DNA from: Candidatus Poseidonia sp.
GTDB taxonomy: Archaea > Thermoplasmatota > Poseidoniia > Poseidoniales > Poseidoniaceae
Reading direction: 5' to 3'
Length of the DNA stretch: 58,433 nucleotides
Assembly (NCBI GenBank): GCA_030741355.1
Contig: JASLVM010000006.1
Span: 1 to 58,433, forward strand
Below are positions 1-58,433 of this stretch, piece by piece. The notes under the pieces were generated by a model. The model was not told the DNA's origin. It did not search any database and saw nothing but the letters and a program-made list of their open reading frames with translations. The translations under genes and the position numbers were made by a program. Each line of letters begins with the position of its first letter. Position 1 is the first letter of the stretch.

Positions 1-1415
1 AATTCTTCCTCCAACATGACGCGGTGGCGCTCGTTTCTCCGGTTGATTTTCTCGATGTAGCCTTCCATTTCTTCGAGGACATCGTCTTGAAGCTCTTCCA
101 AAGCCAACAATTGTCGGCGCGTGATCACGTCCTCATCGCCCGAAAAGGAGGTATCCAATCCATCCAAGGCTTCCATGAGTTCCACGCGTCGGTCCCAACG
201 GTGCCGTTCCGCCGTCATTCGTTCCAAGGCGTTGAGCGGGTCCTCAAACACACGCTGCTGCCAAATCCCCACCGCCAAACCTGCATGTTCGTAAGATTGG
301 AGCAATTCCAAACCGTCCAATTCAATTTGTTTCCACAACGTGTCCAGTTCATCGACGGCGTTTTGCAAGTCATCGGTTTTTTCGAGGTGGCCGATAAGGC
401 CCCTGGATTCCTCTATCCTTGAGGGCCAATAACGGGCAAAGCGCTCCCATCGTTCCACCAATTTGAGGTGCCGCTCAACCGAAGCGGCAACGGTATCGTG
501 ATTTGCTTCCCATTCCATGAGGTCGCTGGGATGGAGTTCGCCCTCGTGAGGAAAAACAATGCCTTGCTGCCTCCATTCTCGGAGGCGGTCTGAAAACAGT
601 TGTCGGCGCTCTTCAAGCGCCTGGGCGAGATCGTGGACTTCTGCTGAGATGTCACTCAAAACGAGTTCGTTTTCTTTGTTGAGAAGTTGACTGCACCGCA
701 ATTCAAATTCAGCCGCCAAGGCTGGATCAAAGGGTTGAATCATCTGCACGGCCTTCAACCGAACTTGCTCCTTTTCGGCATGGAAACGCTGCCATTGCTC
801 GAGTTGATTGAGCGACTCAAGCAAAGGCAACTCCACCAAGTCTCCTGCTGCGTAGCCCAGTTCACGCAAATGGTCGGCCCCGGCTTGAATCATCTGACGT
901 TGTCGTTGTTCATCGTCTTCAATAAGTTCCAAATGACGCAAGAGTTCATCAGCATGAACGGGAGAATCAAACAGCCGATGAAGTGGAGCAACAGCGGCGT
1001 GACTTGAGACATCCAACGCCGCCAGTCGTTTGTAGAGCAAGGTCCACACCTCGCCATGCCCTTCTTCAAACCAGGTTTCTTTTTCTCTGTTGAGGGAAGG
1101 TTCCCAAGGTGCGAGAGAACGCATTTCTCGTTCCAACTCAAGGAATGTTTCTTCGATGGTAAAAGGGTCGTTGAGTCGATGTTTGTAACGGTCAACGGTC
1201 TCGACACCCACCGTTGAATATTGGGAAAAAGCAACCACCCGGTCCTCGAGCGCCGAAGCCGTTTCCCGGCGTTCTTCGAGCCAGGCCAACCGCTCACGAT
1301 GCGCTCCGTCATGTTCAGCGAGGAAGCCCTCGATATCGGCGCGGTTGAAACCAAACCGAACAAGCGAATTGATTCGCTCGGTTTCGGTGTCGTCCACCCA
1401 ATCCTCTCCGCTCAT
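1..1415 (-). CDS. helix-rich (coiled-coil-like) hypothetical protein, partial, C-terminus beyond left edge
   Basis: An uninterrupted reading frame starts at the ATG at 1415 (MSGEDWVDDTETERINSL) and runs off the left edge, giving about 471 visible residues with no stop. The sequence is dominated by Glu, Arg, Leu and Gln in long helical stretches, for example RLAWLEERRETASALEDR near the N-terminus and LEELQDDVLEEMEGYIEK near the edge. I see no signal peptide, membrane segment or enzyme motif in the visible part, so it is probably a soluble, extended helical protein. It is divergent from the membrane-anchored TPR gene, with 179 bases between the starts. Function is not recognised. That the frame codes is fairly certain from its length and lack of stops; several short frames on the other strand here are shadows. 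Confidence 0.75.
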   Translation of the reverse strand, partial: MSGEDWVDDTETERINSLVRFGFNRADIEGFLAEHDGAHRERLAWLEERRETASALEDRVVAFSQYSTVGVETVDRYKHRLNDPFTIEETFLELEREMRSLAPWEPSLNREKETWFEEGHGEVWTLLYKRLAALDVSSHAAVAPLHRLFDSPVHADELLRHLELIEDDEQRQRQMIQAGADHLRELGYAAGDLVELPLLESLNQLEQWQRFHAEKEQVRLKAVQMIQPFDPALAAEFELRCSQLLNKENELVLSDISAEVHDLAQALEERRQLFSDRLREWRQQGIVFPHEGELHPSDLMEWEANHDTVAASVERHLKLVERWERFARYWPSRIEESRGLIGHLEKTDDLQNAVDELDTLWKQIELDGLELLQSYEHAGLAVGIWQQRVFEDPLNALERMTAERHRWDRRVELMEALDGLDTSFSGDEDVITRRQLLALEELQDDVLEEMEGYIEKINRRNERHRVMLEEE

Positions 1416-1563
1416 CGCTCCTCGTTCGTGGGACGGTGGCAGGGGGCTTTCAATATGAGCGGTTCCAAACAGCAGAATCCCCCGTCTTGTGGACATCTTT
1501 GCAACCACGGCTGTTCTTTGAAGGGCCAAAAACGACCCTTTTGGGCCTCAAATCTTCCGCAGA

Positions 1564-1572
1564 CCATAAAGG
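1564..1572 (+). promoter_or_regulatory. TATA-like box for the TPR gene
   Basis: CCATAAAGG is centred about 27 bases before the ATG at 1595, the spacing expected for a leaderless archaeal transcript. It supports 1595 over the upstream in-frame ATG at 1436. Confidence 0.4.
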
Positions 1573-1594
1573 CGCAACGGACCGCTCGGTGTCA

Positions 1595-3883
1595 ATGAGT
1601 CTACTTGCTATCGGACTAGGTGCCCTTTCTGTTGGTGTTGCTGGAGGCCTTGGCTACTGGATGGTGCAAACCAACCAGAAGATGGTGCGATTGCTCGATA
1701 TGCAAACCCTGTTGAGGGAATCACAATCCACCCATTTCCATCACTTGAACGTCGCCACGGAAGGTGTGTTGTCCGACCTCAACGCTGTTCAGACCACCCT
1801 CGGCGCCCTGCGAGCAACGCATCCCGAGGTCGACGCTTCGATGACGGTCCATCAATTCCTTCTCACCTACGAAATCGACAACTCTCCGTCCATTGATATT
1901 CAACAGGCTTGCGATGTCCTTCGTTCTCTGGTTCAACATCAGCCGATTGAGCAGGGCGTTTCCTCTCACCTTTCGGTAAACCACACCGGCCTCCTACGTC
2001 GCTTACTCGATGTGTTTGAACATCATCAGATCGGTGTTTCAGCGTTGCACGTGGACGGAGATACAGCGCATCGACTTGGACTGGCGGCCGCCCATCTTCA
2101 GCGGTACGATTGGGCTGAAGGAGCGCTCGGCACGGCCTACCAACTCTCGCCGGGTCACGCAAGCGTGTTGGAAGGATTGGAACACATCGCTCGCCTGCGG
2201 GGTGACGATGCACTCCACCGACACTGGCTTGAAGCGCGCATGAAACTCACGCCTGACGACCCTGAACTTTTGCGCTCCCACGCCCATCTTCTTGCCTCCA
2301 TGGGCGACGAGGATGCCGAACACGCTGTTCGCCGACTCGAAGCCCTCGGTGTTGACACGGCGGCTGACCGCTCCCTTCTTTCCGGATTGCGAGCACGTGC
2401 TGGTGCACGGACAGAAGCCATCGAAGCGATTTTGCAGGCCCTGGAAGAAGACCCCAGCCGGTCCGCTGACTGGCTTCATTACGCTCAGTTGCTGGAGGAT
2501 GAAGGCGAACTTGAATTGGCGCTTGAAGCCAATGAGCGTTGCTTGACCCTCGACCGACAAAACGGCGAAGCATGGGCGCTCAAAGCCCGCCTCCTCGCTC
2601 ACAAGCAAGGCCATGCACGAGAGGCGCTGAAAGCGGCAACCCATGCGGTCGCTTTGGATGCTGGTGGCGTGGACACCATCTTCCTCAAATCCGAACTTCT
2701 TGAGATTGAAGGGTCCGTTGTCGCTGCCGAAGAAACCCTCCTCAAAGCGTTGGAGGCTCAACCTTACAACGGCGAACTGCGGGCCCGCATCGCTGGAAGA
2801 TACCTCATTCAGCATCGCGTTGATGCTGCCTCAAATCTCCTTTCAGCGACCCCAGATGGGATTGACCACGCGCTCTTGCACACCGTCGAGGGACGCCTTC
2901 ATCTCGCTCATGCCGATCGTCTACGCGACGGCACCGGGTTGACGGACGAAAATCTGCTTGAAGCAGCGCTGAGTGCTTTCAATGGCGCCCTGTCTTTGAA
3001 CCGAGAACTTGGTGTTGCTTGGCTTGGACTGGCCCGAACACAACGCATGTTGGGTGATGTCTCCACGGCACGTGAATCGCTTGACCGAGCAGAACGCTTG
3101 AGCCCTGAAAAAGACCCTTCCATCGCTTGTGAGGCAGCGCTCCTTGCGTTGGATAACGGTGACCTCCAAGCGGCCTTACTGCATGTCGACGCAGCGGAAG
3201 TTCACGGGCAAAAAGCGACGACCGCCTATATTCGCGGCAACATCGCTGCCGTCAAAGGACAACTCAAGCAAGCGCTCTATCACTACAGCGATTGTCTCAC
3301 ACTCGATGCGTCCCACATCCGAGCGCGTCTCAACCGCTCTTCGGTCTACATGGGGCTTAACGAAGCGAGAAAAGCGATGGACGACGCCGAGGCGTTGCTT
3401 GACCTTGCACCCCAACTCGCCGTGGCTCGTGTGCGAAAGGCCGATGCCCACATGCATCTTGCTGAGTGGGAATCCGCCTCAAAGGAATTCAAACACGTGC
3501 TTGAACATGCACCGCATCATACGCACGCCCTTACCCAACTGGCAGCTTGCTACATGAGCATGGACCGAGCAGAACGAGCTGAAGGACCCCTCAACGAAGC
3601 CCTCCGACAATCGCCGGACCACGCCCCTGCCTGGCATCAGCGCGGTTTGTACTACATGCACTTCAACAAAATCGACAACGCTCTCTCAGACTTTGAAGCG
3701 GCGGTACGATGCGACGGTCACCATCTCGACGCCCGTCTCCAGATCGCCGCTCACCACCACGGTCTTGGCAACATGGGCGAGGCTGAAACGGCATGGAAAG
3801 CCATATTGAGCATAGAACCAGACCATCAATTGGCCAAGACTCGGTTGCAAGAATGCGAGAAAAACTTGATGAAAAGCGCATGA
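1595..3883 (+). CDS. membrane-anchored tetratricopeptide (TPR) repeat protein
   Basis: This 762-residue protein begins with a hydrophobic segment (SLLAIGLGALSVGVAGGLGYWM, about residues 2-23) that should anchor it in the membrane. The rest is helical and from about residue 150 carries many 34-residue TPR-like units; clear examples are AWLGLARTQRMLGDVSTARE and PAWHQRGLYYMHFNKIDNAL. TPR arrays are protein-interaction scaffolds, so the role is probably to hold partners at the membrane, but no partner is identifiable. The frame is open further upstream to 1436. I chose 1595 because the extra residues do not look protein-like, the hydrophobic anchor then lies at the N-terminus, and a TATA-like box sits about 27 bases upstream. 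The gene is followed 46 bases later by the charged-repeat gene and may share its transcript. Confidence 0.8.
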   Translation: MSLLAIGLGALSVGVAGGLGYWMVQTNQKMVRLLDMQTLLRESQSTHFHHLNVATEGVLSDLNAVQTTLGALRATHPEVDASMTVHQFLLTYEIDNSPSIDIQQACDVLRSLVQHQPIEQGVSSHLSVNHTGLLRRLLDVFEHHQIGVSALHVDGDTAHRLGLAAAHLQRYDWAEGALGTAYQLSPGHASVLEGLEHIARLRGDDALHRHWLEARMKLTPDDPELLRSHAHLLASMGDEDAEHAVRRLEALGVDTAADRSLLSGLRARAGARTEAIEAILQALEEDPSRSADWLHYAQLLEDEGELELALEANERCLTLDRQNGEAWALKARLLAHKQGHAREALKAATHAVALDAGGVDTIFLKSELLEIEGSVVAAEETLLKALEAQPYNGELRARIAGRYLIQHRVDAASNLLSATPDGIDHALLHTVEGRLHLAHADRLRDGTGLTDENLLEAALSAFNGALSLNRELGVAWLGLARTQRMLGDVSTARESLDRAERLSPEKDPSIACEAALLALDNGDLQAALLHVDAAEVHGQKATTAYIRGNIAAVKGQLKQALYHYSDCLTLDASHIRARLNRSSVYMGLNEARKAMDDAEALLDLAPQLAVARVRKADAHMHLAEWESASKEFKHVLEHAPHHTHALTQLAACYMSMDRAERAEGPLNEALRQSPDHAPAWHQRGLYYMHFNKIDNALSDFEAAVRCDGHHLDARLQIAAHHHGLGNMGEAETAWKAILSIEPDHQLAKTRLQECEKNLMKSA

Positions 3884-3929
3884 CCACCCTTACGCGTAGG
3901 GGAGGGCTTGAATCACCGAAATCAAAGAG

Positions 3930-4943
3930 TTGAATTTGACAGAAATCCTGACTGCCCTTCAGGATTTTATGACCCAAGACGGGTCCATTTCCAACGAGCA
4001 GCGCGAATTTTACAGAATATTTTCGCAACACCTTCGGGGACACGACGGCGTGTTTACGGTTGAGGACATCGAACGCCTTTTGATGGAGGGAAAGAAGGAA
4101 GTTCCCAACCTCATCGATGAAGAATTTTTCAAGATGGGTGAAGCCATTTTGAACCGCTACAGAAACAAAAACGAGGACGCCATCAATGAACGCATTCGTC
4201 GTCTCGCAGAAGAAGAAGCACGAAAGCGCGCCATCGCCGAGGAAGAAGCTCGAAAACGTGCCGCCGCAGAAGAAGAAGAACGTCTGCGCAGGGAGGAAGA
4301 AGAGCGTATAGCCGAAGAGGCGCGTTTGGCCGAAGAGGCCCGTTTGGCTGAAGAAGCACGCATCGCTGAAGAAGCCCGCTTGGCTGAGGAAGCCCGCTTG
4401 GCTGAAGAGGCCCGTTTGGCCGAAGAGGCTCGTATGGCCGAAGAGGCTCGTATGGCCGAGGAAGCCCGTTTGGCCGAAGAGGCTCGTATGGCTGAAGAGG
4501 CCCGTCTGGCTGAGGAAGCCCGTTTGGCCGAAGAGGCCCGTCTGGCTGAGGAGACCCGTTTGGCTGAAGAGGCCCGCCTTGCTGAGGAAACCCGTCTTGC
4601 TGAGGAAGCCCGTTTGGCCGAAGAAGCCCGTCTTGCTGAGGAAGCACGTTTGGCTGAAGAGGCCCGTCTTGCTGAGGAGGCCCGTCTTGCTGAGGAGGCC
4701 CGTTTGGCCGAAGAAGCTCGCATTCAAGCTGAATTGGATGCTGGTGAAGCAGCGAAACAAGCGTACTGGGATGAACAAGAACTTCCAGGCGATGAGGCCA
4801 AAGTCGTCCCCGATCTCCCCGCTAGTGCTGCCCCTCTTCCCGAGGAAGGAGGCCGACGTGGAGGCTCCAAACTCAAATTCCTGGTGGTTATTGTGTTCGG
4901 GCTCATCGCTGGGGGAGCTGCATATGCGTACTTCCTCATGTGA
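3930..4943 (+). CDS. charged hexapeptide-repeat protein with C-terminal membrane anchor
   Basis: The product has 337 residues from a TTG start (MNLTEILTALQDF); an in-frame ATG at 3969 is the alternative. Residues 1-85 form a small helical domain. Residues about 125-267 consist of about 23 near-perfect copies of Ala-Glu-Glu-Ala-Arg-Leu (Leu sometimes Met or Ile, Ala sometimes Thr), preceded by Glu/Arg/Ala-rich sequence. A short Asp/Pro-rich linker follows, then a single membrane segment at the end (LKFLVVIVFGLIAGGAAYAYFL). The repeat should form one long, highly charged helix, possibly a rigid single alpha-helix or coiled coil. With only a C-terminal anchor, the body would lie on the cytoplasmic side if the protein is inserted as a tail-anchored protein. 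It follows the TPR gene; a structural or tethering role is an inference. Confidence 0.75.
   Translation: MNLTEILTALQDFMTQDGSISNEQREFYRIFSQHLRGHDGVFTVEDIERLLMEGKKEVPNLIDEEFFKMGEAILNRYRNKNEDAINERIRRLAEEEARKRAIAEEEARKRAAAEEEERLRREEEERIAEEARLAEEARLAEEARIAEEARLAEEARLAEEARLAEEARMAEEARMAEEARLAEEARMAEEARLAEEARLAEEARLAEETRLAEEARLAEETRLAEEARLAEEARLAEEARLAEEARLAEEARLAEEARLAEEARIQAELDAGEAAKQAYWDEQELPGDEAKVVPDLPASAAPLPEEGGRRGGSKLKFLVVIVFGLIAGGAAYAYFLM
4307..4726 (+). repeat. tandem 18-bp coding repeat (AEEARL units)
   Basis: About 23 tandem 18-base units of the type GCNGARGARGCNCGTYTG, each encoding AEEARL. Copies differ mostly at third positions, so the array is under protein-level selection and is not a fresh slippage product. 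It has no spacers and is wholly inside the reading frame. Confidence 0.9.
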
Positions 4944-4991
4944 GCCGCTGAGAAGCAAGCCATTTTGACCGATGAACGCTGAGAGACGCTC

Positions 4992-5534
4992 ATGCCCCTT
5001 TCAACCGGAGACACCGCCCCAGACTTTGAACTCCCCAACGCCAACGCCAACGTTGGCTCATCCACCGTTTCCTTTGCGGATGCAAAGATGGAAAACGGCA
5101 CACTGGTGGTTTTCGAATGCAACCATTGCCCCTACGTTGTAGCAAGCGTTGGTCGAATCAACGCCATGGCAGAAACGTGCAAAACCAAGGGAATCGGCTT
5201 TGTCGGCATCAATTCAAACGACCCCGTGGTGTACGAAAACGACTCCTTTGAACACATGGTTAAGCGAGCCGATGGTGGCATGCCCTATGCTTATCTTCAC
5301 GACGCAACCCAAACCGTCGCCCATGCCTATGACGCCAAGCGAACGCCGGAGTTTTTCCTCTTTGACGCTGATGACCGTTTGGTCTATCAGGGAAGGATGG
5401 ACGACAGTCCACGAAATCCCAACGATGTGACCACGAGTGAATTGGCTGATGCCATTGACGCCATGCTCAGTGGCGGCTCGATTGCGGTGGATTACACCGA
5501 ATCCATCGGCTGCTCCGTAAAATGGAAGGCGTGA
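4992..5534 (+). CDS. thioredoxin-fold redoxin (AhpC/TSA-like)
   Basis: A 180-residue protein of the redoxin/thioredoxin-like superfamily. It starts with the typical GDTAPDFELPNA segment and has a CxxC motif (C43-N-H-C46, in FECNHCPYV), followed by the cis-Pro region KRTPEFFLFD and the GRMDD turn. A further Cys lies near the C-terminus (SIGCSVKW). No signal peptide is visible, so it acts in the cytoplasm. Related proteins reduce peroxides or protein disulfides; which applies here cannot be told from sequence. It starts at ATG 4992 and is followed 6 bases after its stop by a cysteine-rich microprotein that may be co-transcribed. Confidence 0.85.
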   Translation: MPLSTGDTAPDFELPNANANVGSSTVSFADAKMENGTLVVFECNHCPYVVASVGRINAMAETCKTKGIGFVGINSNDPVVYENDSFEHMVKRADGGMPYAYLHDATQTVAHAYDAKRTPEFFLFDADDRLVYQGRMDDSPRNPNDVTTSELADAIDAMLSGGSIAVDYTESIGCSVKWKA

Positions 5535-5540
5535 GCAGGG

Positions 5541-5633
5541 ATGTCCGGTTGCCGCCGTCAGTGCGATTGGGATGACAACATGGTGTGCCGCTCGTGCGGC
5601 ATCGACTACTCTCCTCCGTCCGAGGAAGAATGA
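5541..5633 (+). CDS. 30-residue cysteine-rich microprotein (possible zinc knuckle)
   Basis: A short frame starts 6 bases after the redoxin stop and encodes 30 residues with four cysteines in a Cx3C-x7-CxxC arrangement (GCRRQCDWDDNMVCRSCG) and an acidic tail. The paired cysteines suggest a small metal-binding knuckle. Its stop lies 3 bases from the stop of the convergent Lrp gene, so it exactly fills the gap, which favours a real gene. I do not recognise a family, and the small size leaves chance possible. Confidence 0.45.
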   Translation: MSGCRRQCDWDDNMVCRSCGIDYSPPSEEE

Positions 5634-5636
5634 ACC

Positions 5637-6059
5637 TCAGTACTGCTCCAACACAAGTTCGGTGGTGGTGCTGGCAATTTCGTTTGGTGCGGCCAACCAC
5701 ATCTTGTCCAACAATGCGCGCAGAGCCATGGTGTCGTCAACGTGCACAAGGGCCACGAGATCGGCTTCTCCTGAGACTTCGTACACGATTTCCACGCCTT
5801 CCCAGCCCGTGACTTCGGAGGCGAACGAGCCGATCTCCGAGCCTGGTGAGACCTTGATTCGGACGAGAGCGGTCAAGCCCACGCCACCTTCTCGAATGGT
5901 GTAGCCACGAATGGTGCCGTTTTCTTCCATGTTTCGGATGTGGGTCCGAACCGTTCGCTCGCTGGCTTCAACTTTTGACGCGAGGTCAACATAGGACATG
6001 CGTCCATTTTTTCGAAGTTGGGCAAGGATGGCACGGTCAATTTCTGCAATGCGGGGCAT
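5637..6059 (-). CDS. Lrp/AsnC-family transcriptional regulator
   Basis: This 140-residue protein has the two-part structure of the feast/famine (Lrp/AsnC) family. An N-terminal winged helix-turn-helix (IDRAILAQLRKNGRMSYVDL, then ASERTVRTHIRNMEENGTI, residues 6-50) is followed by a RAM-type ligand-binding and oligomerisation domain (ALVRIKVSPGS, YEVSGEADLVALV). Length is typical. Such proteins sense amino acids or related metabolites and act as dimers or octamers. It is divergent from enolase across 206 bases, so it could control enolase or itself, but nothing here proves the target. A TTGAAATAGGG promoter box lies about 25 bases upstream of the ATG, suggesting a leaderless message. Confidence 0.9.
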   Translation of the reverse strand: MPRIAEIDRAILAQLRKNGRMSYVDLASKVEASERTVRTHIRNMEENGTIRGYTIREGGVGLTALVRIKVSPGSEIGSFASEVTGWEGVEIVYEVSGEADLVALVHVDDTMALRALLDKMWLAAPNEIASTTTELVLEQY

Positions 6060-6077
6060 GCCTCAGCCTCAACAAGG

Positions 6078-6089
6078 CCCTATTTCAAA
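6078..6089 (-). promoter_or_regulatory. TATA-like box (TTTGAAATAGGG) for the Lrp gene
   Basis: Read on the minus strand the bases are TTTGAAATAGGG, centred about 25 bases before the ATG at 6059. The same core precedes tRNA-Cys and the 2700-residue surface protein gene. Confidence 0.5.
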
Positions 6090-6265
6090 CCTTTTCCAGC
6101 AGGATATGGCTGTTTTATGGGAAAATATTGTTATAAAATGCCCTTTTCCCGAAGAACGAATCCCCAAAAAACCTCATCTTTCCACCGGAGACGATAAGGG
6201 ATTGTAAGGGAAAACCCCGTTTCATTCAAAGAGCGGCTGACCCTCGCCAAGGTTGAGGGAGCCTC

Positions 6266-7519
6266 ATGCCAGGACACATCTCAGGCCTTGATTCACGCAT
6301 GGTGTTGGACAGTCGTGGCCAGCCCACGGTCGAAGTGGATTGTTTTGTTGACGGCAATCTTCTCGGTCGAGCCATCGTTCCCTCCGGAGCCTCAACAGGT
6401 GCTTACGAAGCGCTTGAACTGCGAGATGGCGATGCCAACACCTACCTCGGAAAGGGCGTTTCAAAAGCGGTCAACAACGTGAAAGACCACCTTGAGGAGG
6501 CCCTTGTCGGTTTGCCAGTTGATGAACAACGCTTGATCGACGAAGTGATGATCGAACTTGACGGGACGCCCAACAAGTCCAAACTTGGGGCCAACGCCAT
6601 GCTCGGTGCTTCCATGGCTTGCCTCCATGCCGGTGCTGCTTTCCATGAACTTCCGCTTTGGAAGTACGTCGGCGGTGTAGCCGGCGGCCTGATGCCCGTC
6701 CCGATGCTGAACATTCTCAACGGAGGTGCTCACGCTGCATCAAACGTTGATGTACAGGAATTCATGGTGATGCCTCATGGTTTTGACACGTTTGAAGAAG
6801 GCCTTCGAGCCGGTGTTGAAACCTACCACGCCCTCAAGGCCGAGCTCAAGAAAGACGGTCTTCTGGGCGGTATTGGTGATGAGGGTGGTTTTGCACCCAA
6901 CTTACCGACCAACGAAGACGGCCTCAAGTACATGGTGCGCGCCATCGAGGGCGCCGGGTACTCGACCGAAGAAATCGGCATCGCCCTCGATGTTGCCTCG
7001 ACGGAATTTCTCAAAGACGACGGCTATCACATGGAAGGCAACGTCCTGTCATCCGAGGATTTGGTTGAAATGTACGGCGGTTGGCTGGATGATTACCCCA
7101 TTCTTTCCATTGAGGACGGGTTTGGCGAAGACGACTGGCGAGGTTGGGCTGCGTTCACCAAAGCCTACGGCCACCGCGTTCAAACGGTCGGAGACGACCT
7201 CTTTGTCACGCAGTCGGAACGCCTGTCTCAAGGCATCGAACTTGGGGCAGCCAACGCCATGCTCGTGAAGCTCAATCAAGTTGGAACGGTTTCGGAGACC
7301 CTGGAGGCCATGGACCTCGCCTCGACCAACGGCATGAACAACGTCGTCTCCCATCGAAGCGGGGAATCCGAGGACGTGACCATCGCCGACTTTGCGGTCG
7401 GTACACGAGCGGGACAGATCAAAACCGGCGCACCCGCAAGGTCCGATCGCGTGGCAAAATACAACCAACTCTTGAGAATCGCAGCGGACGTCCACGAATA
7501 CCGTTCACCGTTTCAGTGA
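6266..7519 (+). CDS. eno: enolase (phosphopyruvate hydratase)
   Basis: Enolase converts 2-phosphoglycerate to phosphoenolpyruvate in glycolysis and gluconeogenesis. The 417-residue protein has the full family signature: VLDSRGQPTVEVD at the N-terminus, PSGASTGAYEALELRD (substrate-binding loop), GGIGDEGGFAPNLP (catalytic Glu), LSIEDGFGEDDW (metal ligand), TVGDDLFVTQ, MLVKLNQVGT (catalytic Lys) and VSHRSGESEDVTIADFAVG. Length and order are normal and no residue is missing. The start at 6266 gives the usual short N-terminus. In many archaea eno sits beside the rpl13-rps9-rpoN group; here that group lies about 22 kb away. The upstream 206 bases, shared with the divergent Lrp gene, contain AT-rich stretches at 6109-6140 that may hold promoter or operator sequences. 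Confidence 0.97.
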   Translation: MPGHISGLDSRMVLDSRGQPTVEVDCFVDGNLLGRAIVPSGASTGAYEALELRDGDANTYLGKGVSKAVNNVKDHLEEALVGLPVDEQRLIDEVMIELDGTPNKSKLGANAMLGASMACLHAGAAFHELPLWKYVGGVAGGLMPVPMLNILNGGAHAASNVDVQEFMVMPHGFDTFEEGLRAGVETYHALKAELKKDGLLGGIGDEGGFAPNLPTNEDGLKYMVRAIEGAGYSTEEIGIALDVASTEFLKDDGYHMEGNVLSSEDLVEMYGGWLDDYPILSIEDGFGEDDWRGWAAFTKAYGHRVQTVGDDLFVTQSERLSQGIELGAANAMLVKLNQVGTVSETLEAMDLASTNGMNNVVSHRSGESEDVTIADFAVGTRAGQIKTGAPARSDRVAKYNQLLRIAADVHEYRSPFQ

Positions 7520-7584
7520 GGTCATGCATCGTGGACGCCTCAGCGGGAGTCGATACCGACAGTTGCATGCAGCAGGTGTGATGG

Positions 7585-7833
7585 ATGATTGATTTCGCTT
7601 GGTATTCTGTTGCGTTGATAGCATCGTTTGCAGGGGCCCGATGGTTCACCGAGAACATCAAATTTCATCTTCGCAACAAGCGATTTTGGCTTCATCACTG
7701 GTTTCTCGCCTTCATCACCATGGGGGTGCTGGTGGCGGCGGATGTCCAACAAGCGTGGATTTGGGGCGCACTTACCGGGGTCGCTCTCGAGGGCCTCCGC
7801 CGGGACCAGTGGTCTCTCCTCCGAAAGAAATGA
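7585..7833 (+). CDS. small membrane protein, hypothetical
   Basis: An 82-residue protein with two or three hydrophobic segments (FAWYSVALIASFAGARWF; LHHWFLAFITMGVLVAADV; and a weaker one around WIWGALTGVAL) and a basic end (RRDQWSLLRKK). It is therefore an integral membrane protein. It lies 65 bases after enolase and before the fasciclin gene, all on the same strand. I recognise no family. Hydrophobicity pattern and the clean start with no competing frame support coding. Confidence 0.6.
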   Translation: MIDFAWYSVALIASFAGARWFTENIKFHLRNKRFWLHHWFLAFITMGVLVAADVQQAWIWGALTGVALEGLRRDQWSLLRKK

Positions 7834-7909
7834 AGGGCAAGGCATCATCTGACCTCCTGCATGACTCACGACAGGAGAACGGTTAGAGGGTGCAGGAAAA
7901 ATACCGCGC

Positions 7910-7917
7910 CTTAAGTA
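7910..7917 (+). promoter_or_regulatory. TATA-like box for the fasciclin/copper protein gene
   Basis: CTTAAGTA is centred about 26 bases before ATG 7940, which supports that ATG over the in-frame GTG at 7934 and suggests a leaderless transcript. Confidence 0.45.
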
Positions 7918-7939
7918 TCGCCGAAATTGGGAAGTGCCC

Positions 7940-9322
7940 ATGAACCGTGCGATAACGCTCCTCATCGTTGCCTGCCTCAGTCTGTCCACCGTCGCTCTTG
8001 GCGTAGCGGCAGACGATACACAAGACATTCCAGCCAATGCCCAAGCGACCGGCGTTCACGACGCCCTCGTGGCCGCACTCGGGCATGCTGAGCTGGTTGA
8101 GACGCTCCAGGGCGACGGGCCGTTCACGGTCTTCGCACCAACCGACGAAGCCTTCACGGCCGCCGGTATTGACCTCTCGACGTTTGACAATGATGAAGCA
8201 AACGCCACCCTCTCAGACATCCTCCTCTACCACGTCTATGCTGGCTCGGTGGCTGCAGCCGATGTCACGGACGGCATGGTGGCTACCATGGTCAACGGCG
8301 ACAACGCCACCTTCACCGTGGACAACGGTTCGGTGATGATCAACGACGCCAACGTAACCACGGCCGATGTGGTGGCAAGCAACGGAATCATCCACGTCAT
8401 CGACAAGGTCCTGATGCCCCCAGCTGATGAACCCCAACCGCAAGACATCCCAACCATAGCCACCAACACCGGCGTGCACAATTCCTTGGTGGCCGCCTTG
8501 ACACACGCTGGGCTGGTCGCAACGCTCCAAGGCGATGGTCCTTTCACGGTCTTTGCACCAACCGACGAAGCCTTCGCTGCAGCAGGTATCGACCTCTCGA
8601 CGTTTGACAACGACGAGGCGAACGCCACCCTCACTGACATCCTCACCTACCACGTCTATGCTGGCTCGGTGGCTGCAGCCGATGTTACCGACGGCTTTGT
8701 GGCCACCATGGTCAACGGCGACAACGCCACCTTCACCGTGTCAAACGGCACCGTGATGATTGGAGATGCAACGGTGACTTCCGCTGATGTCGCAGCTTCA
8801 AACGGCATCATTCACGTGATTGACAAAGTCCTCACGCCACCGGCCGATGAACCGGTCGTGGAAGAGCCCGTGGTCGTTGACCCGTTCGAAGGCATTGACT
8901 GTGCGGCGACCGTCGGCATCGATACCTCCGGCTACGCCTTCTCCCCAACCGTGGTGAACATCGCTGTTGGCGAGACGGTGTGTTGGTCCTGGGAAGACGC
9001 CAGCATGCCCCACAACGTCAAGCAAGTTGATGGCTTCAAGTCAACGGATTACGTCGTTGGAGGCGTTACCTCCGGCGCTGCAGCCTCAACCGTTGCCTTC
9101 TCGTACACCTTCACCGAAGACACCACCTTCTACTATGCATGCGAGCCCCACATCGGCTTGGACATGTTCGGCGAGGTGGTTGTTGGCGACGGTGGCGCAG
9201 AACCTGCGTCAGAATCTTCCGACGAGAGCGAAGACACTCCGGGCTTCATGGTCATCTCTACCGTGATCGCTGTCATCGGTGCGTTGGCCCTGATGGGCCG
9301 CCAAAACGAGCGAGACCTCTGA
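7940..9322 (+). CDS. secreted protein with two fasciclin (FAS1) domains, a blue-copper domain and a PGF-CTERM-like anchor
   Basis: The 460-residue product starts with a signal peptide (NRAITLLIVACLSLSTVALG). Two FAS1 domains follow (about residues 30-165 and 170-305), each with GPFTVFAPTDEAF and NGIIHVIDKVL motifs; FAS1 domains mediate adhesion at cell surfaces. Residues about 315-420 form a plastocyanin-like domain with likely type 1 copper ligands: His in MPHNVKQ and Cys, His and Met in YYACEPHIGLDM. After an acidic linker the protein ends with TPGFMVISTVIAVIGALAL plus a short polar tail, which matches the PGF-CTERM pattern cut by archaeosortase A and replaced by a lipid anchor. It should therefore be a surface-tethered adhesin with an electron-carrier or copper-binding head. 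The two FAS1 copies are nearly identical in DNA, about 420 bases apart. Confidence 0.88.
   Translation: MNRAITLLIVACLSLSTVALGVAADDTQDIPANAQATGVHDALVAALGHAELVETLQGDGPFTVFAPTDEAFTAAGIDLSTFDNDEANATLSDILLYHVYAGSVAAADVTDGMVATMVNGDNATFTVDNGSVMINDANVTTADVVASNGIIHVIDKVLMPPADEPQPQDIPTIATNTGVHNSLVAALTHAGLVATLQGDGPFTVFAPTDEAFAAAGIDLSTFDNDEANATLTDILTYHVYAGSVAAADVTDGFVATMVNGDNATFTVSNGTVMIGDATVTSADVAASNGIIHVIDKVLTPPADEPVVEEPVVVDPFEGIDCAATVGIDTSGYAFSPTVVNIAVGETVCWSWEDASMPHNVKQVDGFKSTDYVVGGVTSGAAASTVAFSYTFTEDTTFYYACEPHIGLDMFGEVVVGDGGAEPASESSDESEDTPGFMVISTVIAVIGALALMGRQNERDL
8051..8860 (+). repeat. tandem FAS1-domain duplication, unit about 420 bp
   Basis: Two tandem units of about 420 bases encode the two FAS1 domains. 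Long stretches match almost base for base, for example around 8170-8330 and 8590-8750 (GACCTCTCGACGTTTGACAA in both), pointing to a recent duplication or ongoing gene conversion. Confidence 0.8.
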
Positions 9323-9397
9323 AGTGGACAACGCTGATTTCATCGAGCACATCGACGTGTGCGAATCGTTGAAAATCAACACGGAGGGTCGCAGCAT

Positions 9398-10465
9398 ATG
9401 ATGCGGCGACACCTGCTTGCTGTCGCCCTCTTCCTTGTAGCGCTCTTGCTGGTGAGGCAACTCTATCCTTACGTCTCTGGAAATGAACCCAGTGTTGTTG
9501 ATGGGTACGAAGTCTCTCGAGTTGCTTCGGATTTGGGAGGTCCGACGTGTCTGGTGTGGGCGAACGGAACGCACCTCTTGGTATGTGACCGAGACCGCGG
9601 GGCCATTGTTGAACTCAACATCGAGACCGACCAGCGTCGCACGCTTCTGGACGGGCTCGACCGTCCGCATGGGCTTGTTCTTCACGAAGGCCGAGCCATC
9701 GTATCCGAAGCAGGGCGTTTGAGTTCCTATGCCGTTTCACAGGAGGGGTTGTTCGAAGCGCGGGACGTGTTGGTTTCAGGGGTTCCTGTTGGCAACCACC
9801 AGACCAACACCGTTGACGTCATGCCCAACGGCACCTTACTCTGGCACAGCGGGTCAACATGCAATGTTTGCAACGAAGAAGATTCACGAAACGCCGCCCT
9901 TCTTTGGGTCAATGCCACAACGGGCGATCACGGTGTTCTTGCGAGTGGCGTTCGAAACTCCTTTGATGGTGTTTGGGTTGAAGGCCACGGGTATTTTTTC
10001 ACCGACAATGGAAGAGATTGGGAAGGCGATCACCCGCCGGAGGAACTGAATTTCATGATTCCAGGTGAGAATTACGGCTGGCCAAACGATGAGCCAACAA
10101 CACCGGTGCCTGCTGGGACCCAGGCTCCTGTGGGAACGTGGACGCCGCACACGTCCATGAACGGCATCGATGTACGCCCTCTCCACTCATCACTTCCCGG
10201 CCTCTCTCCCGCTGAGGGTTTTACCTTGTACGCCACCGTTTACGGCTCATGGAACACCCTTCTGCCTCAAGGTCATGAAATTCTAAGAATCGATGTTTAT
10301 CCAGGCGATTCAGCGACCACCTTTACGACCGAAATCACTCGGTTTGCTTGGGACGCAGGAACGCCGTTGCCGTTGGTGTTTCACCCGGACGGCACCTTGT
10401 ATTACGCCACGTTTGGGAATGGCGGGTCCCTGTTCACCATCGACGCTCTCCCACTTGCGTCCTAA
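9398..10465 (+). CDS. membrane-anchored sorbosone/glucose dehydrogenase-like beta-propeller
   Basis: The 355-residue protein has an N-terminal signal or anchor (RRHLLAVALFLVALLLV) and then a six-bladed-propeller sequence of the PQQ glucose/sorbosone dehydrogenase type. Recognisable points are GGPTCLVWANGTHLLVCDRD, LDGLDRPHGLVLHEGR, NTVDVMPNGTLLWHSGSTCN, the diagnostic NGRDWEGDHPPEELNFM followed by ENYGWP, and a final blade with PLPLVFHPDGTLYYATFGN. Related enzymes oxidise sugars outside the cytoplasm using PQQ; whether PQQ is bound here cannot be told. The start is ATG 9398 (or 9401), preceded by GGAGGG at a normal ribosome-binding distance; the open frame extends to a GTG at 9359 without protein-like sequence. 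It follows the fasciclin/copper protein on the same strand, 75 bases on, so an extracytoplasmic redox pairing is possible. Confidence 0.8.
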   Translation: MMRRHLLAVALFLVALLLVRQLYPYVSGNEPSVVDGYEVSRVASDLGGPTCLVWANGTHLLVCDRDRGAIVELNIETDQRRTLLDGLDRPHGLVLHEGRAIVSEAGRLSSYAVSQEGLFEARDVLVSGVPVGNHQTNTVDVMPNGTLLWHSGSTCNVCNEEDSRNAALLWVNATTGDHGVLASGVRNSFDGVWVEGHGYFFTDNGRDWEGDHPPEELNFMIPGENYGWPNDEPTTPVPAGTQAPVGTWTPHTSMNGIDVRPLHSSLPGLSPAEGFTLYATVYGSWNTLLPQGHEILRIDVYPGDSATTFTTEITRFAWDAGTPLPLVFHPDGTLYYATFGNGGSLFTIDALPLAS

Positions 10466-10472
10466 CAGCGAT

Positions 10473-11138
10473 TCAGCTGAGCCGGTGAGCGAGCGCTTCA
10501 ATGGATTCTCCGGGCTCAGCCAGCGAGCGAACATAGCGAGCGACGGTGTGATTGGACCGTTGAAGGTCAACAAAATCGCCGCACCATTCCAGTGCGGTGG
10601 CGGGCGGGTTCTTTGAGTCCGAGGCTGATTCGACGGTCCACACCGAACAGCCGCTTCCATCGTCCGAAGCAATTTGAAGGCACCAAGGCGATGGAGCCAT
10701 TTTGCGTTGACTCGTCAAATGATGACGCTGGATGAATCGAACGATGCAATCGTCGACGATGTGGAGAATGCCCGCCTCGTTCAACATTTCCAAAACACCC
10801 TCATGTTCCGACCCCGGTTGGAACCAAAGCAGGGGCATGGCGCGTTGGTCAAATTTGACAATCAACTCCATCACCGCTTGTTTCGCCCGCTCAGGGGCGA
10901 GGAAGAACACCACCACCTCCGGTTGAACCCCGTCCTCAATGGAGGCCCGAACAGGCCTTCCAAGAATGGCGCCTCCGGCGTCATTCGGGTGGACGGGCAC
11001 CAACCTCCATCCTTTGTCTTGGAGATCATGAACGGCTTGGTGCGCTGGCCTTTCGGGCTTGAGTCCAGCGCCAAGGATGTGAATCGATGAGGCTTCGCTG
11101 ATCACGCCTTGAATGGCAGGATGAGCATCCCGAAGCAT
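10473..11138 (-). CDS. CoA-binding-domain (YccU-like) protein with C-terminal extension
   Basis: The first 125 or so residues match the CoA_binding_2 Rossmann domain: IHILGAGLKPERPAHQAVHD, GWRLVPVHPNDAGGAILGRP, PEVVVFFLAPERAKQAV and PLLWFQPGSEHEGVLEML. Proteins with this domain alone are about 140 residues; this one is 221, with an extra C-terminal part (from about residue 135) that I do not recognise and that contains two Trp/Cys-bearing strands. The precise role of the family is not established. The gene is convergent with the propeller gene (8-base gap) and divergent from the SDR gene. A TTTGAAAAGGG box about 25 bases upstream of the ATG suggests its own leaderless promoter. Confidence 0.75.
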   Translation of the reverse strand: MLRDAHPAIQGVISEASSIHILGAGLKPERPAHQAVHDLQDKGWRLVPVHPNDAGGAILGRPVRASIEDGVQPEVVVFFLAPERAKQAVMELIVKFDQRAMPLLWFQPGSEHEGVLEMLNEAGILHIVDDCIVRFIQRHHLTSQRKMAPSPWCLQIASDDGSGCSVWTVESASDSKNPPATALEWCGDFVDLQRSNHTVARYVRSLAEPGESIEALAHRLS

Positions 11139-11157
11139 GGTTATTTTTTACAGCAAT

Positions 11158-11168
11158 CCCTTTTCAAA
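11158..11168 (-). promoter_or_regulatory. TATA-like box (TTTGAAAAGGG) for the CoA-binding gene
   Basis: Minus-strand TTTGAAAAGGG centred about 25 bases before the ATG at 11138. It is one base-class away from the TTTGAAATAGGG box of the Lrp gene. Confidence 0.4.
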
Positions 11169-11193
11169 CGCTGTTCAACCCCCTAAAACAGCA

Positions 11194-11201
11194 GTATAAA
11201 A
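11194..11201 (+). promoter_or_regulatory. TATA box for the SDR operon
   Basis: TATAAAAG centred about 27 bases before ATG 11225. The spacing makes 11225 (MSKSFLLIGG) the likely leaderless start rather than the in-frame ATG at 11207. Confidence 0.55.
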
Positions 11202-11224
11202 GGAACATGAAGTGTAATGAATCC

Positions 11225-11956
11225 ATGAGCAAATCATTTCTTTTGATAGGAGGCAGCAGCGATATCGCCCGCCATTTGGCCTCAATGTTGCTTGAAGACG
11301 GCCACCGCGTAACGCTCCTCGCACGGGACAGTGACCGCGTCACCGACCTTGTTGAGCAGGGCGCCGACTTGGTTCAAGGCGATGCTTTGGACGAAGCAAT
11401 CGTCCAGGACGCCGTGGCCCATGCGGTGGAACAGGGCGAACACGGGCTGTCTGGGATGGCCCACTTGGTTGGCTCCATCGCCCTTCGCCCGCCCCACGCC
11501 ACCAAACTGGAAGATTTCACCGCCGTTCTCCATACCAACCTCACTTCGGCTTTTCTCGCTCTCAAGACGGCGGGAAAGGCGATGCTCAAACCCGGTACGG
11601 GGCGCATGGTGTTCACCTCAAGTGTGGCTGGAAGTTATGGACTGACCAATCACGAAGCCATCGCAGCTGCGAAAGGCGGGATTGAAGCCATGGTACGTTC
11701 GGCTGCGTCGACTTATGCGCAACGCGGCCTTCGTGTGAACGCTGTTGCCCCGGGGCTGACCGAAACCCGGCTCGGTGGGCGTGTATTGCGCTCCGATGCC
11801 ATCAGGGAAGCGTCGGTCGGCATGATTCCGCTCAAACGGATCAACGAACCCTTGGAAATCGCTCAGAGCATGCATTGGTTACTCACGGCCGCCCCAGACA
11901 ACCTGACAGGGCAAATTCTCCATCTTGACGGTGGCATGTCAAACATCAGGGGTTGA
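11225..11956 (+). CDS. short-chain dehydrogenase/reductase (SDR) lacking the catalytic Tyr
   Basis: A 243-residue SDR-family protein. The nucleotide-binding loop is FLLIGGSSDIARHLASMLL, the strand after it ends in LLARDSDR, and the catalytic-Ser region reads MVFTSSVAGSYG. The C-terminal PGL-T and LTGQILHLDGGMSN segments are typical. Where the family has YxxxK, this protein has HEAIAAAKGG: the Lys is kept but the Tyr position is Ile (codon ATC at about 11663). Either it catalyses a reaction without the Tyr or it is a binding protein. It is the first gene of a tight run with an FAD oxidoreductase (3-base gap) and a Rieske protein, so it probably acts with them. The start was chosen from the TATA box spacing. 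Confidence 0.85.
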   Translation: MSKSFLLIGGSSDIARHLASMLLEDGHRVTLLARDSDRVTDLVEQGADLVQGDALDEAIVQDAVAHAVEQGEHGLSGMAHLVGSIALRPPHATKLEDFTAVLHTNLTSAFLALKTAGKAMLKPGTGRMVFTSSVAGSYGLTNHEAIAAAKGGIEAMVRSAASTYAQRGLRVNAVAPGLTETRLGGRVLRSDAIREASVGMIPLKRINEPLEIAQSMHWLLTAAPDNLTGQILHLDGGMSNIRG

Positions 11957-11959
11957 AGC

Positions 11960-13204
11960 ATGAAGATTGCAGTGGTCGGGGGCGGTCTAGCAGGACTGGC
12001 CATCGCACTCGGCTGTGAGGAAAACGGGTACAACGTGACGTTGTTTGAGGCTTCGACCGAACTTGGTGGGCGGATGAAAACACTTCGAGAAGGCAACCAT
12101 CCGCTCGATGTCGGATTTCACGTGCTCCACACCGCCTATTCCACGGTGAAAGACTGGATCGACCTCGACGCCCTCCACATCAAACCCATGGATGCCTGCA
12201 CCATGACCATTGCACCCTCCACCGGTCGCCGGCGCCTCCTCGGTGATGCTCTAAGAAGCCCCCGATACCTGTTCCCGACCCTCAAATCGGTCGGCGTATT
12301 TGACGGTCTTCGTTTCCTTCGATGGCGCATGCGCACCTCTGCACGCGACCTCGAGCGGGGCATGGATGAACCGACACCTTCCATTGCCGATGGCCTCCAC
12401 CAACGCAATTTCCGACCATCAACACAGCGAGTCTTGCGCTCTCTGTTCACCGGGATAACGCTCGACCCTACGCTTTCTGAACGGATCGCCTTTGCAGATT
12501 TCACATGGGGGGCCATGTCGCATGGAAAGATGGTCATGCCTCGAGACGGCATCGCCGCTGTACCGCACCAACTGGCTGCACGTCTGCGCTCCACGGAGGT
12601 CCGATTGAACACGCCCGTGGAAGCGGTCACCAAATCCAACGTCGTTGTCAACGGTCAAAGGGAAGTGTTTGACCGGGTCGTTCTGGCCGTCCCTCAACAC
12701 GTAGCGCAGAGGATGTTGCCGGGCTCCGTTGGAGAACACCGACCCAACGAACGAAGGACGACCACGGTGGTGTTCGTTGCTCCTGAAGCGCCGTTCAAGC
12801 AAGCGCGCCTGTTGTTGAATGAAGAGTGGGGCGAAGACGGACACCGCGTCCTTCACGTGCATCTTCCAACCAATCTTCACCCCCACCCCGATGGCCATCA
12901 TTGGGTGGTCGCCACCCTGGTGGGTGAAGACGCAGAAGAGGTGGATGTCGAAGCGGTGAAGACCGAGTTAATCGAATGGTTTGGGGCTTCAGTCAATCGA
13001 TGGTCACTCCTCACCACCACCACGGTAAGGCATGCCTTGCCCCACATTGACCCTTTACATCATGCACGAACACTTCCAGAGATTGAAATCGACGGGATTC
13101 TTTTGGCAGGAGACCATCGAACCCACCCGTCCGTTCAGGGAACGCTCCGAAGCGCTGAACGAGTGCTCAAACACCTCGACATTCCTGTTCCAAGGAGGCC
13201 GTAA
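11960..13204 (+). CDS. FAD-dependent amine-oxidase/phytoene-desaturase-like oxidoreductase
   Basis: The 414-residue protein opens with the dinucleotide-binding motif IAVVGGGLAGLAIALGCEE followed by LFEASTELGGRMKT, the hallmark of the NAD(P)-binding Rossmann/amine oxidase superfamily that includes carotenoid desaturases. A mid-protein DRVVLAVPQHVAQRML and the C-terminal FAD motif IDGILLAGDHRTHPSVQGTLRSAERV (the second half of the FAD site) are present. The substrate is unknown; hydrophobic substrates such as isoprenoids are common for relatives. It is the middle gene of the SDR-FAD-Rieske run: 3 bases after the SDR stop and 1 base before the Rieske ATG, so the three are almost certainly co-transcribed and translated together. 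Confidence 0.88.
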   Translation: MKIAVVGGGLAGLAIALGCEENGYNVTLFEASTELGGRMKTLREGNHPLDVGFHVLHTAYSTVKDWIDLDALHIKPMDACTMTIAPSTGRRRLLGDALRSPRYLFPTLKSVGVFDGLRFLRWRMRTSARDLERGMDEPTPSIADGLHQRNFRPSTQRVLRSLFTGITLDPTLSERIAFADFTWGAMSHGKMVMPRDGIAAVPHQLAARLRSTEVRLNTPVEAVTKSNVVVNGQREVFDRVVLAVPQHVAQRMLPGSVGEHRPNERRTTTVVFVAPEAPFKQARLLLNEEWGEDGHRVLHVHLPTNLHPHPDGHHWVVATLVGEDAEEVDVEAVKTELIEWFGASVNRWSLLTTTTVRHALPHIDPLHHARTLPEIEIDGILLAGDHRTHPSVQGTLRSAERVLKHLDIPVPRRP

Positions 13205-13205
13205 A

Positions 13206-13592
13206 ATGACATGGCATAATGTGATGAAATCAAGCAAATTGAAACCCGGCAAGAAGAAAATGAAGACGGTAAAGGGGAAGATGGTGATGGTGGGCCGTCA
13301 AGGCACCGCCCTGTTCGCCACCGAAGCGCTCTGCCGCCACATGCGATGGCCACTTGCTTGGGGAGCGAAGGTTGAGGACGACTGTGTTCGATGCCCGCTT
13401 CATCAAACGACGTACAATTTGGACGACGGGTCGGTCGTTGAGTGGTCACCGTTTCCTTTGCTTCCCCTGTACGGCAAATTGGTGGGCGCCATGTCGAGGA
13501 AGAAGGACCTCCGAATTTACGAGATCCGGGAACAGGACGGGATGATTCAAGTGAATTTTTCACCACCAGAACCCGTTGATGCGACCTCATAA
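13206..13592 (+). CDS. Rieske [2Fe-2S] ferredoxin-like protein
   Basis: A 128-residue protein with a complete Rieske cluster motif: C43-x-H45 and, 17 residues later, C63-P-L-H66 (ALCRHM and VRCPLHQTTYNL). The two Cys and two His bind a [2Fe-2S] cluster used for one-electron transfer. The N-terminus is basic and there is no membrane segment, so this is a soluble ferredoxin-type Rieske protein and not a cytochrome bc1 subunit. The ATG at 13206 lies 1 base after the FAD oxidoreductase stop, and I chose it because the frame upstream overlaps that gene and looks random. It is a natural electron donor or acceptor for the FAD enzyme, but that is inferred from gene order. Confidence 0.88.
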   Translation: MTWHNVMKSSKLKPGKKKMKTVKGKMVMVGRQGTALFATEALCRHMRWPLAWGAKVEDDCVRCPLHQTTYNLDDGSVVEWSPFPLLPLYGKLVGAMSRKKDLRIYEIREQDGMIQVNFSPPEPVDATS

Positions 13593-13664
13593 TGATAGCC
13601 GGGTTCGAACACCCAAGCGTGCTGGAGGGGTGATGAAATCGACCTGCTTGTTCCGCTTGGCCTC

Positions 13665-14384
13665 TTGGGCTGCCTCTTTGCCGCGGCCCTCACCGTCCCC
13701 GCTGGTTTCGGGCTTGCCACGATGACGACGCCACTGTTTCTGATTTGGTTTGAACCGCATCATGCCATCGCTGGAGTGGCCATCGTCCACGGGGCTCACA
13801 ACGCCATGAAATCCCGTATGCTCAGGCAGCATATCGATGGTGATGCTCTCCGCCGATTTGGCTGGGCCCTCCTCATCGGTGCTCTGATGGGCGCGCTTCT
13901 CCAAAGCGTCATTCCCCCCGACCCTCTTCTGCTCTTGGTGGGCATCGCTCTCATCGTCTTACCCGTCCTCAAAATCAGCGAATCATGGACGTCCATCCGC
14001 CTGCCAGAGGCTGAAGACCGCCTTGGCGGCCTTGGCTCTGGGTTTCTTGGCGGTTTGACCGGCCATCAGGGAGCGCTTCGTGCGATGTTTCTCAAACAAC
14101 GCCTCCCCGATAAATCAGAGTACGCAGCTACCGCCGCCGTCCTCGCGCTGGTGGTTGATGCGACGAGAATTCCGATCTATCTTTGGAACGATAGCACGGT
14201 TTTGACCGTCGATGCATGGTTGCTGGGAGGCTTTGTCATCGCCGCTCTCCTCGGTGCACAAATCGGTCGCATTTGGTTGGAAAAATGGAAGAGCGACGAC
14301 ATCCAAAAAGGGATCATGGTCGGTCTTGTTCTCTCTGGAGTGCTCTATGTCAGAGAGGCGCTTCTTGCCCTCTCATTGACGTGA
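13665..14384 (+). CDS. TauE/SafE-like membrane permease
   Basis: A 239-residue integral membrane protein with about seven hydrophobic segments. Features of the TauE/SafE (sulfite exporter or anion permease) family are the N-terminal GFGLATMTTPLFLIWFEPHHA, HGAHNAMKSRML, the repeat-like second half GGLGSGFLGGLTGHQGALRA and the final GAQIGRIWLEKWKSDDIQKG. It probably exports a small anion or sulfur compound. The start is uncertain. TTG at 13665 is the first common start codon in frame, yet the codons before it (GDEIDLLVPLGLLG, back to about 13629) look like real N-terminal sequence with no ATG or GTG, so a rare start or a sequence error may be involved. The 3-prime end overlaps the convergent aminotransferase by 12 bases. 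Confidence 0.75.
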   Translation: MGCLFAAALTVPAGFGLATMTTPLFLIWFEPHHAIAGVAIVHGAHNAMKSRMLRQHIDGDALRRFGWALLIGALMGALLQSVIPPDPLLLLVGIALIVLPVLKISESWTSIRLPEAEDRLGGLGSGFLGGLTGHQGALRAMFLKQRLPDKSEYAATAAVLALVVDATRIPIYLWNDSTVLTVDAWLLGGFVIAALLGAQIGRIWLEKWKSDDIQKGIMVGLVLSGVLYVREALLALSLT

Positions 14385-15512
14385 TTCGAGCCACACCCGA
14401 AGGCGGCGAACACCTTCGTGAATGTTGGCAATCGAGGTGGCGTAGCTGATTCGAATCAACCCATCTCCCCCTTCCATCAGGGAACCGGGTATGACTTGCA
14501 CTTGGGCGTTTTTGAGCGCATCTTGAGCAAATTCGATGTCCGTGAGACCCGTGCCGGTGATGTCGGCGAGAATGTAGAACGCCCCCTCAGGTTCGGGAAC
14601 AACAAATCCTGGTAGCGACGAAAGGCCCTGATGCATCAACAACCGGCGTTCGGCAAAAGCGTCTTTCATCACTTGGACCTCCTCATCAAGTGAGAGGGCT
14701 TTGGCCGCAGCGGACATCAAGAAGGTGGGGACATGGGTTGCAGAACTGACGTTGATGGTTTTCACCCCGTCCATCACCTTGGTTGGACCTGTAATCCATC
14801 CCAGTCGCCAACCGGTCATGGCCCATCCTTTGGACCAACCTCCGATGGTGATGGTTCGTTCACTTCCTCCCTCAAAGGCGCAGGGCGAGGTGTAGCCAAC
14901 ATCGGTCCAAACGAGGGTGGAGTAGATCATGTCATCAAGAATCCAAAGGTCGTGTTTGACGGCAAAATCAACGAGTCGTTTGGTTTCTTCTGGTGTGTAA
15001 ACCGCACCGGTTGGGTTGTTGGGCGTGTTGAGGATGATGGCTTTCGTGTTCTCGTTGACGTGCGCTTCGAGTTCGTCAAAATCCGGGTGGTAGTTGTCTC
15101 TTCGTACAGGAACGTGAACGGGGAGCGCTCCTGTGAGGCGGACCATGCCGTCGTAAGAAGGCCAAGCAGGAGAGAGGAGGAGGACTTCATCACCGGGTGC
15201 GAGGACCGCCATCATTCCGTAGAACAGCGCCTGCTTGCAACCGGGCGTGACCACCACGTCGTTGGGGTCGACGTTGATGTCAAATTGGGTCAAATGCTGT
15301 TGAACGGCCTCGCACAAAGCGACCGTTCCTTGGGGGCGCGTATAGGCGGTCTCACCTCGGTCCAAGGAGGCCTTTGCCTCGTCAACAACGGGCTGCGGCG
15401 TTCCAAAATCGGGTTGGCCGACGGTGAACCGAACCACCTCAGGGCCGGGCGGCGCAAGAAAGGCGGCAAAACCGATACCAACCTGACTCAAGACGGGATT
15501 GATTTCGGGCAT
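14373..15512 (-). CDS. class I/II pyridoxal-phosphate aminotransferase (aspartate aminotransferase-like)
   Basis: The 379-residue enzyme has the fold-type I aminotransferase signature: FTVGQPDFGTPQPVVDEAK, GETAYTRPQGTVALCEAV, VVVTPGCKQALFYGMMAV, LNTPNNPTGAVYTPEET, the Schiff-base lysine in GGWSKGWAMTGWRLGWI, and the C-terminal GDGLIRISYATS. It transfers an amino group between an amino acid and a 2-oxoacid with PLP; aspartate, aromatic amino acids or alanine are the likely substrates, and sequence alone does not choose. Length is typical and no key residue is missing. It is transcribed against the permease gene and towards it, with tRNA-Cys just upstream on the same strand. Confidence 0.93.
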   Translation of the reverse strand: MPEINPVLSQVGIGFAAFLAPPGPEVVRFTVGQPDFGTPQPVVDEAKASLDRGETAYTRPQGTVALCEAVQQHLTQFDINVDPNDVVVTPGCKQALFYGMMAVLAPGDEVLLLSPAWPSYDGMVRLTGALPVHVPVRRDNYHPDFDELEAHVNENTKAIILNTPNNPTGAVYTPEETKRLVDFAVKHDLWILDDMIYSTLVWTDVGYTSPCAFEGGSERTITIGGWSKGWAMTGWRLGWITGPTKVMDGVKTINVSSATHVPTFLMSAAAKALSLDEEVQVMKDAFAERRLLMHQGLSSLPGFVVPEPEGAFYILADITGTGLTDIEFAQDALKNAQVQVIPGSLMEGGDGLIRISYATSIANIHEGVRRLRVWLESRQ

Positions 15513-15593
15513 GATGCTCCTCTCCTATCTGTGGTCTGCTGACCAGTTTTCCCTTTGAAGGCTCGTATGATATTTTCAAAATGAGAAGTGTTT

Positions 15594-15667
15594 TGGAGCA
15601 CGGACGGAGATTCGAACTCCGGTCTCAGGATCTGCAGTCCCGCTCATAGCCACTCTGACATCCGTGC
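15594..15667 (-). tRNA. tRNA-Cys (anticodon GCA), CCA encoded
   Basis: Minus-strand cloverleaf: acceptor GCACGGA pairs with TCCGTGC, the T arm is CGGAG-TTCGAAT-CTCCG, and the anticodon stem-loop CGGGA-CTGCAGA-TCCTG places GCA at 34-36. Discriminator T is followed by an encoded CCA. No intron. Position 26 is G, the site that Trm1 methylates. Confidence 0.95.
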
Positions 15668-15690
15668 TGTATTCACGCCCAGCGGCATGA

Positions 15691-15700
15691 CCTATTTCAA
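15691..15700 (-). promoter_or_regulatory. TATA-like box (TTGAAATAGG) for tRNA-Cys
   Basis: Minus-strand TTGAAATAGG centred about 29 bases before the tRNA 5-prime end. Confidence 0.5.
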
Positions 15701-15735
15701 CGCGCCTTTACCCTCTATGGCAAGGCGGGAGGATT

Positions 15736-15743
15736 GTTTAAAC
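15736..15743 (+). promoter_or_regulatory. TATA-like box (GTTTAAAC)
   Basis: GTTTAAAC centred about 27 bases before ATG 15766, consistent with leaderless transcription of the membrane protein gene. It is divergent from the tRNA-Cys promoter. Confidence 0.45.
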
Positions 15744-15765
15744 GGATTCACAACTACCATCCACC

Positions 15766-16653
15766 ATGGCAGAAGAAGAACAGAACCCGTCTCCGGAAGA
15801 GGGTGAAAAACCATTTTTTGCTCTTGATGCCGACGACGTCGCCAACGCTTCTGCGGAATCTTCTCTTCCACCTACCCCCATGGTCATGGGGTCTTTGGGG
15901 GGAGCTACCACGGCCTCGCCAGTGCAGGATGGACAACCCGGGGGGGGTTCAACGCCTCAGTTGTCTGGAGAGGTGATGGCATCTCCGGGTCAACAGATGT
16001 TCACCGTTCCAGGAGTCTATCAGAAAGAGCGATTTCGATGGAGTCAATTCTTCATCGGTTTAGCAGCGCCGTTCGCTGTTTTCATCATCGCGGCCATGAT
16101 TGGAAATGCGGTTGACCCCTCATGGGATGATGCCTATCGATTCGAGGTCATCACGGTTGAAAGTGAAGACGGCGTGAATTTTCAACATCAACTTCAGCCC
16201 GGCCCTGACGAAGTTTTCAGTTATTTCACTACAGAGTTTGAACATGAAGACGGATTTGTTTTCATCACGTGTTGGGGCGAACCATTTGAAGATGAACAGG
16301 AAGACATCGACGTTCAACAACAAATCAATTACAACAATCGCCAAGTTTCCATCGGCCATTATTATCCTGCCAATCAAACCATAGCGTTCACGTTGTCAGA
16401 GGGGTCCTCCGACCGACTTGATTTTGCTATCGAGTACGTGGATTCCGATTTAGAGGATGAAGAAGAGCGTGCTACGACGTACTTCGACACCATGTTTTGT
16501 CTCCTGCCACTTGGCTTCATTGTGGCCACCGGGGCCTCGTTTGTCAAAGGAAACCGGGCGCTTGGCTACGGGCTCCTCACTTCTCTTTTCCTTGGTGTTG
16601 TGGGCGGTCCGCTTCTGTTCCTCCTCATTTTATTGTTCGCTTTCGGGGTGTAG
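15766..16653 (+). CDS. hypothetical membrane protein with acidic N-terminus
   Basis: The 295-residue protein has a disordered-looking N-terminus (about 85 residues rich in Glu, Pro, Gly and Ser), then a membrane segment (FFIGLAAPFAVFIIAAMIG, about residues 92-110), an extracellular-type beta-rich domain of about 120 residues with many Asp/Glu and two Cys, and two further C-terminal membrane segments (MFCLLPLGFIVATGASF; LLTSLFLGVVGGPLLFLLILLF). I do not recognise the family. A GTG-started acetyltransferase begins 2 bases after its stop, indicating co-translation. Confidence 0.7.
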   Translation: MAEEEQNPSPEEGEKPFFALDADDVANASAESSLPPTPMVMGSLGGATTASPVQDGQPGGGSTPQLSGEVMASPGQQMFTVPGVYQKERFRWSQFFIGLAAPFAVFIIAAMIGNAVDPSWDDAYRFEVITVESEDGVNFQHQLQPGPDEVFSYFTTEFEHEDGFVFITCWGEPFEDEQEDIDVQQQINYNNRQVSIGHYYPANQTIAFTLSEGSSDRLDFAIEYVDSDLEDEEERATTYFDTMFCLLPLGFIVATGASFVKGNRALGYGLLTSLFLGVVGGPLLFLLILLFAFGV

Positions 16654-16655
16654 GC

Positions 16656-17177
16656 GTGCCAAGGATTCAGCACGTGCGCGGGATTCCATCGGAGCCCTAT
16701 TTCCGAACCCGATATGCGGTGTTGCGAGAACCGTTGGGGATGCCGCTTGGCAGTGAACGCCTCAGTGACGACGATCAAGCTGTTCATGTTTGGGCGGAAA
16801 TTGACACCGTCATTGCCGCCGTGGGGCGCGCCCACATCATCCCTGGGGATTCGGACGGCTCTGGAGCCGATCACAAAGGACCGGGAGCAGCCCTCATCCC
16901 GCCTTTTGGGCCGCTCGCCGACGCTTCCGCTCAGAGGCCCGCCTTTCAAATCCGGCAGATGGGAACCCTCCCTGAGCATCAACGCCAAGGGCTCGCAGCG
17001 GCTGTGCTCGGGGAACTTGAACGACTCATGTTCACAGAATACGGCTGTAAAACTGGGCTTCTGCAAGCAAGGGAGCATGCCATTCAATTCTACGAATCGC
17101 AGGGCTGGTCGGTCATCGATGAACCGTATGATATCGGGATTATTGGGCCACACAGGTCCATGATGAAGCGATTTTGA
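16656..17177 (+). CDS. GNAT-family N-acetyltransferase
   Basis: A 173-residue protein with the GNAT acetyl-CoA site: the beta-4 strand FQIRQMGTLPEHQRQGLAAAVLGELE carries the pyrophosphate-binding loop (QRQGLA), followed by GLLQAREHAIQFYESQGWSV, the usual ending of this fold. It transfers an acetyl group to an unidentified amine. I chose the GTG at 16656, 2 bases after the preceding stop, because upstream residues in this frame are read from inside the membrane protein gene. N-terminal residues (PRIQHVRGIPSEPYFRTRYAVLR) resemble ElaA-like or PhnO-like start regions only loosely. Confidence 0.82.
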   Translation: MPRIQHVRGIPSEPYFRTRYAVLREPLGMPLGSERLSDDDQAVHVWAEIDTVIAAVGRAHIIPGDSDGSGADHKGPGAALIPPFGPLADASAQRPAFQIRQMGTLPEHQRQGLAAAVLGELERLMFTEYGCKTGLLQAREHAIQFYESQGWSVIDEPYDIGIIGPHRSMMKRF

Positions 17178-17187
17178 ACATCCAAAG

Positions 17188-17255
17188 TATATATCCTCTC
17201 AATCGTTCAAGTTAGCATCGGCAGTTTCCATAAACGCCCATTGAATGTTAAAATG
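17188..17255 (+). promoter_or_regulatory. AT-rich promoter region with two TATA-like boxes
   Basis: TATATATCC at 17188-17196 and TGTTAAAATG at 17246-17255. The second is centred about 28 bases before the ATG at 17279, the leaderless spacing seen elsewhere here. Confidence 0.4.
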
Positions 17256-17278
17256 AACACATAAGACGGAACAAAAAG

Positions 17279-18121
17279 ATGGATTTGCGCCCGAAAGAGG
17301 GAGTAGAGATGAGATCAACACCATACATAAAGACAAAAGAAAATAAAACATCCAGCGCACAGGATAGAAACATGAAAGATTCTCGTTCATCGAGAAGTTA
17401 CGCAAAATCGCAGCCCGATTTTGATTATTACGTAGCGAAAAAATACAATTCCAAATCGGAAAAAGAACGAGATTTGTATTTCCAAAAATTACTCGAAGCG
17501 TTTCGAACGCTTTCCGAAGAAGCCCCAGAAGTCTTTGATTCCATTGCGCCAGAAATGCTTCAGCGAAGCATTTGGTCGTGGAGAGGCGCAGATCCCCTGC
17601 TCTCCAAGAAATTCAACAATTGGCTTCTAGCAGATTATCAATGGACGCCGTTCGACGAAATTTTACCGAAAGAATCGGCGAACCATCGCCCGCTGCAAGT
17701 GCCGCCGCTTGACCCGGAGCATCTCAATGAGGTGCACCATGCTTTGATTGAAGCTCTTCAAGATCGATTCCGAGGAGATCCACACCGATGGGACGCTTCT
17801 CGTCGAGACCAGTTTGTCATTCTCGGCATGATGGCAACCGCCGGCGGTTACGGTGTGCGTCAAGGAAAATTGATCCACAGCCTGGGCATGGGTCTTGCAG
17901 AGAGCGGCGTTCGAGGTGCAAACACGGTTCGAGCAGCTAAAATTGCCCTTTCTCGACTTGCGAAACCTTTCGGCCTGCAACTTTTCGCTCCAGCGGTTGG
18001 CAACGGCCCAGAACGTATTCACATGTTCAGTGATGATGAACTCGCTGAAGTCATCGCTCGCTACGTCTTCAATCACGACGCTTCGATTTTGCTTCCGGCA
18101 ACCAACGTCCCCGGTGTTTAG
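17279..18121 (+). CDS. hypothetical protein, orphan
   Basis: A 280-residue soluble protein with no signal peptide or membrane segment. The first 60 or so residues are polar, Lys/Ser-rich and encoded by unusually AT-rich DNA; the rest is a mixed helical domain with FDYYVAKKYNSKSEKERDLY, PLDPEHLNEVHHALIEAL and a well-formed C-terminal part (FVILGMMATAGGYGVRQGKL, RAAKIALSRLAKPFGLQLFA). The last part could be a helical bundle or winged-helix-like DNA-binding region, but I cannot place it. Alternative in-frame starts are at 17309 (MRSTPY) and 17372 (MKDSRS). I chose 17279 for the TATA-like box spacing. Stand-alone transcription unit between the acetyltransferase and the surface-protein locus. Confidence 0.65.
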   Translation: MDLRPKEGVEMRSTPYIKTKENKTSSAQDRNMKDSRSSRSYAKSQPDFDYYVAKKYNSKSEKERDLYFQKLLEAFRTLSEEAPEVFDSIAPEMLQRSIWSWRGADPLLSKKFNNWLLADYQWTPFDEILPKESANHRPLQVPPLDPEHLNEVHHALIEALQDRFRGDPHRWDASRRDQFVILGMMATAGGYGVRQGKLIHSLGMGLAESGVRGANTVRAAKIALSRLAKPFGLQLFAPAVGNGPERIHMFSDDELAEVIARYVFNHDASILLPATNVPGV

Positions 18122-18174
18122 GCGTCGTTGGCTGGAGAATCAATTCATCGCGCCTTTCATATAGGGTAGGGCCC

Positions 18175-18184
18175 TTGAATAGGG
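18175..18184 (+). promoter_or_regulatory. TATA-like box (TTGAATAGGG)
   Basis: CCCTTGAATAGGG, nearly the same as the CCCTTGAAATAGGG box upstream of the 2700-residue protein gene at 20207-20217. Its predicted transcription start lies near 18205, about 270 bases before the surface-protein ATG. Confidence 0.4.
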
Positions 18185-18227
18185 CAGAGGGAACGCTGGG
18201 TTCCCTATGAACAACCCGTGAAAAACG

Positions 18228-18446
18228 ATGCAAACGGAGGATTTGAACAAGTCAATGTACAAGGAAAATGGAGAGAGGGACAGCGATTCTCCCTCAAGCC
18301 CCCCATCAATTGGAGGCCGACCAACCCTTGTACAAGATTTGGCGACTATTCATCCAATCCGCGAAGCGTTGCATCGATCCCAAACGCCGAAGCCCACCAC
18401 GTGCGCTTTGACATTGGAAAGAGAGAACAGCGGGTTCTCTATGTAA
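18228..18446 (+). CDS. possible small leader ORF, 72 residues
   Basis: An ATG-started frame of 72 codons (MQTEDLNKSMYKENGERDSD, then a Ser/Pro-rich part and IGGRPTLVQDLATIHPIREA) sits between a TTGAATAGGG box and the TSP3 protein gene. It has no recognisable domain. It may be a genuine small protein, a regulatory leader peptide, or chance; an overlapping open frame at 18218-18481 shows that open frames arise easily here. Confidence 0.25.
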   Translation: MQTEDLNKSMYKENGERDSDSPSSPPSIGGRPTLVQDLATIHPIREALHRSQTPKPTTCALTLERENSGFSM

Positions 18447-18477
18447 AACAACCAAAAACAAAGGAAGTGAAAAAAAC

Positions 18478-20022
18478 ATGAAGACGAAAATGATGAGCGT
18501 GCTATTGGCTTTGTTCCTCGCCCTTTCCGCTGTTTCGGCAGCCTCGGGTGATGGATCCGACCCCCTCGACCCCTCAGACGGCGGCGCCGACTGGGACGGC
18601 GATGGTTTGACCAACGCTGAGGAGCAATCCCAAGGCACCAACATGAACAATGCAGACAGCGATGGCGACGGTCTCCCAGACGGATGGGAGGTTTCGAACG
18701 GACTGAACCCCACCAACGGTGGCGATGGAAACGCAGACCCTGACGGAGATGGCTTGACCAACTCCCAAGAGTATGCCTCGGGTACCAACCCGAACAACGC
18801 CGACACCGACGGTGACGGCAAGTCCGACGCAACCGACCAGTTCCCCAACGACCCCAACGACGGTGAGTACTCCGACTCTGACGGTGACGGTATTCCTGAC
18901 GCTTACGACCCAGACTTCCAGGAGTCTGGAGCAGGCGCAGGTAACGGCGACACCGAGGGCGGCGGCGAATCCGACGCTGGAACACCAACTCCTGGACAAG
19001 GTCAGGGACAAGGTCAGGGACAAGGTCAAGGACAAGGTCAAGGACAAGGTCAAGGACAAGGTCAGGGACAAGGTCAAGGCCAAGGTCAACAACAAGGCCA
19101 AGGTCAAGGTCAGCAAGGTCAGCAAGGTCAGCAAGGTCAGCAAGGTCAGCAAGGCCAGCAAGGTCAGCAAGGCCAGCAAGGTCAGCAAGGCCAGCAAGGT
19201 CAGCAAGGCCAGCAAGGTCAACAGCAAGACAACGGCCAAGGTCAACAACAGCAAGGCGGTCAACAAGGCGGCCAGCAAGGTGACCAGACCAGCCAAGACC
19301 AGAACGGTCAGAACCAGAACGGTCAGAACGAGCAACAGCAAGGTCAGACGCAGAACGGACAGCAGGGTCAACAAGGCCAGCAATCCGATCAGCAACAAGG
19401 CCAGCAGCTCGGCAACCAGGACGAGAACGACAACGATGGCGATGGTATCCCGAACGACGTCGACAACGACGACGACAACGACGGTATCCCCGACTCCGTC
19501 GATGATTCACCAATGGATCACGACAATGACGGCACCGACGATTTCGAGGATGATGACGCTGATGGCGACGGCATCGACGACCGCGAGGAAGTGAACGATG
19601 GCGACCCCAACACCAACATCTACGACCACGACAACGACGGCATCTCCGATGCTGTTGACTTGGACATCGACAACGATGGCATTGACAACCGAAATGACAT
19701 TGGCGACATGGGCGAAGACCTGTCCCGAGACCACGACAACGATGGTATGGACGACGCTGAAGACGACGACGATGACAACGACAACATCCTCGATGTTGAC
19801 GAAATCGACGGCGTTGCCGGAAGCTACCGCTACGACCATGACAACGATGGCATTTGGGATCTTACCGACAACGATGACGACAACGACGGTCTTATGGACT
19901 GGTTTGAAGTCAACGATGGCAACGATCTCACGGGTCAATTCGACGCTGACAACGACGGAACCGATGATTACGAGGACGACGACGACGATAACGACGGCAT
20001 CCTCGACATCTACGAACTCTGA
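18478..20022 (+). CDS. secreted TSP3-repeat calcium-binding protein with Gly/Gln linker
   Basis: The 514-residue product has a signal peptide (KTKMMSVLLALFLALSAVSA), then about 110 residues of TSP3/dockerin-like calcium loops (DSDGDGLPDGWEVSNGLNP, DTDGDGKSDATDQFPNDPND). A low-complexity linker follows (about residues 172-315), first GQ dipeptides and then GQQ tripeptides. The C-terminal 200 residues are more calcium loops of the DNDGDGIPNDVDNDDDNDG type. There is no membrane segment or PGF-CTERM tail, so it is probably released or held by another protein. Calcium should rigidify both repeat blocks. The next gene encodes a 2700-residue membrane protein with the same repeat type, a plausible anchor. 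The A-rich sequence before the ATG includes GGAAGTG as a possible ribosome-binding site. Confidence 0.85.
   Translation: MKTKMMSVLLALFLALSAVSAASGDGSDPLDPSDGGADWDGDGLTNAEEQSQGTNMNNADSDGDGLPDGWEVSNGLNPTNGGDGNADPDGDGLTNSQEYASGTNPNNADTDGDGKSDATDQFPNDPNDGEYSDSDGDGIPDAYDPDFQESGAGAGNGDTEGGGESDAGTPTPGQGQGQGQGQGQGQGQGQGQGQGQGQGQGQGQQQGQGQGQQGQQGQQGQQGQQGQQGQQGQQGQQGQQGQQGQQGQQQDNGQGQQQQGGQQGGQQGDQTSQDQNGQNQNGQNEQQQGQTQNGQQGQQGQQSDQQQGQQLGNQDENDNDGDGIPNDVDNDDDNDGIPDSVDDSPMDHDNDGTDDFEDDDADGDGIDDREEVNDGDPNTNIYDHDNDGISDAVDLDIDNDGIDNRNDIGDMGEDLSRDHDNDGMDDAEDDDDDNDNILDVDEIDGVAGSYRYDHDNDGIWDLTDNDDDNDGLMDWFEVNDGNDLTGQFDADNDGTDDYEDDDDDNDGILDIYEL
18993..19225 (+). repeat. tandem Gly/Gln-coding repeats (6-bp then 9-bp units)
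   Basis: A 6-base unit (GGACAAGGTCAG-like, encoding GQ) runs from 18993 and changes after about 100 bases into a 9-base unit GGTCAGCAA (encoding GQQ) repeated about a dozen times. Third-base variation is low in the 9-base block, so it may vary in copy number between strains. Confidence 0.85.
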
Positions 20023-20206
20023 AGTTGACGCACCGACTGTCAAAGAACCGTCTCTGACGGGTACAACAGGCGCTCCGGGGCCAAGGCCTCGGAGTGCCTC
20101 CTTTTCCTCCTCCTCCCTTTCATTGTAAATCGAAGGGTATCGACGTTCTTTCGTGTTGATACGCAGAGTGTTCTGTGATACGCAACCGCACAATCGCGCC
20201 AAGCCC

Positions 20207-20217
20207 TTGAAATAGGG
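20207..20217 (+). promoter_or_regulatory. TATA-like box (TTGAAATAGGG) for the 2700-residue protein gene
   Basis: CCCTTGAAATAGGG, palindromic at its ends, centred about 40 bases before ATG 20252. A GAGGTG ribosome-binding site lies between, so a short leader is predicted. Confidence 0.5.
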
Positions 20218-20251
20218 TATTTTGGTGGAGAGGTGATTACGAGGTGCCCGC

Positions 20252-23200
20252 ATGCTGTCAAAACAACACACTCAAAAAATCGAAGAGCGACAACAACTCT
20301 CCATGGCCATTATCATCGTGTTTTTGATGCTGGCCAGCAGCCTCCTCGCCATTGTCCAGACCGTTCACGACGGACCAGAAGCCACCAAAGCGACTCAACT
20401 TGTTGACGGCGGGAGCCTCGGCATGACCCCCATCCAATCCACGGACCAAGGCGGCCAAGGTGGATGGGACGGCGTCCACGACAGTCATTATGACATGGCT
20501 CACGAAGCCCTGAGGGACCTCATGTGGTCGGACCCAGGCGTTTCCGCTGGTGTCATCGTTGACCTTTCCGTTCTCGAAGCTGCCATCCCCTCGTATTCCA
20601 CCTTCCTCGAAGAAACCCGGGCCGGCGACCACGACAACGACGGTATCGACGACCTTGCCGACCTCGACGACGATAACGATGGCATCTACGACTTGCTTGA
20701 GCGATTCGACGGATGTTACGGAACCGACCCATACGACCACGACAACGATGGCATTCTCGATGTTGATGATTGGGACGATGACAACGACGGCATCCTCGAA
20801 GGGCCCATTGATTACGCCGCTCTTGAGGCGCAGGGCCTTGACCCACGAAACGTGTCCACCGACCGCTACCTCGACCCGACCATCGACCACCCTCACCCCG
20901 ACATCGGGGCCATTGGCAACTTCTACCTCGCGGACCAGAACCCCATGGACCACGACAACGATGGCGTGACCGACGAAGACAATGACGGTGCAGGCCCCGG
21001 CCGGTACGATGAGGACGACGACAACGACGGCCGGATCGACCAATTCACGTGGCCTTGCGATTTGGATTCGGACGGAATTTCGGACTACTTCGACGCCGAT
21101 GACGACAACGACGGCGTTCTTGACGTTGAGGACGCCCACCCCTACGACGCCAGCATCACCACTCAAATGTCTACGACGGCTTCTCTCTACGATGCCTCCC
21201 GACTTTGGACGTTCAACGAATACCGCCAATACTCTGGCGGCGTTGATTATGTTGACTGGGAGCGTAACAGAGTAAACGCTCAGGGCGCTACAGCCTCGGG
21301 CTTCTTCGGCGGCCTCGATGACCTCATCGAATTGAGTGACTCCCATGGCACTCCTGCTTTCATCAACATTGTTGACGGCGACCTCGATGGTGACGGCTCC
21401 CCCAACTTCCTCGACCCGGACAACGACAACGACGGTACGCCGGATTCGGCTGACACCGACGATGACAACGACGGCATTCTTGACATGGTTGACCCCGACG
21501 ATGACAACGACGGCATCCCCGATACGTGCGTTGAAATTGACACCAACGGCGACCAGACCAGCGATTACACCGGGCTTCAGAACGGGGCTGTGACAGGATT
21601 CACCATCTCGACGGGTGGCGCGAACTACAACAGCGGCACCGATGTTGCGACGGCGAACGCAGGGAGCACTGGAACCGGGTTGACCGTTGACATCACGACC
21701 ACGGCAGGCGCCATCACGAACGCCGTCATCAACCGGGCAGGTTCCGGATACAGCGTCGGCGACATCGTGACCGTCAACGGTGGCGATTCCAAGGGCAACT
21801 TGACCATCACGAGTGTTTCGACCGCTATTTTCGAACTTCCGGGTGGAGACGGTGATGGCGACGGGCAAATCGATTGTGAAATCGATTATGACGGCGATCT
21901 CGACGACGATATTCGTCGGCCGTTTGACCAGAACTACAACGGCATCTACGACTGGCTCGACACCGACATGGGTGGAACGACCTCCCCCGACAATCTCGGC
22001 AACTTTGCCGTTGGTGGCGCTGACATCCCGTACGATTTGGACAACGATAACATCGAGAACGAAAACGACTCGTTCCCGCTGAACACCGCGGCGGAAGTTT
22101 CCACTTGGAACTGCCCTACGCAAGCCAACCCCAACCCCACCAACCCCGACCCACGATGTCAAACCCGCCGCGCCTCTTTCTCACAATTCAACGATTGGGA
22201 CGGCGACGGTATCAGCAACTGGGACGATGTTGACGACGACAACGACGGCATCATCGACGTCTTGGACATCGACTGGGACTGTGACCTCGATAACGACAAC
22301 GACCTCCACCAAATCAACGGTGGGTTGTACCGGGACGATGGGCCCAATGATGTGGATTCTGACGTGGACGGAGACGGCCTTGAGAACAGCATTGACTGGG
22401 ACGACGACAACGACGGCATCGCCGACCTCTTCGACCCCGATGACGGAAATTGCGGCATCGTTGATTTCGACGCCACCGACGCCTTCGGCACACCTTACTA
22501 TCCTGTGAACGACGGTGGCGCCCTCGATGGGTCCAGCGACAGTCAACTCTACGATACCAACTCCACCGACCACTGGAACTTGGTGTTCCAGCACTACCCC
22601 TTCGCCGATGTGGTCCTCAACTACAACGGCTACGACTCAACCACCAACCCTCCCACACCAGGTATCGTGCCTGAATTCTACTGGTTCCTCTTCGCTCGTT
22701 GGTCGCCCTACAACGGCGGTAACGACTGGGATATTGATTCGGATGGTGATTCCCTCATCAACGGCTTGGACATCGATCAAGACGCCGACGGGATGCCCGA
22801 TTGGTGGGACCAAGACGAAGGAAACGACGGTGTTTTGGATGTTGAGGACGTCAAGATGGGCGGTTCATTCGACCTTTCAACCTGCGGTTGGACGGCAGGA
22901 AACCTCGGGCAAGGCTTTGTTTGCGGCTACGCCTATGCGCTCGCATACAAGATGCCGCTCAACGGCGTCAACGCTCAGTTTGGTGCTCCTTACTCCACCC
23001 GGCCAGACGCTGCCTTTGACCAAGGCGCCACCGCCGGAGGTCCGTCAGGCAATTGGAGCTGCACTCCGGTTGAAGGCATCGGCTGCTGGCACTACGACTT
23101 CGGTGGCGACGGCACCATTGACTCTGCCATCACCTACACTCAGATGACCGATAACCGAGACGCATTCAACTCCTGGATTGGTTTGACCACTGGCATCTGG

Positions 23201-26200
23201 CAGTGGAACAGTGACAACGGCCCCGAAGCCGACTTCCCCGATGAATTGGGAGCCGACCTCCTGAAGAACGATGTCGATGGAGACGTTGACGGTGACTTCA
23301 CCAACTCCACCATCGATTTGGACGATGATTACGACTCCATCTTCGACTGGTTTGACGTGGATGACGACAACGACGGTGTATGGGATTACTTTGAGGTTGA
23401 CAGTAACTTCGACCTCGACGACGACACCGGCCAAAACAACGGGAACTTCTTCTCCGGGTCCAACTGCGATGACAACGACGATGACGGAAACGACGCAGAC
23501 GCCGATGACGACGGCTTCTACCAAGCGGTTTGGGACCAAGGAATCATGTCCCAAGGCCTTCGCCAACCAACCCTCTATGACGTTGACAACGACAACGACG
23601 CCATCCCTGACGGGGAAGATCCCGACGACGATAACGACGGTCGTTTGGATGTTGACCAAGAACGCCTCCCCGGTTGTTTCTGGGGCGAAGAACAGTCCAC
23701 ATGGGACAACGACAACGACGGTATCGTGAACTGGGCTGATGATGACTGGGACGGCGATGGCTTGACCAACGCTGCTGAACTTCTTGTGAGCATCACGGCG
23801 CCGTTTGACCACGACAACGATGGCGTCCGCGACGACCTTGACGAAGACGACGATGAAGATGGCATGCACGACGAAGACGAAGTGTTGCTTTGGCCCACTC
23901 GCTTCGACCGCAATTCCACCAACCCGTGGGACCACGACGACTTTGGCGACGGGGAAGCGCTTGCGAACCCGCTCGATGACTCGACGGGACCGGACGCTAT
24001 CGACAACGATGACGACAACGATACTCGAATCGACGTGGACTTTGACCAAACGGAGGACACCGAATTGACCTCTGACTGGGACAGCGACAACGACGGCATC
24101 TTGGACGCAGACGACAAGGCACCCACCTACATCACGCTCAATCTCCCCGATAACCTGTGGCTTGACGCACAAAGCCCAACCATCTTTGCCGGGCATGTTG
24201 ACTGGTTGAACCCGGTTACCGGCGTGGTTGAAGCGGCACCGCAACTTCCGGTTCAGGTGCACATCGAATGGGCGGACAACCAAACCACGGCTGTTGAAAC
24301 GATTGACGTCTTGACCAACGCAGCTGGAAACTTCAGCGTCGGACAATTCCTCTATCCCGAAGATTTGACGGTGGGCGATAACACGACTTACCGCGTCTAC
24401 GCAGAAGTGACGGAGATGTTCCTGTTCAACGGAAACGAGTCGCAGTCCTACTATGTCGGTGCTGAGGCCAACATGACCGTCGATTACTCGGCGTGGACCT
24501 ACTTCCGCAGCGATGAGCAACCGTTCTGGCTTGACTTCAAGGCCCACTATGCCGCTGACTGGGACCGAGGATTGTTTGACAACCGAATCAAGAACTCCCC
24601 CATCACCTTCTCCATCTTCGGTGGACTGTTTGGCAACCTAACCGCCCCCACCAACTTCACCGGTTTGGGTAACAACGGCTACCGAACGGACGCTTCCGGA
24701 TGGGCTTCACTCACCTTCGTTCAGGACTTGGGTATCGCTGGCACATGGAAGCAAGTGCAGTGGAATTCCACCGCCGACAACGGCGTTGGCCAAATCCCGG
24801 GTGGCTACGAAGAAATCGGATGGAACGATTTGACCAAGCAGCATGACGTGGTCCTCGACGGCGACGGCAACCCGTTGCGGTACAATTACACCAACACGAG
24901 TCTACCCGCAGGCGACATCGAAATCATTGCGCGTGTTTCACCCGAATTGGCGAACGAATGGCCGTTCCCGTTCCTGAATGGCGACGAGGCTGAACCGTTC
25001 TCTGTTCGCATCATGCACCGCATGAACATCGAGGGAACGCTGATCGTTGATGGCCTGAGCCCGATTTACTACTACGACTCCACCGTCAACAACGGTGACG
25101 GAACCTTTGGCGACTGGTCGACTCTGTTCCATCAGCCTGCACTGACCGCAGCCGGTGTCAACTACAACGATGTGGCCGCCTTCAAACCGTATCCAAAATC
25201 ATGGGACGGTACGCCAGAAGGTTTGACCGGTCAAGCAGCAGCTCTCCGACCGTTCCTCACTGGAAACGGCAGCCACTGGTTCATCGCTTTGGTGAACGGC
25301 GGCGACAGCAACCTGCCGCCTTGTGGACCTGTGGACCGAACGGACCCCAACAGCCCTGTTCGCTGTGAGATTGTCCCCGAAATGAACACGGGCGAATCTC
25401 TCCAAGTCGTTGGAAAGGTCACCAACCGCACCAACGAACCGTGGGACCAAGACCCGATCGCTCTGCAAGTTGACGTTGACAAGAACGGCCAATTCCTCGG
25501 CGCTGGTGAGACGGCTTACACGCAACGCCCCATCATGAAGGACGGCGATGCAGCCTACGATTACAACTGGTCTTGGTTCAGCCAATACGGTGCTGGAACC
25601 TACGGGCTCCGTGTCGACTTCACCAACTCTGCCTACTACTTCACCGGCAACTCATCGACGTTGGCTCCAACGGGTGCGTACATCAACGTCACCGTGGTCG
25701 GTACCACCGACTTCCAGACAACCTCGTTGCCTCGCCTTTACAGGAACACCAACACCACCATTCAGGCGAAGTTGGTTGACAATTCACTTCAACCGGTTCG
25801 AAACGCTCCGGTCAACTACACCTGGTCCTTTGACGGACGCACGGGCGTGAACTTCACAGACAACAACGGTTTCTTCGAAATTCCGTTCAATGTTTCCGCC
25901 ACCGACGACCTTGGCAACTTCACCTTGCAGTTCGAATACTCCGGAACATCACTCCTCAAAGGAACCTCAGTGAGTCAGTCGGTCTGGGTCGTATCTCGGA
26001 CCTACATGCAGGTGATTTCAACCGAAGACAACCTGCGGCGTTCGGGTGATAAATGGGATTTCACCGCTCAAGTATCGGACGATAACAAGACGAGTATACG
26101 GGATTCAGGAGGCACAGCGCTTTCAGGTTCCGAAACGCCTTACGGCGGTTTGGTTGATGTCATCTTCGAAGGCACGGACTTCCAAGGCACGTTGCACCGA

Positions 26201-28354
26201 CAGGTCGTGGCTACACTGGCGCCGAATGCCGGTGTGATTTCGCTTCCAGAAGTTGAACCGGATGGTTCCCACCTCTGTTTCTACGACGGCAACGGCGACA
26301 ACATCCCCGACCGAGACATCGACGGTGATGGTTTGGAGGTCGAGGAAACCGTTGGATGTTTGAAGTCCAACATTTCACCACTCAACCCCGCCTTGCTACG
26401 AGCCGACCCCGAATCCTTCTTGCCGAATGGATTTGGTCCAGTGAACGTGATTTTGCGATTCCAAGAGACGCTGCCCAATGAGGGCTGTCAACCACTTGAC
26501 GTCAGCTACCTTGGCATTCAAGGAGCATGGGACCCGTGTACTCAAATTCCTGGAAACGACCACTTCCGACTTACGATGACCAACAACGCCAACGGCTTCA
26601 ACCTCATTGGCCGCACCGTCATGTCGGTTGACGACCAAATTGTCTACACCAGCGAAATCGACCCGCTTACGGGTGAAGTCGTTCCCAAGCCAATGATCGT
26701 CACCGGGCAACTCAGCGATGAGTTGGGCGTGAACCTGACCGATCGAAGCATCCGCGTCAATTACGAGATGGTGAACGGTCAAACCGGTCCCGTCGCATGT
26801 CAATCCGGCACCACCAACGCTGACGGTTACTTCTCCATCATCTGTCCGCTCTCGGACGTGATGGCTGGTAAAGCCAAGGTGACGGTCTCGTACTCGGCTT
26901 ACGACAACAACGACGCCTACCGATACGAGAACAAGACGGTCCAAACCGAGTTCGACGTCTTCTCCAACTCTACGTTGCAGATCACCGAAGTTGGGCCGTT
27001 CAAGTCCAGCGTTGACCAGTGGGTTGCTCCGAACGGTTCTCGCTATCCAGTGTTGTACCTGAAGGAGTCGTTCCACATCGACGCGTTCCTCGCTCAGTCC
27101 AACGGACAGGCGGTTGGCGGTAAGTGTCTCAACATCTACCTCGACCCCGATGAGAACGTTCGCCCGCTTGCCACGGTTCGCACCAGCGACATCGATGGAA
27201 GCGTGGAATGGTTCAGCGGCGACCCTGTGCAAAACCCAACCTTGCGAGGCGTGGAAACCACCGGTGGTAAACTGGAAGGTTTCCGTACGCTCCAAGTGGC
27301 GTTTGAGCCCGACCGGAACATCCCCGGAGGTTGTGATAAGGACAGCAGTAACGCTCTGAACGGTTCAGCCATGAACATCGAAGTTCTCGTTCGTTCACGG
27401 GTTGACCTGCAAGTCAAGCAGACCTGGAGCAATAGCGGCGCCAACGGCGCCGATGAAGGCGACCTCATCACAGGACAAATCGCCCTCCTGCGCGACCGTC
27501 TTGACCTCGCTGTTGAGAACGAAGAAGTCATCTTCGCCTACGAATTCTTTGATGATGAAACCGGCACATGGGTTGTCTCTGATTTGAACAACAAGACCCG
27601 AACCAACGAGCAAGGTATTGCCTCCTTTGAATGGAGTTTCGTTGGTCAGAGTTGCGATGGAAACCCGTGTTCCGGTGTTTGGCGAATCACGGCCTATTAC
27701 CCCGGGTCGACGTACTTTGCACCATCACAGGACAACATCACGCACGAAATCACCTACAAGAAGGCCGAAGCCTTGGGCGACGCCAGTGGTTTGTTCAGCC
27801 CGAGCAACCTGATTGGTTTCGCCATCGTCTTGATGGCCTTGTTGATTGCAGGTGCGATCTATTACCAGCGAGTTCAGCAACAACGCCAGGTCCAAGCGCT
27901 CCGTGGTATTCTGACCGATGCCATGATGCAACTTGAAGCCAGCAACGAATACATTGCTGCCATCTTCGACTGCTACAAGAGCCTCGTGAAGCACTTCAAG
28001 AAATACGGCTTCATGAAGAAGGTCTACGAAACAGCACGTGAGTTTGAAGCGGCTGTCCGTTCGGCCTTCAACATGGTGCCTGTTGACCAATTGGATGACT
28101 TCCTGTCCATCTTTGAAGAAGCCCGATACTCCGAGCACACCATCGACGCAACGCATCGAGACCGTGCGCTGCAAACCCTCGGTGCCATCACCAACTCCTT
28201 GACGATGGCTCTGGGCGAAGAGTCGGTGGTCAAGCGCATCGATGCGACCAGCATTTACGACAACCTGACCAAGGCCGGCGAATTCGTCGCAGCAGACGGT
28301 TCAGTCCGCCAGGCTGGTATGGTTGAAGGCGAGAACACGGACTTCAAGATTTGA
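20252..28354 (+). CDS. giant TSP3-repeat surface protein with C-terminal membrane segment and DUF4129-like cytoplasmic domain
   Basis: At 2700 residues this is the largest gene in the window. A signal/anchor (AIIIVFLMLASSLLAIVQT, about residues 19-37) is followed by a long array of TSP3 calcium loops to about residue 1285 (DHDNDGIDDLADLDDDNDGI and many variants). The array is interrupted at about residues 443-526 by a Gly-rich repeat domain (AGSGYSVGDIVTVNGG). Residues about 1290-2480 look like Ig-like or beta-sandwich modules (several Cys pairs, LVDNSLQPVRNAPVNYTWSF). One membrane segment (LIGFAIVLMALLIAGAIYY, about 2517-2535) precedes a cytoplasmic tail with YKSLVKHFKKYGFMKKVYET and DFLSIFEEARYSEHTID, resembling DUF4129. 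It is a calcium-dependent cell-surface filament or adhesin. GAGGTG lies 8 bases before the ATG. Confidence 0.85.
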   Translation: MLSKQHTQKIEERQQLSMAIIIVFLMLASSLLAIVQTVHDGPEATKATQLVDGGSLGMTPIQSTDQGGQGGWDGVHDSHYDMAHEALRDLMWSDPGVSAGVIVDLSVLEAAIPSYSTFLEETRAGDHDNDGIDDLADLDDDNDGIYDLLERFDGCYGTDPYDHDNDGILDVDDWDDDNDGILEGPIDYAALEAQGLDPRNVSTDRYLDPTIDHPHPDIGAIGNFYLADQNPMDHDNDGVTDEDNDGAGPGRYDEDDDNDGRIDQFTWPCDLDSDGISDYFDADDDNDGVLDVEDAHPYDASITTQMSTTASLYDASRLWTFNEYRQYSGGVDYVDWERNRVNAQGATASGFFGGLDDLIELSDSHGTPAFINIVDGDLDGDGSPNFLDPDNDNDGTPDSADTDDDNDGILDMVDPDDDNDGIPDTCVEIDTNGDQTSDYTGLQNGAVTGFTISTGGANYNSGTDVATANAGSTGTGLTVDITTTAGAITNAVINRAGSGYSVGDIVTVNGGDSKGNLTITSVSTAIFELPGGDGDGDGQIDCEIDYDGDLDDDIRRPFDQNYNGIYDWLDTDMGGTTSPDNLGNFAVGGADIPYDLDNDNIENENDSFPLNTAAEVSTWNCPTQANPNPTNPDPRCQTRRASFSQFNDWDGDGISNWDDVDDDNDGIIDVLDIDWDCDLDNDNDLHQINGGLYRDDGPNDVDSDVDGDGLENSIDWDDDNDGIADLFDPDDGNCGIVDFDATDAFGTPYYPVNDGGALDGSSDSQLYDTNSTDHWNLVFQHYPFADVVLNYNGYDSTTNPPTPGIVPEFYWFLFARWSPYNGGNDWDIDSDGDSLINGLDIDQDADGMPDWWDQDEGNDGVLDVEDVKMGGSFDLSTCGWTAGNLGQGFVCGYAYALAYKMPLNGVNAQFGAPYSTRPDAAFDQGATAGGPSGNWSCTPVEGIGCWHYDFGGDGTIDSAITYTQMTDNRDAFNSWIGLTTGIWQWNSDNGPEADFPDELGADLLKNDVDGDVDGDFTNSTIDLDDDYDSIFDWFDVDDDNDGVWDYFEVDSNFDLDDDTGQNNGNFFSGSNCDDNDDDGNDADADDDGFYQAVWDQGIMSQGLRQPTLYDVDNDNDAIPDGEDPDDDNDGRLDVDQERLPGCFWGEEQSTWDNDNDGIVNWADDDWDGDGLTNAAELLVSITAPFDHDNDGVRDDLDEDDDEDGMHDEDEVLLWPTRFDRNSTNPWDHDDFGDGEALANPLDDSTGPDAIDNDDDNDTRIDVDFDQTEDTELTSDWDSDNDGILDADDKAPTYITLNLPDNLWLDAQSPTIFAGHVDWLNPVTGVVEAAPQLPVQVHIEWADNQTTAVETIDVLTNAAGNFSVGQFLYPEDLTVGDNTTYRVYAEVTEMFLFNGNESQSYYVGAEANMTVDYSAWTYFRSDEQPFWLDFKAHYAADWDRGLFDNRIKNSPITFSIFGGLFGNLTAPTNFTGLGNNGYRTDASGWASLTFVQDLGIAGTWKQVQWNSTADNGVGQIPGGYEEIGWNDLTKQHDVVLDGDGNPLRYNYTNTSLPAGDIEIIARVSPELANEWPFPFLNGDEAEPFSVRIMHRMNIEGTLIVDGLSPIYYYDSTVNNGDGTFGDWSTLFHQPALTAAGVNYNDVAAFKPYPKSWDGTPEGLTGQAAALRPFLTGNGSHWFIALVNGGDSNLPPCGPVDRTDPNSPVRCEIVPEMNTGESLQVVGKVTNRTNEPWDQDPIALQVDVDKNGQFLGAGETAYTQRPIMKDGDAAYDYNWSWFSQYGAGTYGLRVDFTNSAYYFTGNSSTLAPTGAYINVTVVGTTDFQTTSLPRLYRNTNTTIQAKLVDNSLQPVRNAPVNYTWSFDGRTGVNFTDNNGFFEIPFNVSATDDLGNFTLQFEYSGTSLLKGTSVSQSVWVVSRTYMQVISTEDNLRRSGDKWDFTAQVSDDNKTSIRDSGGTALSGSETPYGGLVDVIFEGTDFQGTLHRQVVATLAPNAGVISLPEVEPDGSHLCFYDGNGDNIPDRDIDGDGLEVEETVGCLKSNISPLNPALLRADPESFLPNGFGPVNVILRFQETLPNEGCQPLDVSYLGIQGAWDPCTQIPGNDHFRLTMTNNANGFNLIGRTVMSVDDQIVYTSEIDPLTGEVVPKPMIVTGQLSDELGVNLTDRSIRVNYEMVNGQTGPVACQSGTTNADGYFSIICPLSDVMAGKAKVTVSYSAYDNNDAYRYENKTVQTEFDVFSNSTLQITEVGPFKSSVDQWVAPNGSRYPVLYLKESFHIDAFLAQSNGQAVGGKCLNIYLDPDENVRPLATVRTSDIDGSVEWFSGDPVQNPTLRGVETTGGKLEGFRTLQVAFEPDRNIPGGCDKDSSNALNGSAMNIEVLVRSRVDLQVKQTWSNSGANGADEGDLITGQIALLRDRLDLAVENEEVIFAYEFFDDETGTWVVSDLNNKTRTNEQGIASFEWSFVGQSCDGNPCSGVWRITAYYPGSTYFAPSQDNITHEITYKKAEALGDASGLFSPSNLIGFAIVLMALLIAGAIYYQRVQQQRQVQALRGILTDAMMQLEASNEYIAAIFDCYKSLVKHFKKYGFMKKVYETAREFEAAVRSAFNMVPVDQLDDFLSIFEEARYSEHTIDATHRDRALQTLGAITNSLTMALGEESVVKRIDATSIYDNLTKAGEFVAADGSVRQAGMVEGENTDFKI

Positions 28355-28447
28355 AGCCCCCATCGGTGAAGTGCCGAGGTCCACTCAGCGTAAGCAAGAC
28401 CCGCTGAAGCCTTAACCTTCAAAGGCTGGAGGCCTGTGTGTTGGTTC

Positions 28448-28891
28448 ATGGACGACTGGAAGGCGCTCATTGACCAAGCCATGCAAATTGAAACGACCGA
28501 CACCATCGGAGCCCACGGGATGTACGAACACGCTGTTCGAGCGGCCCTCGCTCAGTCTCAGATGTTGCTGGGCGATTTGGAAGCCGCTCAAATCATCGAA
28601 TCCATTTACGGTGCTTTGGTGGCTTATTCACAGACCGTCATGCTTCGCATGAAAGCCGAAGACCCCGAGCCAGGGAGCGCCGACCACGCCTTCCGTGCTG
28701 GGCAAGCCTACGGCGTTAGCTGCATTCTGAACCACCTCATCGATCGCTTGACGGACGTTGCTGGCATCACCGCCTTGGGCGCTCTTGACGACTTTTCCGA
28801 TACACTCCACGACGAAATCATCGTCCAAGCCCGCGCGGCCGGTTTGATGGTTGAGTTGCTTGATGCGAAGGGCGAAATCCTTCTTGAGTGA
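28448..28891 (+). CDS. small helical hypothetical protein
   Basis: A 147-residue soluble protein, mostly helix (MDDWKALIDQAMQIETTDTI, AALAQSQMLLGDLEAAQIIE, DDFSDTLHDEIIVQARAAGL). No motif, signal or membrane segment is visible. It begins 90 bases after the giant surface protein on the same strand. The frame opens 4 codons earlier at a GTG (28436); a GGAGG precedes both. I chose the ATG. Function unknown; position beside the surface protein could mean a linked cytoplasmic role, for example contacting the DUF4129-like tail, which is only a guess. Confidence 0.6.
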   Translation: MDDWKALIDQAMQIETTDTIGAHGMYEHAVRAALAQSQMLLGDLEAAQIIESIYGALVAYSQTVMLRMKAEDPEPGSADHAFRAGQAYGVSCILNHLIDRLTDVAGITALGALDDFSDTLHDEIIVQARAAGLMVELLDAKGEILLE

Positions 28892-28955
28892 ACCTCGACA
28901 TTCTTGGGAAAACCGTGGCGCTCCGGCGCGATGGGAGTTCAACTCGCGTCGGTGG

Positions 28956-29005
28956 CTTCATAACGGGACGGACGGTCGGCAGGTTGCTTCATAGCATCGA
29001 GGGAG
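28956..29005 (+). promoter_or_regulatory. putative promoter and ribosome-binding site for the rpl18e operon
   Basis: CTTCATAAC at 28956-28964 is TATA-like. GAGGGAG at 28999-29005 is a good Shine-Dalgarno sequence before ATG 29010, implying a short leader. Confidence 0.35.
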
Positions 29006-29009
29006 TCAA

Positions 29010-29375
29010 ATGAGCAACCCAGAACGTAAGACAAACGCCCAGTTGGTTGATACCATCAACCAGCTGAAAGCCCAGTCTCGCGACACCGGAGCTGCAGTTT
29101 GGCGAGATGTGGCCTTGCGCCTCTCAAAGAGTCGCAAGAATTGGGCCCAACCCAATCTGAGCCGTGTGAGCCGCTATGCCCCCGAGGGTGCCACCATCCT
29201 CGTTCCAGGCAAGTTGCTCGGCTCGGGTGAGTTGACCAACGGTCACACCATCGCCGCCTACAGCGTCAGCAACGGTGCCCGTGAGAAGATAGAAGCCGCT
29301 GGAGGTCGAATCATGACCTACGGCGAGCTGATGAACGAAAACCCAACAGGAACGGGGGTTGTTATCCTTGGCTGA
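29010..29375 (+). CDS. rpl18e: 50S ribosomal protein L18e
   Basis: The 121-residue protein fits archaeal L18e: KTNAQLVDTINQLKAQSRD, VWRDVALRLSKSRKNWAQPN, then VPGKLLGSGELTNGHTIAAY and a final PTGTGVVILG. It is a structural component of the large ribosomal subunit. It heads the conserved archaeal rpl18e-rpl13-rps9-rpoN run, overlaps the start of rpl13 by 8 bases and has a GAGGGAG ribosome-binding site. Confidence 0.95.
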   Translation: MSNPERKTNAQLVDTINQLKAQSRDTGAAVWRDVALRLSKSRKNWAQPNLSRVSRYAPEGATILVPGKLLGSGELTNGHTIAAYSVSNGAREKIEAAGGRIMTYGELMNENPTGTGVVILG

Positions 29376-29856
29376 TGCAACCACCTACGTGTTCGATGCA
29401 GACGGCCTCATCTTGGGTCGTCTTGCGTCCGCTTCCGCCGACCTCCTGTTGAAGGCCGCACGCGAAGACCGCGATGACAAAGTCATCATCATCAACGCAG
29501 AGAAGGCCATCATCTCCGGTCGTCCACGATCCGTTCTTGACAATTATCACAAGAAGTACGAACTGAACCATGCCCGTAAGGGTCCGTTCTTCCCTCGTAT
29601 GCCCGACATGATTCTCAAGCGAGCCGTTCGAGGTATGCTGCCTTACCAAAAGAAGAGCAGCGGCCGACGAGCCCTTCGAAACCTCCGTGTCGAGATCGGT
29701 TGCCCCAACCACCTTTCAGGCGACTTGCCTGAAGGCCATGAGCGAGGCGACGATAGCAAATTCCGCCGAGACCTGCCTGACCGCTACATCCGTTTGGGTG
29801 ATGTCAGCGCAGACTTGGGAGCACCCGCTCACCGATGGACGGGAGGTGACCAGTGA
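29368..29856 (+). CDS. rpl13: 50S ribosomal protein L13
   Basis: L13 of the large subunit: YVFDADGLILGRLASASADL, VIIINAEKAIISGRPRSVLD, GPFFPRMPDMILKRAVRGML and a downstream RRALRNLRVEIGCP, all in family order. The product has 162 residues from the TTG at 29368, which overlaps rpl18e by 8 bases; the frame opens 3 codons earlier at another TTG (29359). TTG was chosen because no ATG lies in frame before the first conserved residues. Overlap implies translational coupling. Confidence 0.93.
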   Translation: MADATTYVFDADGLILGRLASASADLLLKAAREDRDDKVIIINAEKAIISGRPRSVLDNYHKKYELNHARKGPFFPRMPDMILKRAVRGMLPYQKKSSGRRALRNLRVEIGCPNHLSGDLPEGHERGDDSKFRRDLPDRYIRLGDVSADLGAPAHRWTGGDQ

Positions 29857-30287
29857 TGGCACGTAAGAAGAAGTCTGTTGAATCCTCTGGAAAGCGAAAG
29901 ACCGCCGTTGCCCGTGCCAGCGTCAAAGCCGGTAAGGGCCGTGTTCGTGTGAACTCCGAACCCATTGAAATCATGCAGCCCTCGCTGGCTCGCCGTAAGT
30001 CAATGGAGCCCCTTGTCATCGCTGACGCCATGAATCGATTGAGCAAAGTCGACATCTCGGTCACCACCAACGGTGGAGGCATCATGGGTCAAACCGACGC
30101 CATCCGAACCGCCATTGCCCGTGGTCTTGTCCACTACAACGGTGGCGCAGAAGGTGTTGATGAAGAACTTCGAGACGAGTATCTGCGATTTGATCGCAGT
30201 CTTCTGGTGAACGACCCGCGACGCAAGGAGCCCAAGCACCAACTTGGCCGTGGCGCTCGCCGAAAGAAGCAGAAGTCCTATCGATGA
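29856..30287 (+). CDS. rps9: 30S ribosomal protein S9
   Basis: S9 of the small subunit, 143 residues: SSGKRKTAVARASVKAGKGR (the S9 start region), NSEPIEIMQPSLARRKSM, IMGQTDAIRTAIARGLV, and the basic C-terminus with GRGARRKKQKSYR that reaches towards the P site. The ATG at 29856 overlaps the last base of the rpl13 stop (TGATG), so the two are translationally coupled. A GTG in frame one codon earlier (29853) is a possible alternative start. Confidence 0.95.
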   Translation: MARKKKSVESSGKRKTAVARASVKAGKGRVRVNSEPIEIMQPSLARRKSMEPLVIADAMNRLSKVDISVTTNGGGIMGQTDAIRTAIARGLVHYNGGAEGVDEELRDEYLRFDRSLLVNDPRRKEPKHQLGRGARRKKQKSYR

Positions 30288-30296
30288 GGTGAGATG

Positions 30297-30500
30297 ATGA
30301 TTATTCCAGTACGATGTTTCAGTTGTGGCGCTGTCGTCGCCCACAAGTGGGAAGAATTCAAGCAATTGGTTGCCGACGGTAAAAGCGATGCTGAAGCCCT
30401 TGATGAAGTGGGCTTGAAGCGTTATTGTTGCCGACGGATGTACGTTGGACACCTTGACCTCATCGAAGAGGTTGCACCGTTCAGCGCATCACGCAACTGA
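30297..30500 (+). CDS. rpoN: DNA-directed RNA polymerase subunit N (Rpb10 homologue)
   Basis: A 67-residue zinc-binding subunit of archaeal RNA polymerase. The invariant [18 protein letters not shown] start and the [15 protein letters not shown] segment supply four cysteines (CxxC and CC) for one zinc ion. It bridges the large polymerase subunits. GAGGTGAG precedes the start; I chose the second ATG (30297) because the family begins MIIPVRC. It follows rps9 by 9 bases. RpoK, which often follows in other archaea, is not found here; tRNA-Pro comes next instead. Confidence 0.97.
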
Positions 30501-30510
30501 GGATTTCCTC

Positions 30511-30588
30511 GGGCCCGTGGGTTAGCTTGGCCTATACTTGGCGGCTGGGGGCCGTCAGACCCCGGTTCAAATCCGGGCGGGCCCACCA
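30511..30588 (+). tRNA. tRNA-Pro (anticodon GGG), CCA encoded
   Basis: Acceptor GGGCCCG pairs with CGGGCCC, discriminator A and CCA are encoded. T arm CCCGG-TTCAAAT-CCGGG. Anticodon arm GGCGG-CTGGGGG-CCGTC gives anticodon GGG, reading CCC (Pro). It starts 10 bases after rpoN and is probably co-transcribed and processed from the ribosomal-protein transcript. No intron. Confidence 0.93.
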
Positions 30589-30639
30589 CCTTCCTTGCGT
30601 TGTGTGAACACATCCTAGACGCGAAGCCTTGGGGTTGAT

Positions 30640-33600
30640 ATGGCGCCACCGCAACGCCAGTTCATGCGACAAGGTCGTGCACTGAGCATGGTGACGCTTC
30701 TCCTGACGGTTCTCCTTCTCCCAATGGTGAGTGGAGCGGACAGTACCGTATCGACCAACACCACGTGGTCGGGAAACATGGTCCTTACCGGTAATGTGAC
30801 CGTTGCTAACGGTGTGACGCTGACCGTTTCCCCCGGAACCAGCATCGACGCCAAATCCTACGCCATCGTTGTCGAAGGGACACTGGTCGCCGACCAGGCT
30901 TCGTTTTACTCTTCCATCGTTCCGGAAACACAGGGGTCTCACGGTCAAGGGCTATGGCCCGGCCTTGTGATCGAATCAGGTGGCCAAGCCAATTTGACCG
31001 AAGTTACCGTGGCCAATGCTTCTGCTGGTGTGCTGGTTCGAGGTGCATTCAACGGTTCAGACGTGGTGTTCAACGACGCTTATCGTGGTCTTTCGGTGAT
31101 GGGCGGTCATGCCGTCGTCACTGGCTTTGAAGCAAATAGAATGGATTACGAAGCGCTGTATGTCGAAAGCGGTTCGCTTGATTTGAACAACGGAACGGCC
31201 ACGGAGGTGGCGGTTGGCCTGGCCAATTACGCCACGGCAAACCTGGTGGAATACACCGTTAATGAGGCGGGCGTTGGTGTTCAATCGTACGGTGGAACAC
31301 TCGACCTTAACGGCCTTGGTGTTTACAACGCAAGCGTTGGATTTGCTACCGCATCGGGGGCTTCGTCCTCGGTTCAGACATTCATGGGGAGCGGTCTGGC
31401 GTTGGCCATTGACGCTGGCGATGCCGATGATTTTGAAATGCACTTTGCACGCTTACAAGGCGAACGAATGGTGCTTGGCCAGAGCGTTTCTTCATTGCAC
31501 TTCGATGATGTTGAATTTGTATCTACATCCTCTACGGAGATGCGGCCGGTGTTTGATGTCAGTTGTGACGGCTTTTGCAAGCTGGAAAACAGCCTCATTG
31601 AGGGCGAGCCGCGCCTGGGAGCCTCTTGGTCGGGCATCGGAACATCACAGATGACGAACGTGTCCATTTTTGCTGCTGAGCAAGCGGTGGAAGCTACGGG
31701 CAGTGGCCATGCGGAATGGACAAACCTGACCGTTAACGCCTCTCAAACCGGCGTATCGGTTCAAACACCGACGAGTACGCTGTCTAACATCGTGGTTGAG
31801 CTGACATCAGCCGATGGCGTTGGCGTGGACGTTCTTGGCGGTGTGCACGATTGGGGGACCGTCACCGTGGAGAAATCCTTCCTTTCAACCGACACGACCT
31901 CCATCGGGTTGAAGGCATGGTACAGCGACCTTTCCATCGGTCATTTCACCTCGCGAAACACCTCGACCGGCATGATGTTGGAAGACAGTTCGGCGGTGGC
32001 CCAAACCGTTGAAAACAACATCGGAAGCCTCGTCGGCGTCCATCTGATCGATTCCACTTACCGTGGCTCGGACCTCACCACCATCGCACAGGACGAAGGC
32101 GTACTGATGGAAGGGGAAGCCGACCTCCACCTTTCGTCCTGGACGGCCCAACTTCACGACACACCTCTGATGATGTCTACAGGGAGCACCGCCATCGTCC
32201 GTGTGTTCAACCCGTTGAACACCGCTCCCACCTCTGCTGATGCGCTTGGCGACGGTACGCTGTATTACGGCTCAACCTACAATCCAACCATCAGCACATC
32301 CGCTTCCTATCGTTTGATTGAAACGGACGTCACTTTCACGGATTTGGCCGCTCAGCCGGTTGAGGCTCACGTTGTCGTTCACGGTTTTGCCTTGATGAGC
32401 AACAGCAACGGGGCTCTCACCGTCCCGCTTGTGAACAGTGGCTCGGTGGTCGACGCCACCCTGCAGGGTGCAGGGGTCCGCGTCACCCTTTACGGCGGCC
32501 AGACCGGTCAATCCGTTCAAGTTCCCGTGATTCCACAAGGAGACTGGACCATTTCTTCTGGTCAAGACGTCGTCCTCGGCCCTCGGCCCGACGGTCAACC
32601 CCACCAACTTTCAGGGGATTTGACGGTCGCCAACAACGGGGCTTTGACCTTGGTTTCTACGGATGTGACGTTGGCTCCAGGACAGACGATTACCGTGGAA
32701 GGTACGGGCCAACTCATCGGAGAAGACGCCACCATCACGGCCGACGCCCTCCAAGCCAGCGGCCAGAGCGTGTTGACCGGGACCGATTCTGCTTCACTCA
32801 CGCTCGACATGAACGTTCAATGGGGATGCTTGAGCGACCGGGAAGTGCAGCACCTCAACATCCTCGGTTCACTGGTTGTTCAACCGGGATGCGAGATCGA
32901 CATCATGGGCGGAAGCGTAGAAGGGACCATCACCGCCATGACGGGAGCCGTGTTCACCAGTTCGTCAACGCTTGACCTTGTGGTGCTGGACAAAGGCGAA
33001 CCGGTTGAAGGCGCTCTGATTTCCATTGAAGGAGCGGTTGCGATGACCGATGCCAACGGCGAACTGTCAACCGAAACCGTCGCACGGAGCGTCACCGATG
33101 TTGGTGAAACGTGGGAAGGCATCAAGACCGTTACCCTTCAACGCAACAACTTCTCTGACTTCGTCACATGGGACACCAACCGTTCACTGACGCACACGTT
33201 CATGGCGTCCACGGTACCCAGCGGCGAAATATCAGGCTGGCTTGTCCTCGAGCGCCAGTGGAGCCCCTACACGTTGGACCACTCTCTTGTCCTGCAAACC
33301 GCTTCCACCATGACCGTCCAAGACGGCGTCTCCCTGCGAATTTCAGAGAGCGCTACCATCACGGTGAACGGGGTGCTTGATGTCGGCGAAGCCACCCTCT
33401 CCTCCACGGGCTTTGGTGCTCGATGGGGCGGTCTTGCTCTCGGACCTTCAACGGCCGCCGTGATTGAACTCTCGGGGTCGCAACTGATTGAGTCTGCTCC
33501 AGCGTTGACCGTTTCTGGATTGGGTTCCGTCCAAGCGGACGGCGTGTTCATGGCGCGTTCCGCAAGCGACCCGTTGGTCGTGGTAGAATCCGGAAGTGCG

Positions 33601-35331
33601 GCCTCGTTGGTCGTTCGAAACAGCCACCTGCAAAACGGGAGCGGCTGTGCCCAAATTTACCCCTCTACCGGGTTGATCACGTTCAGCAACGTGAGTTTTG
33701 CCGATTGTGAAGAACAAGCGATTTGGGCGCAACAAGCCCCCTTGGATTTCTCCGCGTTAACGTTGGCGGAGGGTACGAATTGGGGCTTGGAGTTGACCGG
33801 TGTTTCAGGCTCGGTCAACGGCGTAGATGCAACCCAATTTCAAGGAACAGGCCCCATTCTCTCGTTGAACAGCATCATGTCGGATTTCTCGCTGACCGAC
33901 GTGGTGGGGACGGTATCGGGTCAAGCCGGGATCGTTGGTGAGAACAACGAAGACATCACCGTTGAGCGAGTTCATCTCACGGGTGCTCCCGCCATCGATG
34001 TCGACCGAACATCCGGCCTCTTCTCCGACATCACGCTGGAGGGAGAAGGCAGCGGCACCGCCTTCATCTCTCATCACGGTCGTTCATCGGATTCGCTGGT
34101 GGTGGAAAACCTCAACATAACAGGATACAATGTCGGTGTTTCGCTTCATTCGGACCCTGGTGAAATCAGTGCACCGTTGGTGCTGCGCAACGCCCACATC
34201 GTGGTCTCAAGCGCTTTGGCAACGGAAGAATTCCCGGTTCGCATGGAGTCTTGTTCCCTCGTTGGCGGGGTTGATGTCGCCTTCACCGAGGTGGTTTCGG
34301 TGGACGGTCAAGTCGGGACGGTCTCGGTCAGCGAGGGCGGTGAATTCTCGGCCTACCGCACGATGGTGCTTGATGCACAGCGAGCAGGAGTGCCGGTTTT
34401 GGCGACGTTTACGGTCGGTTATGGAAACGAACTTCTCGAGTCCTTCAGTATTCAAGGCACCACCGTCGATGTTGAACTTCTGTTGCGCACCATCACGGAA
34501 ACAGAAGAATCGGTGGCTTCCGAATGGGTGGTGCAGGCCGCAGTGTCCGGTTCACCGTTGGCCGAAAGAACGGTGGAATCGCCCGTGGCGGCCCCGTCGC
34601 TGTTGGTCATCACCGTTTTGGTGAACCAACCGCCTGTGGTTCAGTTGGTTGAACCCTACGCCGGTCAGCGCGTGATGGAAGGGGATTTCATCCGAGCCTC
34701 TGCTACGTTTACCGATGACATGGACGGTGACGGTGACTTGGTCATCTCTTGGCGGGTGTACGACCTCGCGGGCGTCACTGTGTCGCAAGCCGGAAACGAA
34801 CCCGTGTTCAATATCACGGATTTGACGGCTGGATTCTACATCGTGGAGGTCACGGTGACCGATACTTACGGAGAACAAGCGACGGCTTCCATGGACTTCG
34901 AATACACCTTGTTGGATACCGATAACGACTGGTCTTCATCGTGTTCATCGGACACGTGGTTTGACCCCAACACCGGGAAATCCTGCGGACCGAACATCTA
35001 CGACCAAGACGATGATAACGACGGGTTCAGCGATGAAAAGGACGCGTTCCCACTGGACCCTTGCGCTCAAATTGACACCGATGGCGATACCCAGCCCGAT
35101 GATTTGGACTGTCCCGACGGCTTCACGAGCTGGTTGACCGAGGACATGGACGATGACGGTGATGGAACACCGGACGTGTTGGAGGGCACCGAAACCAACG
35201 ATGCTGATGTAGACGTGAACGGACTGATGGTGGTCTTGGCCCTCTTTGTGGTCGTCGCCCTGCTCTTCTTTGCCCGTCTGCGCCGCGGGGGTCCGGGCGA
35301 CTTGACCTCGCTTGATCAACAACACCTCTGA
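30640..35331 (+). CDS. large beta-helix surface protein with TSP3 repeats and C-terminal membrane anchor
   Basis: The 1563-residue protein starts with a signal peptide (SMVTLLLTVLLLPMVSGA). From about residue 45 to 1290 it repeats short hydrophobic strands with Asn/Gly/Ser turns (GNMVLTGNVTVANGVTLTVS, then GTLVADQASF), the look of a right-handed parallel beta-helix of the pectate-lyase/CASH type seen in carbohydrate-binding and adhesive proteins. A PKD- or Ig-like module follows (about 1325-1425), then TSP3 calcium loops (DQDDDNDGFSDEKDAFPLDP, about 1447-1520), and a final membrane segment (LMVVLALFVVVALLFFARLR). So it is anchored in the membrane with its body outside the cell. A polysaccharide-binding or lyase role is possible, but no catalytic residues were identified. 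It begins 51 bases after tRNA-Pro. Confidence 0.82.
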   Translation: MAPPQRQFMRQGRALSMVTLLLTVLLLPMVSGADSTVSTNTTWSGNMVLTGNVTVANGVTLTVSPGTSIDAKSYAIVVEGTLVADQASFYSSIVPETQGSHGQGLWPGLVIESGGQANLTEVTVANASAGVLVRGAFNGSDVVFNDAYRGLSVMGGHAVVTGFEANRMDYEALYVESGSLDLNNGTATEVAVGLANYATANLVEYTVNEAGVGVQSYGGTLDLNGLGVYNASVGFATASGASSSVQTFMGSGLALAIDAGDADDFEMHFARLQGERMVLGQSVSSLHFDDVEFVSTSSTEMRPVFDVSCDGFCKLENSLIEGEPRLGASWSGIGTSQMTNVSIFAAEQAVEATGSGHAEWTNLTVNASQTGVSVQTPTSTLSNIVVELTSADGVGVDVLGGVHDWGTVTVEKSFLSTDTTSIGLKAWYSDLSIGHFTSRNTSTGMMLEDSSAVAQTVENNIGSLVGVHLIDSTYRGSDLTTIAQDEGVLMEGEADLHLSSWTAQLHDTPLMMSTGSTAIVRVFNPLNTAPTSADALGDGTLYYGSTYNPTISTSASYRLIETDVTFTDLAAQPVEAHVVVHGFALMSNSNGALTVPLVNSGSVVDATLQGAGVRVTLYGGQTGQSVQVPVIPQGDWTISSGQDVVLGPRPDGQPHQLSGDLTVANNGALTLVSTDVTLAPGQTITVEGTGQLIGEDATITADALQASGQSVLTGTDSASLTLDMNVQWGCLSDREVQHLNILGSLVVQPGCEIDIMGGSVEGTITAMTGAVFTSSSTLDLVVLDKGEPVEGALISIEGAVAMTDANGELSTETVARSVTDVGETWEGIKTVTLQRNNFSDFVTWDTNRSLTHTFMASTVPSGEISGWLVLERQWSPYTLDHSLVLQTASTMTVQDGVSLRISESATITVNGVLDVGEATLSSTGFGARWGGLALGPSTAAVIELSGSQLIESAPALTVSGLGSVQADGVFMARSASDPLVVVESGSAASLVVRNSHLQNGSGCAQIYPSTGLITFSNVSFADCEEQAIWAQQAPLDFSALTLAEGTNWGLELTGVSGSVNGVDATQFQGTGPILSLNSIMSDFSLTDVVGTVSGQAGIVGENNEDITVERVHLTGAPAIDVDRTSGLFSDITLEGEGSGTAFISHHGRSSDSLVVENLNITGYNVGVSLHSDPGEISAPLVLRNAHIVVSSALATEEFPVRMESCSLVGGVDVAFTEVVSVDGQVGTVSVSEGGEFSAYRTMVLDAQRAGVPVLATFTVGYGNELLESFSIQGTTVDVELLLRTITETEESVASEWVVQAAVSGSPLAERTVESPVAAPSLLVITVLVNQPPVVQLVEPYAGQRVMEGDFIRASATFTDDMDGDGDLVISWRVYDLAGVTVSQAGNEPVFNITDLTAGFYIVEVTVTDTYGEQATASMDFEYTLLDTDNDWSSSCSSDTWFDPNTGKSCGPNIYDQDDDNDGFSDEKDAFPLDPCAQIDTDGDTQPDDLDCPDGFTSWLTEDMDDDGDGTPDVLEGTETNDADVDVNGLMVVLALFVVVALLFFARLRRGGPGDLTSLDQQHL

Positions 35332-35340
35332 GGTTGAACC

Positions 35341-35895
35341 ATGGTTGAACTCCCTTCAGCAGAACCCGTGGCTGTTGCGGCTGTTGTGGTCCTTGCCTGC
35401 ATTGTGGTTTGGGACGCCTTTTGGCTGACCAAACAACGTCGAGATGTACCTGAATTGGGTCGCCTTCCTGGAGGTGGCTTTGCTTGGGCCAGCGAAGGCG
35501 TACACGAAATGGTCCGTCAGTGGGGGAACCTCGGGTCCATGGCCGCCATGATGGTGCTTCCATGGGCGTTGTTGGAAGCGAGCAACACACCGGTCATTTA
35601 CGCCATCCTTTGGGATGTGCTGCTGTCCCTCCATCTCATTTCCCTGCTCATTCCAAAACGCTACGCCATCACCTCGACTCATCTGTTTGCCGATGGACAA
35701 CGCTACCCTTGGGACCGTCTTCGCTTGGCGAAGCGTCAACCAAAGCGGCGCATCATGCTCCTGCGCAACGGTTGGGGGCCGTTTGGTCCACTTCCTCTTG
35801 GTGGCGATTCTGACTCGTTGGGGGTTGCCCGTGAATACATCAAGGCCATGGAGCAAGCACGCCGTAGCGATGTTCTCAGCACAGAGGACGAGTGA
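35341..35895 (+). CDS. small membrane protein with possible PH-like cytoplasmic domain
   Basis: A 184-residue protein with about three membrane segments (AVAAVVVLACIVVWDAFWLT; SMAAMMVLPWALLEA; YAILWDVLLSLHLISLLIP) followed by a 75-residue soluble part. That part (RYAITSTHLFADGQRYPWDR, then LRNGWGPFGPLPLG) resembles the bacterial PH-like DUF5673 type in which a membrane protein ends in a small beta domain. The resemblance is by eye. It starts 9 bases after the beta-helix protein stop, so the two are probably co-transcribed. Confidence 0.65.
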   Translation: MVELPSAEPVAVAAVVVLACIVVWDAFWLTKQRRDVPELGRLPGGGFAWASEGVHEMVRQWGNLGSMAAMMVLPWALLEASNTPVIYAILWDVLLSLHLISLLIPKRYAITSTHLFADGQRYPWDRLRLAKRQPKRRIMLLRNGWGPFGPLPLGGDSDSLGVAREYIKAMEQARRSDVLSTEDE

Positions 35896-35932
35896 ACGGC
35901 AGCCTCATGACCCACCAACGTGAGCCCGAACC

Positions 35933-36361
35933 ATGGAGTGGACGCGTAGCGGTGACGACCTGTTTGTGAGATTGGATCCGGGCGAAGAAATTCATGCAAG
36001 TTTGCAGGCTTTGGCTGATGAAGTTGGCTTTGATGCTGCAGCCATCACCAGCGGTATTGGCCGAACCAGGAACAGCACCTACGGCTACATGGACGACGAC
36101 CATGTGTATCATCGCGTGAACCTTGAGGGCGGGTCAGAATTGGTCACGCTCCAAGGTAACCTTGCTCGTCGAGAAAGCGGGGAGGCGTTCACTCATCTTC
36201 ATGCAACCCTTTCCGACGATGACCTCAAGCCTCATGCAGGGCATCTGTTTTCGGCCACCGTTCACGTCGTTGCAGAAATTCACCTCCGTCTCTTGACCGA
36301 AGCCATCATGACGCGATGCCCACTCGTGGACAGTGAATTCGTCGCTCTGAAGTTTGGTTAA
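35933..36361 (+). CDS. PPC (DUF296) domain protein, DNA-binding-like
   Basis: A 142-residue single-domain PPC protein: VRLDPGEEIHASLQALADE, ITSGIGRTRNSTYGYMDDD, ELVTLQGNLARRESGEAFTH-L-H and GHLFSATVHVVAEIHL. The conserved H-x-H (HLHA) and the Gly-His-Leu are present, which bind a metal in structures of relatives. In plants the domain accompanies AT-hooks; in prokaryotes it occurs alone and its role is unclear. Start ATG at 35933. It sits 38 bases after the membrane protein gene and 49 bases before the DNA ligase gene. Confidence 0.85.
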   Translation: MEWTRSGDDLFVRLDPGEEIHASLQALADEVGFDAAAITSGIGRTRNSTYGYMDDDHVYHRVNLEGGSELVTLQGNLARRESGEAFTHLHATLSDDDLKPHAGHLFSATVHVVAEIHLRLLTEAIMTRCPLVDSEFVALKFG

Positions 36362-38614
<2,253 letters not shown>

Positions 38615-39418
38615 TCAGCCGTAAAGCATGGCGTTGGAGGCCGGGCTGCCTTTGTCGGAGCCGCCAGCCGATTCCATCAAGGCCGAAATCTGGGCTTCAA
38701 GCATTTCAGCCTCGGCCAGCAACGGTTCCTGTGGTAGGTTGATGCTTGGCAACAGCGTATTCAGCCGTTCAATCAGCGCCGCTGCTGCTCGTGCGTCGGG
38801 CCAGCGTGGGTCGGCTTCCACCATGATGGACATCGTACCGAGCCCACGGCGAGAGGCTTCACTGAGGATACCAGCGTTCATGCCACGAATCACACCCGAC
38901 TCCAACAAAGGAATGTCCATCTCCTTGAGCATCTTTCGAACGGTTTCGTTGCAACCGATACCGACCACGTCAATCTCTTCGGTGTCTTCGTATTCCACCA
39001 CCGGGTCAACGCCCTCCATGCCGCTCTTCATGCCGGCTTTCGCAAAGGCGTCCACGACCACGCCTGCCAAGACTTGGTGTTCCTTGGACCACTCAAACAG
39101 CGCCCACACGATCTTGTGCACAAGGGATTCTGGAACCACCATTTCACTCATGAGCAAAATGACTTGGTCACATCCCTCAATCGTGCATTGAGGCTTACCG
39201 GCGTAAGCTCGGATGGGCGGGAGGGGAACGCCTTGATTGATCATGGCGAGAGCCGGAAGGCGTTCGTCAACGAGGCCGCCCACAAATTCCAAGTCAAGAT
39301 GGTCGATGAGATAATGCGCCACAATGCTTGAGACCATACCCACGCTTGGGAAACAGGCGATGACCATGGCATTCTCGTTCTCAATCAAGGCGTTGATGCG
39401 CAAACTGGGGCTATCCAT
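38615..39418 (-). CDS. PAC2-family protein (proteasome assembly chaperone-like)
   Basis: A 267-residue protein of the PAC2 family: ENAMVIACFPSVGMVSSIVA, VDERLPALAMINQGVPLPPI, AYAGKPQ, and the second-half GNxE-like region GIGCNETVRKMLKEM and GVIRGMNAGILSEASRRGLG with PDARAAAALIERLN. Archaeal PAC2 proteins are related to the chaperones that build the proteasome core. Many sit far from proteasome genes and their exact role in archaea is not settled. Its stop abuts the LigA stop with no gap. A second family member lies at 52308. Confidence 0.85.
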   Translation of the reverse strand: MDSPSLRINALIENENAMVIACFPSVGMVSSIVAHYLIDHLDLEFVGGLVDERLPALAMINQGVPLPPIRAYAGKPQCTIEGCDQVILLMSEMVVPESLVHKIVWALFEWSKEHQVLAGVVVDAFAKAGMKSGMEGVDPVVEYEDTEEIDVVGIGCNETVRKMLKEMDIPLLESGVIRGMNAGILSEASRRGLGTMSIMVEADPRWPDARAAAALIERLNTLLPSINLPQEPLLAEAEMLEAQISALMESAGGSDKGSPASNAMLYG

Positions 39419-39502
39419 GAAGCAGGGTGCGGCTTGCTGCCCTTCAACACTTTCCCCGTTTGGTCACCAAACCTTCATCATCAACAACGCTCACCTCACA
39501 AC

Positions 39503-40687
39503 ATGGATGAGGGCGCTCCTGAGACGAAGAGAGCGCACCAACTCTCCCCCTCCGCTTGGAACCGGTACGAAACCTGTCCCCGAATGTATTGGCTGAGTCG
39601 ACAACGCCTTCCTCGTAAAGCGGGCATGGCGGCTTCATTGGGTACAGCGGTCCACGCTTCCATTGAAGACCTGCTCAACATGGATTTGACGGGCAGAGAC
39701 GACGGCGAGTCAGGCTGGCTACCTCTCCAAGCAGAACGATTTCTGAAGGCACGTTGGGACGAGGAGAAAACCGTCTTCATGGCCACGCCTCGACGCCCTG
39801 ATTGGAAGGATGCGAAATGGAGCGAAGCCAAGAAACAACAGCGCGGAGGGGTCGTCTTGCTTCTCGACCATATCGGCGCCAAACACCTCAGCCACGAGCA
39901 GGTGACCGTCGCCTTGTGGAAGCATCTTCAATCCTTGACCATCGCCGTAGAAGGTGAACTCCGAACCGGTGACGGACGTTTGATGGGGCGACTCGACCTC
40001 CTCTTTGCGGACGTTGACGAAGCCGGTGAAATGCAGGGTTGGTTGGTCGCTGATTTGAAAACCGGCCACGCTCCGACCGAAGAGCTGAAGCCCGAGGTGA
40101 ACCGACAACTTCGGATGTACCGGGACATCTTGTTGGCCAACAATCCCGCTGCCCCACCCGTTCGAACCGAAGGCTGGTACACCAAAACGGCCTCAAAATG
40201 GGCGGCTAAAGGCGAGAGTGTTCTCGAACAAGCCTACGCCGCTTGGGAGGCGACCCAGCCGACCACCATGCCCATGGTGCCAACGCCCGGGCCGGACAGT
40301 TGCGGTGGGTTTTGCGACTGGAAAGCGTGGTGCCCACACTGGTGGACATGGCGCCAAGAATCGGGCACACTGCACCAGGGTGATTTCTGCGATGCCGTGG
40401 TGCTCCTTCATCGGTACGAGCGAACCTCAGGGGCTGCGGTCTTGGAACTGTGTGAGCCCTTGGACGCCACCGGCCGGGCCATTCCGACCGGTCAACAAAT
40501 TTCAGCCAGATTTGACGGCCGAGGGAAAGAGGTGCTTGAAGCGCTCCAGGCTACGGGCCATCAGGGCGCGTTGTTCCTTGGTTCGGTCATGAAGAGTCGT
40601 GGAACCTGGCGCATTGGACCGTGGTGCGATGTGCTGCCGTGGTCGCCACTGCCCGATGATGTTCCATACGAGCGAGCGACTTCATGA
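39503..40687 (+). CDS. Cas4/AddB-like PD-(D/E)XK nuclease with predicted iron-sulfur cluster
   Basis: The 394-residue protein has the RecB-type PD-(D/E)XK nuclease layout. An N-terminal SPSAWNRYETCPRMYW gives one Cys (about C25), LGTAVHASIEDLL gives the His motif, MGRLDLLF the metal-binding Asp, and LVADLKTGH the (D/E)xK motif. A trio of cysteines follows at about 267, 271 and 277 (CGGFCDWKAWC). One N-terminal plus three C-terminal Cys is the Cas4/AddB arrangement for a [4Fe-4S] cluster. The last 110 residues look like a small OB-like beta domain. No Cas1/Cas2 or CRISPR repeat is near, so repair or end-resection is likelier than adaptation. I chose ATG 39503 over the open frame to 39434. Its 3-prime end overlaps the convergent exonuclease by 6 bases. 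Confidence 0.82.
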   Translation: MDEGAPETKRAHQLSPSAWNRYETCPRMYWLSRQRLPRKAGMAASLGTAVHASIEDLLNMDLTGRDDGESGWLPLQAERFLKARWDEEKTVFMATPRRPDWKDAKWSEAKKQQRGGVVLLLDHIGAKHLSHEQVTVALWKHLQSLTIAVEGELRTGDGRLMGRLDLLFADVDEAGEMQGWLVADLKTGHAPTEELKPEVNRQLRMYRDILLANNPAAPPVRTEGWYTKTASKWAAKGESVLEQAYAAWEATQPTTMPMVPTPGPDSCGGFCDWKAWCPHWWTWRQESGTLHQGDFCDAVVLLHRYERTSGAAVLELCEPLDATGRAIPTGQQISARFDGRGKEVLEALQATGHQGALFLGSVMKSRGTWRIGPWCDVLPWSPLPDDVPYERATS

Positions 40688-41500
40688 GCGAAGGTGCTCT
40701 TTGATTCGCTGTTTTGTCGTTTCACAATCCAATCCATTGGAGGACAGGAGCCAACCAATGTACGAGGGGTCGTTCGTCTGAACCTCGGAGAGATACCGTC
40801 CTCGATGCCGCCCAAACGCAAGAACGAGTTCGTCCCCGTCTTCTCGAACCTTCCCCATGGCATCAACGGGTGTCAGGTCTTCGAGGCCGCGTCCCAACTC
40901 CGAAGCATCCTGGGGTTTGTCTCCGTGGGCAATCCAGCGTTCAAGTTCTGGAATCGAACGGCGGAACACGGACGCATGTTCAACAGATAGTCGCCAAAAC
41001 AGCAGCATGGTGGCCGCTGCATCGGCCGCTGCCGTGTGCGCCGCCTCAAGACGGATACCGTGGCGTTGGCAAAGGGCGCCGAGGTTGTGGGGTCTTGGAA
41101 GACGAAGCCGTCGAACCAATTCCAACGTATCGATGATCGCTTTGGGCTGCGGGGCGAGGCGACCCATGCGCAAAAACTCCGTTTTCAGCATGGCGTAATC
41201 GAAACTTCGGACGTTATGGCCAACGAGGATGGCGCCCTCAATCAATTCTGCCAACTCGTCAGCGACCTCGGCAAGCGGGGGCTTATCTCGGACATCTTCG
41301 TTGTATATGCCGTGGATTTGGCTGGCATCGTAGGGGATGCGGACGCTTGGTTTCACGATTTGCTCTCGGTTGACGGGCGTACCGTCCTCCAACGTCCCAA
41401 TGAGTGCAAATTGAACGATACGGTCGTTGTTGGTTGAGACTCCCGTAGTTTCCAAATCAAAGGCCAAGACCTTCTCTCCTTGGAAAAGATCCTGTGCCAT
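40682..41500 (-). CDS. DnaQ-like 3-prime to 5-prime exonuclease (DEDDh)
   Basis: The 272-residue protein has all three exonuclease motifs of the DEDDh group: KVLAFDLETTGVSTNNDRIV (Exo I, D-x-E), ILVGHNVRSFDYAMLKTEFL (Exo II) and EAAHTAAADAAATM (Exo III with its His). It cleaves 3-prime ends of DNA or RNA; relatives proofread or trim. After the catalytic domain (to about residue 185) a C-terminal unit with LAFGRHRGRYLSEVQTNDPS and YIGWLLSS resembles the small FGKHKG/DUF3820-type domain found in similar exonucleases. ATG 41500 was preferred over the TTG two codons earlier. It is convergent with the nuclease gene. Confidence 0.9.
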   Translation of the reverse strand: MAQDLFQGEKVLAFDLETTGVSTNNDRIVQFALIGTLEDGTPVNREQIVKPSVRIPYDASQIHGIYNEDVRDKPPLAEVADELAELIEGAILVGHNVRSFDYAMLKTEFLRMGRLAPQPKAIIDTLELVRRLRLPRPHNLGALCQRHGIRLEAAHTAAADAAATMLLFWRLSVEHASVFRRSIPELERWIAHGDKPQDASELGRGLEDLTPVDAMGKVREDGDELVLAFGRHRGRYLSEVQTNDPSYIGWLLSSNGLDCETTKQRIKEHLRS

Positions 41501-41567
41501 GAACAATTAACGGTGGGCACCCCCTTTGAACATCACTCTCAAACGCCATGACCCTATCAGGCGGTTC

Positions 41568-41948
41568 ATGGGCTTGCGCGACTGGTTCAAATCAGGTTCG
41601 TCAACCAAGGAATCTGCTGCTACTGAGGCCACACCGCTCGACGAAGATAGTCTTCAAGAGCAAGCGTTCGCAGAACTCCAAGAAGCCAAAACAGACGAGG
41701 CTCTTTCGCTGTTTGACGAGGCTGAAGTGACCCGTGCCGAGGCGAAACCGGTGGCCGCACCCTACGACGCAGGCGATGCATCGTTGGACGATTTGATGGC
41801 CGAAGAAGATGAGAGTTTCTCGCATGTGGATGAAGTGGATGTGGTCGATGTTGCCTCCCTCGACGACCCCTATCTCCATGCCAGCATTGAGGGCGATGTT
41901 CCCGAAGCGGTGGTCTTTGACGAGGATGAAAACCCCCCTTCTGTTTAA
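41568..41948 (+). CDS. acidic hypothetical protein
   Basis: A 126-residue, very acidic protein with a short basic head (GLRDWFKSGSS) and a long Asp/Glu/Ala/Val-rich, probably disordered body (LDDLMAEEDESFSHVDEVDV). ATG 41568 gives MGLRDWFKSG and follows the divergent exonuclease start by about 70 bases; the frame opens 14 codons earlier at a TTG. No family recognised. Could be a soluble binding partner or a disordered regulator. Confidence 0.55.
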   Translation: MGLRDWFKSGSSTKESAATEATPLDEDSLQEQAFAELQEAKTDEALSLFDEAEVTRAEAKPVAAPYDAGDASLDDLMAEEDESFSHVDEVDVVDVASLDDPYLHASIEGDVPEAVVFDEDENPPSV

Positions 41949-41957
41949 TCTGGACTC

Positions 41958-41975
41958 CCGAACCATTAGAAAGGG
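41958..41975 (+). promoter_or_regulatory. TATA-like region for the PKD lipoprotein gene
   Basis: CATTAGAAAGGG centred near 41967, about 28 bases before ATG 41995. Confidence 0.3.
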
Positions 41976-41994
41976 TAAGGTTAGCCTTGTTTTC

Positions 41995-43182
41995 ATGCTG
42001 GGTAGACGAACAGAGCGTAGGTTCGCTTTGGTCGTGGTGCAAACCCTTCTCCTGAGCCTCTTGGCAGGATGCACGGGAGCGCTCGACACCACCGTGGACC
42101 CGCGTGCAACCCTCGAGGCCTACCCTACCCTGATCCAAGAGGGCGAGATGGTGACTCTGGACGCCCGCGATTCCTCACCGATTGAAGGGGTCATCACAAC
42201 TTATGCTTGGGATTTTGGTGATGGCACCACCGCAGAGACGGTCATCGGTTTCACATCACATACCTACCTGACCTTTGGCCAGTATACGATTCGCCTCACC
42301 GTCACCAACGACCAAGGCGGGCAAGACGATGCCATCGCCACCATCGTTGTGAACGGTGCCCCCAGCATCAACATCTCCATGCCAACCTCCGTTCGTGCCG
42401 GCGATGCTGCTCTGTTGGATGCGAGTGCATCTTTTGACCCCGAAGGCGACGACCTCACCTTTCGTTGGGATTTGAACACGGCTGAGGACAACGATGGCGA
42501 TGGTGATGCTCGCAACGATGCCGACGCCATCACGCCCACCGTTTTGCTTGACACCTCCGCTTCCGGCATCATCAACGGTGTCTTGCGCGTGGATGACGCA
42601 GCGGGTGCCTTTGCTCTCCAACCGTTCGAGGTGAACGTGACCACGCGTACGTTCCAAGTGACTTGGATCACGGAGACCTACGAGATGTCATGGGACGAAT
42701 ACCTCGACCAAGGTGAGACTTGGTCGGGGAACATAACCCCCGGAGAAATTGGCCGGGTGATGTCGTTCAATGCCGTGTTGGAGTTGGACCGAGACGTGGC
42801 TCCACCACACGATAATTTCACCTTGGCCCTCCATATCGTAGAGGACAATTACAAGCGTTCAATCGCCACCGAGCCAGGCAACTACTCCACCAATGAACCC
42901 GCACGAGCCGAGATGGCCGACGACGAGATGAACCTCCGCGGGGAAGATGGCATGTACACTTCCGATTCCGCAGAAGCCCTGCTGCAAATGCTGTTGAGTT
43001 CGAAAGAAAGCAGGCAAGGTCAGGGGCCCTGGGTGTGGTCGGTTATTGCACAGCAATCCGACCCCGATGCCTTCATCGGAGAGCTCGACCCCGACCCAGG
43101 AAACGATTGGACCTTGACGGTTGAAGTGATTCTTATGCGCCCCTCACTCACCGAGGTCGCCGTCGGTTCCACGAGCGAGTGA
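41995..43182 (+). CDS. PKD-domain lipoprotein
   Basis: The 395-residue product starts with basic residues and a hydrophobic run ending in a lipobox (FALVVVQTLLLSLLAGC, Cys about 27), so it is predicted to be a lipoprotein anchored outside the membrane. Two PKD-like domains follow: one with TTYAWDFGDGTTAETV and HTYLTFGQYTIRLTVTNDQG, the second with SASFDPEGDDLTFRWDLNTA and AEDNDGDGDARNDADAI. The C-terminal part (about 245-395) is a beta-rich domain ending in WTLTVEVILMRP that I do not recognise. PKD domains mediate protein-protein or protein-sugar contacts on cell surfaces. Upstream residues of the open frame to 41809 are not protein-like and were rejected. Confidence 0.82.
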   Translation: MLGRRTERRFALVVVQTLLLSLLAGCTGALDTTVDPRATLEAYPTLIQEGEMVTLDARDSSPIEGVITTYAWDFGDGTTAETVIGFTSHTYLTFGQYTIRLTVTNDQGGQDDAIATIVVNGAPSINISMPTSVRAGDAALLDASASFDPEGDDLTFRWDLNTAEDNDGDGDARNDADAITPTVLLDTSASGIINGVLRVDDAAGAFALQPFEVNVTTRTFQVTWITETYEMSWDEYLDQGETWSGNITPGEIGRVMSFNAVLELDRDVAPPHDNFTLALHIVEDNYKRSIATEPGNYSTNEPARAEMADDEMNLRGEDGMYTSDSAEALLQMLLSSKESRQGQGPWVWSVIAQQSDPDAFIGELDPDPGNDWTLTVEVILMRPSLTEVAVGSTSE

Positions 43183-43229
43183 AAGCGAAAGGGGTATGAA
43201 GCGGGGCTGTTTGGCAAGGATTGGTTACG

Positions 43230-43583
43230 ATGGTGGACACGGTAGAAATTGGACGCGTTACCCTTCGAGACACGTTGTCGCTCGACCTCTCGGTTTGGAT
43301 GCATCACCCTGATGATTGGGATTTCCGCCCGACCTTGAGTTATGCCGGCAGCACCCTGACCATCACGTGCGCCAACGAAGGCACGACCCTCGCTACCGTT
43401 GACCTTGACGACGAACAGGACGAAGCGCTTCAGCGAGACCGTATGGCTGAATTGCGTGTCAAGTTCCAAGTTCACGGCATGCATGGTCGCCTCAACGACA
43501 TCCACCCCATCATCGCCGACGGGAAAGCCAAGAAGTTGGCGACGGCGAATTGGAAGACGACCCAACCGGTCGAATTCAAGTGA
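43230..43583 (+). CDS. small hypothetical protein
   Basis: A 117-residue soluble protein, beta-rich in the first half (EIGRVTLRDTLSLDLSVWMH, LTITCANEGTTLATVDLDDE) then helical. No known domain, signal or membrane segment. ATG 43230 is chosen over a TTG 3 codons earlier. It lies 47 bases after the PKD lipoprotein gene. Confidence 0.6.
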   Translation: MVDTVEIGRVTLRDTLSLDLSVWMHHPDDWDFRPTLSYAGSTLTITCANEGTTLATVDLDDEQDEALQRDRMAELRVKFQVHGMHGRLNDIHPIIADGKAKKLATANWKTTQPVEFK

Positions 43584-43597
43584 AGTCCCAACGAATC

Positions 43598-43606
43598 TTT
43601 GATAAC
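43598..43606 (+). promoter_or_regulatory. TATA-like box (TTTGATAAC)
   Basis: TTTGATAAC centred about 28 bases before ATG 43630. Confidence 0.4.
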
Positions 43607-43629
43607 GGTTCAATCCGTTTTCTCAGTTC

Positions 43630-43899
43630 ATGCCTCAACGAACAGGAAAAGGAAGTCAAAAACGAGCAAGATTTGAACGACTTGCGAAAGAAGTTCGCCA
43701 ATTCGTCTTTGCGAACCCGGGTTGTTCAGCACAAGCCATTGTAGCGAACCTCAACCACGATAAAAAATTACGAAACCACGGCCTTACTCCCCGTAAAGTA
43801 GGCTTCTTCATCACCCGTCATCTCCGCCAATCTCTGACGTGGTGGCAAGATCATCGAGCTGGCCGCCGTGTCTACGGACCTTCAGCGGATGAATCCTGA
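43630..43899 (+). CDS. small basic winged-helix-like protein
   Basis: The 89-residue basic protein has a helix-turn-helix-like arrangement (CSAQAIVANLNHDKKLRNHG then LTPRKVGFFITRHLRQSL) and a final strand-like WWQDHRAGRRVYGP. This fits a small winged helix that might bind DNA or RNA. It has the Lys/Arg-rich start expected for nucleic-acid contact. The call is by pattern only. It has its own TATA-like box. Confidence 0.6.
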   Translation: MPQRTGKGSQKRARFERLAKEVRQFVFANPGCSAQAIVANLNHDKKLRNHGLTPRKVGFFITRHLRQSLTWWQDHRAGRRVYGPSADES

Positions 43900-43964
43900 A
43901 ATTGCACGGCCTCAACCCGGTGTCATGCGGTTCGCTCATGTAGGGTCGGCGACCTCGCCGATGC

Positions 43965-44630
43965 ATGGGGGGCAAGGTTGCTGCGTATTTCGACCTTGAC
44001 GGAACCCTTCTCAACGCGTCGAGTGAAAAGACCCTCACCGCTCACCTTGCACGGCGCCGCCCTTGGAGAATTCCGTGGGGGGCGTTGGCCTGGACCACCG
44101 GCTTCATCACCAACATGATTCGGGGCCGAGCGGTGTACGACGCAGCACGAAATCGTGGGCACCTGTCGCTTGCTTCATGGGCTATTCTTGAACGCTATTC
44201 CAAACAACTCGCCGGTGAGAAACTCAAGCCCTCCATCCCCCCTCAAGCGTGGGAAAAACTTGCTTGGCATCGAGAGCAGGGCCACCGCCTGGTGTTGGTC
44301 ACGGCGACCGTAGCGCCCATGGCCGAAGCCATGGCAGAGGTGCTCGGTATGGACGCCGTGTACGGATGCGGGCCCGAGGTGCGAGAGGGTATTTTGTCGG
44401 GTTCAGAACGGGGTTGGAGCGTGCCTCGACGCAAAGGCAAGGTACCGGTTGTTATGGCCGACGCCGAAGCCAACGGGCATGATTTAGCGGCATGTTACGG
44501 CTACGGAAACACCCTTGCCGACTCTTGGTTCATGGCGCTGTGCGGTCATGCGATCGCCGTCAGTCCCGAAGGCCCACTTCGCCGTCATGCAGAGGCGAAC
44601 GACTGGCAGATTGTCGACTGGACTTCGTAG
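43965..44630 (+). CDS. HAD-superfamily (subfamily IB) phosphatase-like protein
   Basis: The 221-residue protein has HAD motif I AYFDLDGTLLNASSE (nucleophile Asp and acid Asp), motif II VLVTATVAPMAEAMA (Thr), and motif III/IV GYGNTLADSWFMALCG with the preceding basic KGKVPVVMADA. The helical cap between motifs I and II and the spacing fit HAD-IB, the phosphoserine-phosphatase group. Substrate unknown. ATG 43965 used; ATG 43961 is out of frame. No membrane segment. Confidence 0.85.
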   Translation: MGGKVAAYFDLDGTLLNASSEKTLTAHLARRRPWRIPWGALAWTTGFITNMIRGRAVYDAARNRGHLSLASWAILERYSKQLAGEKLKPSIPPQAWEKLAWHREQGHRLVLVTATVAPMAEAMAEVLGMDAVYGCGPEVREGILSGSERGWSVPRRKGKVPVVMADAEANGHDLAACYGYGNTLADSWFMALCGHAIAVSPEGPLRRHAEANDWQIVDWTS

Positions 44631-44631
44631 G

Positions 44632-44640
44632 TTTATATCC
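44632..44640 (+). promoter_or_regulatory. TATA box for the 333-residue hypothetical gene
   Basis: TTTATATCC centred about 26 bases before ATG 44661. ATG 44652 would be too close for a leaderless start. Confidence 0.45.
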
Positions 44641-44660
44641 CCTCAAAAGCCATGGATGGC

Positions 44661-45659
44661 ATGAGCGAAGAGTTTGATGGTTTAGGTGCATTGTTTGGTG
44701 ATTGTTTTCGAGAAGGGACCGTCCAAGAGATTCGCCGAGATGACATGCTTGACTCCATGCTTAACATCGCCAAGTCCGCCAAGGTCGCCGCTCGACTGGT
44801 GACCGAAATCGTGGAAGAGCACGAAGACCGAATGCAGCTGGACCAGGAAGGACACCTCATCATCGTCGGCCGGCTGGCCATCTACCGAGTTGACGTGAAG
44901 TCCTTCATGGGGAAATTCGTGAATCCATTCAGTTACAATTCCTTTGACGTGGTGGAAGTTCATCCAAAGACCGGACTGGTCAAGGAGCCCAAAAGCGCTT
45001 GTGTTCAGGTGCGTCACCAAGAGAACATGCCCGCATACGACTTGTTTGCAGGCTACCTCCTCGGGCTGCTCAACGATGAGGTCTCTTGGCTTCATGAGAG
45101 TTTGAGTCCACTGCGACGAACCCTGTTCCAAATCTACGGACTCGCACGTTCTCCCCTTTCACCCAGCATGGAACGGCATTTTGCCAACACCGTGGGCGGC
45201 GAATTTGATTTCGTCAACGACACCTTCACCTTTGAAGGCACCAATGGATGGTCTTGGCGACTTCACTACGGGCTGCCGCTGAACAAGGGCTATCGCATCG
45301 AATACCAGAAACCACGACAGACCTGGTGGAACCTTCTCTTTGACGACCACGAAAAAGAAACCACAGGACACTATTCTGTGTGCGGCTTCTTCGAAGTGGT
45401 TGAACATCTTGGCGAAGCCCCCGGTGGTTTGAAGGGCGCCAGTGACTGGCAAACCGACCCCATTCTCTTGCGAAAAATCGCCGCAGATTACCCTGCTCTC
45501 GCCAAGTCTTTGGTTGGAAAAATCACCAGCAGTGATTACTCCCCAGATGAGATTTACACCGACTTCGAGGAACCCATCGACGGTGAGAAGGCTGACATCA
45601 TCAAGGACTTGGACATCCAGGTTCTTCAGACTGCAGGCGTACCGTTAGCTCACGCTTGA
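44661..45659 (+). CDS. hypothetical protein, soluble
   Basis: A 332-residue protein without signal peptide or membrane segment. The middle part has many aromatics in strand-like stretches (LIIVGRLAIYRVDVKSFMGK; KPRQTWWNLLFDDHEKETTG; SVCGFFEVVEHL), and the ends are helical with DSMLNIAKSAKVAARLVTEI. I do not recognise the family. Stand-alone leaderless gene by its TATA box; ATG 44661 chosen over 44652 for spacing. It ends 10 bases before the tRNA-Arg 3-prime end on the other strand. Confidence 0.65.
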   Translation: MSEEFDGLGALFGDCFREGTVQEIRRDDMLDSMLNIAKSAKVAARLVTEIVEEHEDRMQLDQEGHLIIVGRLAIYRVDVKSFMGKFVNPFSYNSFDVVEVHPKTGLVKEPKSACVQVRHQENMPAYDLFAGYLLGLLNDEVSWLHESLSPLRRTLFQIYGLARSPLSPSMERHFANTVGGEFDFVNDTFTFEGTNGWSWRLHYGLPLNKGYRIEYQKPRQTWWNLLFDDHEKETTGHYSVCGFFEVVEHLGEAPGGLKGASDWQTDPILLRKIAADYPALAKSLVGKITSSDYSPDEIYTDFEEPIDGEKADIIKDLDIQVLQTAGVPLAHA

Positions 45660-45669
45660 GGATGAGGGT

Positions 45670-45746
45670 TGGCGGCCCCACCGCGATTCGAACACGGGTT
45701 CGAGGCTCCGCAAGCCTCTGTGATATCCAAGCTACACTATAGGGCC
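45670..45746 (-). tRNA. tRNA-Arg (anticodon GCG), CCA encoded
   Basis: Minus-strand cloverleaf: acceptor GGCCCTA/TGGGGCC with U-G pairing, D arm with AGCTTGGAT loop, anticodon arm GAGGC-TTGCGGA-GCCTC giving GCG (reads CGC/CGT), T arm CCGTG-TTCGAAT-CGCGG, discriminator G then CCA. No intron. Confidence 0.93.
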
Positions 45747-45770
45747 ATTTCGCCCGAATGGCCGCCCCCA

Positions 45771-45776
45771 TTTAAG
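45771..45776 (-). promoter_or_regulatory. TATA-like box for tRNA-Arg
   Basis: Minus-strand CTTAAATG centred about 27 bases before the tRNA 5-prime end at 45746. Confidence 0.4.
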
Positions 45777-45839
45777 CGCGAGGGTGAACCCTTTGGTGCA
45801 GAGGCAAGGGTTCATTGACGACGCCTCCGTGCTTCCTCC

Positions 45840-46253
45840 ATGGCGGTTGAAATTCAACGAGCGGTTGAGTTCTCAATGATCGACATGGCCAATGTGGCCT
45901 ACTATCCCCGAATCTTCGATCTCGCTCACAAGGTGTTTGAGGAGGCATGGCTTCTGATGTGCGGGGTTTCTTACCCCACGCTGATCAACGAACAAAGGGT
46001 TGGATTTCCCGTCGTTTCCTTGAATTCAACCTTTCACGCCCCCCTGCGTTATGGGGACATCATCACCGCCTCCGTGGGCATTACATCCATCGGCACCACG
46101 TCCTTGGGATGGAAGTACGTGTTTCAAAACCAATCAGGAGAGACCCTCTGGGTCTCTGAGCAAGCAACGGTTTGCGTTGACATGGACACCATGGAGAAAC
46201 AACCCATTCCTGAAGGCCTGCGTCAAGGTCTACAGCAACATTTGGAGGATTGA
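45840..46253 (+). CDS. acyl-CoA thioesterase (4HBT hotdog fold)
   Basis: A 137-residue hotdog-fold thioesterase: the N-terminal VEFSMIDMANVAYYPRIFDL has the Asp-x-x-x-Val region of the 4HBT group; PLRYGDIITASVGITSIG and LWVSEQATVCVDMDT follow in the usual order. It would hydrolyse a thioester, probably an acyl-CoA, in the cytoplasm. The next gene starts 3 bases after the stop, so the two form an operon. ATG 45840 chosen. Confidence 0.85.
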   Translation: MAVEIQRAVEFSMIDMANVAYYPRIFDLAHKVFEEAWLLMCGVSYPTLINEQRVGFPVVSLNSTFHAPLRYGDIITASVGITSIGTTSLGWKYVFQNQSGETLWVSEQATVCVDMDTMEKQPIPEGLRQGLQQHLED

Positions 46254-46256
46254 CCC

Positions 46257-46835
46257 GTGGCAAACGATCCCTTGAACGACGTCAAACCCGACCGAACGGG
46301 CCCCAAAAACCTCGCCATCCTGCTCTTCCTTGGGTCACTCCTCGTCTTGGTGTACGGTTATGCGGACTTGCAGGCCCATCGGGTTGGATTGAGCGATGGG
46401 CAGGTGGACACATTGTTGGCCACCCCCAATGCACAAGGTGGCGAGCCCACGACGGTTGAGGACTATCGCGCTTTTGAGGAAGAAGCCCGTGAGAACCACG
46501 CCTTCCTCATCAGGGCTGTTTCCTTGTTGACGTCCGGCGGTTTGTTACTCGTTGGCGCCATCCTTCTTCATCGCTTACGACGACTGGGCGCCTACCTCTG
46601 TACGGGTGGAGCCCTCATCGGGTTATTGGGTGGAGTCGGTGCCAGTTTCATGGTACGCTCCTCAGCTCGAACGCATCTGCAAGAGGCCGTGGTGACCACG
46701 TACGAGGCTTGGGTCTACATTTGCGGCGCCATGATGGGGCTTTGCTTGGCGGTTGCGGCTTTGCCGTTGCTCAACCTTCGTGCCAGCATGGCGCTCCAAC
46801 CCGTGCGCTTGGTCGTGAACGACGAGTCAGAGTGA
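46257..46835 (+). CDS. hypothetical membrane protein (four segments)
   Basis: A 192-residue protein from a GTG start (MANDPLNDVKPDR) with about four membrane segments (NLAILLFLGSLLVLVYGYAD; SLLTSGGLLLVGAILL; LCTGGALIGLLGGVGASFMV; AMMGLCLAVAALPLLNL). Between the first two is a loop of about 70 residues. No family recognised. It follows the thioesterase with 3 bases between and its stop abuts the convergent pentapeptide-repeat gene directly. Confidence 0.7.
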   Translation: MANDPLNDVKPDRTGPKNLAILLFLGSLLVLVYGYADLQAHRVGLSDGQVDTLLATPNAQGGEPTTVEDYRAFEEEARENHAFLIRAVSLLTSGGLLLVGAILLHRLRRLGAYLCTGGALIGLLGGVGASFMVRSSARTHLQEAVVTTYEAWVYICGAMMGLCLAVAALPLLNLRASMALQPVRLVVNDESE

Positions 46836-47282
46836 TCACTCGGATGGGCGTGGCCACTTTTTGGCAAGGGCCTTTCTCAAGTCGTCATCCATGATGGCGT
46901 TCCACCAATCGCTTCCTTGCCAAATGGCGTATTTGCCTCTGATGCCTCGAAGGTCGGCGCCTTCAAATTGGCAGTTTTTGAAATTGGAAAGGTTCAGCCT
47001 TGCTTTTCGAAGGTCCGCTCCTCGGAAATCGGAGTGGTCAAAAGCCGATTTCATCAAATCCGCTTCCACCATCGATGCTCGCCGGAAATCACAGGACGTA
47101 AAATCCCCTTCCGTCAAGTCGGCTCGGTCGAAGATGGTCCGCCGGAAATTTGACCCGCTGTGACGTCCTTTCCGGAGAATGGATTCCGCATGATTTTGGA
47201 ACGAATAGTCCACAACCACGGCTTCTTCTGCCGTGGTTTCGTCGTCCCTTGGGTCGCCTTGTCCACCGCCCGACATCACCAT
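46836..47282 (-). CDS. pentapeptide-repeat protein
   Basis: The 148-residue protein contains a run of pentapeptide repeats A(D/N)LxX from about residue 43: SNFRRTIFDRADLTEGDFTS, then DFRRASMVEADLMKSAFDHS and DFRGADLRKARLNLSNFKNC. This folds into a right-handed square beta-helix. Such proteins often mimic DNA or inhibit gyrase, or take part in membrane assembly; nothing chooses here. The first 38 residues are acidic. A conserved-looking WQGSDWWNAIMDDDLRKAL ends it. It starts 10 bases after the winged-helix-like gene upstream, likely one operon. Confidence 0.82.
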   Translation of the reverse strand: MVMSGGGQGDPRDDETTAEEAVVVDYSFQNHAESILRKGRHSGSNFRRTIFDRADLTEGDFTSCDFRRASMVEADLMKSAFDHSDFRGADLRKARLNLSNFKNCQFEGADLRGIRGKYAIWQGSDWWNAIMDDDLRKALAKKWPRPSE

Positions 47283-47291
47283 GCATTCACC

Positions 47292-47780
47292 TCAAGCGTT
47301 GGAGCGCTTGTCGAGGTGTGCTTGGCCTTCGGGTGTAAGGATTGCGAATCGGTTTTTGTCGTCTTTTCCGGTTGGGACCATGAGGAATTTGCGTTCCTTG
47401 AGTCGGTTGAGGTACAAGGAAAGATTGCCGGGAGGTTCAATGCCTGCGTCGGTGAACAGTTCGTTGACGATCCGGGGGGGGCTGTCCTCGATTCCTTCAA
47501 CATCGCGCAAATAGTGGATGGCGCCGAGCACCTGGTCGGGCTTTCTGGTCAAGGCACAGTTTTCCAGCAGGGCGCGGAAGGCAGAGCCACGTTCGGGGAG
47601 CCCGGCTTCACGGGCGGCCGTGACAGCCGCTTCCATGGCCGATTCACGTGCCTCTCGGATGCGTTCAAGCAAGACCGTCCAAGTGTGTTCAGCCTTGACG
47701 TGACTGAGTTGTTCATCGATTTGAATGCTCGCGCCTTCCAGGTCGATTTCAACGTCGCCTGCTTGGATTGTGAGTCTCAA
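47292..47780 (-). CDS. hypothetical protein with possible winged-helix domain
   Basis: A 162-residue soluble protein. The N-terminal half is helical (VLLERIREARESAMEAAVTA). The C-terminal half (IVNELFTDAGIEPPGNLSLY and LNRLKERKFLMVPTGKDDKN-RFAILTPEG) looks like a winged helix-turn-helix of the kind seen in archaeal regulators, with the wing formed by the last two strands. It is the first gene of a two-gene minus-strand unit with the pentapeptide-repeat protein. Family not recognised beyond this. Confidence 0.6.
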   Translation of the reverse strand: MRLTIQAGDVEIDLEGASIQIDEQLSHVKAEHTWTVLLERIREARESAMEAAVTAAREAGLPERGSAFRALLENCALTRKPDQVLGAIHYLRDVEGIEDSPPRIVNELFTDAGIEPPGNLSLYLNRLKERKFLMVPTGKDDKNRFAILTPEGQAHLDKRSNA

Positions 47781-47924
47781 TATTCACGCCCTCACTACGA
47801 AACTGAATCTATTCATTCATAACCTTATGTTGGAAAAAAAAATACATTTTTGTGCGAATTTGGCGGTTCAATGAGGGGAAACCGACTTAAAAGTGAGGTG
47901 GCCACCTTGACATGAGGCCTTTCT

Positions 47925-50900
47925 GTGATTCGACGTCAGTTCCTTGGTCTGCTCTTTGTTTTCCTCTTCATCGCGCCAGCCTGGTCGGTGATGTTTGCTC
48001 AAGCAAGTGGCGGCAATATCGCCACGTTCTCGACGGGCAATGCGGAGGAAACCGTTGTCATCTCTTCCGGCCAGCACACCTCCCTCGGATTTGACCTGAA
48101 CCGAAACACCACCATCACCTCAGCTTCCTTTTTCATCAAACCCGCCACCACGGGTTCATCTGTGGGGGCCGTCGACATTGACGCCAATGCAGACGGCGTT
48201 CCCGAATGGTCGTTCAACGATACCGGCTACGGTGATTTTGGACATCAAACCCTGTTCACCAACGGCAACACTTCGGCGTCCCTCTCCATCAACCCGAACC
48301 AAGGAGCCGTGACGAATCCCGACTCTCCCCCGTTTTACTTGCCCTCAGGATCCACCGTCTCCAGCTCAACCCTTGAAATCGGCTTCTCACCTACGCTCAT
48401 CGGTGGATTCTATTCAACGGGCTACATCCATGCCGTTGACAAGGGCGATTTCAACAACGACAGCAACGTGGATTTCGCCCTCCTCTCGAGGACCGCCAAC
48501 GTCTCATCGGGCAACACCACTCAGCCCGGGCAAAGTTCGGTTGCGGCCTTCCGAGTTGCCTCCTATGACAACAACACAGGCATCACGCTCTCGTCTTGGG
48601 TGACCACTTGTGCCAACGCCACGCGGATCATGGCCGCCGACGTCAACGGTGACTCGTTTGATGATGTGGTCGGTTATGCTCCAGCCGACGACCAACTGTG
48701 CATCCATTTCACAAACACCACCAGCGGGGGCTTTGAGCCTCAAGTGAACGTAACGCACGTTTCGTCCATCATCGACTTGGCGTTTGGTGATTTTACTGGA
48801 AATGGCCTGGACGAGATGGTCTCCATTCAATCAAGCGGGAAGGTGTCTGTCGACCAGTTCAGCAACCGCACAAACGCCTTTTCAAACCGGGATTACACCA
48901 CGGTGAACATTGCAGGCACCGCCAACCCTGCCACCTTAACCCACATGTTGTTCGCTTATTTCGACGGACCTAACAACCTCCCCTCGCTGGTTGCTTGTCA
49001 ATCAAACGGCGCCGCCGACATCATGTTTTGGTCAACCACCACCGGCACCATCGCCACCGGTAGCAGCCTGACGGGCGTCTCATCCGACGCCGTTGTGGGT
49101 GATTTCGACGGGGACCAAGATTTGGACATCGTCGCCTCTACGCCAAACGGGCATCGCTCCATTGAAAATCGAGGCGGCACAGGCTGGGACGGCGATAGCC
49201 ACAACCGCCTCATCACGTTGACCAACGCCACCGTTCTCGATTACGATTTGGACTCTGCTTCTCATCTGCTCATCCCGAACGTGGGGACCGTCGACGCAAA
49301 TCCTGCCACCTTCACCGGCAACATCTCGGCTTACGGGTTCCAAAGCGGCTGGAATTACGACAACCGTGTTCGAAGCCAGACCACCGATGTATTCGAGCCG
49401 TGGACTTCGCCGCGAGCCATTCATTTTGGTGATATGGACGGTGATGGCTCCATTGAACAACTGATTCTCGCCGGAGAAGGCAGCAATCACGGTGTGTTCA
49501 TCTCAGCCTACCATCGCATCGGCTACGACATCGACAAGGACGGCGCCGTTGACGTTGAAGCGGGAGGATACGCAGGCAACGGCAGCAACGGTTTGAGTCC
49601 ACTCATGCTTCAAGACACCACGGGGAACTTTACCACGTCCTTGAACGTCCTTTCACCAGGTTTGCCTTACACCTCTGACGGTTATGGCACCCAAATGGCA
49701 GCGGTGAACCTCTCCATGCATTCCATCACCCAAGGGTCCTTCACCTTCGACAATTTGGACATTCGCTACGTCGCCAATTTCCTGGTCAACAGCAACCCTT
49801 CGCTCTCTGGAAACTTGAGCAATGTCCTCAATCAGCAGATGACCGCAGGTTCCGGTACCCTCCACGTTCCTCTTCATATCAACACAACTTCGAACGGAAG
49901 TGTGGAACTGTTCAGCCCGACCGTGGCTTATGTTGACGGCGCGCCGAACATTGCGTTGCCACCCACACCCGTGCTCACACTTGTGGACCTCGAGCCCGAC
50001 CGCGTCGTCATTGAATGGCAACCCATCACCGAATTCGGTGACGACCTGCTCGACTTCGTTGTCTATCGTTCGGTCATGGGCCAACCGTTGAACATTGAGG
50101 CTCCAATTGAAAACACCTTTTCCAACAACACCATTGACACCGGTGTACAACCGGGTCAGTCGTGGACCTATTGGGTGCAAAGCGTCCACAGCTTCGGCAT
50201 CACGAGCAACATTTCGGCGCCGCTCAGCGTCACTGTGCCCTACCCCGCGCCCAAATCCTTCATTCCCAACTTGACAGCGACGGACGTGCCGAACGACGAA
50301 GGTGGCGCCATGAACATCTCCTGGAGTGCCGGGGACGAGTCCATCGTGGAACACCACGTGTTCGTTCTGCCGTCAACATTCAACGATGTGAGTGGCCAAA
50401 CCACAACCATCACGGCAGAAGCGAACGCCACCTCCGTTGAGATTACGCAGGACAGTACGGGGACCCCCCTCGTCGATGGAACGCCGTACTTTGTCGCTGC
50501 CATCGGCGTGGATGTGTACGGTAACGCTTCAATGAACGTCACCGCCATTGGGCCAATCTACACTCGGAACGACACGAGCTTGACCACGACCTTGGACGTG
50601 GTCTACACCGACTTCACCCAAAACGAACTGACCGAGACGGTTCTGCTGGCCCGAACCAAGGGGCTGGTCGTTGAGGCGGACCTCCATCAAGCAGGAACAG
50701 CGATCGCCAACGCCACGCTGACCCTCACCATCACCGACGATGAGGATTCGTTCATGTTGGACATGACCACGGACGAAACGGGTCATGCCTCGCTGACCGT
50801 TGACGCATTGTCCAGTCTTGGTCCCATTGAGGCCTTGGGCGCCATGTCGCTCTCCGTGAGTTATTCCGGCAGCGAAGGCGATGAACAACACCAACCTTTG

Positions 50901-52253
50901 TTGGGCGCCAGCACCAGTCAAGATGCCTACGGGACCGTTTTGGTCACCATCACGCCCGATGAACCACTCCCACTACAGTCGAACGAACAATTTGAGACGT
51001 TGTTGATGGTGGACGCTGTTGACGCTACGCAAAACGCCTACCTTGCGAATCTCATGGTCCCTTGGAGCGCCACCGATGCAGAAGGGAACGAGACCAGCAA
51101 CGGTGTCGCTGAAGCCAGAGGAAACGAACTTGCTGTCGCTGGTCAGGGCGCATATGACGGACGTTTGACCGTGTATCTCAGCACCGACCCACCAGCCTAC
51201 TATCTTCCAGGCATGATGGCGTCCTACGCTTTCGAATCCTCTCCGGATACCGCCGACAACGAAACCAACACCACCGATGAGACCAATCAGACCACCGACC
51301 CGGTCTTCCCCGATGTCACCCTGCCTGCCACCGTGGATTGCGGAACGGCCACCTACGAATGGGACAGCAACGCTACGGATGTTCTCATCACCTGTACGGT
51401 GACCAATCCGAACCCGTTTGACGTGATGGTTGGGTTCGCATGGAAGGTCGTCCCGGGTACGCCACCCGCCATTGAATTGGTCCACAACGAGGCAGATGGC
51501 GACACACCCTCCTTGACTGCAGAGGCCAACGGTACAGTTGACCTCACCTTCTCGTTGGTCCGAAACGGCCCAACAGAAGGCATGTTCCCAGGCCTACAGG
51601 GTGAAGGCTACATCGTCTCTCTCACCTGTCTTGACTTCGGAGATAACGCTTGTAGTACCATGACCGATGACACGGCTTCTACCGAGGGAGAACTCCAGTG
51701 GACGCTTGGTGAGATGCCCGTCCAAACGGTGGATGACAACCCGATTCAGGACGAAACTGAGAATGCGATGACCCCCGTGCTTGTTGGCATCGGACTTGTT
51801 ATTGCGCTGGTTGTTGGCGTGATTGGTGTTCTCTACTTGCGAAGCAACATGGACGAGGATTTCTTTGATGACGATGACGATGACGAGGATTACTATCAGG
51901 AAGCCATGGACGCTCCGGAGATGGCTCCGGGCGCACAATCTCTGAATTTGGCCGCCTCCAAATCCCTTGATGAATTGAAGACTTCAGGCAAAGACCTTCA
52001 CAGCGATGCCCCAGAGGGGCTCGCCAGCTCGCCAACCCTCGGCAGCAGCGCCGACGCCTTTGAGTTCGGTGCGACTGCCGAAGACGCCGTTCCGGACGTC
52101 GAAGACGCCGACGAGGAGGAATGGGTCGAGGAAGAAGAAGGTGATGACGGCATCACCGTTGACGAAAACGGCACCGAATGGTGGGAAGACGAAGAGGGCG
52201 TTTGGTGGTACCGAGAAGAAGGATGGGAAGACTGGGCCGCTTGGGAAGAATGA
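47925..52253 (+). CDS. large surface protein: FG-GAP/VCBS repeats, Fn3 domains, membrane anchor and Trp-rich acidic tail
   Basis: The 1442-residue protein starts at GTG 47925 with a signal peptide (RRQFLGLLFVFLFIAPAWSV). Residues about 160-560 hold FG-GAP/VCBS-type calcium loops (DKGDFNNDSNVDFALLS, DVNGDSFDDVVGYA, DFDGDQDLDIVAST, DMDGDGSIEQLILA), the integrin-like propeller repeat. Two fibronectin type 3-like domains follow (about 680-885; DRVVIEWQPITEFGDDLLDF, GQSWTYWVQSVHSFG), then beta-sandwich modules to about 1270. One membrane segment (PVLVGIGLVIALVVGVIGVL, about 1282-1302) is followed by an acidic cytoplasmic tail with VTVDENGTEWWEDEEGVWWY and REEGWEDWAAWEE. It is an anchored adhesin-like protein. 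The following PAC2 gene begins 55 bases after the stop. Confidence 0.83.
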   Translation: MIRRQFLGLLFVFLFIAPAWSVMFAQASGGNIATFSTGNAEETVVISSGQHTSLGFDLNRNTTITSASFFIKPATTGSSVGAVDIDANADGVPEWSFNDTGYGDFGHQTLFTNGNTSASLSINPNQGAVTNPDSPPFYLPSGSTVSSSTLEIGFSPTLIGGFYSTGYIHAVDKGDFNNDSNVDFALLSRTANVSSGNTTQPGQSSVAAFRVASYDNNTGITLSSWVTTCANATRIMAADVNGDSFDDVVGYAPADDQLCIHFTNTTSGGFEPQVNVTHVSSIIDLAFGDFTGNGLDEMVSIQSSGKVSVDQFSNRTNAFSNRDYTTVNIAGTANPATLTHMLFAYFDGPNNLPSLVACQSNGAADIMFWSTTTGTIATGSSLTGVSSDAVVGDFDGDQDLDIVASTPNGHRSIENRGGTGWDGDSHNRLITLTNATVLDYDLDSASHLLIPNVGTVDANPATFTGNISAYGFQSGWNYDNRVRSQTTDVFEPWTSPRAIHFGDMDGDGSIEQLILAGEGSNHGVFISAYHRIGYDIDKDGAVDVEAGGYAGNGSNGLSPLMLQDTTGNFTTSLNVLSPGLPYTSDGYGTQMAAVNLSMHSITQGSFTFDNLDIRYVANFLVNSNPSLSGNLSNVLNQQMTAGSGTLHVPLHINTTSNGSVELFSPTVAYVDGAPNIALPPTPVLTLVDLEPDRVVIEWQPITEFGDDLLDFVVYRSVMGQPLNIEAPIENTFSNNTIDTGVQPGQSWTYWVQSVHSFGITSNISAPLSVTVPYPAPKSFIPNLTATDVPNDEGGAMNISWSAGDESIVEHHVFVLPSTFNDVSGQTTTITAEANATSVEITQDSTGTPLVDGTPYFVAAIGVDVYGNASMNVTAIGPIYTRNDTSLTTTLDVVYTDFTQNELTETVLLARTKGLVVEADLHQAGTAIANATLTLTITDDEDSFMLDMTTDETGHASLTVDALSSLGPIEALGAMSLSVSYSGSEGDEQHQPLLGASTSQDAYGTVLVTITPDEPLPLQSNEQFETLLMVDAVDATQNAYLANLMVPWSATDAEGNETSNGVAEARGNELAVAGQGAYDGRLTVYLSTDPPAYYLPGMMASYAFESSPDTADNETNTTDETNQTTDPVFPDVTLPATVDCGTATYEWDSNATDVLITCTVTNPNPFDVMVGFAWKVVPGTPPAIELVHNEADGDTPSLTAEANGTVDLTFSLVRNGPTEGMFPGLQGEGYIVSLTCLDFGDNACSTMTDDTASTEGELQWTLGEMPVQTVDDNPIQDETENAMTPVLVGIGLVIALVVGVIGVLYLRSNMDEDFFDDDDDDEDYYQEAMDAPEMAPGAQSLNLAASKSLDELKTSGKDLHSDAPEGLASSPTLGSSADAFEFGATAEDAVPDVEDADEEEWVEEEEGDDGITVDENGTEWWEDEEGVWWYREEGWEDWAAWEE

Positions 52254-52307
52254 TTCTTCCGTGAGCCTTTTCATTGGTCCTTGATTGGGAGAGACGGAGG
52301 CAGAACA

Positions 52308-53066
52308 ATGGATGCCAACTTGCAGTCCTATTCGCTCGTTCTGCATCAAGACGCTGACCCACGAACGGGAGGCGTTGCTGTCTGCGGCTTCACGACCGCC
52401 GGCATGGTCGGCGTCATCTCCACCTCGCACATCATCAAAACGCTTGATTTGAGGCAACTCGGCACGGTCATGCACAAAGATTTCCCAGCAGTAGCCCTCA
52501 TTCACGACGAGGTGCCAAAACACCCTGTACGTGTTTACCAGGGCGAGAACATCGGGGTGTTCACTTCGGAAATCCAGTTTGGTACGGAGACGGACATCAT
52601 GTTCGCCTCCACCGTCTTGGAATGGTTTACCAAAGGTGGATTTGACCGATTGATCATCATCGACGGCATCACCCGTCCAGAAAAAGAATTGAACACGGGA
52701 GAATTGTTTGGTGTCGGTTCCATTCCAGCAGCACGGGCCCGTCTCAAGAAACTCGACATTGAACCCATTCAGCAAGGTATCGTCTCGGGAATAACCGGCT
52801 TTTTACTCGGGGAAGGCGATCGGCTTGGTATCGACATCACGGCCCTTCTCTCCGAAGCCAGTCCAATGTATCCTGACGCCCGAGCGGCCGCTCTTGCGGT
52901 GGAGGCGGTCAGCGACTTAACCGGATTCGAAATTCCTCTGACCGAACTTCTTGAAAACGCTCGCTCCATTGAAGACAGCGTTCGGGACATCATCGAAAAC
53001 GCATCACAAATGTTGCCAGCGCCCGATGAAGACAACATCACGGACATCGACCCGTCGTTCGGGTGA
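52308..53066 (+). CDS. PAC2-family protein (second paralogue)
   Basis: A 252-residue PAC2 protein: GVAVCGFTTAGMVGVISTSH, MHKDFPAVALIHDEVPKHPV, YQGENIGVFTSEIQFGTETD, FDRLIIIDGITRPEKELN, VSGITGFLLGEGDRLG, and PDARAAALAVEAVSDLTG. It shares the family order and the PDARAAA core with the copy at 38615 but is otherwise divergent. The start ATG 52308 has an upstream GGAGGCAG; the frame is open to a TTG at 52281. Role as for the first copy: related to proteasome assembly chaperones, exact function open. It is convergent with trm1, 2 bases apart. Confidence 0.85.
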   Translation: MDANLQSYSLVLHQDADPRTGGVAVCGFTTAGMVGVISTSHIIKTLDLRQLGTVMHKDFPAVALIHDEVPKHPVRVYQGENIGVFTSEIQFGTETDIMFASTVLEWFTKGGFDRLIIIDGITRPEKELNTGELFGVGSIPAARARLKKLDIEPIQQGIVSGITGFLLGEGDRLGIDITALLSEASPMYPDARAAALAVEAVSDLTGFEIPLTELLENARSIEDSVRDIIENASQMLPAPDEDNITDIDPSFG

Positions 53067-53068
53067 GA

Positions 53069-54424
53069 TTATTCCGTGGCAGCGGCGACCAATGTTCGGG
53101 TCGTTTCCATGACTTCCTCAAACGAAGCATCCGTGACAAAGAACGGGTCAATATCGGGAACCCGTGCCGCCGAGAAGCCCGCTTCGTCCAACGCCGTGAA
53201 CAAAGCCTCCATTTTGGGTGCTTGACCGACCCCAGCCATGTTCGGCAGGTCGTCCATGTGATACAGCGTATGTTCTCGACTCATCAAATCGGCTGCCTCA
53301 GCGATATAACGAACACTTCTTCGCAATTCTCGCTGAGCGTATTCTTGGTCGTCTTCGGTCCACACCAACCCCGCTTCTCGATGGGCTTTGAGTTCATTTT
53401 CTGATGGTGAACACACCGCCACCACCCGCTCTTCTGTCATGCGTCCAGCAATGTCCCTGTTCCAGAGGGGGCCGATCCACATGGGGCCACTGGCGCGTTC
53501 CACTTCATCGGGCGAGGGGTGGTGAACGAATCTGTAGGTGCCGTTGTCCGCTCTTACCCTCCATCCCATGTCATCCAACACATTGGACGCCCCGTCGCGA
53601 CTTCTTCGAACCTTCACGCTGACACGGACATGATGCCCATCAAAGAGCGCGAGAACCGGTTCAACGCATCGGTCATGACGGGCCGCCGTGGTGGCGATGA
53701 GGCCGAGAAGAACCCGAACAGCATCGTCGTGGGCATAACTGTCGACGATGCCCTTGGCGCCATAGCGTCGTTGTTGAGAAGAGGCGCTCGAACCCGTCAG
53801 GGCCGCCGTATCGGTGGCCGTAACTTCGAGAAAGGCCTTGCGGGATAGGCCTTGGATGGCAGCATCGAGGAAGTTGACGGGCGAACCGAAGGGGTCGATG
53901 TCAACCCACTGGTAGGCCGCTTCCATCAATGCGATTCTCGCATCGTTTTGCATGATGAACAGACCGTTGTGCATCTCGCCCTTCGGTACCCGTTCGTAGC
54001 GGTCGTCTTCGATGGCGTGGCCGACGGCTATTGCTGGAGGGTGGCGTTCGTGGGCCTCTTTCAGTTGTTCAAGAGCGACGTTGTCCAAATCATTGGCCGT
54101 GATTCGCAGGCGGTGCTGATGTTCCGCCATGATTTCGGTCCGCCATCGTCGAACACGAACACCGGTGGCACACAATGCATCCAGTGCCCGCACATCGTGC
54201 TCTGCCTTGACCAACCAGTCGTTTTCCAATGCATCCGCCAACAACAAGACAGAACGGGTTCTGGCCGGGGCCATGGCCGGGTTGAGAAAACCAGGCCCCG
54301 TTCGTTTTGCTGGACCTCGTGGCATGTGTGTAGGGCGTTCTTGGTCGCTGCGTAGCTTGACCAATGTTTTGCCTTCCATCCACAAATGGCCGGTCCCTGA
54401 GGGTTCCGAACGGTCGTCGGCCAT
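53069..54424 (-). CDS. trm1: tRNA (guanine(26)-N2)-dimethyltransferase
   Basis: Trm1 methylates G26 of tRNA using S-adenosylmethionine. The 451-residue protein has the family motifs: FLNPAMAPARTRSVLLLADA, VRALDALCATGVRVRRWRTE (SAM site), ITANDLDNVALEQLKEAHER, the catalytic YQWVDIDPFGSPVNFLDAAI and FLEVTATDTAALTGSSASSQ, and the C-terminal MWIGPLWNRDIAGRM. Length is within the range of archaeal members. The start 54424 is followed by a later in-frame ATG (MEGKTLVKL). It is the last gene of a minus-strand run (hydrolase, purM, trm1). Of the three tRNAs in the window, only tRNA-Cys has G at 26. Confidence 0.95.
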   Translation of the reverse strand: MADDRSEPSGTGHLWMEGKTLVKLRSDQERPTHMPRGPAKRTGPGFLNPAMAPARTRSVLLLADALENDWLVKAEHDVRALDALCATGVRVRRWRTEIMAEHQHRLRITANDLDNVALEQLKEAHERHPPAIAVGHAIEDDRYERVPKGEMHNGLFIMQNDARIALMEAAYQWVDIDPFGSPVNFLDAAIQGLSRKAFLEVTATDTAALTGSSASSQQRRYGAKGIVDSYAHDDAVRVLLGLIATTAARHDRCVEPVLALFDGHHVRVSVKVRRSRDGASNVLDDMGWRVRADNGTYRFVHHPSPDEVERASGPMWIGPLWNRDIAGRMTEERVVAVCSPSENELKAHREAGLVWTEDDQEYAQRELRRSVRYIAEAADLMSREHTLYHMDDLPNMAGVGQAPKMEALFTALDEAGFSAARVPDIDPFFVTDASFEEVMETTRTLVAAATE

Positions 54425-54473
54425 GCACCTGCGAACACCCGCTCCCTCATGACCGCACCGCTGGGGCGCGGCC

Positions 54474-55586
54474 TCAGTAATGGGAGAATTCCACGCCTTC
54501 TATGGCGTGTTTGACACGATGACCTTGATCACGAACATGGCCGACGATGGCCACGCCCTCCATTCGTTCTTGCAACCAACTCAAGACCGTATCGGCGTGT
54601 TCTGCATCAACGGCGATGACCATGCCCATGCCCATGTTGAACGTCCTGTACATCTCACGGGTTTCAACACCGCCCGCAGATTGAAGCCACTGAAATTCAG
54701 GAAGCACGGGAAGTGGGGAATGGATGTCCCACCCGAGGGAAGGATGGAGTCGGAGCAGGTTGGAAAGTCCTCCTCCAGTGATGTGGCAGATGCCGTGGAT
54801 ATCGCTGATGGCGAACCCTTCTCCTTCACGAGCAGCGTTGAGGAGGTCCACCACGGGGTCGCAGTAGATGCGCGTTGGGTTCAGGAGGATTTCACCCAAG
54901 GTGGGCGCGCCTTCGGTCCATCGCATCAAGGTACGACCGGGGTGTTCCGCCTCAAAGGGCGCCGTATCGGTGTACGACAGACCTGCGTGTTCGATGATTT
55001 TGCGAACCAGTGAATAGCCGTTGGAATGAATGCCTGAGGCGGGCAGTCCGATGAGGGCGTCGCCTTCATCGAGGTGTTCACCCGTGATGGCTTGGCCTTT
55101 TGGCAGCCATCCAAGGGCGGTTCCGGAAAGGTCGAGTTCAGTGACGATGCCAGGTAGCGAAGCCGTTTCTCCGCCCGCCAGCGTGACCCGAGCGAGTCGG
55201 CAGGCTTCAGCCAGTGAGGCTCCAAGCGCCGCATGGATAGCGGGGTCGGGTTTGGGGACGGCCACATAATCGACAAAGGCGATGGGTTCGGCTCCAACGC
55301 ACAAGAGGTCGTTGACGTTCATGGCCATGCAATCGATTCCAACGCCACCCCATTGTTCGAGGGCTGTGGCGATCTGAAGTTTGCTCCCCACACCGTCAGT
55401 GGCAAGGGCGAGCAGGTTGTCGCCAAATTCGATCAGGCCGCCAAATCCGCCGGGCAAGTCGACCGGCGCACCGGGGGTGCCGGGCTGTCGTACGCTCTTG
55501 GAGAGTGCACCGATGAGTGAAGCAACCGCCGAACCCTCGAGGTCGATGTCGACCCCTGCGCTGGCGTAGTCCATGGGTTCACTCAT
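54474..55586 (-). CDS. purM: phosphoribosylformylglycinamidine cyclo-ligase (AIR synthetase)
   Basis: PurM closes the imidazole ring in the fifth step of purine synthesis, using ATP. The 370-residue protein has SEPMDYASAGVDIDLEGSAV, the ATP-binding LLALATDGVGSKLQIATALE, DCMAMNVNDLLCVGAEPIAF, the Gly-rich AGGETASLPGIV, and DALIGLPASGIHSNGYSLVR, then GICHITGGGLSNL. All are in family order. I chose ATG 55586 (MSEPMDYAS) because it matches the family's conserved start, over the open frame to 55634, which overlaps the hydrolase. No other purine gene is in this window. Confidence 0.95.
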   Translation of the reverse strand: MSEPMDYASAGVDIDLEGSAVASLIGALSKSVRQPGTPGAPVDLPGGFGGLIEFGDNLLALATDGVGSKLQIATALEQWGGVGIDCMAMNVNDLLCVGAEPIAFVDYVAVPKPDPAIHAALGASLAEACRLARVTLAGGETASLPGIVTELDLSGTALGWLPKGQAITGEHLDEGDALIGLPASGIHSNGYSLVRKIIEHAGLSYTDTAPFEAEHPGRTLMRWTEGAPTLGEILLNPTRIYCDPVVDLLNAAREGEGFAISDIHGICHITGGGLSNLLRLHPSLGWDIHSPLPVLPEFQWLQSAGGVETREMYRTFNMGMGMVIAVDAEHADTVLSWLQERMEGVAIVGHVRDQGHRVKHAIEGVEFSHY

Positions 55587-55630
55587 GATGCCTCCAACGG
55601 TCGGCGTTTCATGAAGGAATCGCTTCGGAT

Positions 55631-56239
55631 TCAAGCGTCCATCACGAGGCGAGACAACGGTATCAACGCCTCCAGACTCTGGTGAAGACGATGACCGTCT
55701 TCGACAACATGAAGCGAGACACCGTCGTTGTTTGCGGCCGCCATCTCACTGTTTGAAAGCGGCACGATATCATCCTCAGAGCCATGAAGAATGGCGGTGG
55801 GATGGGGTAAATCAGGCCACGCCAAATCACGAACAGCCTCCATGAACGACCAACTCAGAACGATCGGTTCTTCCCATCCCGGAGGGTGAAAGGCGTGGGT
55901 TCCGGTTTGTTCCCACAACGCCATGGCGTCACTTCCAAGCGTCTTGTTGACCAAGTCGGGATAGCCAAAAGCGGGGGCAAGCAAGACCAACCGGAGGTCG
56001 AGGTCGGGTCGCAAAGCCGCAGCGTTGGCCGTGGCCAGTCCTCCAAAAGACGACCCGATGAGCACGTCAAACGGCCCTTGTTCGTCAATCACTTCCAAGA
56101 CCGCCCGCGTTTGGCTGGCCTGGTCCCAACCGTGCTTTCGCATATCAACGGTCACGACCTCCCATCCTTGGGCGCGCATCCATGCCGCTTTGCTGCTGTC
56201 CGTGCTCGACCAGAGGCCGTGGGCAAAGGTCACTCTCAT
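55631..56239 (-). CDS. alpha/beta hydrolase
   Basis: The 202-residue protein has the alpha/beta-hydrolase nucleophile elbow DVLIGSSFGGLATANAAAL (G-S-S-F-G), the Asp in ILHGSEDDIVPLSNSEM and the catalytic His in VVEDGHRLHQSLEAL. The N-terminal VTFAHGLWSSTDSSKAAWM fits the YqiA/UPF0227-like or small esterase groups. Substrate unknown. It is the first gene of the unit with purM and trm1 and is divergent from mcm, 189 bases between starts. Confidence 0.83.
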   Translation of the reverse strand: MRVTFAHGLWSSTDSSKAAWMRAQGWEVVTVDMRKHGWDQASQTRAVLEVIDEQGPFDVLIGSSFGGLATANAAALRPDLDLRLVLLAPAFGYPDLVNKTLGSDAMALWEQTGTHAFHPPGWEEPIVLSWSFMEAVRDLAWPDLPHPTAILHGSEDDIVPLSNSEMAAANNDGVSLHVVEDGHRLHQSLEALIPLSRLVMDA

Positions 56240-56381
56240 GGAGGAAACACAAGGTCTGCGCTACAAGGATTCTTCGCCGCCGAGATTCTCCACATGACGC
56301 CTCGTCAATCCGAAACCATGCGTCTGCAGGGTTGTCTTTTTCCAGTGGAAAGCAAGGGGTACTCTGTTTCGCGAAGAATCA

Positions 56382-56388
56382 TTATATT
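56382..56388 (+). promoter_or_regulatory. TATA-like box for mcm
   Basis: TTATATT centred about 43 bases before ATG 56428; the in-frame ATG at 56398 is only about 13 bases away, which argues for 56428 with a short leader. Confidence 0.4.
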
Positions 56389-56427
56389 GCTTCGCCAATG
56401 TTGTTCAGTGTCCCGGCGGTGCACACC

Positions 56428-58433
56428 ATGTCTGCGATTCAAGAATTTGACCTCCCCGCCCGTTGGACTTCCCTGCTTCAGGACAAGTATTCCGAGGCCA
56501 TTCACAATCTGGCAAAAATGTGGCCAGACGAAGGCTCTTTGGAGGTCTCTTACCGTGAAGTTGAGGGCTATGACCACGAATTCGCCCAAGACATTCTGGC
56601 CAACCCCGACCATCACTTCCAGGCCGCCAACCAGGCGCTTCGCCAATTTCTCCTCGATGCCGGAGAAGGCAATTTGATGCCCTTTGTCCGAATCATTCAC
56701 CTTCCAAGCGACCAAGTTCGCACGGTCTCTCAACTCCGTGCCGATGACATCGGACGAATGATCGCCATCGATGCGGTCACCACCAAAATCACCGGGGTTC
56801 GACCTCGTCTGTATTCGGCCGTGTTTGAGTGCGTTGCTTGTGGCCACACCATGGAGATCAACCAGCCCAACGAACAAGAACTCATCGAACCCCTTGAATG
56901 CATCCAAATTGACGGAGGTTGCGGCCGTCCAAAGCGTCAGACCAGGTTTCTTCTCCAACAACAGGCCTCTCACCTCATCAATTCCCAATTTATCGAACTT
57001 CAGGAACTTCCAGAGCAGATGAAAGGCGGTATTCAACCCGAACGCATTTTGTGCATTGGTGAACAAGATCTGGCGGGGCGTCTAAATCCTGGCGACCGTG
57101 TCAAAGCCAACGGCGTCCTCTTCATTCGCTCGCAACGAAAGGGAGGCAAGGATACGCCTGTTTTCGACATTTTCTTGCGCATTCATTCGCTTGAACGTCA
57201 AAACATCCCGCTTGAAGAGATCATCATCTCCGAAGAGGAGGAAAATGAGATCAAAGAAATTGCACGGGACGGCGATGTTTACCGCTTGCTGACGCGCAGC
57301 ATTGCGCCTTCCATCTTCGGCATGGACCACGTTAAGGAATCCTTGATGCTCCAGTTGTTTGGTGGTGAAGCCCAGGTCAATGAAGACGGTACACGAAACC
57401 GGGGCGACATCCACATCCTCTTGATGGGCGACCCCGGTGTTGCCAAGTCCCAACTTCTGCATTACATGTCGACCATTTCTCCACGTGGAAGATTTGCATC
57501 CGGGCAATCGGCTTCTGCGGCCGGTTTGACCGCCGCCGCGGTTCAAGACGCCGCTGCCGATGGCCGTTGGACGTTGGAAGCTGGGGCGTTGGTGCTCGCC
57601 GACCTTGGCCTTGCCGCCATTGACGAATTCGACAAGATGAACACCGCAGACCGTTCGAGCATGCACGAGGCCATGGAACAGCAGAGCATTTCGATTTCAA
57701 AAGCAGGTATCAACGCAAGTTTGCGAACCCGATGCGCCGTGTTGGCTGCGGCCAACCCAACCAGTGGGCGCTTCCAACCGGTGAGCGATGTCCCGTTTAC
57801 TTCACAAATCAACCTTGCACCACCCCTGATTTCCCGTTTTGACATCATTTGGTTGTTGACCGACACTCCTGACGATTCCCGCGACGAAAAGATCGCCTCA
57901 CACATCATCGAAAACCGCCTCAAAGGAAGCAGCGAATTGCTGGTGAAAGAAGGGACGATTCCCGACCCAACCCGCTCTGCCGCCCAACGAAAAGACGCCA
58001 AGAAGGTGGACGGCAAGTACGAGATTTTGCCCCGCGACCTCTTGCGAAAGTACGTGGCTTATTCCAAGCGGACCTTCCACCCGAAATTGAATGATGAAGC
58101 CAGAGCGAAAATCGTGGCCTATTACGTTGAAACCCGAAAGAGCGGGGGTGATTCCGAAGACAGCGTGGCCATCACGGCGCGTTCTCTTGAAGCACTTTCA
58201 CGTTTGGCAGAGGCCAGTGCACGTATCCGTCTCTCCGACAAGGCCACGGCCGATGACGCCGACCGAGCCATTCGTCTGACCAAGTTGTGGCGGCTTGAAC
58301 TCATGGGAGAGAACTTTGACATGACCACCATTGAATCTGGAAAGAAAGGCAAGGTCCGCAATCAAGAGAAGGTCATCATCGATATTGTCTCCGTGCTGCA
58401 AAACGACTCGGGGACATCGGCCAATCTGCTCGA
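56428..58433 (+). CDS. mcm: MCM replicative helicase, partial, C-terminus beyond right edge
   Basis: MCM is the ring helicase that unwinds DNA at archaeal replication forks. About 668 residues are visible. The N-terminal part has FLLDAGEGNLMPFVRIIHLP and zinc-site cysteines (ECVACGHTME; DGGCGRPK). The AAA+ core has Walker A ILLMGDPGVAKSQLLHYMST (about residue 333), the helix-2 insert GLTAAAVQDA, Walker B LAAIDEFDKMNTADRSSMHE, sensor 1 CAVLAAANPTSGRF and the arginine finger in LISRFDIIWLL. The C-terminal winged helix would continue beyond the window. No intein is present in the visible part. The gene is open from an earlier ATG (56398), but the TATA-like box supports 56428. It diverges from the hydrolase gene. 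Confidence 0.95.
   Translation, partial: MSAIQEFDLPARWTSLLQDKYSEAIHNLAKMWPDEGSLEVSYREVEGYDHEFAQDILANPDHHFQAANQALRQFLLDAGEGNLMPFVRIIHLPSDQVRTVSQLRADDIGRMIAIDAVTTKITGVRPRLYSAVFECVACGHTMEINQPNEQELIEPLECIQIDGGCGRPKRQTRFLLQQQASHLINSQFIELQELPEQMKGGIQPERILCIGEQDLAGRLNPGDRVKANGVLFIRSQRKGGKDTPVFDIFLRIHSLERQNIPLEEIIISEEEENEIKEIARDGDVYRLLTRSIAPSIFGMDHVKESLMLQLFGGEAQVNEDGTRNRGDIHILLMGDPGVAKSQLLHYMSTISPRGRFASGQSASAAGLTAAAVQDAAADGRWTLEAGALVLADLGLAAIDEFDKMNTADRSSMHEAMEQQSISISKAGINASLRTRCAVLAAANPTSGRFQPVSDVPFTSQINLAPPLISRFDIIWLLTDTPDDSRDEKIASHIIENRLKGSSELLVKEGTIPDPTRSAAQRKDAKKVDGKYEILPRDLLRKYVAYSKRTFHPKLNDEARAKIVAYYVETRKSGGDSEDSVAITARSLEALSRLAEASARIRLSDKATADDADRAIRLTKLWRLELMGENFDMTTIESGKKGKVRNQEKVIIDIVSVLQNDSGTSANLL

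Follow-up and report, generated by a model that had tools for sequence, protein, structure and literature searches.

The question raised by the locus described here is what a DUF4129 domain does at the C-terminus of a giant surface protein. The DNA comes from an archaeon of the Poseidoniales (Marine Group II), and the window, namely the whole stretch of DNA that was analyzed, has a length of 58,433 nucleotides. To our knowledge, no function has been assigned to the widespread families DUF4129, DUF58, and DUF4350, and most MoxR ATPases are without a known substrate. The initial annotation had described an open reading frame at 20252-28354 on the forward strand, and both the frame and the three peptides quoted from its tail are present as described. 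The features of its product, hereafter referred to as giant A, and of the gene upstream are as follows.

18478..20022, forward strand: upstream secreted protein with calcium repeats (TSP3) and a long Gln/Gly repeat (TSP3_bac match; synteny)
20252..28354, forward strand: giant A, a 2700-aa single-pass surface protein with DUF4129 at the C-terminus (open reading frame, translation, Pfam)
20291..20371, forward strand: N-terminal signal/anchor segment, residues 14-40 (hydropathy)
20627..24109, forward strand: acidic region of calcium-type repeats (DxDxDGxxD), residues 126-1286 (motif counts versus shuffles; conservation)
24149..27751, forward strand: Ig-like/CarboxypepD_reg-like stalk, residues ~1300-2500 (subthreshold CarboxypepD_reg, MG2, and MG4 matches)
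27785..27874, forward strand: single transmembrane segment, residues 2512-2541 (hydropathy; helix in the AlphaFold2 model)
27971..28180, forward strand: DUF4129 domain (PF13559), residues 2574-2643 (Pfam, conservation, AlphaFold2 helical fold)
28112..28132, forward strand: FEEARYS motif, residues 2621-2627 (invariant in 14 giant A sequences)
28271..28318, forward strand: A-specific conserved C-terminal peptide KAGEFVAADGSVRQAG, predicted to form a β-hairpin (conservation, AlphaFold2)

Hydropathy analysis of giant A revealed two membrane-type segments, the signal at residues 14-40 and a second at 2512-2541, which agrees with the single segment previously placed near residue 2525 and leaves a short tail on the cytoplasmic side. 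Between residues 126 and 1285 there are 19 strict DxDxDGxxD motifs, and ~1,170 residues are repeat-rich. The looser pattern [DN]x[DN]x[DN]G occurs 37 times as compared to a mean of 2.7 and a maximum of 8 in 200 shuffles. On the basis of these motifs, the repeats would be expected to bind calcium. In a Pfam profile search they gave no match to TSP3_bac (PF18884), a model that is matched by both the paralogue of giant A (hereafter B) and the protein encoded upstream. Conserved inside the repeat region is an insert rich in Trp and Cys (residues ~736-1040), and AlphaFold2 returned no confident fold for residues 725-1045 (pLDDT 34). The stalk fold classes of the CarboxypepD_reg, MG2, and MG4 type score above the Pfam cut-offs in relatives. 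Orthologues are present on 31 genome contigs. Between G000 and G037, which belong to different families, giant A shows 54% identity over 2520 residues and the DNA ligase of the window 52%, so that the level of conservation of giant A is close to that of a housekeeping enzyme. The ligase (36410-38614, forward strand) is of the NAD-dependent, bacterial type, here in an archaeon.

The secreted protein at 18478-20022 is encoded upstream of most A genes for which the flank is present, including one from the other family (L068); the synteny check revealed no homologue upstream of A in G037 (L085) or in L017/L020. It is a candidate extracellular partner of giant A. Several public contigs have their start within its repeat. 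Downstream, ahead of the L18e-L13-S9 ribosomal genes, giant A is followed by an uncharacterized protein of 151 aa (28436-28891, forward strand) that is conserved in L067. Other products encoded on the forward strand of the window include a large surface protein of 1563 aa with a weak β-helix match and a C-terminal membrane segment (30640-35331), a second of 1442 aa with FG-GAP repeats (47925-52253), and a protein in which a long (LAEEAR) repeat, probably forming a coiled coil, precedes a C-terminal membrane segment (3930-4943).

The initial annotation had judged the tail to be close to DUF4129 and had named a profile search as the means of deciding. The similarity was indeed found, with PF13559 scoring 28.6 bits against the whole protein (E 1.6e-6) and 33.9 bits against the tail alone (E 3.3e-8), relative to a Pfam gathering score of 24.8 bits; in the genome-wide profile search the value was 35.6 bits. 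The domain lies C-terminal to the membrane segment. In an alignment of 40 diverse tails, Y68, T87, E90, E115, and Y119 (alignment numbering) show no variation, and F114, A117, R118, and S120 show almost none, a set that spans the FEEARYS motif. Close relatives of the giant A tail are up to 95% identical. The AlphaFold2 model of the tail, with a mean pLDDT of 77, consists of a long membrane helix followed by a helical DUF4129 domain, with pLDDT values of ~74-89 in blocks of ten residues, and, in A, a C-terminal hairpin across the conserved KAGEF..DG.VRQAG peptide. The KAGEFVAADGSVRQAG peptide occurs in one copy genome-wide, and the tail alignment revealed no counterpart in paralogue B. A Foldseek search of the PDB with the tail gave nothing significant, the best hits being to four-helix bundles (E 0.08), and sequence searches of the PDB gave no convincing match. 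In the literature searched, DUF4129 is not mentioned in combination with archaea, an absence that is no proof of novelty.

Paralogue B, with 2976 aa from its start codon (G000:C50; L064 10574-19504, reverse strand), carries Transglut_core, TSP3, and Ig-like domains together with the same kind of DUF4129 tail. A profile comparison of A with B aligned the tails at E 1e-23 and, elsewhere, mainly Ig-like regions. Where the contigs are long enough, there are usually two giants per genome, with frames of ~2700 and ~2990 aa, and the single-contig genome G053 has exactly two DUF4129 giants. DUF4129 was found in 38 of 38 relatives searched and in exactly two copies in 32 of 39 genomes. The Transglut_core match in B reaches 58-65 bits. 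In all seven aligned sequences the Cys is kept and the HAW motif lacks its catalytic His, and the Asp is lost in most; two other transglutaminase-like proteins of the window genome retain both GDC and HAW, and relatives outside the order mostly retain Cys and His. B is thus likely, as judged from these residues, to be a pseudo-enzyme. Giant A gave no transglutaminase match in Pfam, and TgpA_N was matched by neither A nor B. A transglutaminase hidden in A was also considered and rejected, given the lack of a Pfam match and an A-B profile alignment limited to the tail and mainly Ig-like regions.

The likely partners of the tail are indicated by gene order outside the Poseidoniales. In a sister family of the same class, presumably Marine Group III, 21 of 21 fetched giants are directly followed by DUF4350-MoxR-DUF58, these loci representing two orthologous operon types rather than 21 independent events, and several of the giants being cut by contig ends. 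Among other Thermoplasmatota, the same order occurs in L130, and in L118 and L120/L132 it occurs without a detected DUF4350. The search for cytoplasmic partners by co-occurrence suggested in the initial annotation pointed to DUF58, which was found in all 144 DUF4129-positive genomes among 293 of the phylum. Outside the class, DUF58 is present in 56 of 56 DUF4129-positive genomes versus 37 of 149 DUF4129-negative ones (56/0 versus 37/112, Fisher p ~1e-25, a value that ignores phylogeny). The 37 genomes with DUF58 and no detected DUF4129 indicate that DUF58 has other uses. A chance or compositional match to DUF4129 in giant A is ruled out by the cut-off, the conservation, and this co-occurrence.

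All of the partner families (MoxR, DUF58, and DUF4350) are found in the window genome in copy numbers that match the giants. It has two strong MoxR and two DUF58 genes arranged in two cassettes, the first of which (C61) reads DUF4350-DUF58-8-TM protein and has its presumed MoxR at a separate place (C56), and the second of which (C39) reads DUF4350-MoxR-DUF58-5-TM protein. Pfam confirms MoxR (AAA_3 plus lid) and DUF58, and places DUF4350 above the cut-off in cassette 1 and below it in cassette 2. Two copies of DUF58 are present in 36 of 39 genomes and two of strong MoxR in 32 of 39, with DUF4350 also mostly present twice per genome among relatives. The giants are not adjacent to the cassettes in the window genome and are likewise unlinked in the Poseidoniales genomes examined. 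The fifth cassette gene encodes a polytopic membrane protein, predicted to cross the membrane 8 times in one cassette (L081 10666-11883) and 5 times in the other (L082 8346-9269), and its products are related between the two cassettes and match nothing in Pfam or NCBIfam. Pairing of the giants with particular cassettes by gene trees was set aside because of conflicting signal: the DUF4350, DUF58, and DUF4129 trees lean toward A with cassette 2 via the L130 operon, but the MoxR tree does not.

In bacteria, TgpA-type proteins are neighbors of MoxR and DUF58: PMC6803598, citing Wong and Houry 2012, describes MoxR-DUF58-transglutaminase clusters, and tgpA is co-transcribed with PA2875-PA2874 (PMC3507681). 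As in TgpA/YebA (TgpA_N, Transglut_core, and DUF4129), the DUF4129 tail of giant A is C-terminal to a membrane segment, MoxR and DUF58 occur in the genome in giant-matching numbers, and the operon order is kept in the sister family. Giant A differs in its lack of TgpA_N and transglutaminase, in having one membrane segment plus a signal versus six helices, and in an ectodomain of ~2,400 residues built of calcium repeats and Ig-like domains. The PFNA cluster of Bifidobacterium (pkb2, fn3, aaa-atp/MoxR, duf58, tgm) likewise ties MoxR, DUF58, and a transglutaminase-type membrane protein to an FN3-type extracellular protein (PMC6803598). In that cluster, however, FN3 protein and transglutaminase come from two genes, whereas in the giant the ectodomain and the DUF4129 tail form one polypeptide, and the cassettes yielded no Pkb2-type kinase. 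The thrombospondin type 3 repeat proteins of Poseidoniales, for which adhesion has been suggested (PMC6461757), resemble giant A in being secreted and in having DxDxDG calcium-type repeats, although those of giant A fall below the Pfam TSP3_bac model. The literature searched held no link of such proteins to DUF4129 or MoxR/DUF58 and nothing relevant on Poseidoniales with an S-layer or with giant proteins, which is no proof of novelty.

Two proteins combine TgpA_N (above the cut-off in L136, subthreshold in L127) with Transglut_core, TSP3, and DUF4129 in one chain, and thus provide a link between classical TgpA and the giants. From their domain content, the giants look like descendants of a TgpA-type transglutaminase whose ectodomain was turned into a calcium/Ig rod. 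The enzyme decayed, leaving a fold without the catalytic His in B and none in A, whereas both the tail and its partners persisted.

Taken together, we lean modestly toward the view that giant A, along with B, is the TgpA-derived DUF4129 component of a MoxR-DUF58-DUF4350-DUF4129 system, with a rod outside the cell and a tail that docks the partners. The rod would form a calcium-stabilized surface structure, to which the secreted repeat protein of the neighboring upstream gene may contribute. On the cytoplasmic side, the helical tail would provide a docking site for membrane-anchored DUF58, which would recognize it and bring the MoxR AAA+ ATPase, with DUF4350 alongside in the membrane, and MoxR/DUF58 would then power the assembly, maturation, or turnover of this surface protein. 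As chaperones, MoxR ATPases with VWA-type partners remodel or mature their substrates. The link of the tail to MoxR, DUF58, and DUF4350 can be proposed from the genomic evidence; the physical docking, the ATP-driven remodeling, the direction of action, and the calcium dependence are inferred. A fuller version, which we put forward tentatively, holds that the two giants lack transglutaminase activity, evolved by the swap of a transglutaminase for a calcium rod, and are assembled or released from the inside out by dedicated MoxR AAA+ motors acting through the DUF4129 tail.

Other explanations must be weighed against this docking model. The giant could simply be an adhesin or S-layer-like protein that depends on calcium and is anchored in the membrane, its DUF4129 domain an inherited anchor uncoupled from a MoxR/DUF58 pair now acting elsewhere. 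The separation of giants and cassettes in the Poseidoniales genomes examined would fit such an arrangement, as would the report of thrombospondin genes as an adhesion trait of the order (Rinke et al., PMC6461757), but the tail holds invariant cytoplasmic residues over deep divergence, giants and partners agree in copy number, and the operon is kept in the sister family; we regard it as possible but doubtful. Less probable still is a mechanical or chemical sensor, in which force or calcium on the rod would alter the tail and signal from the outside in via MoxR/DUF58. The single-pass topology, the long rod, and the conserved cytoplasmic domain would suit this role, which also shares the partner evidence with the docking model. 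A Pfam search of the cassettes, however, revealed no kinase, receiver, or other signaling domain, and known MoxR-VWA systems are maturation chaperones. That the giants are working TgpA-like transglutaminases that cross-link surface proteins is very improbable: the Transglut_core score of B speaks for it, whereas A has no such match and B has lost its catalytic His throughout and its Asp in most sequences.

The earlier reading of a DUF4129-tailed giant that connects an external calcium-dependent filament across the membrane to a cytoplasmic partner is supported. The link stands, and its partners can now be named as MoxR AAA+, DUF58, and DUF4350 from the sister-family operon order, the copy numbers, and the co-occurrence. 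In place of the presumed filament, what is seen is an ectodomain resembling a repeat rod plus an Ig stalk, and calcium binding is read from the motif only. New relative to that reading are the naming of a partner set, a likely origin in evolution, and the enzyme's loss.

With tail and partners kept and the enzyme lost, this lineage separates the two roles, and this points to coupling to the outer surface, rather than transglutaminase chemistry, as the function under conservation. The giants are a candidate component of the cell surface, itself poorly known, of an archaeon that is very abundant in the ocean and without a cultured member. Through them and their ATP-driven partners, the cell may act on its own outer surface from the inside.
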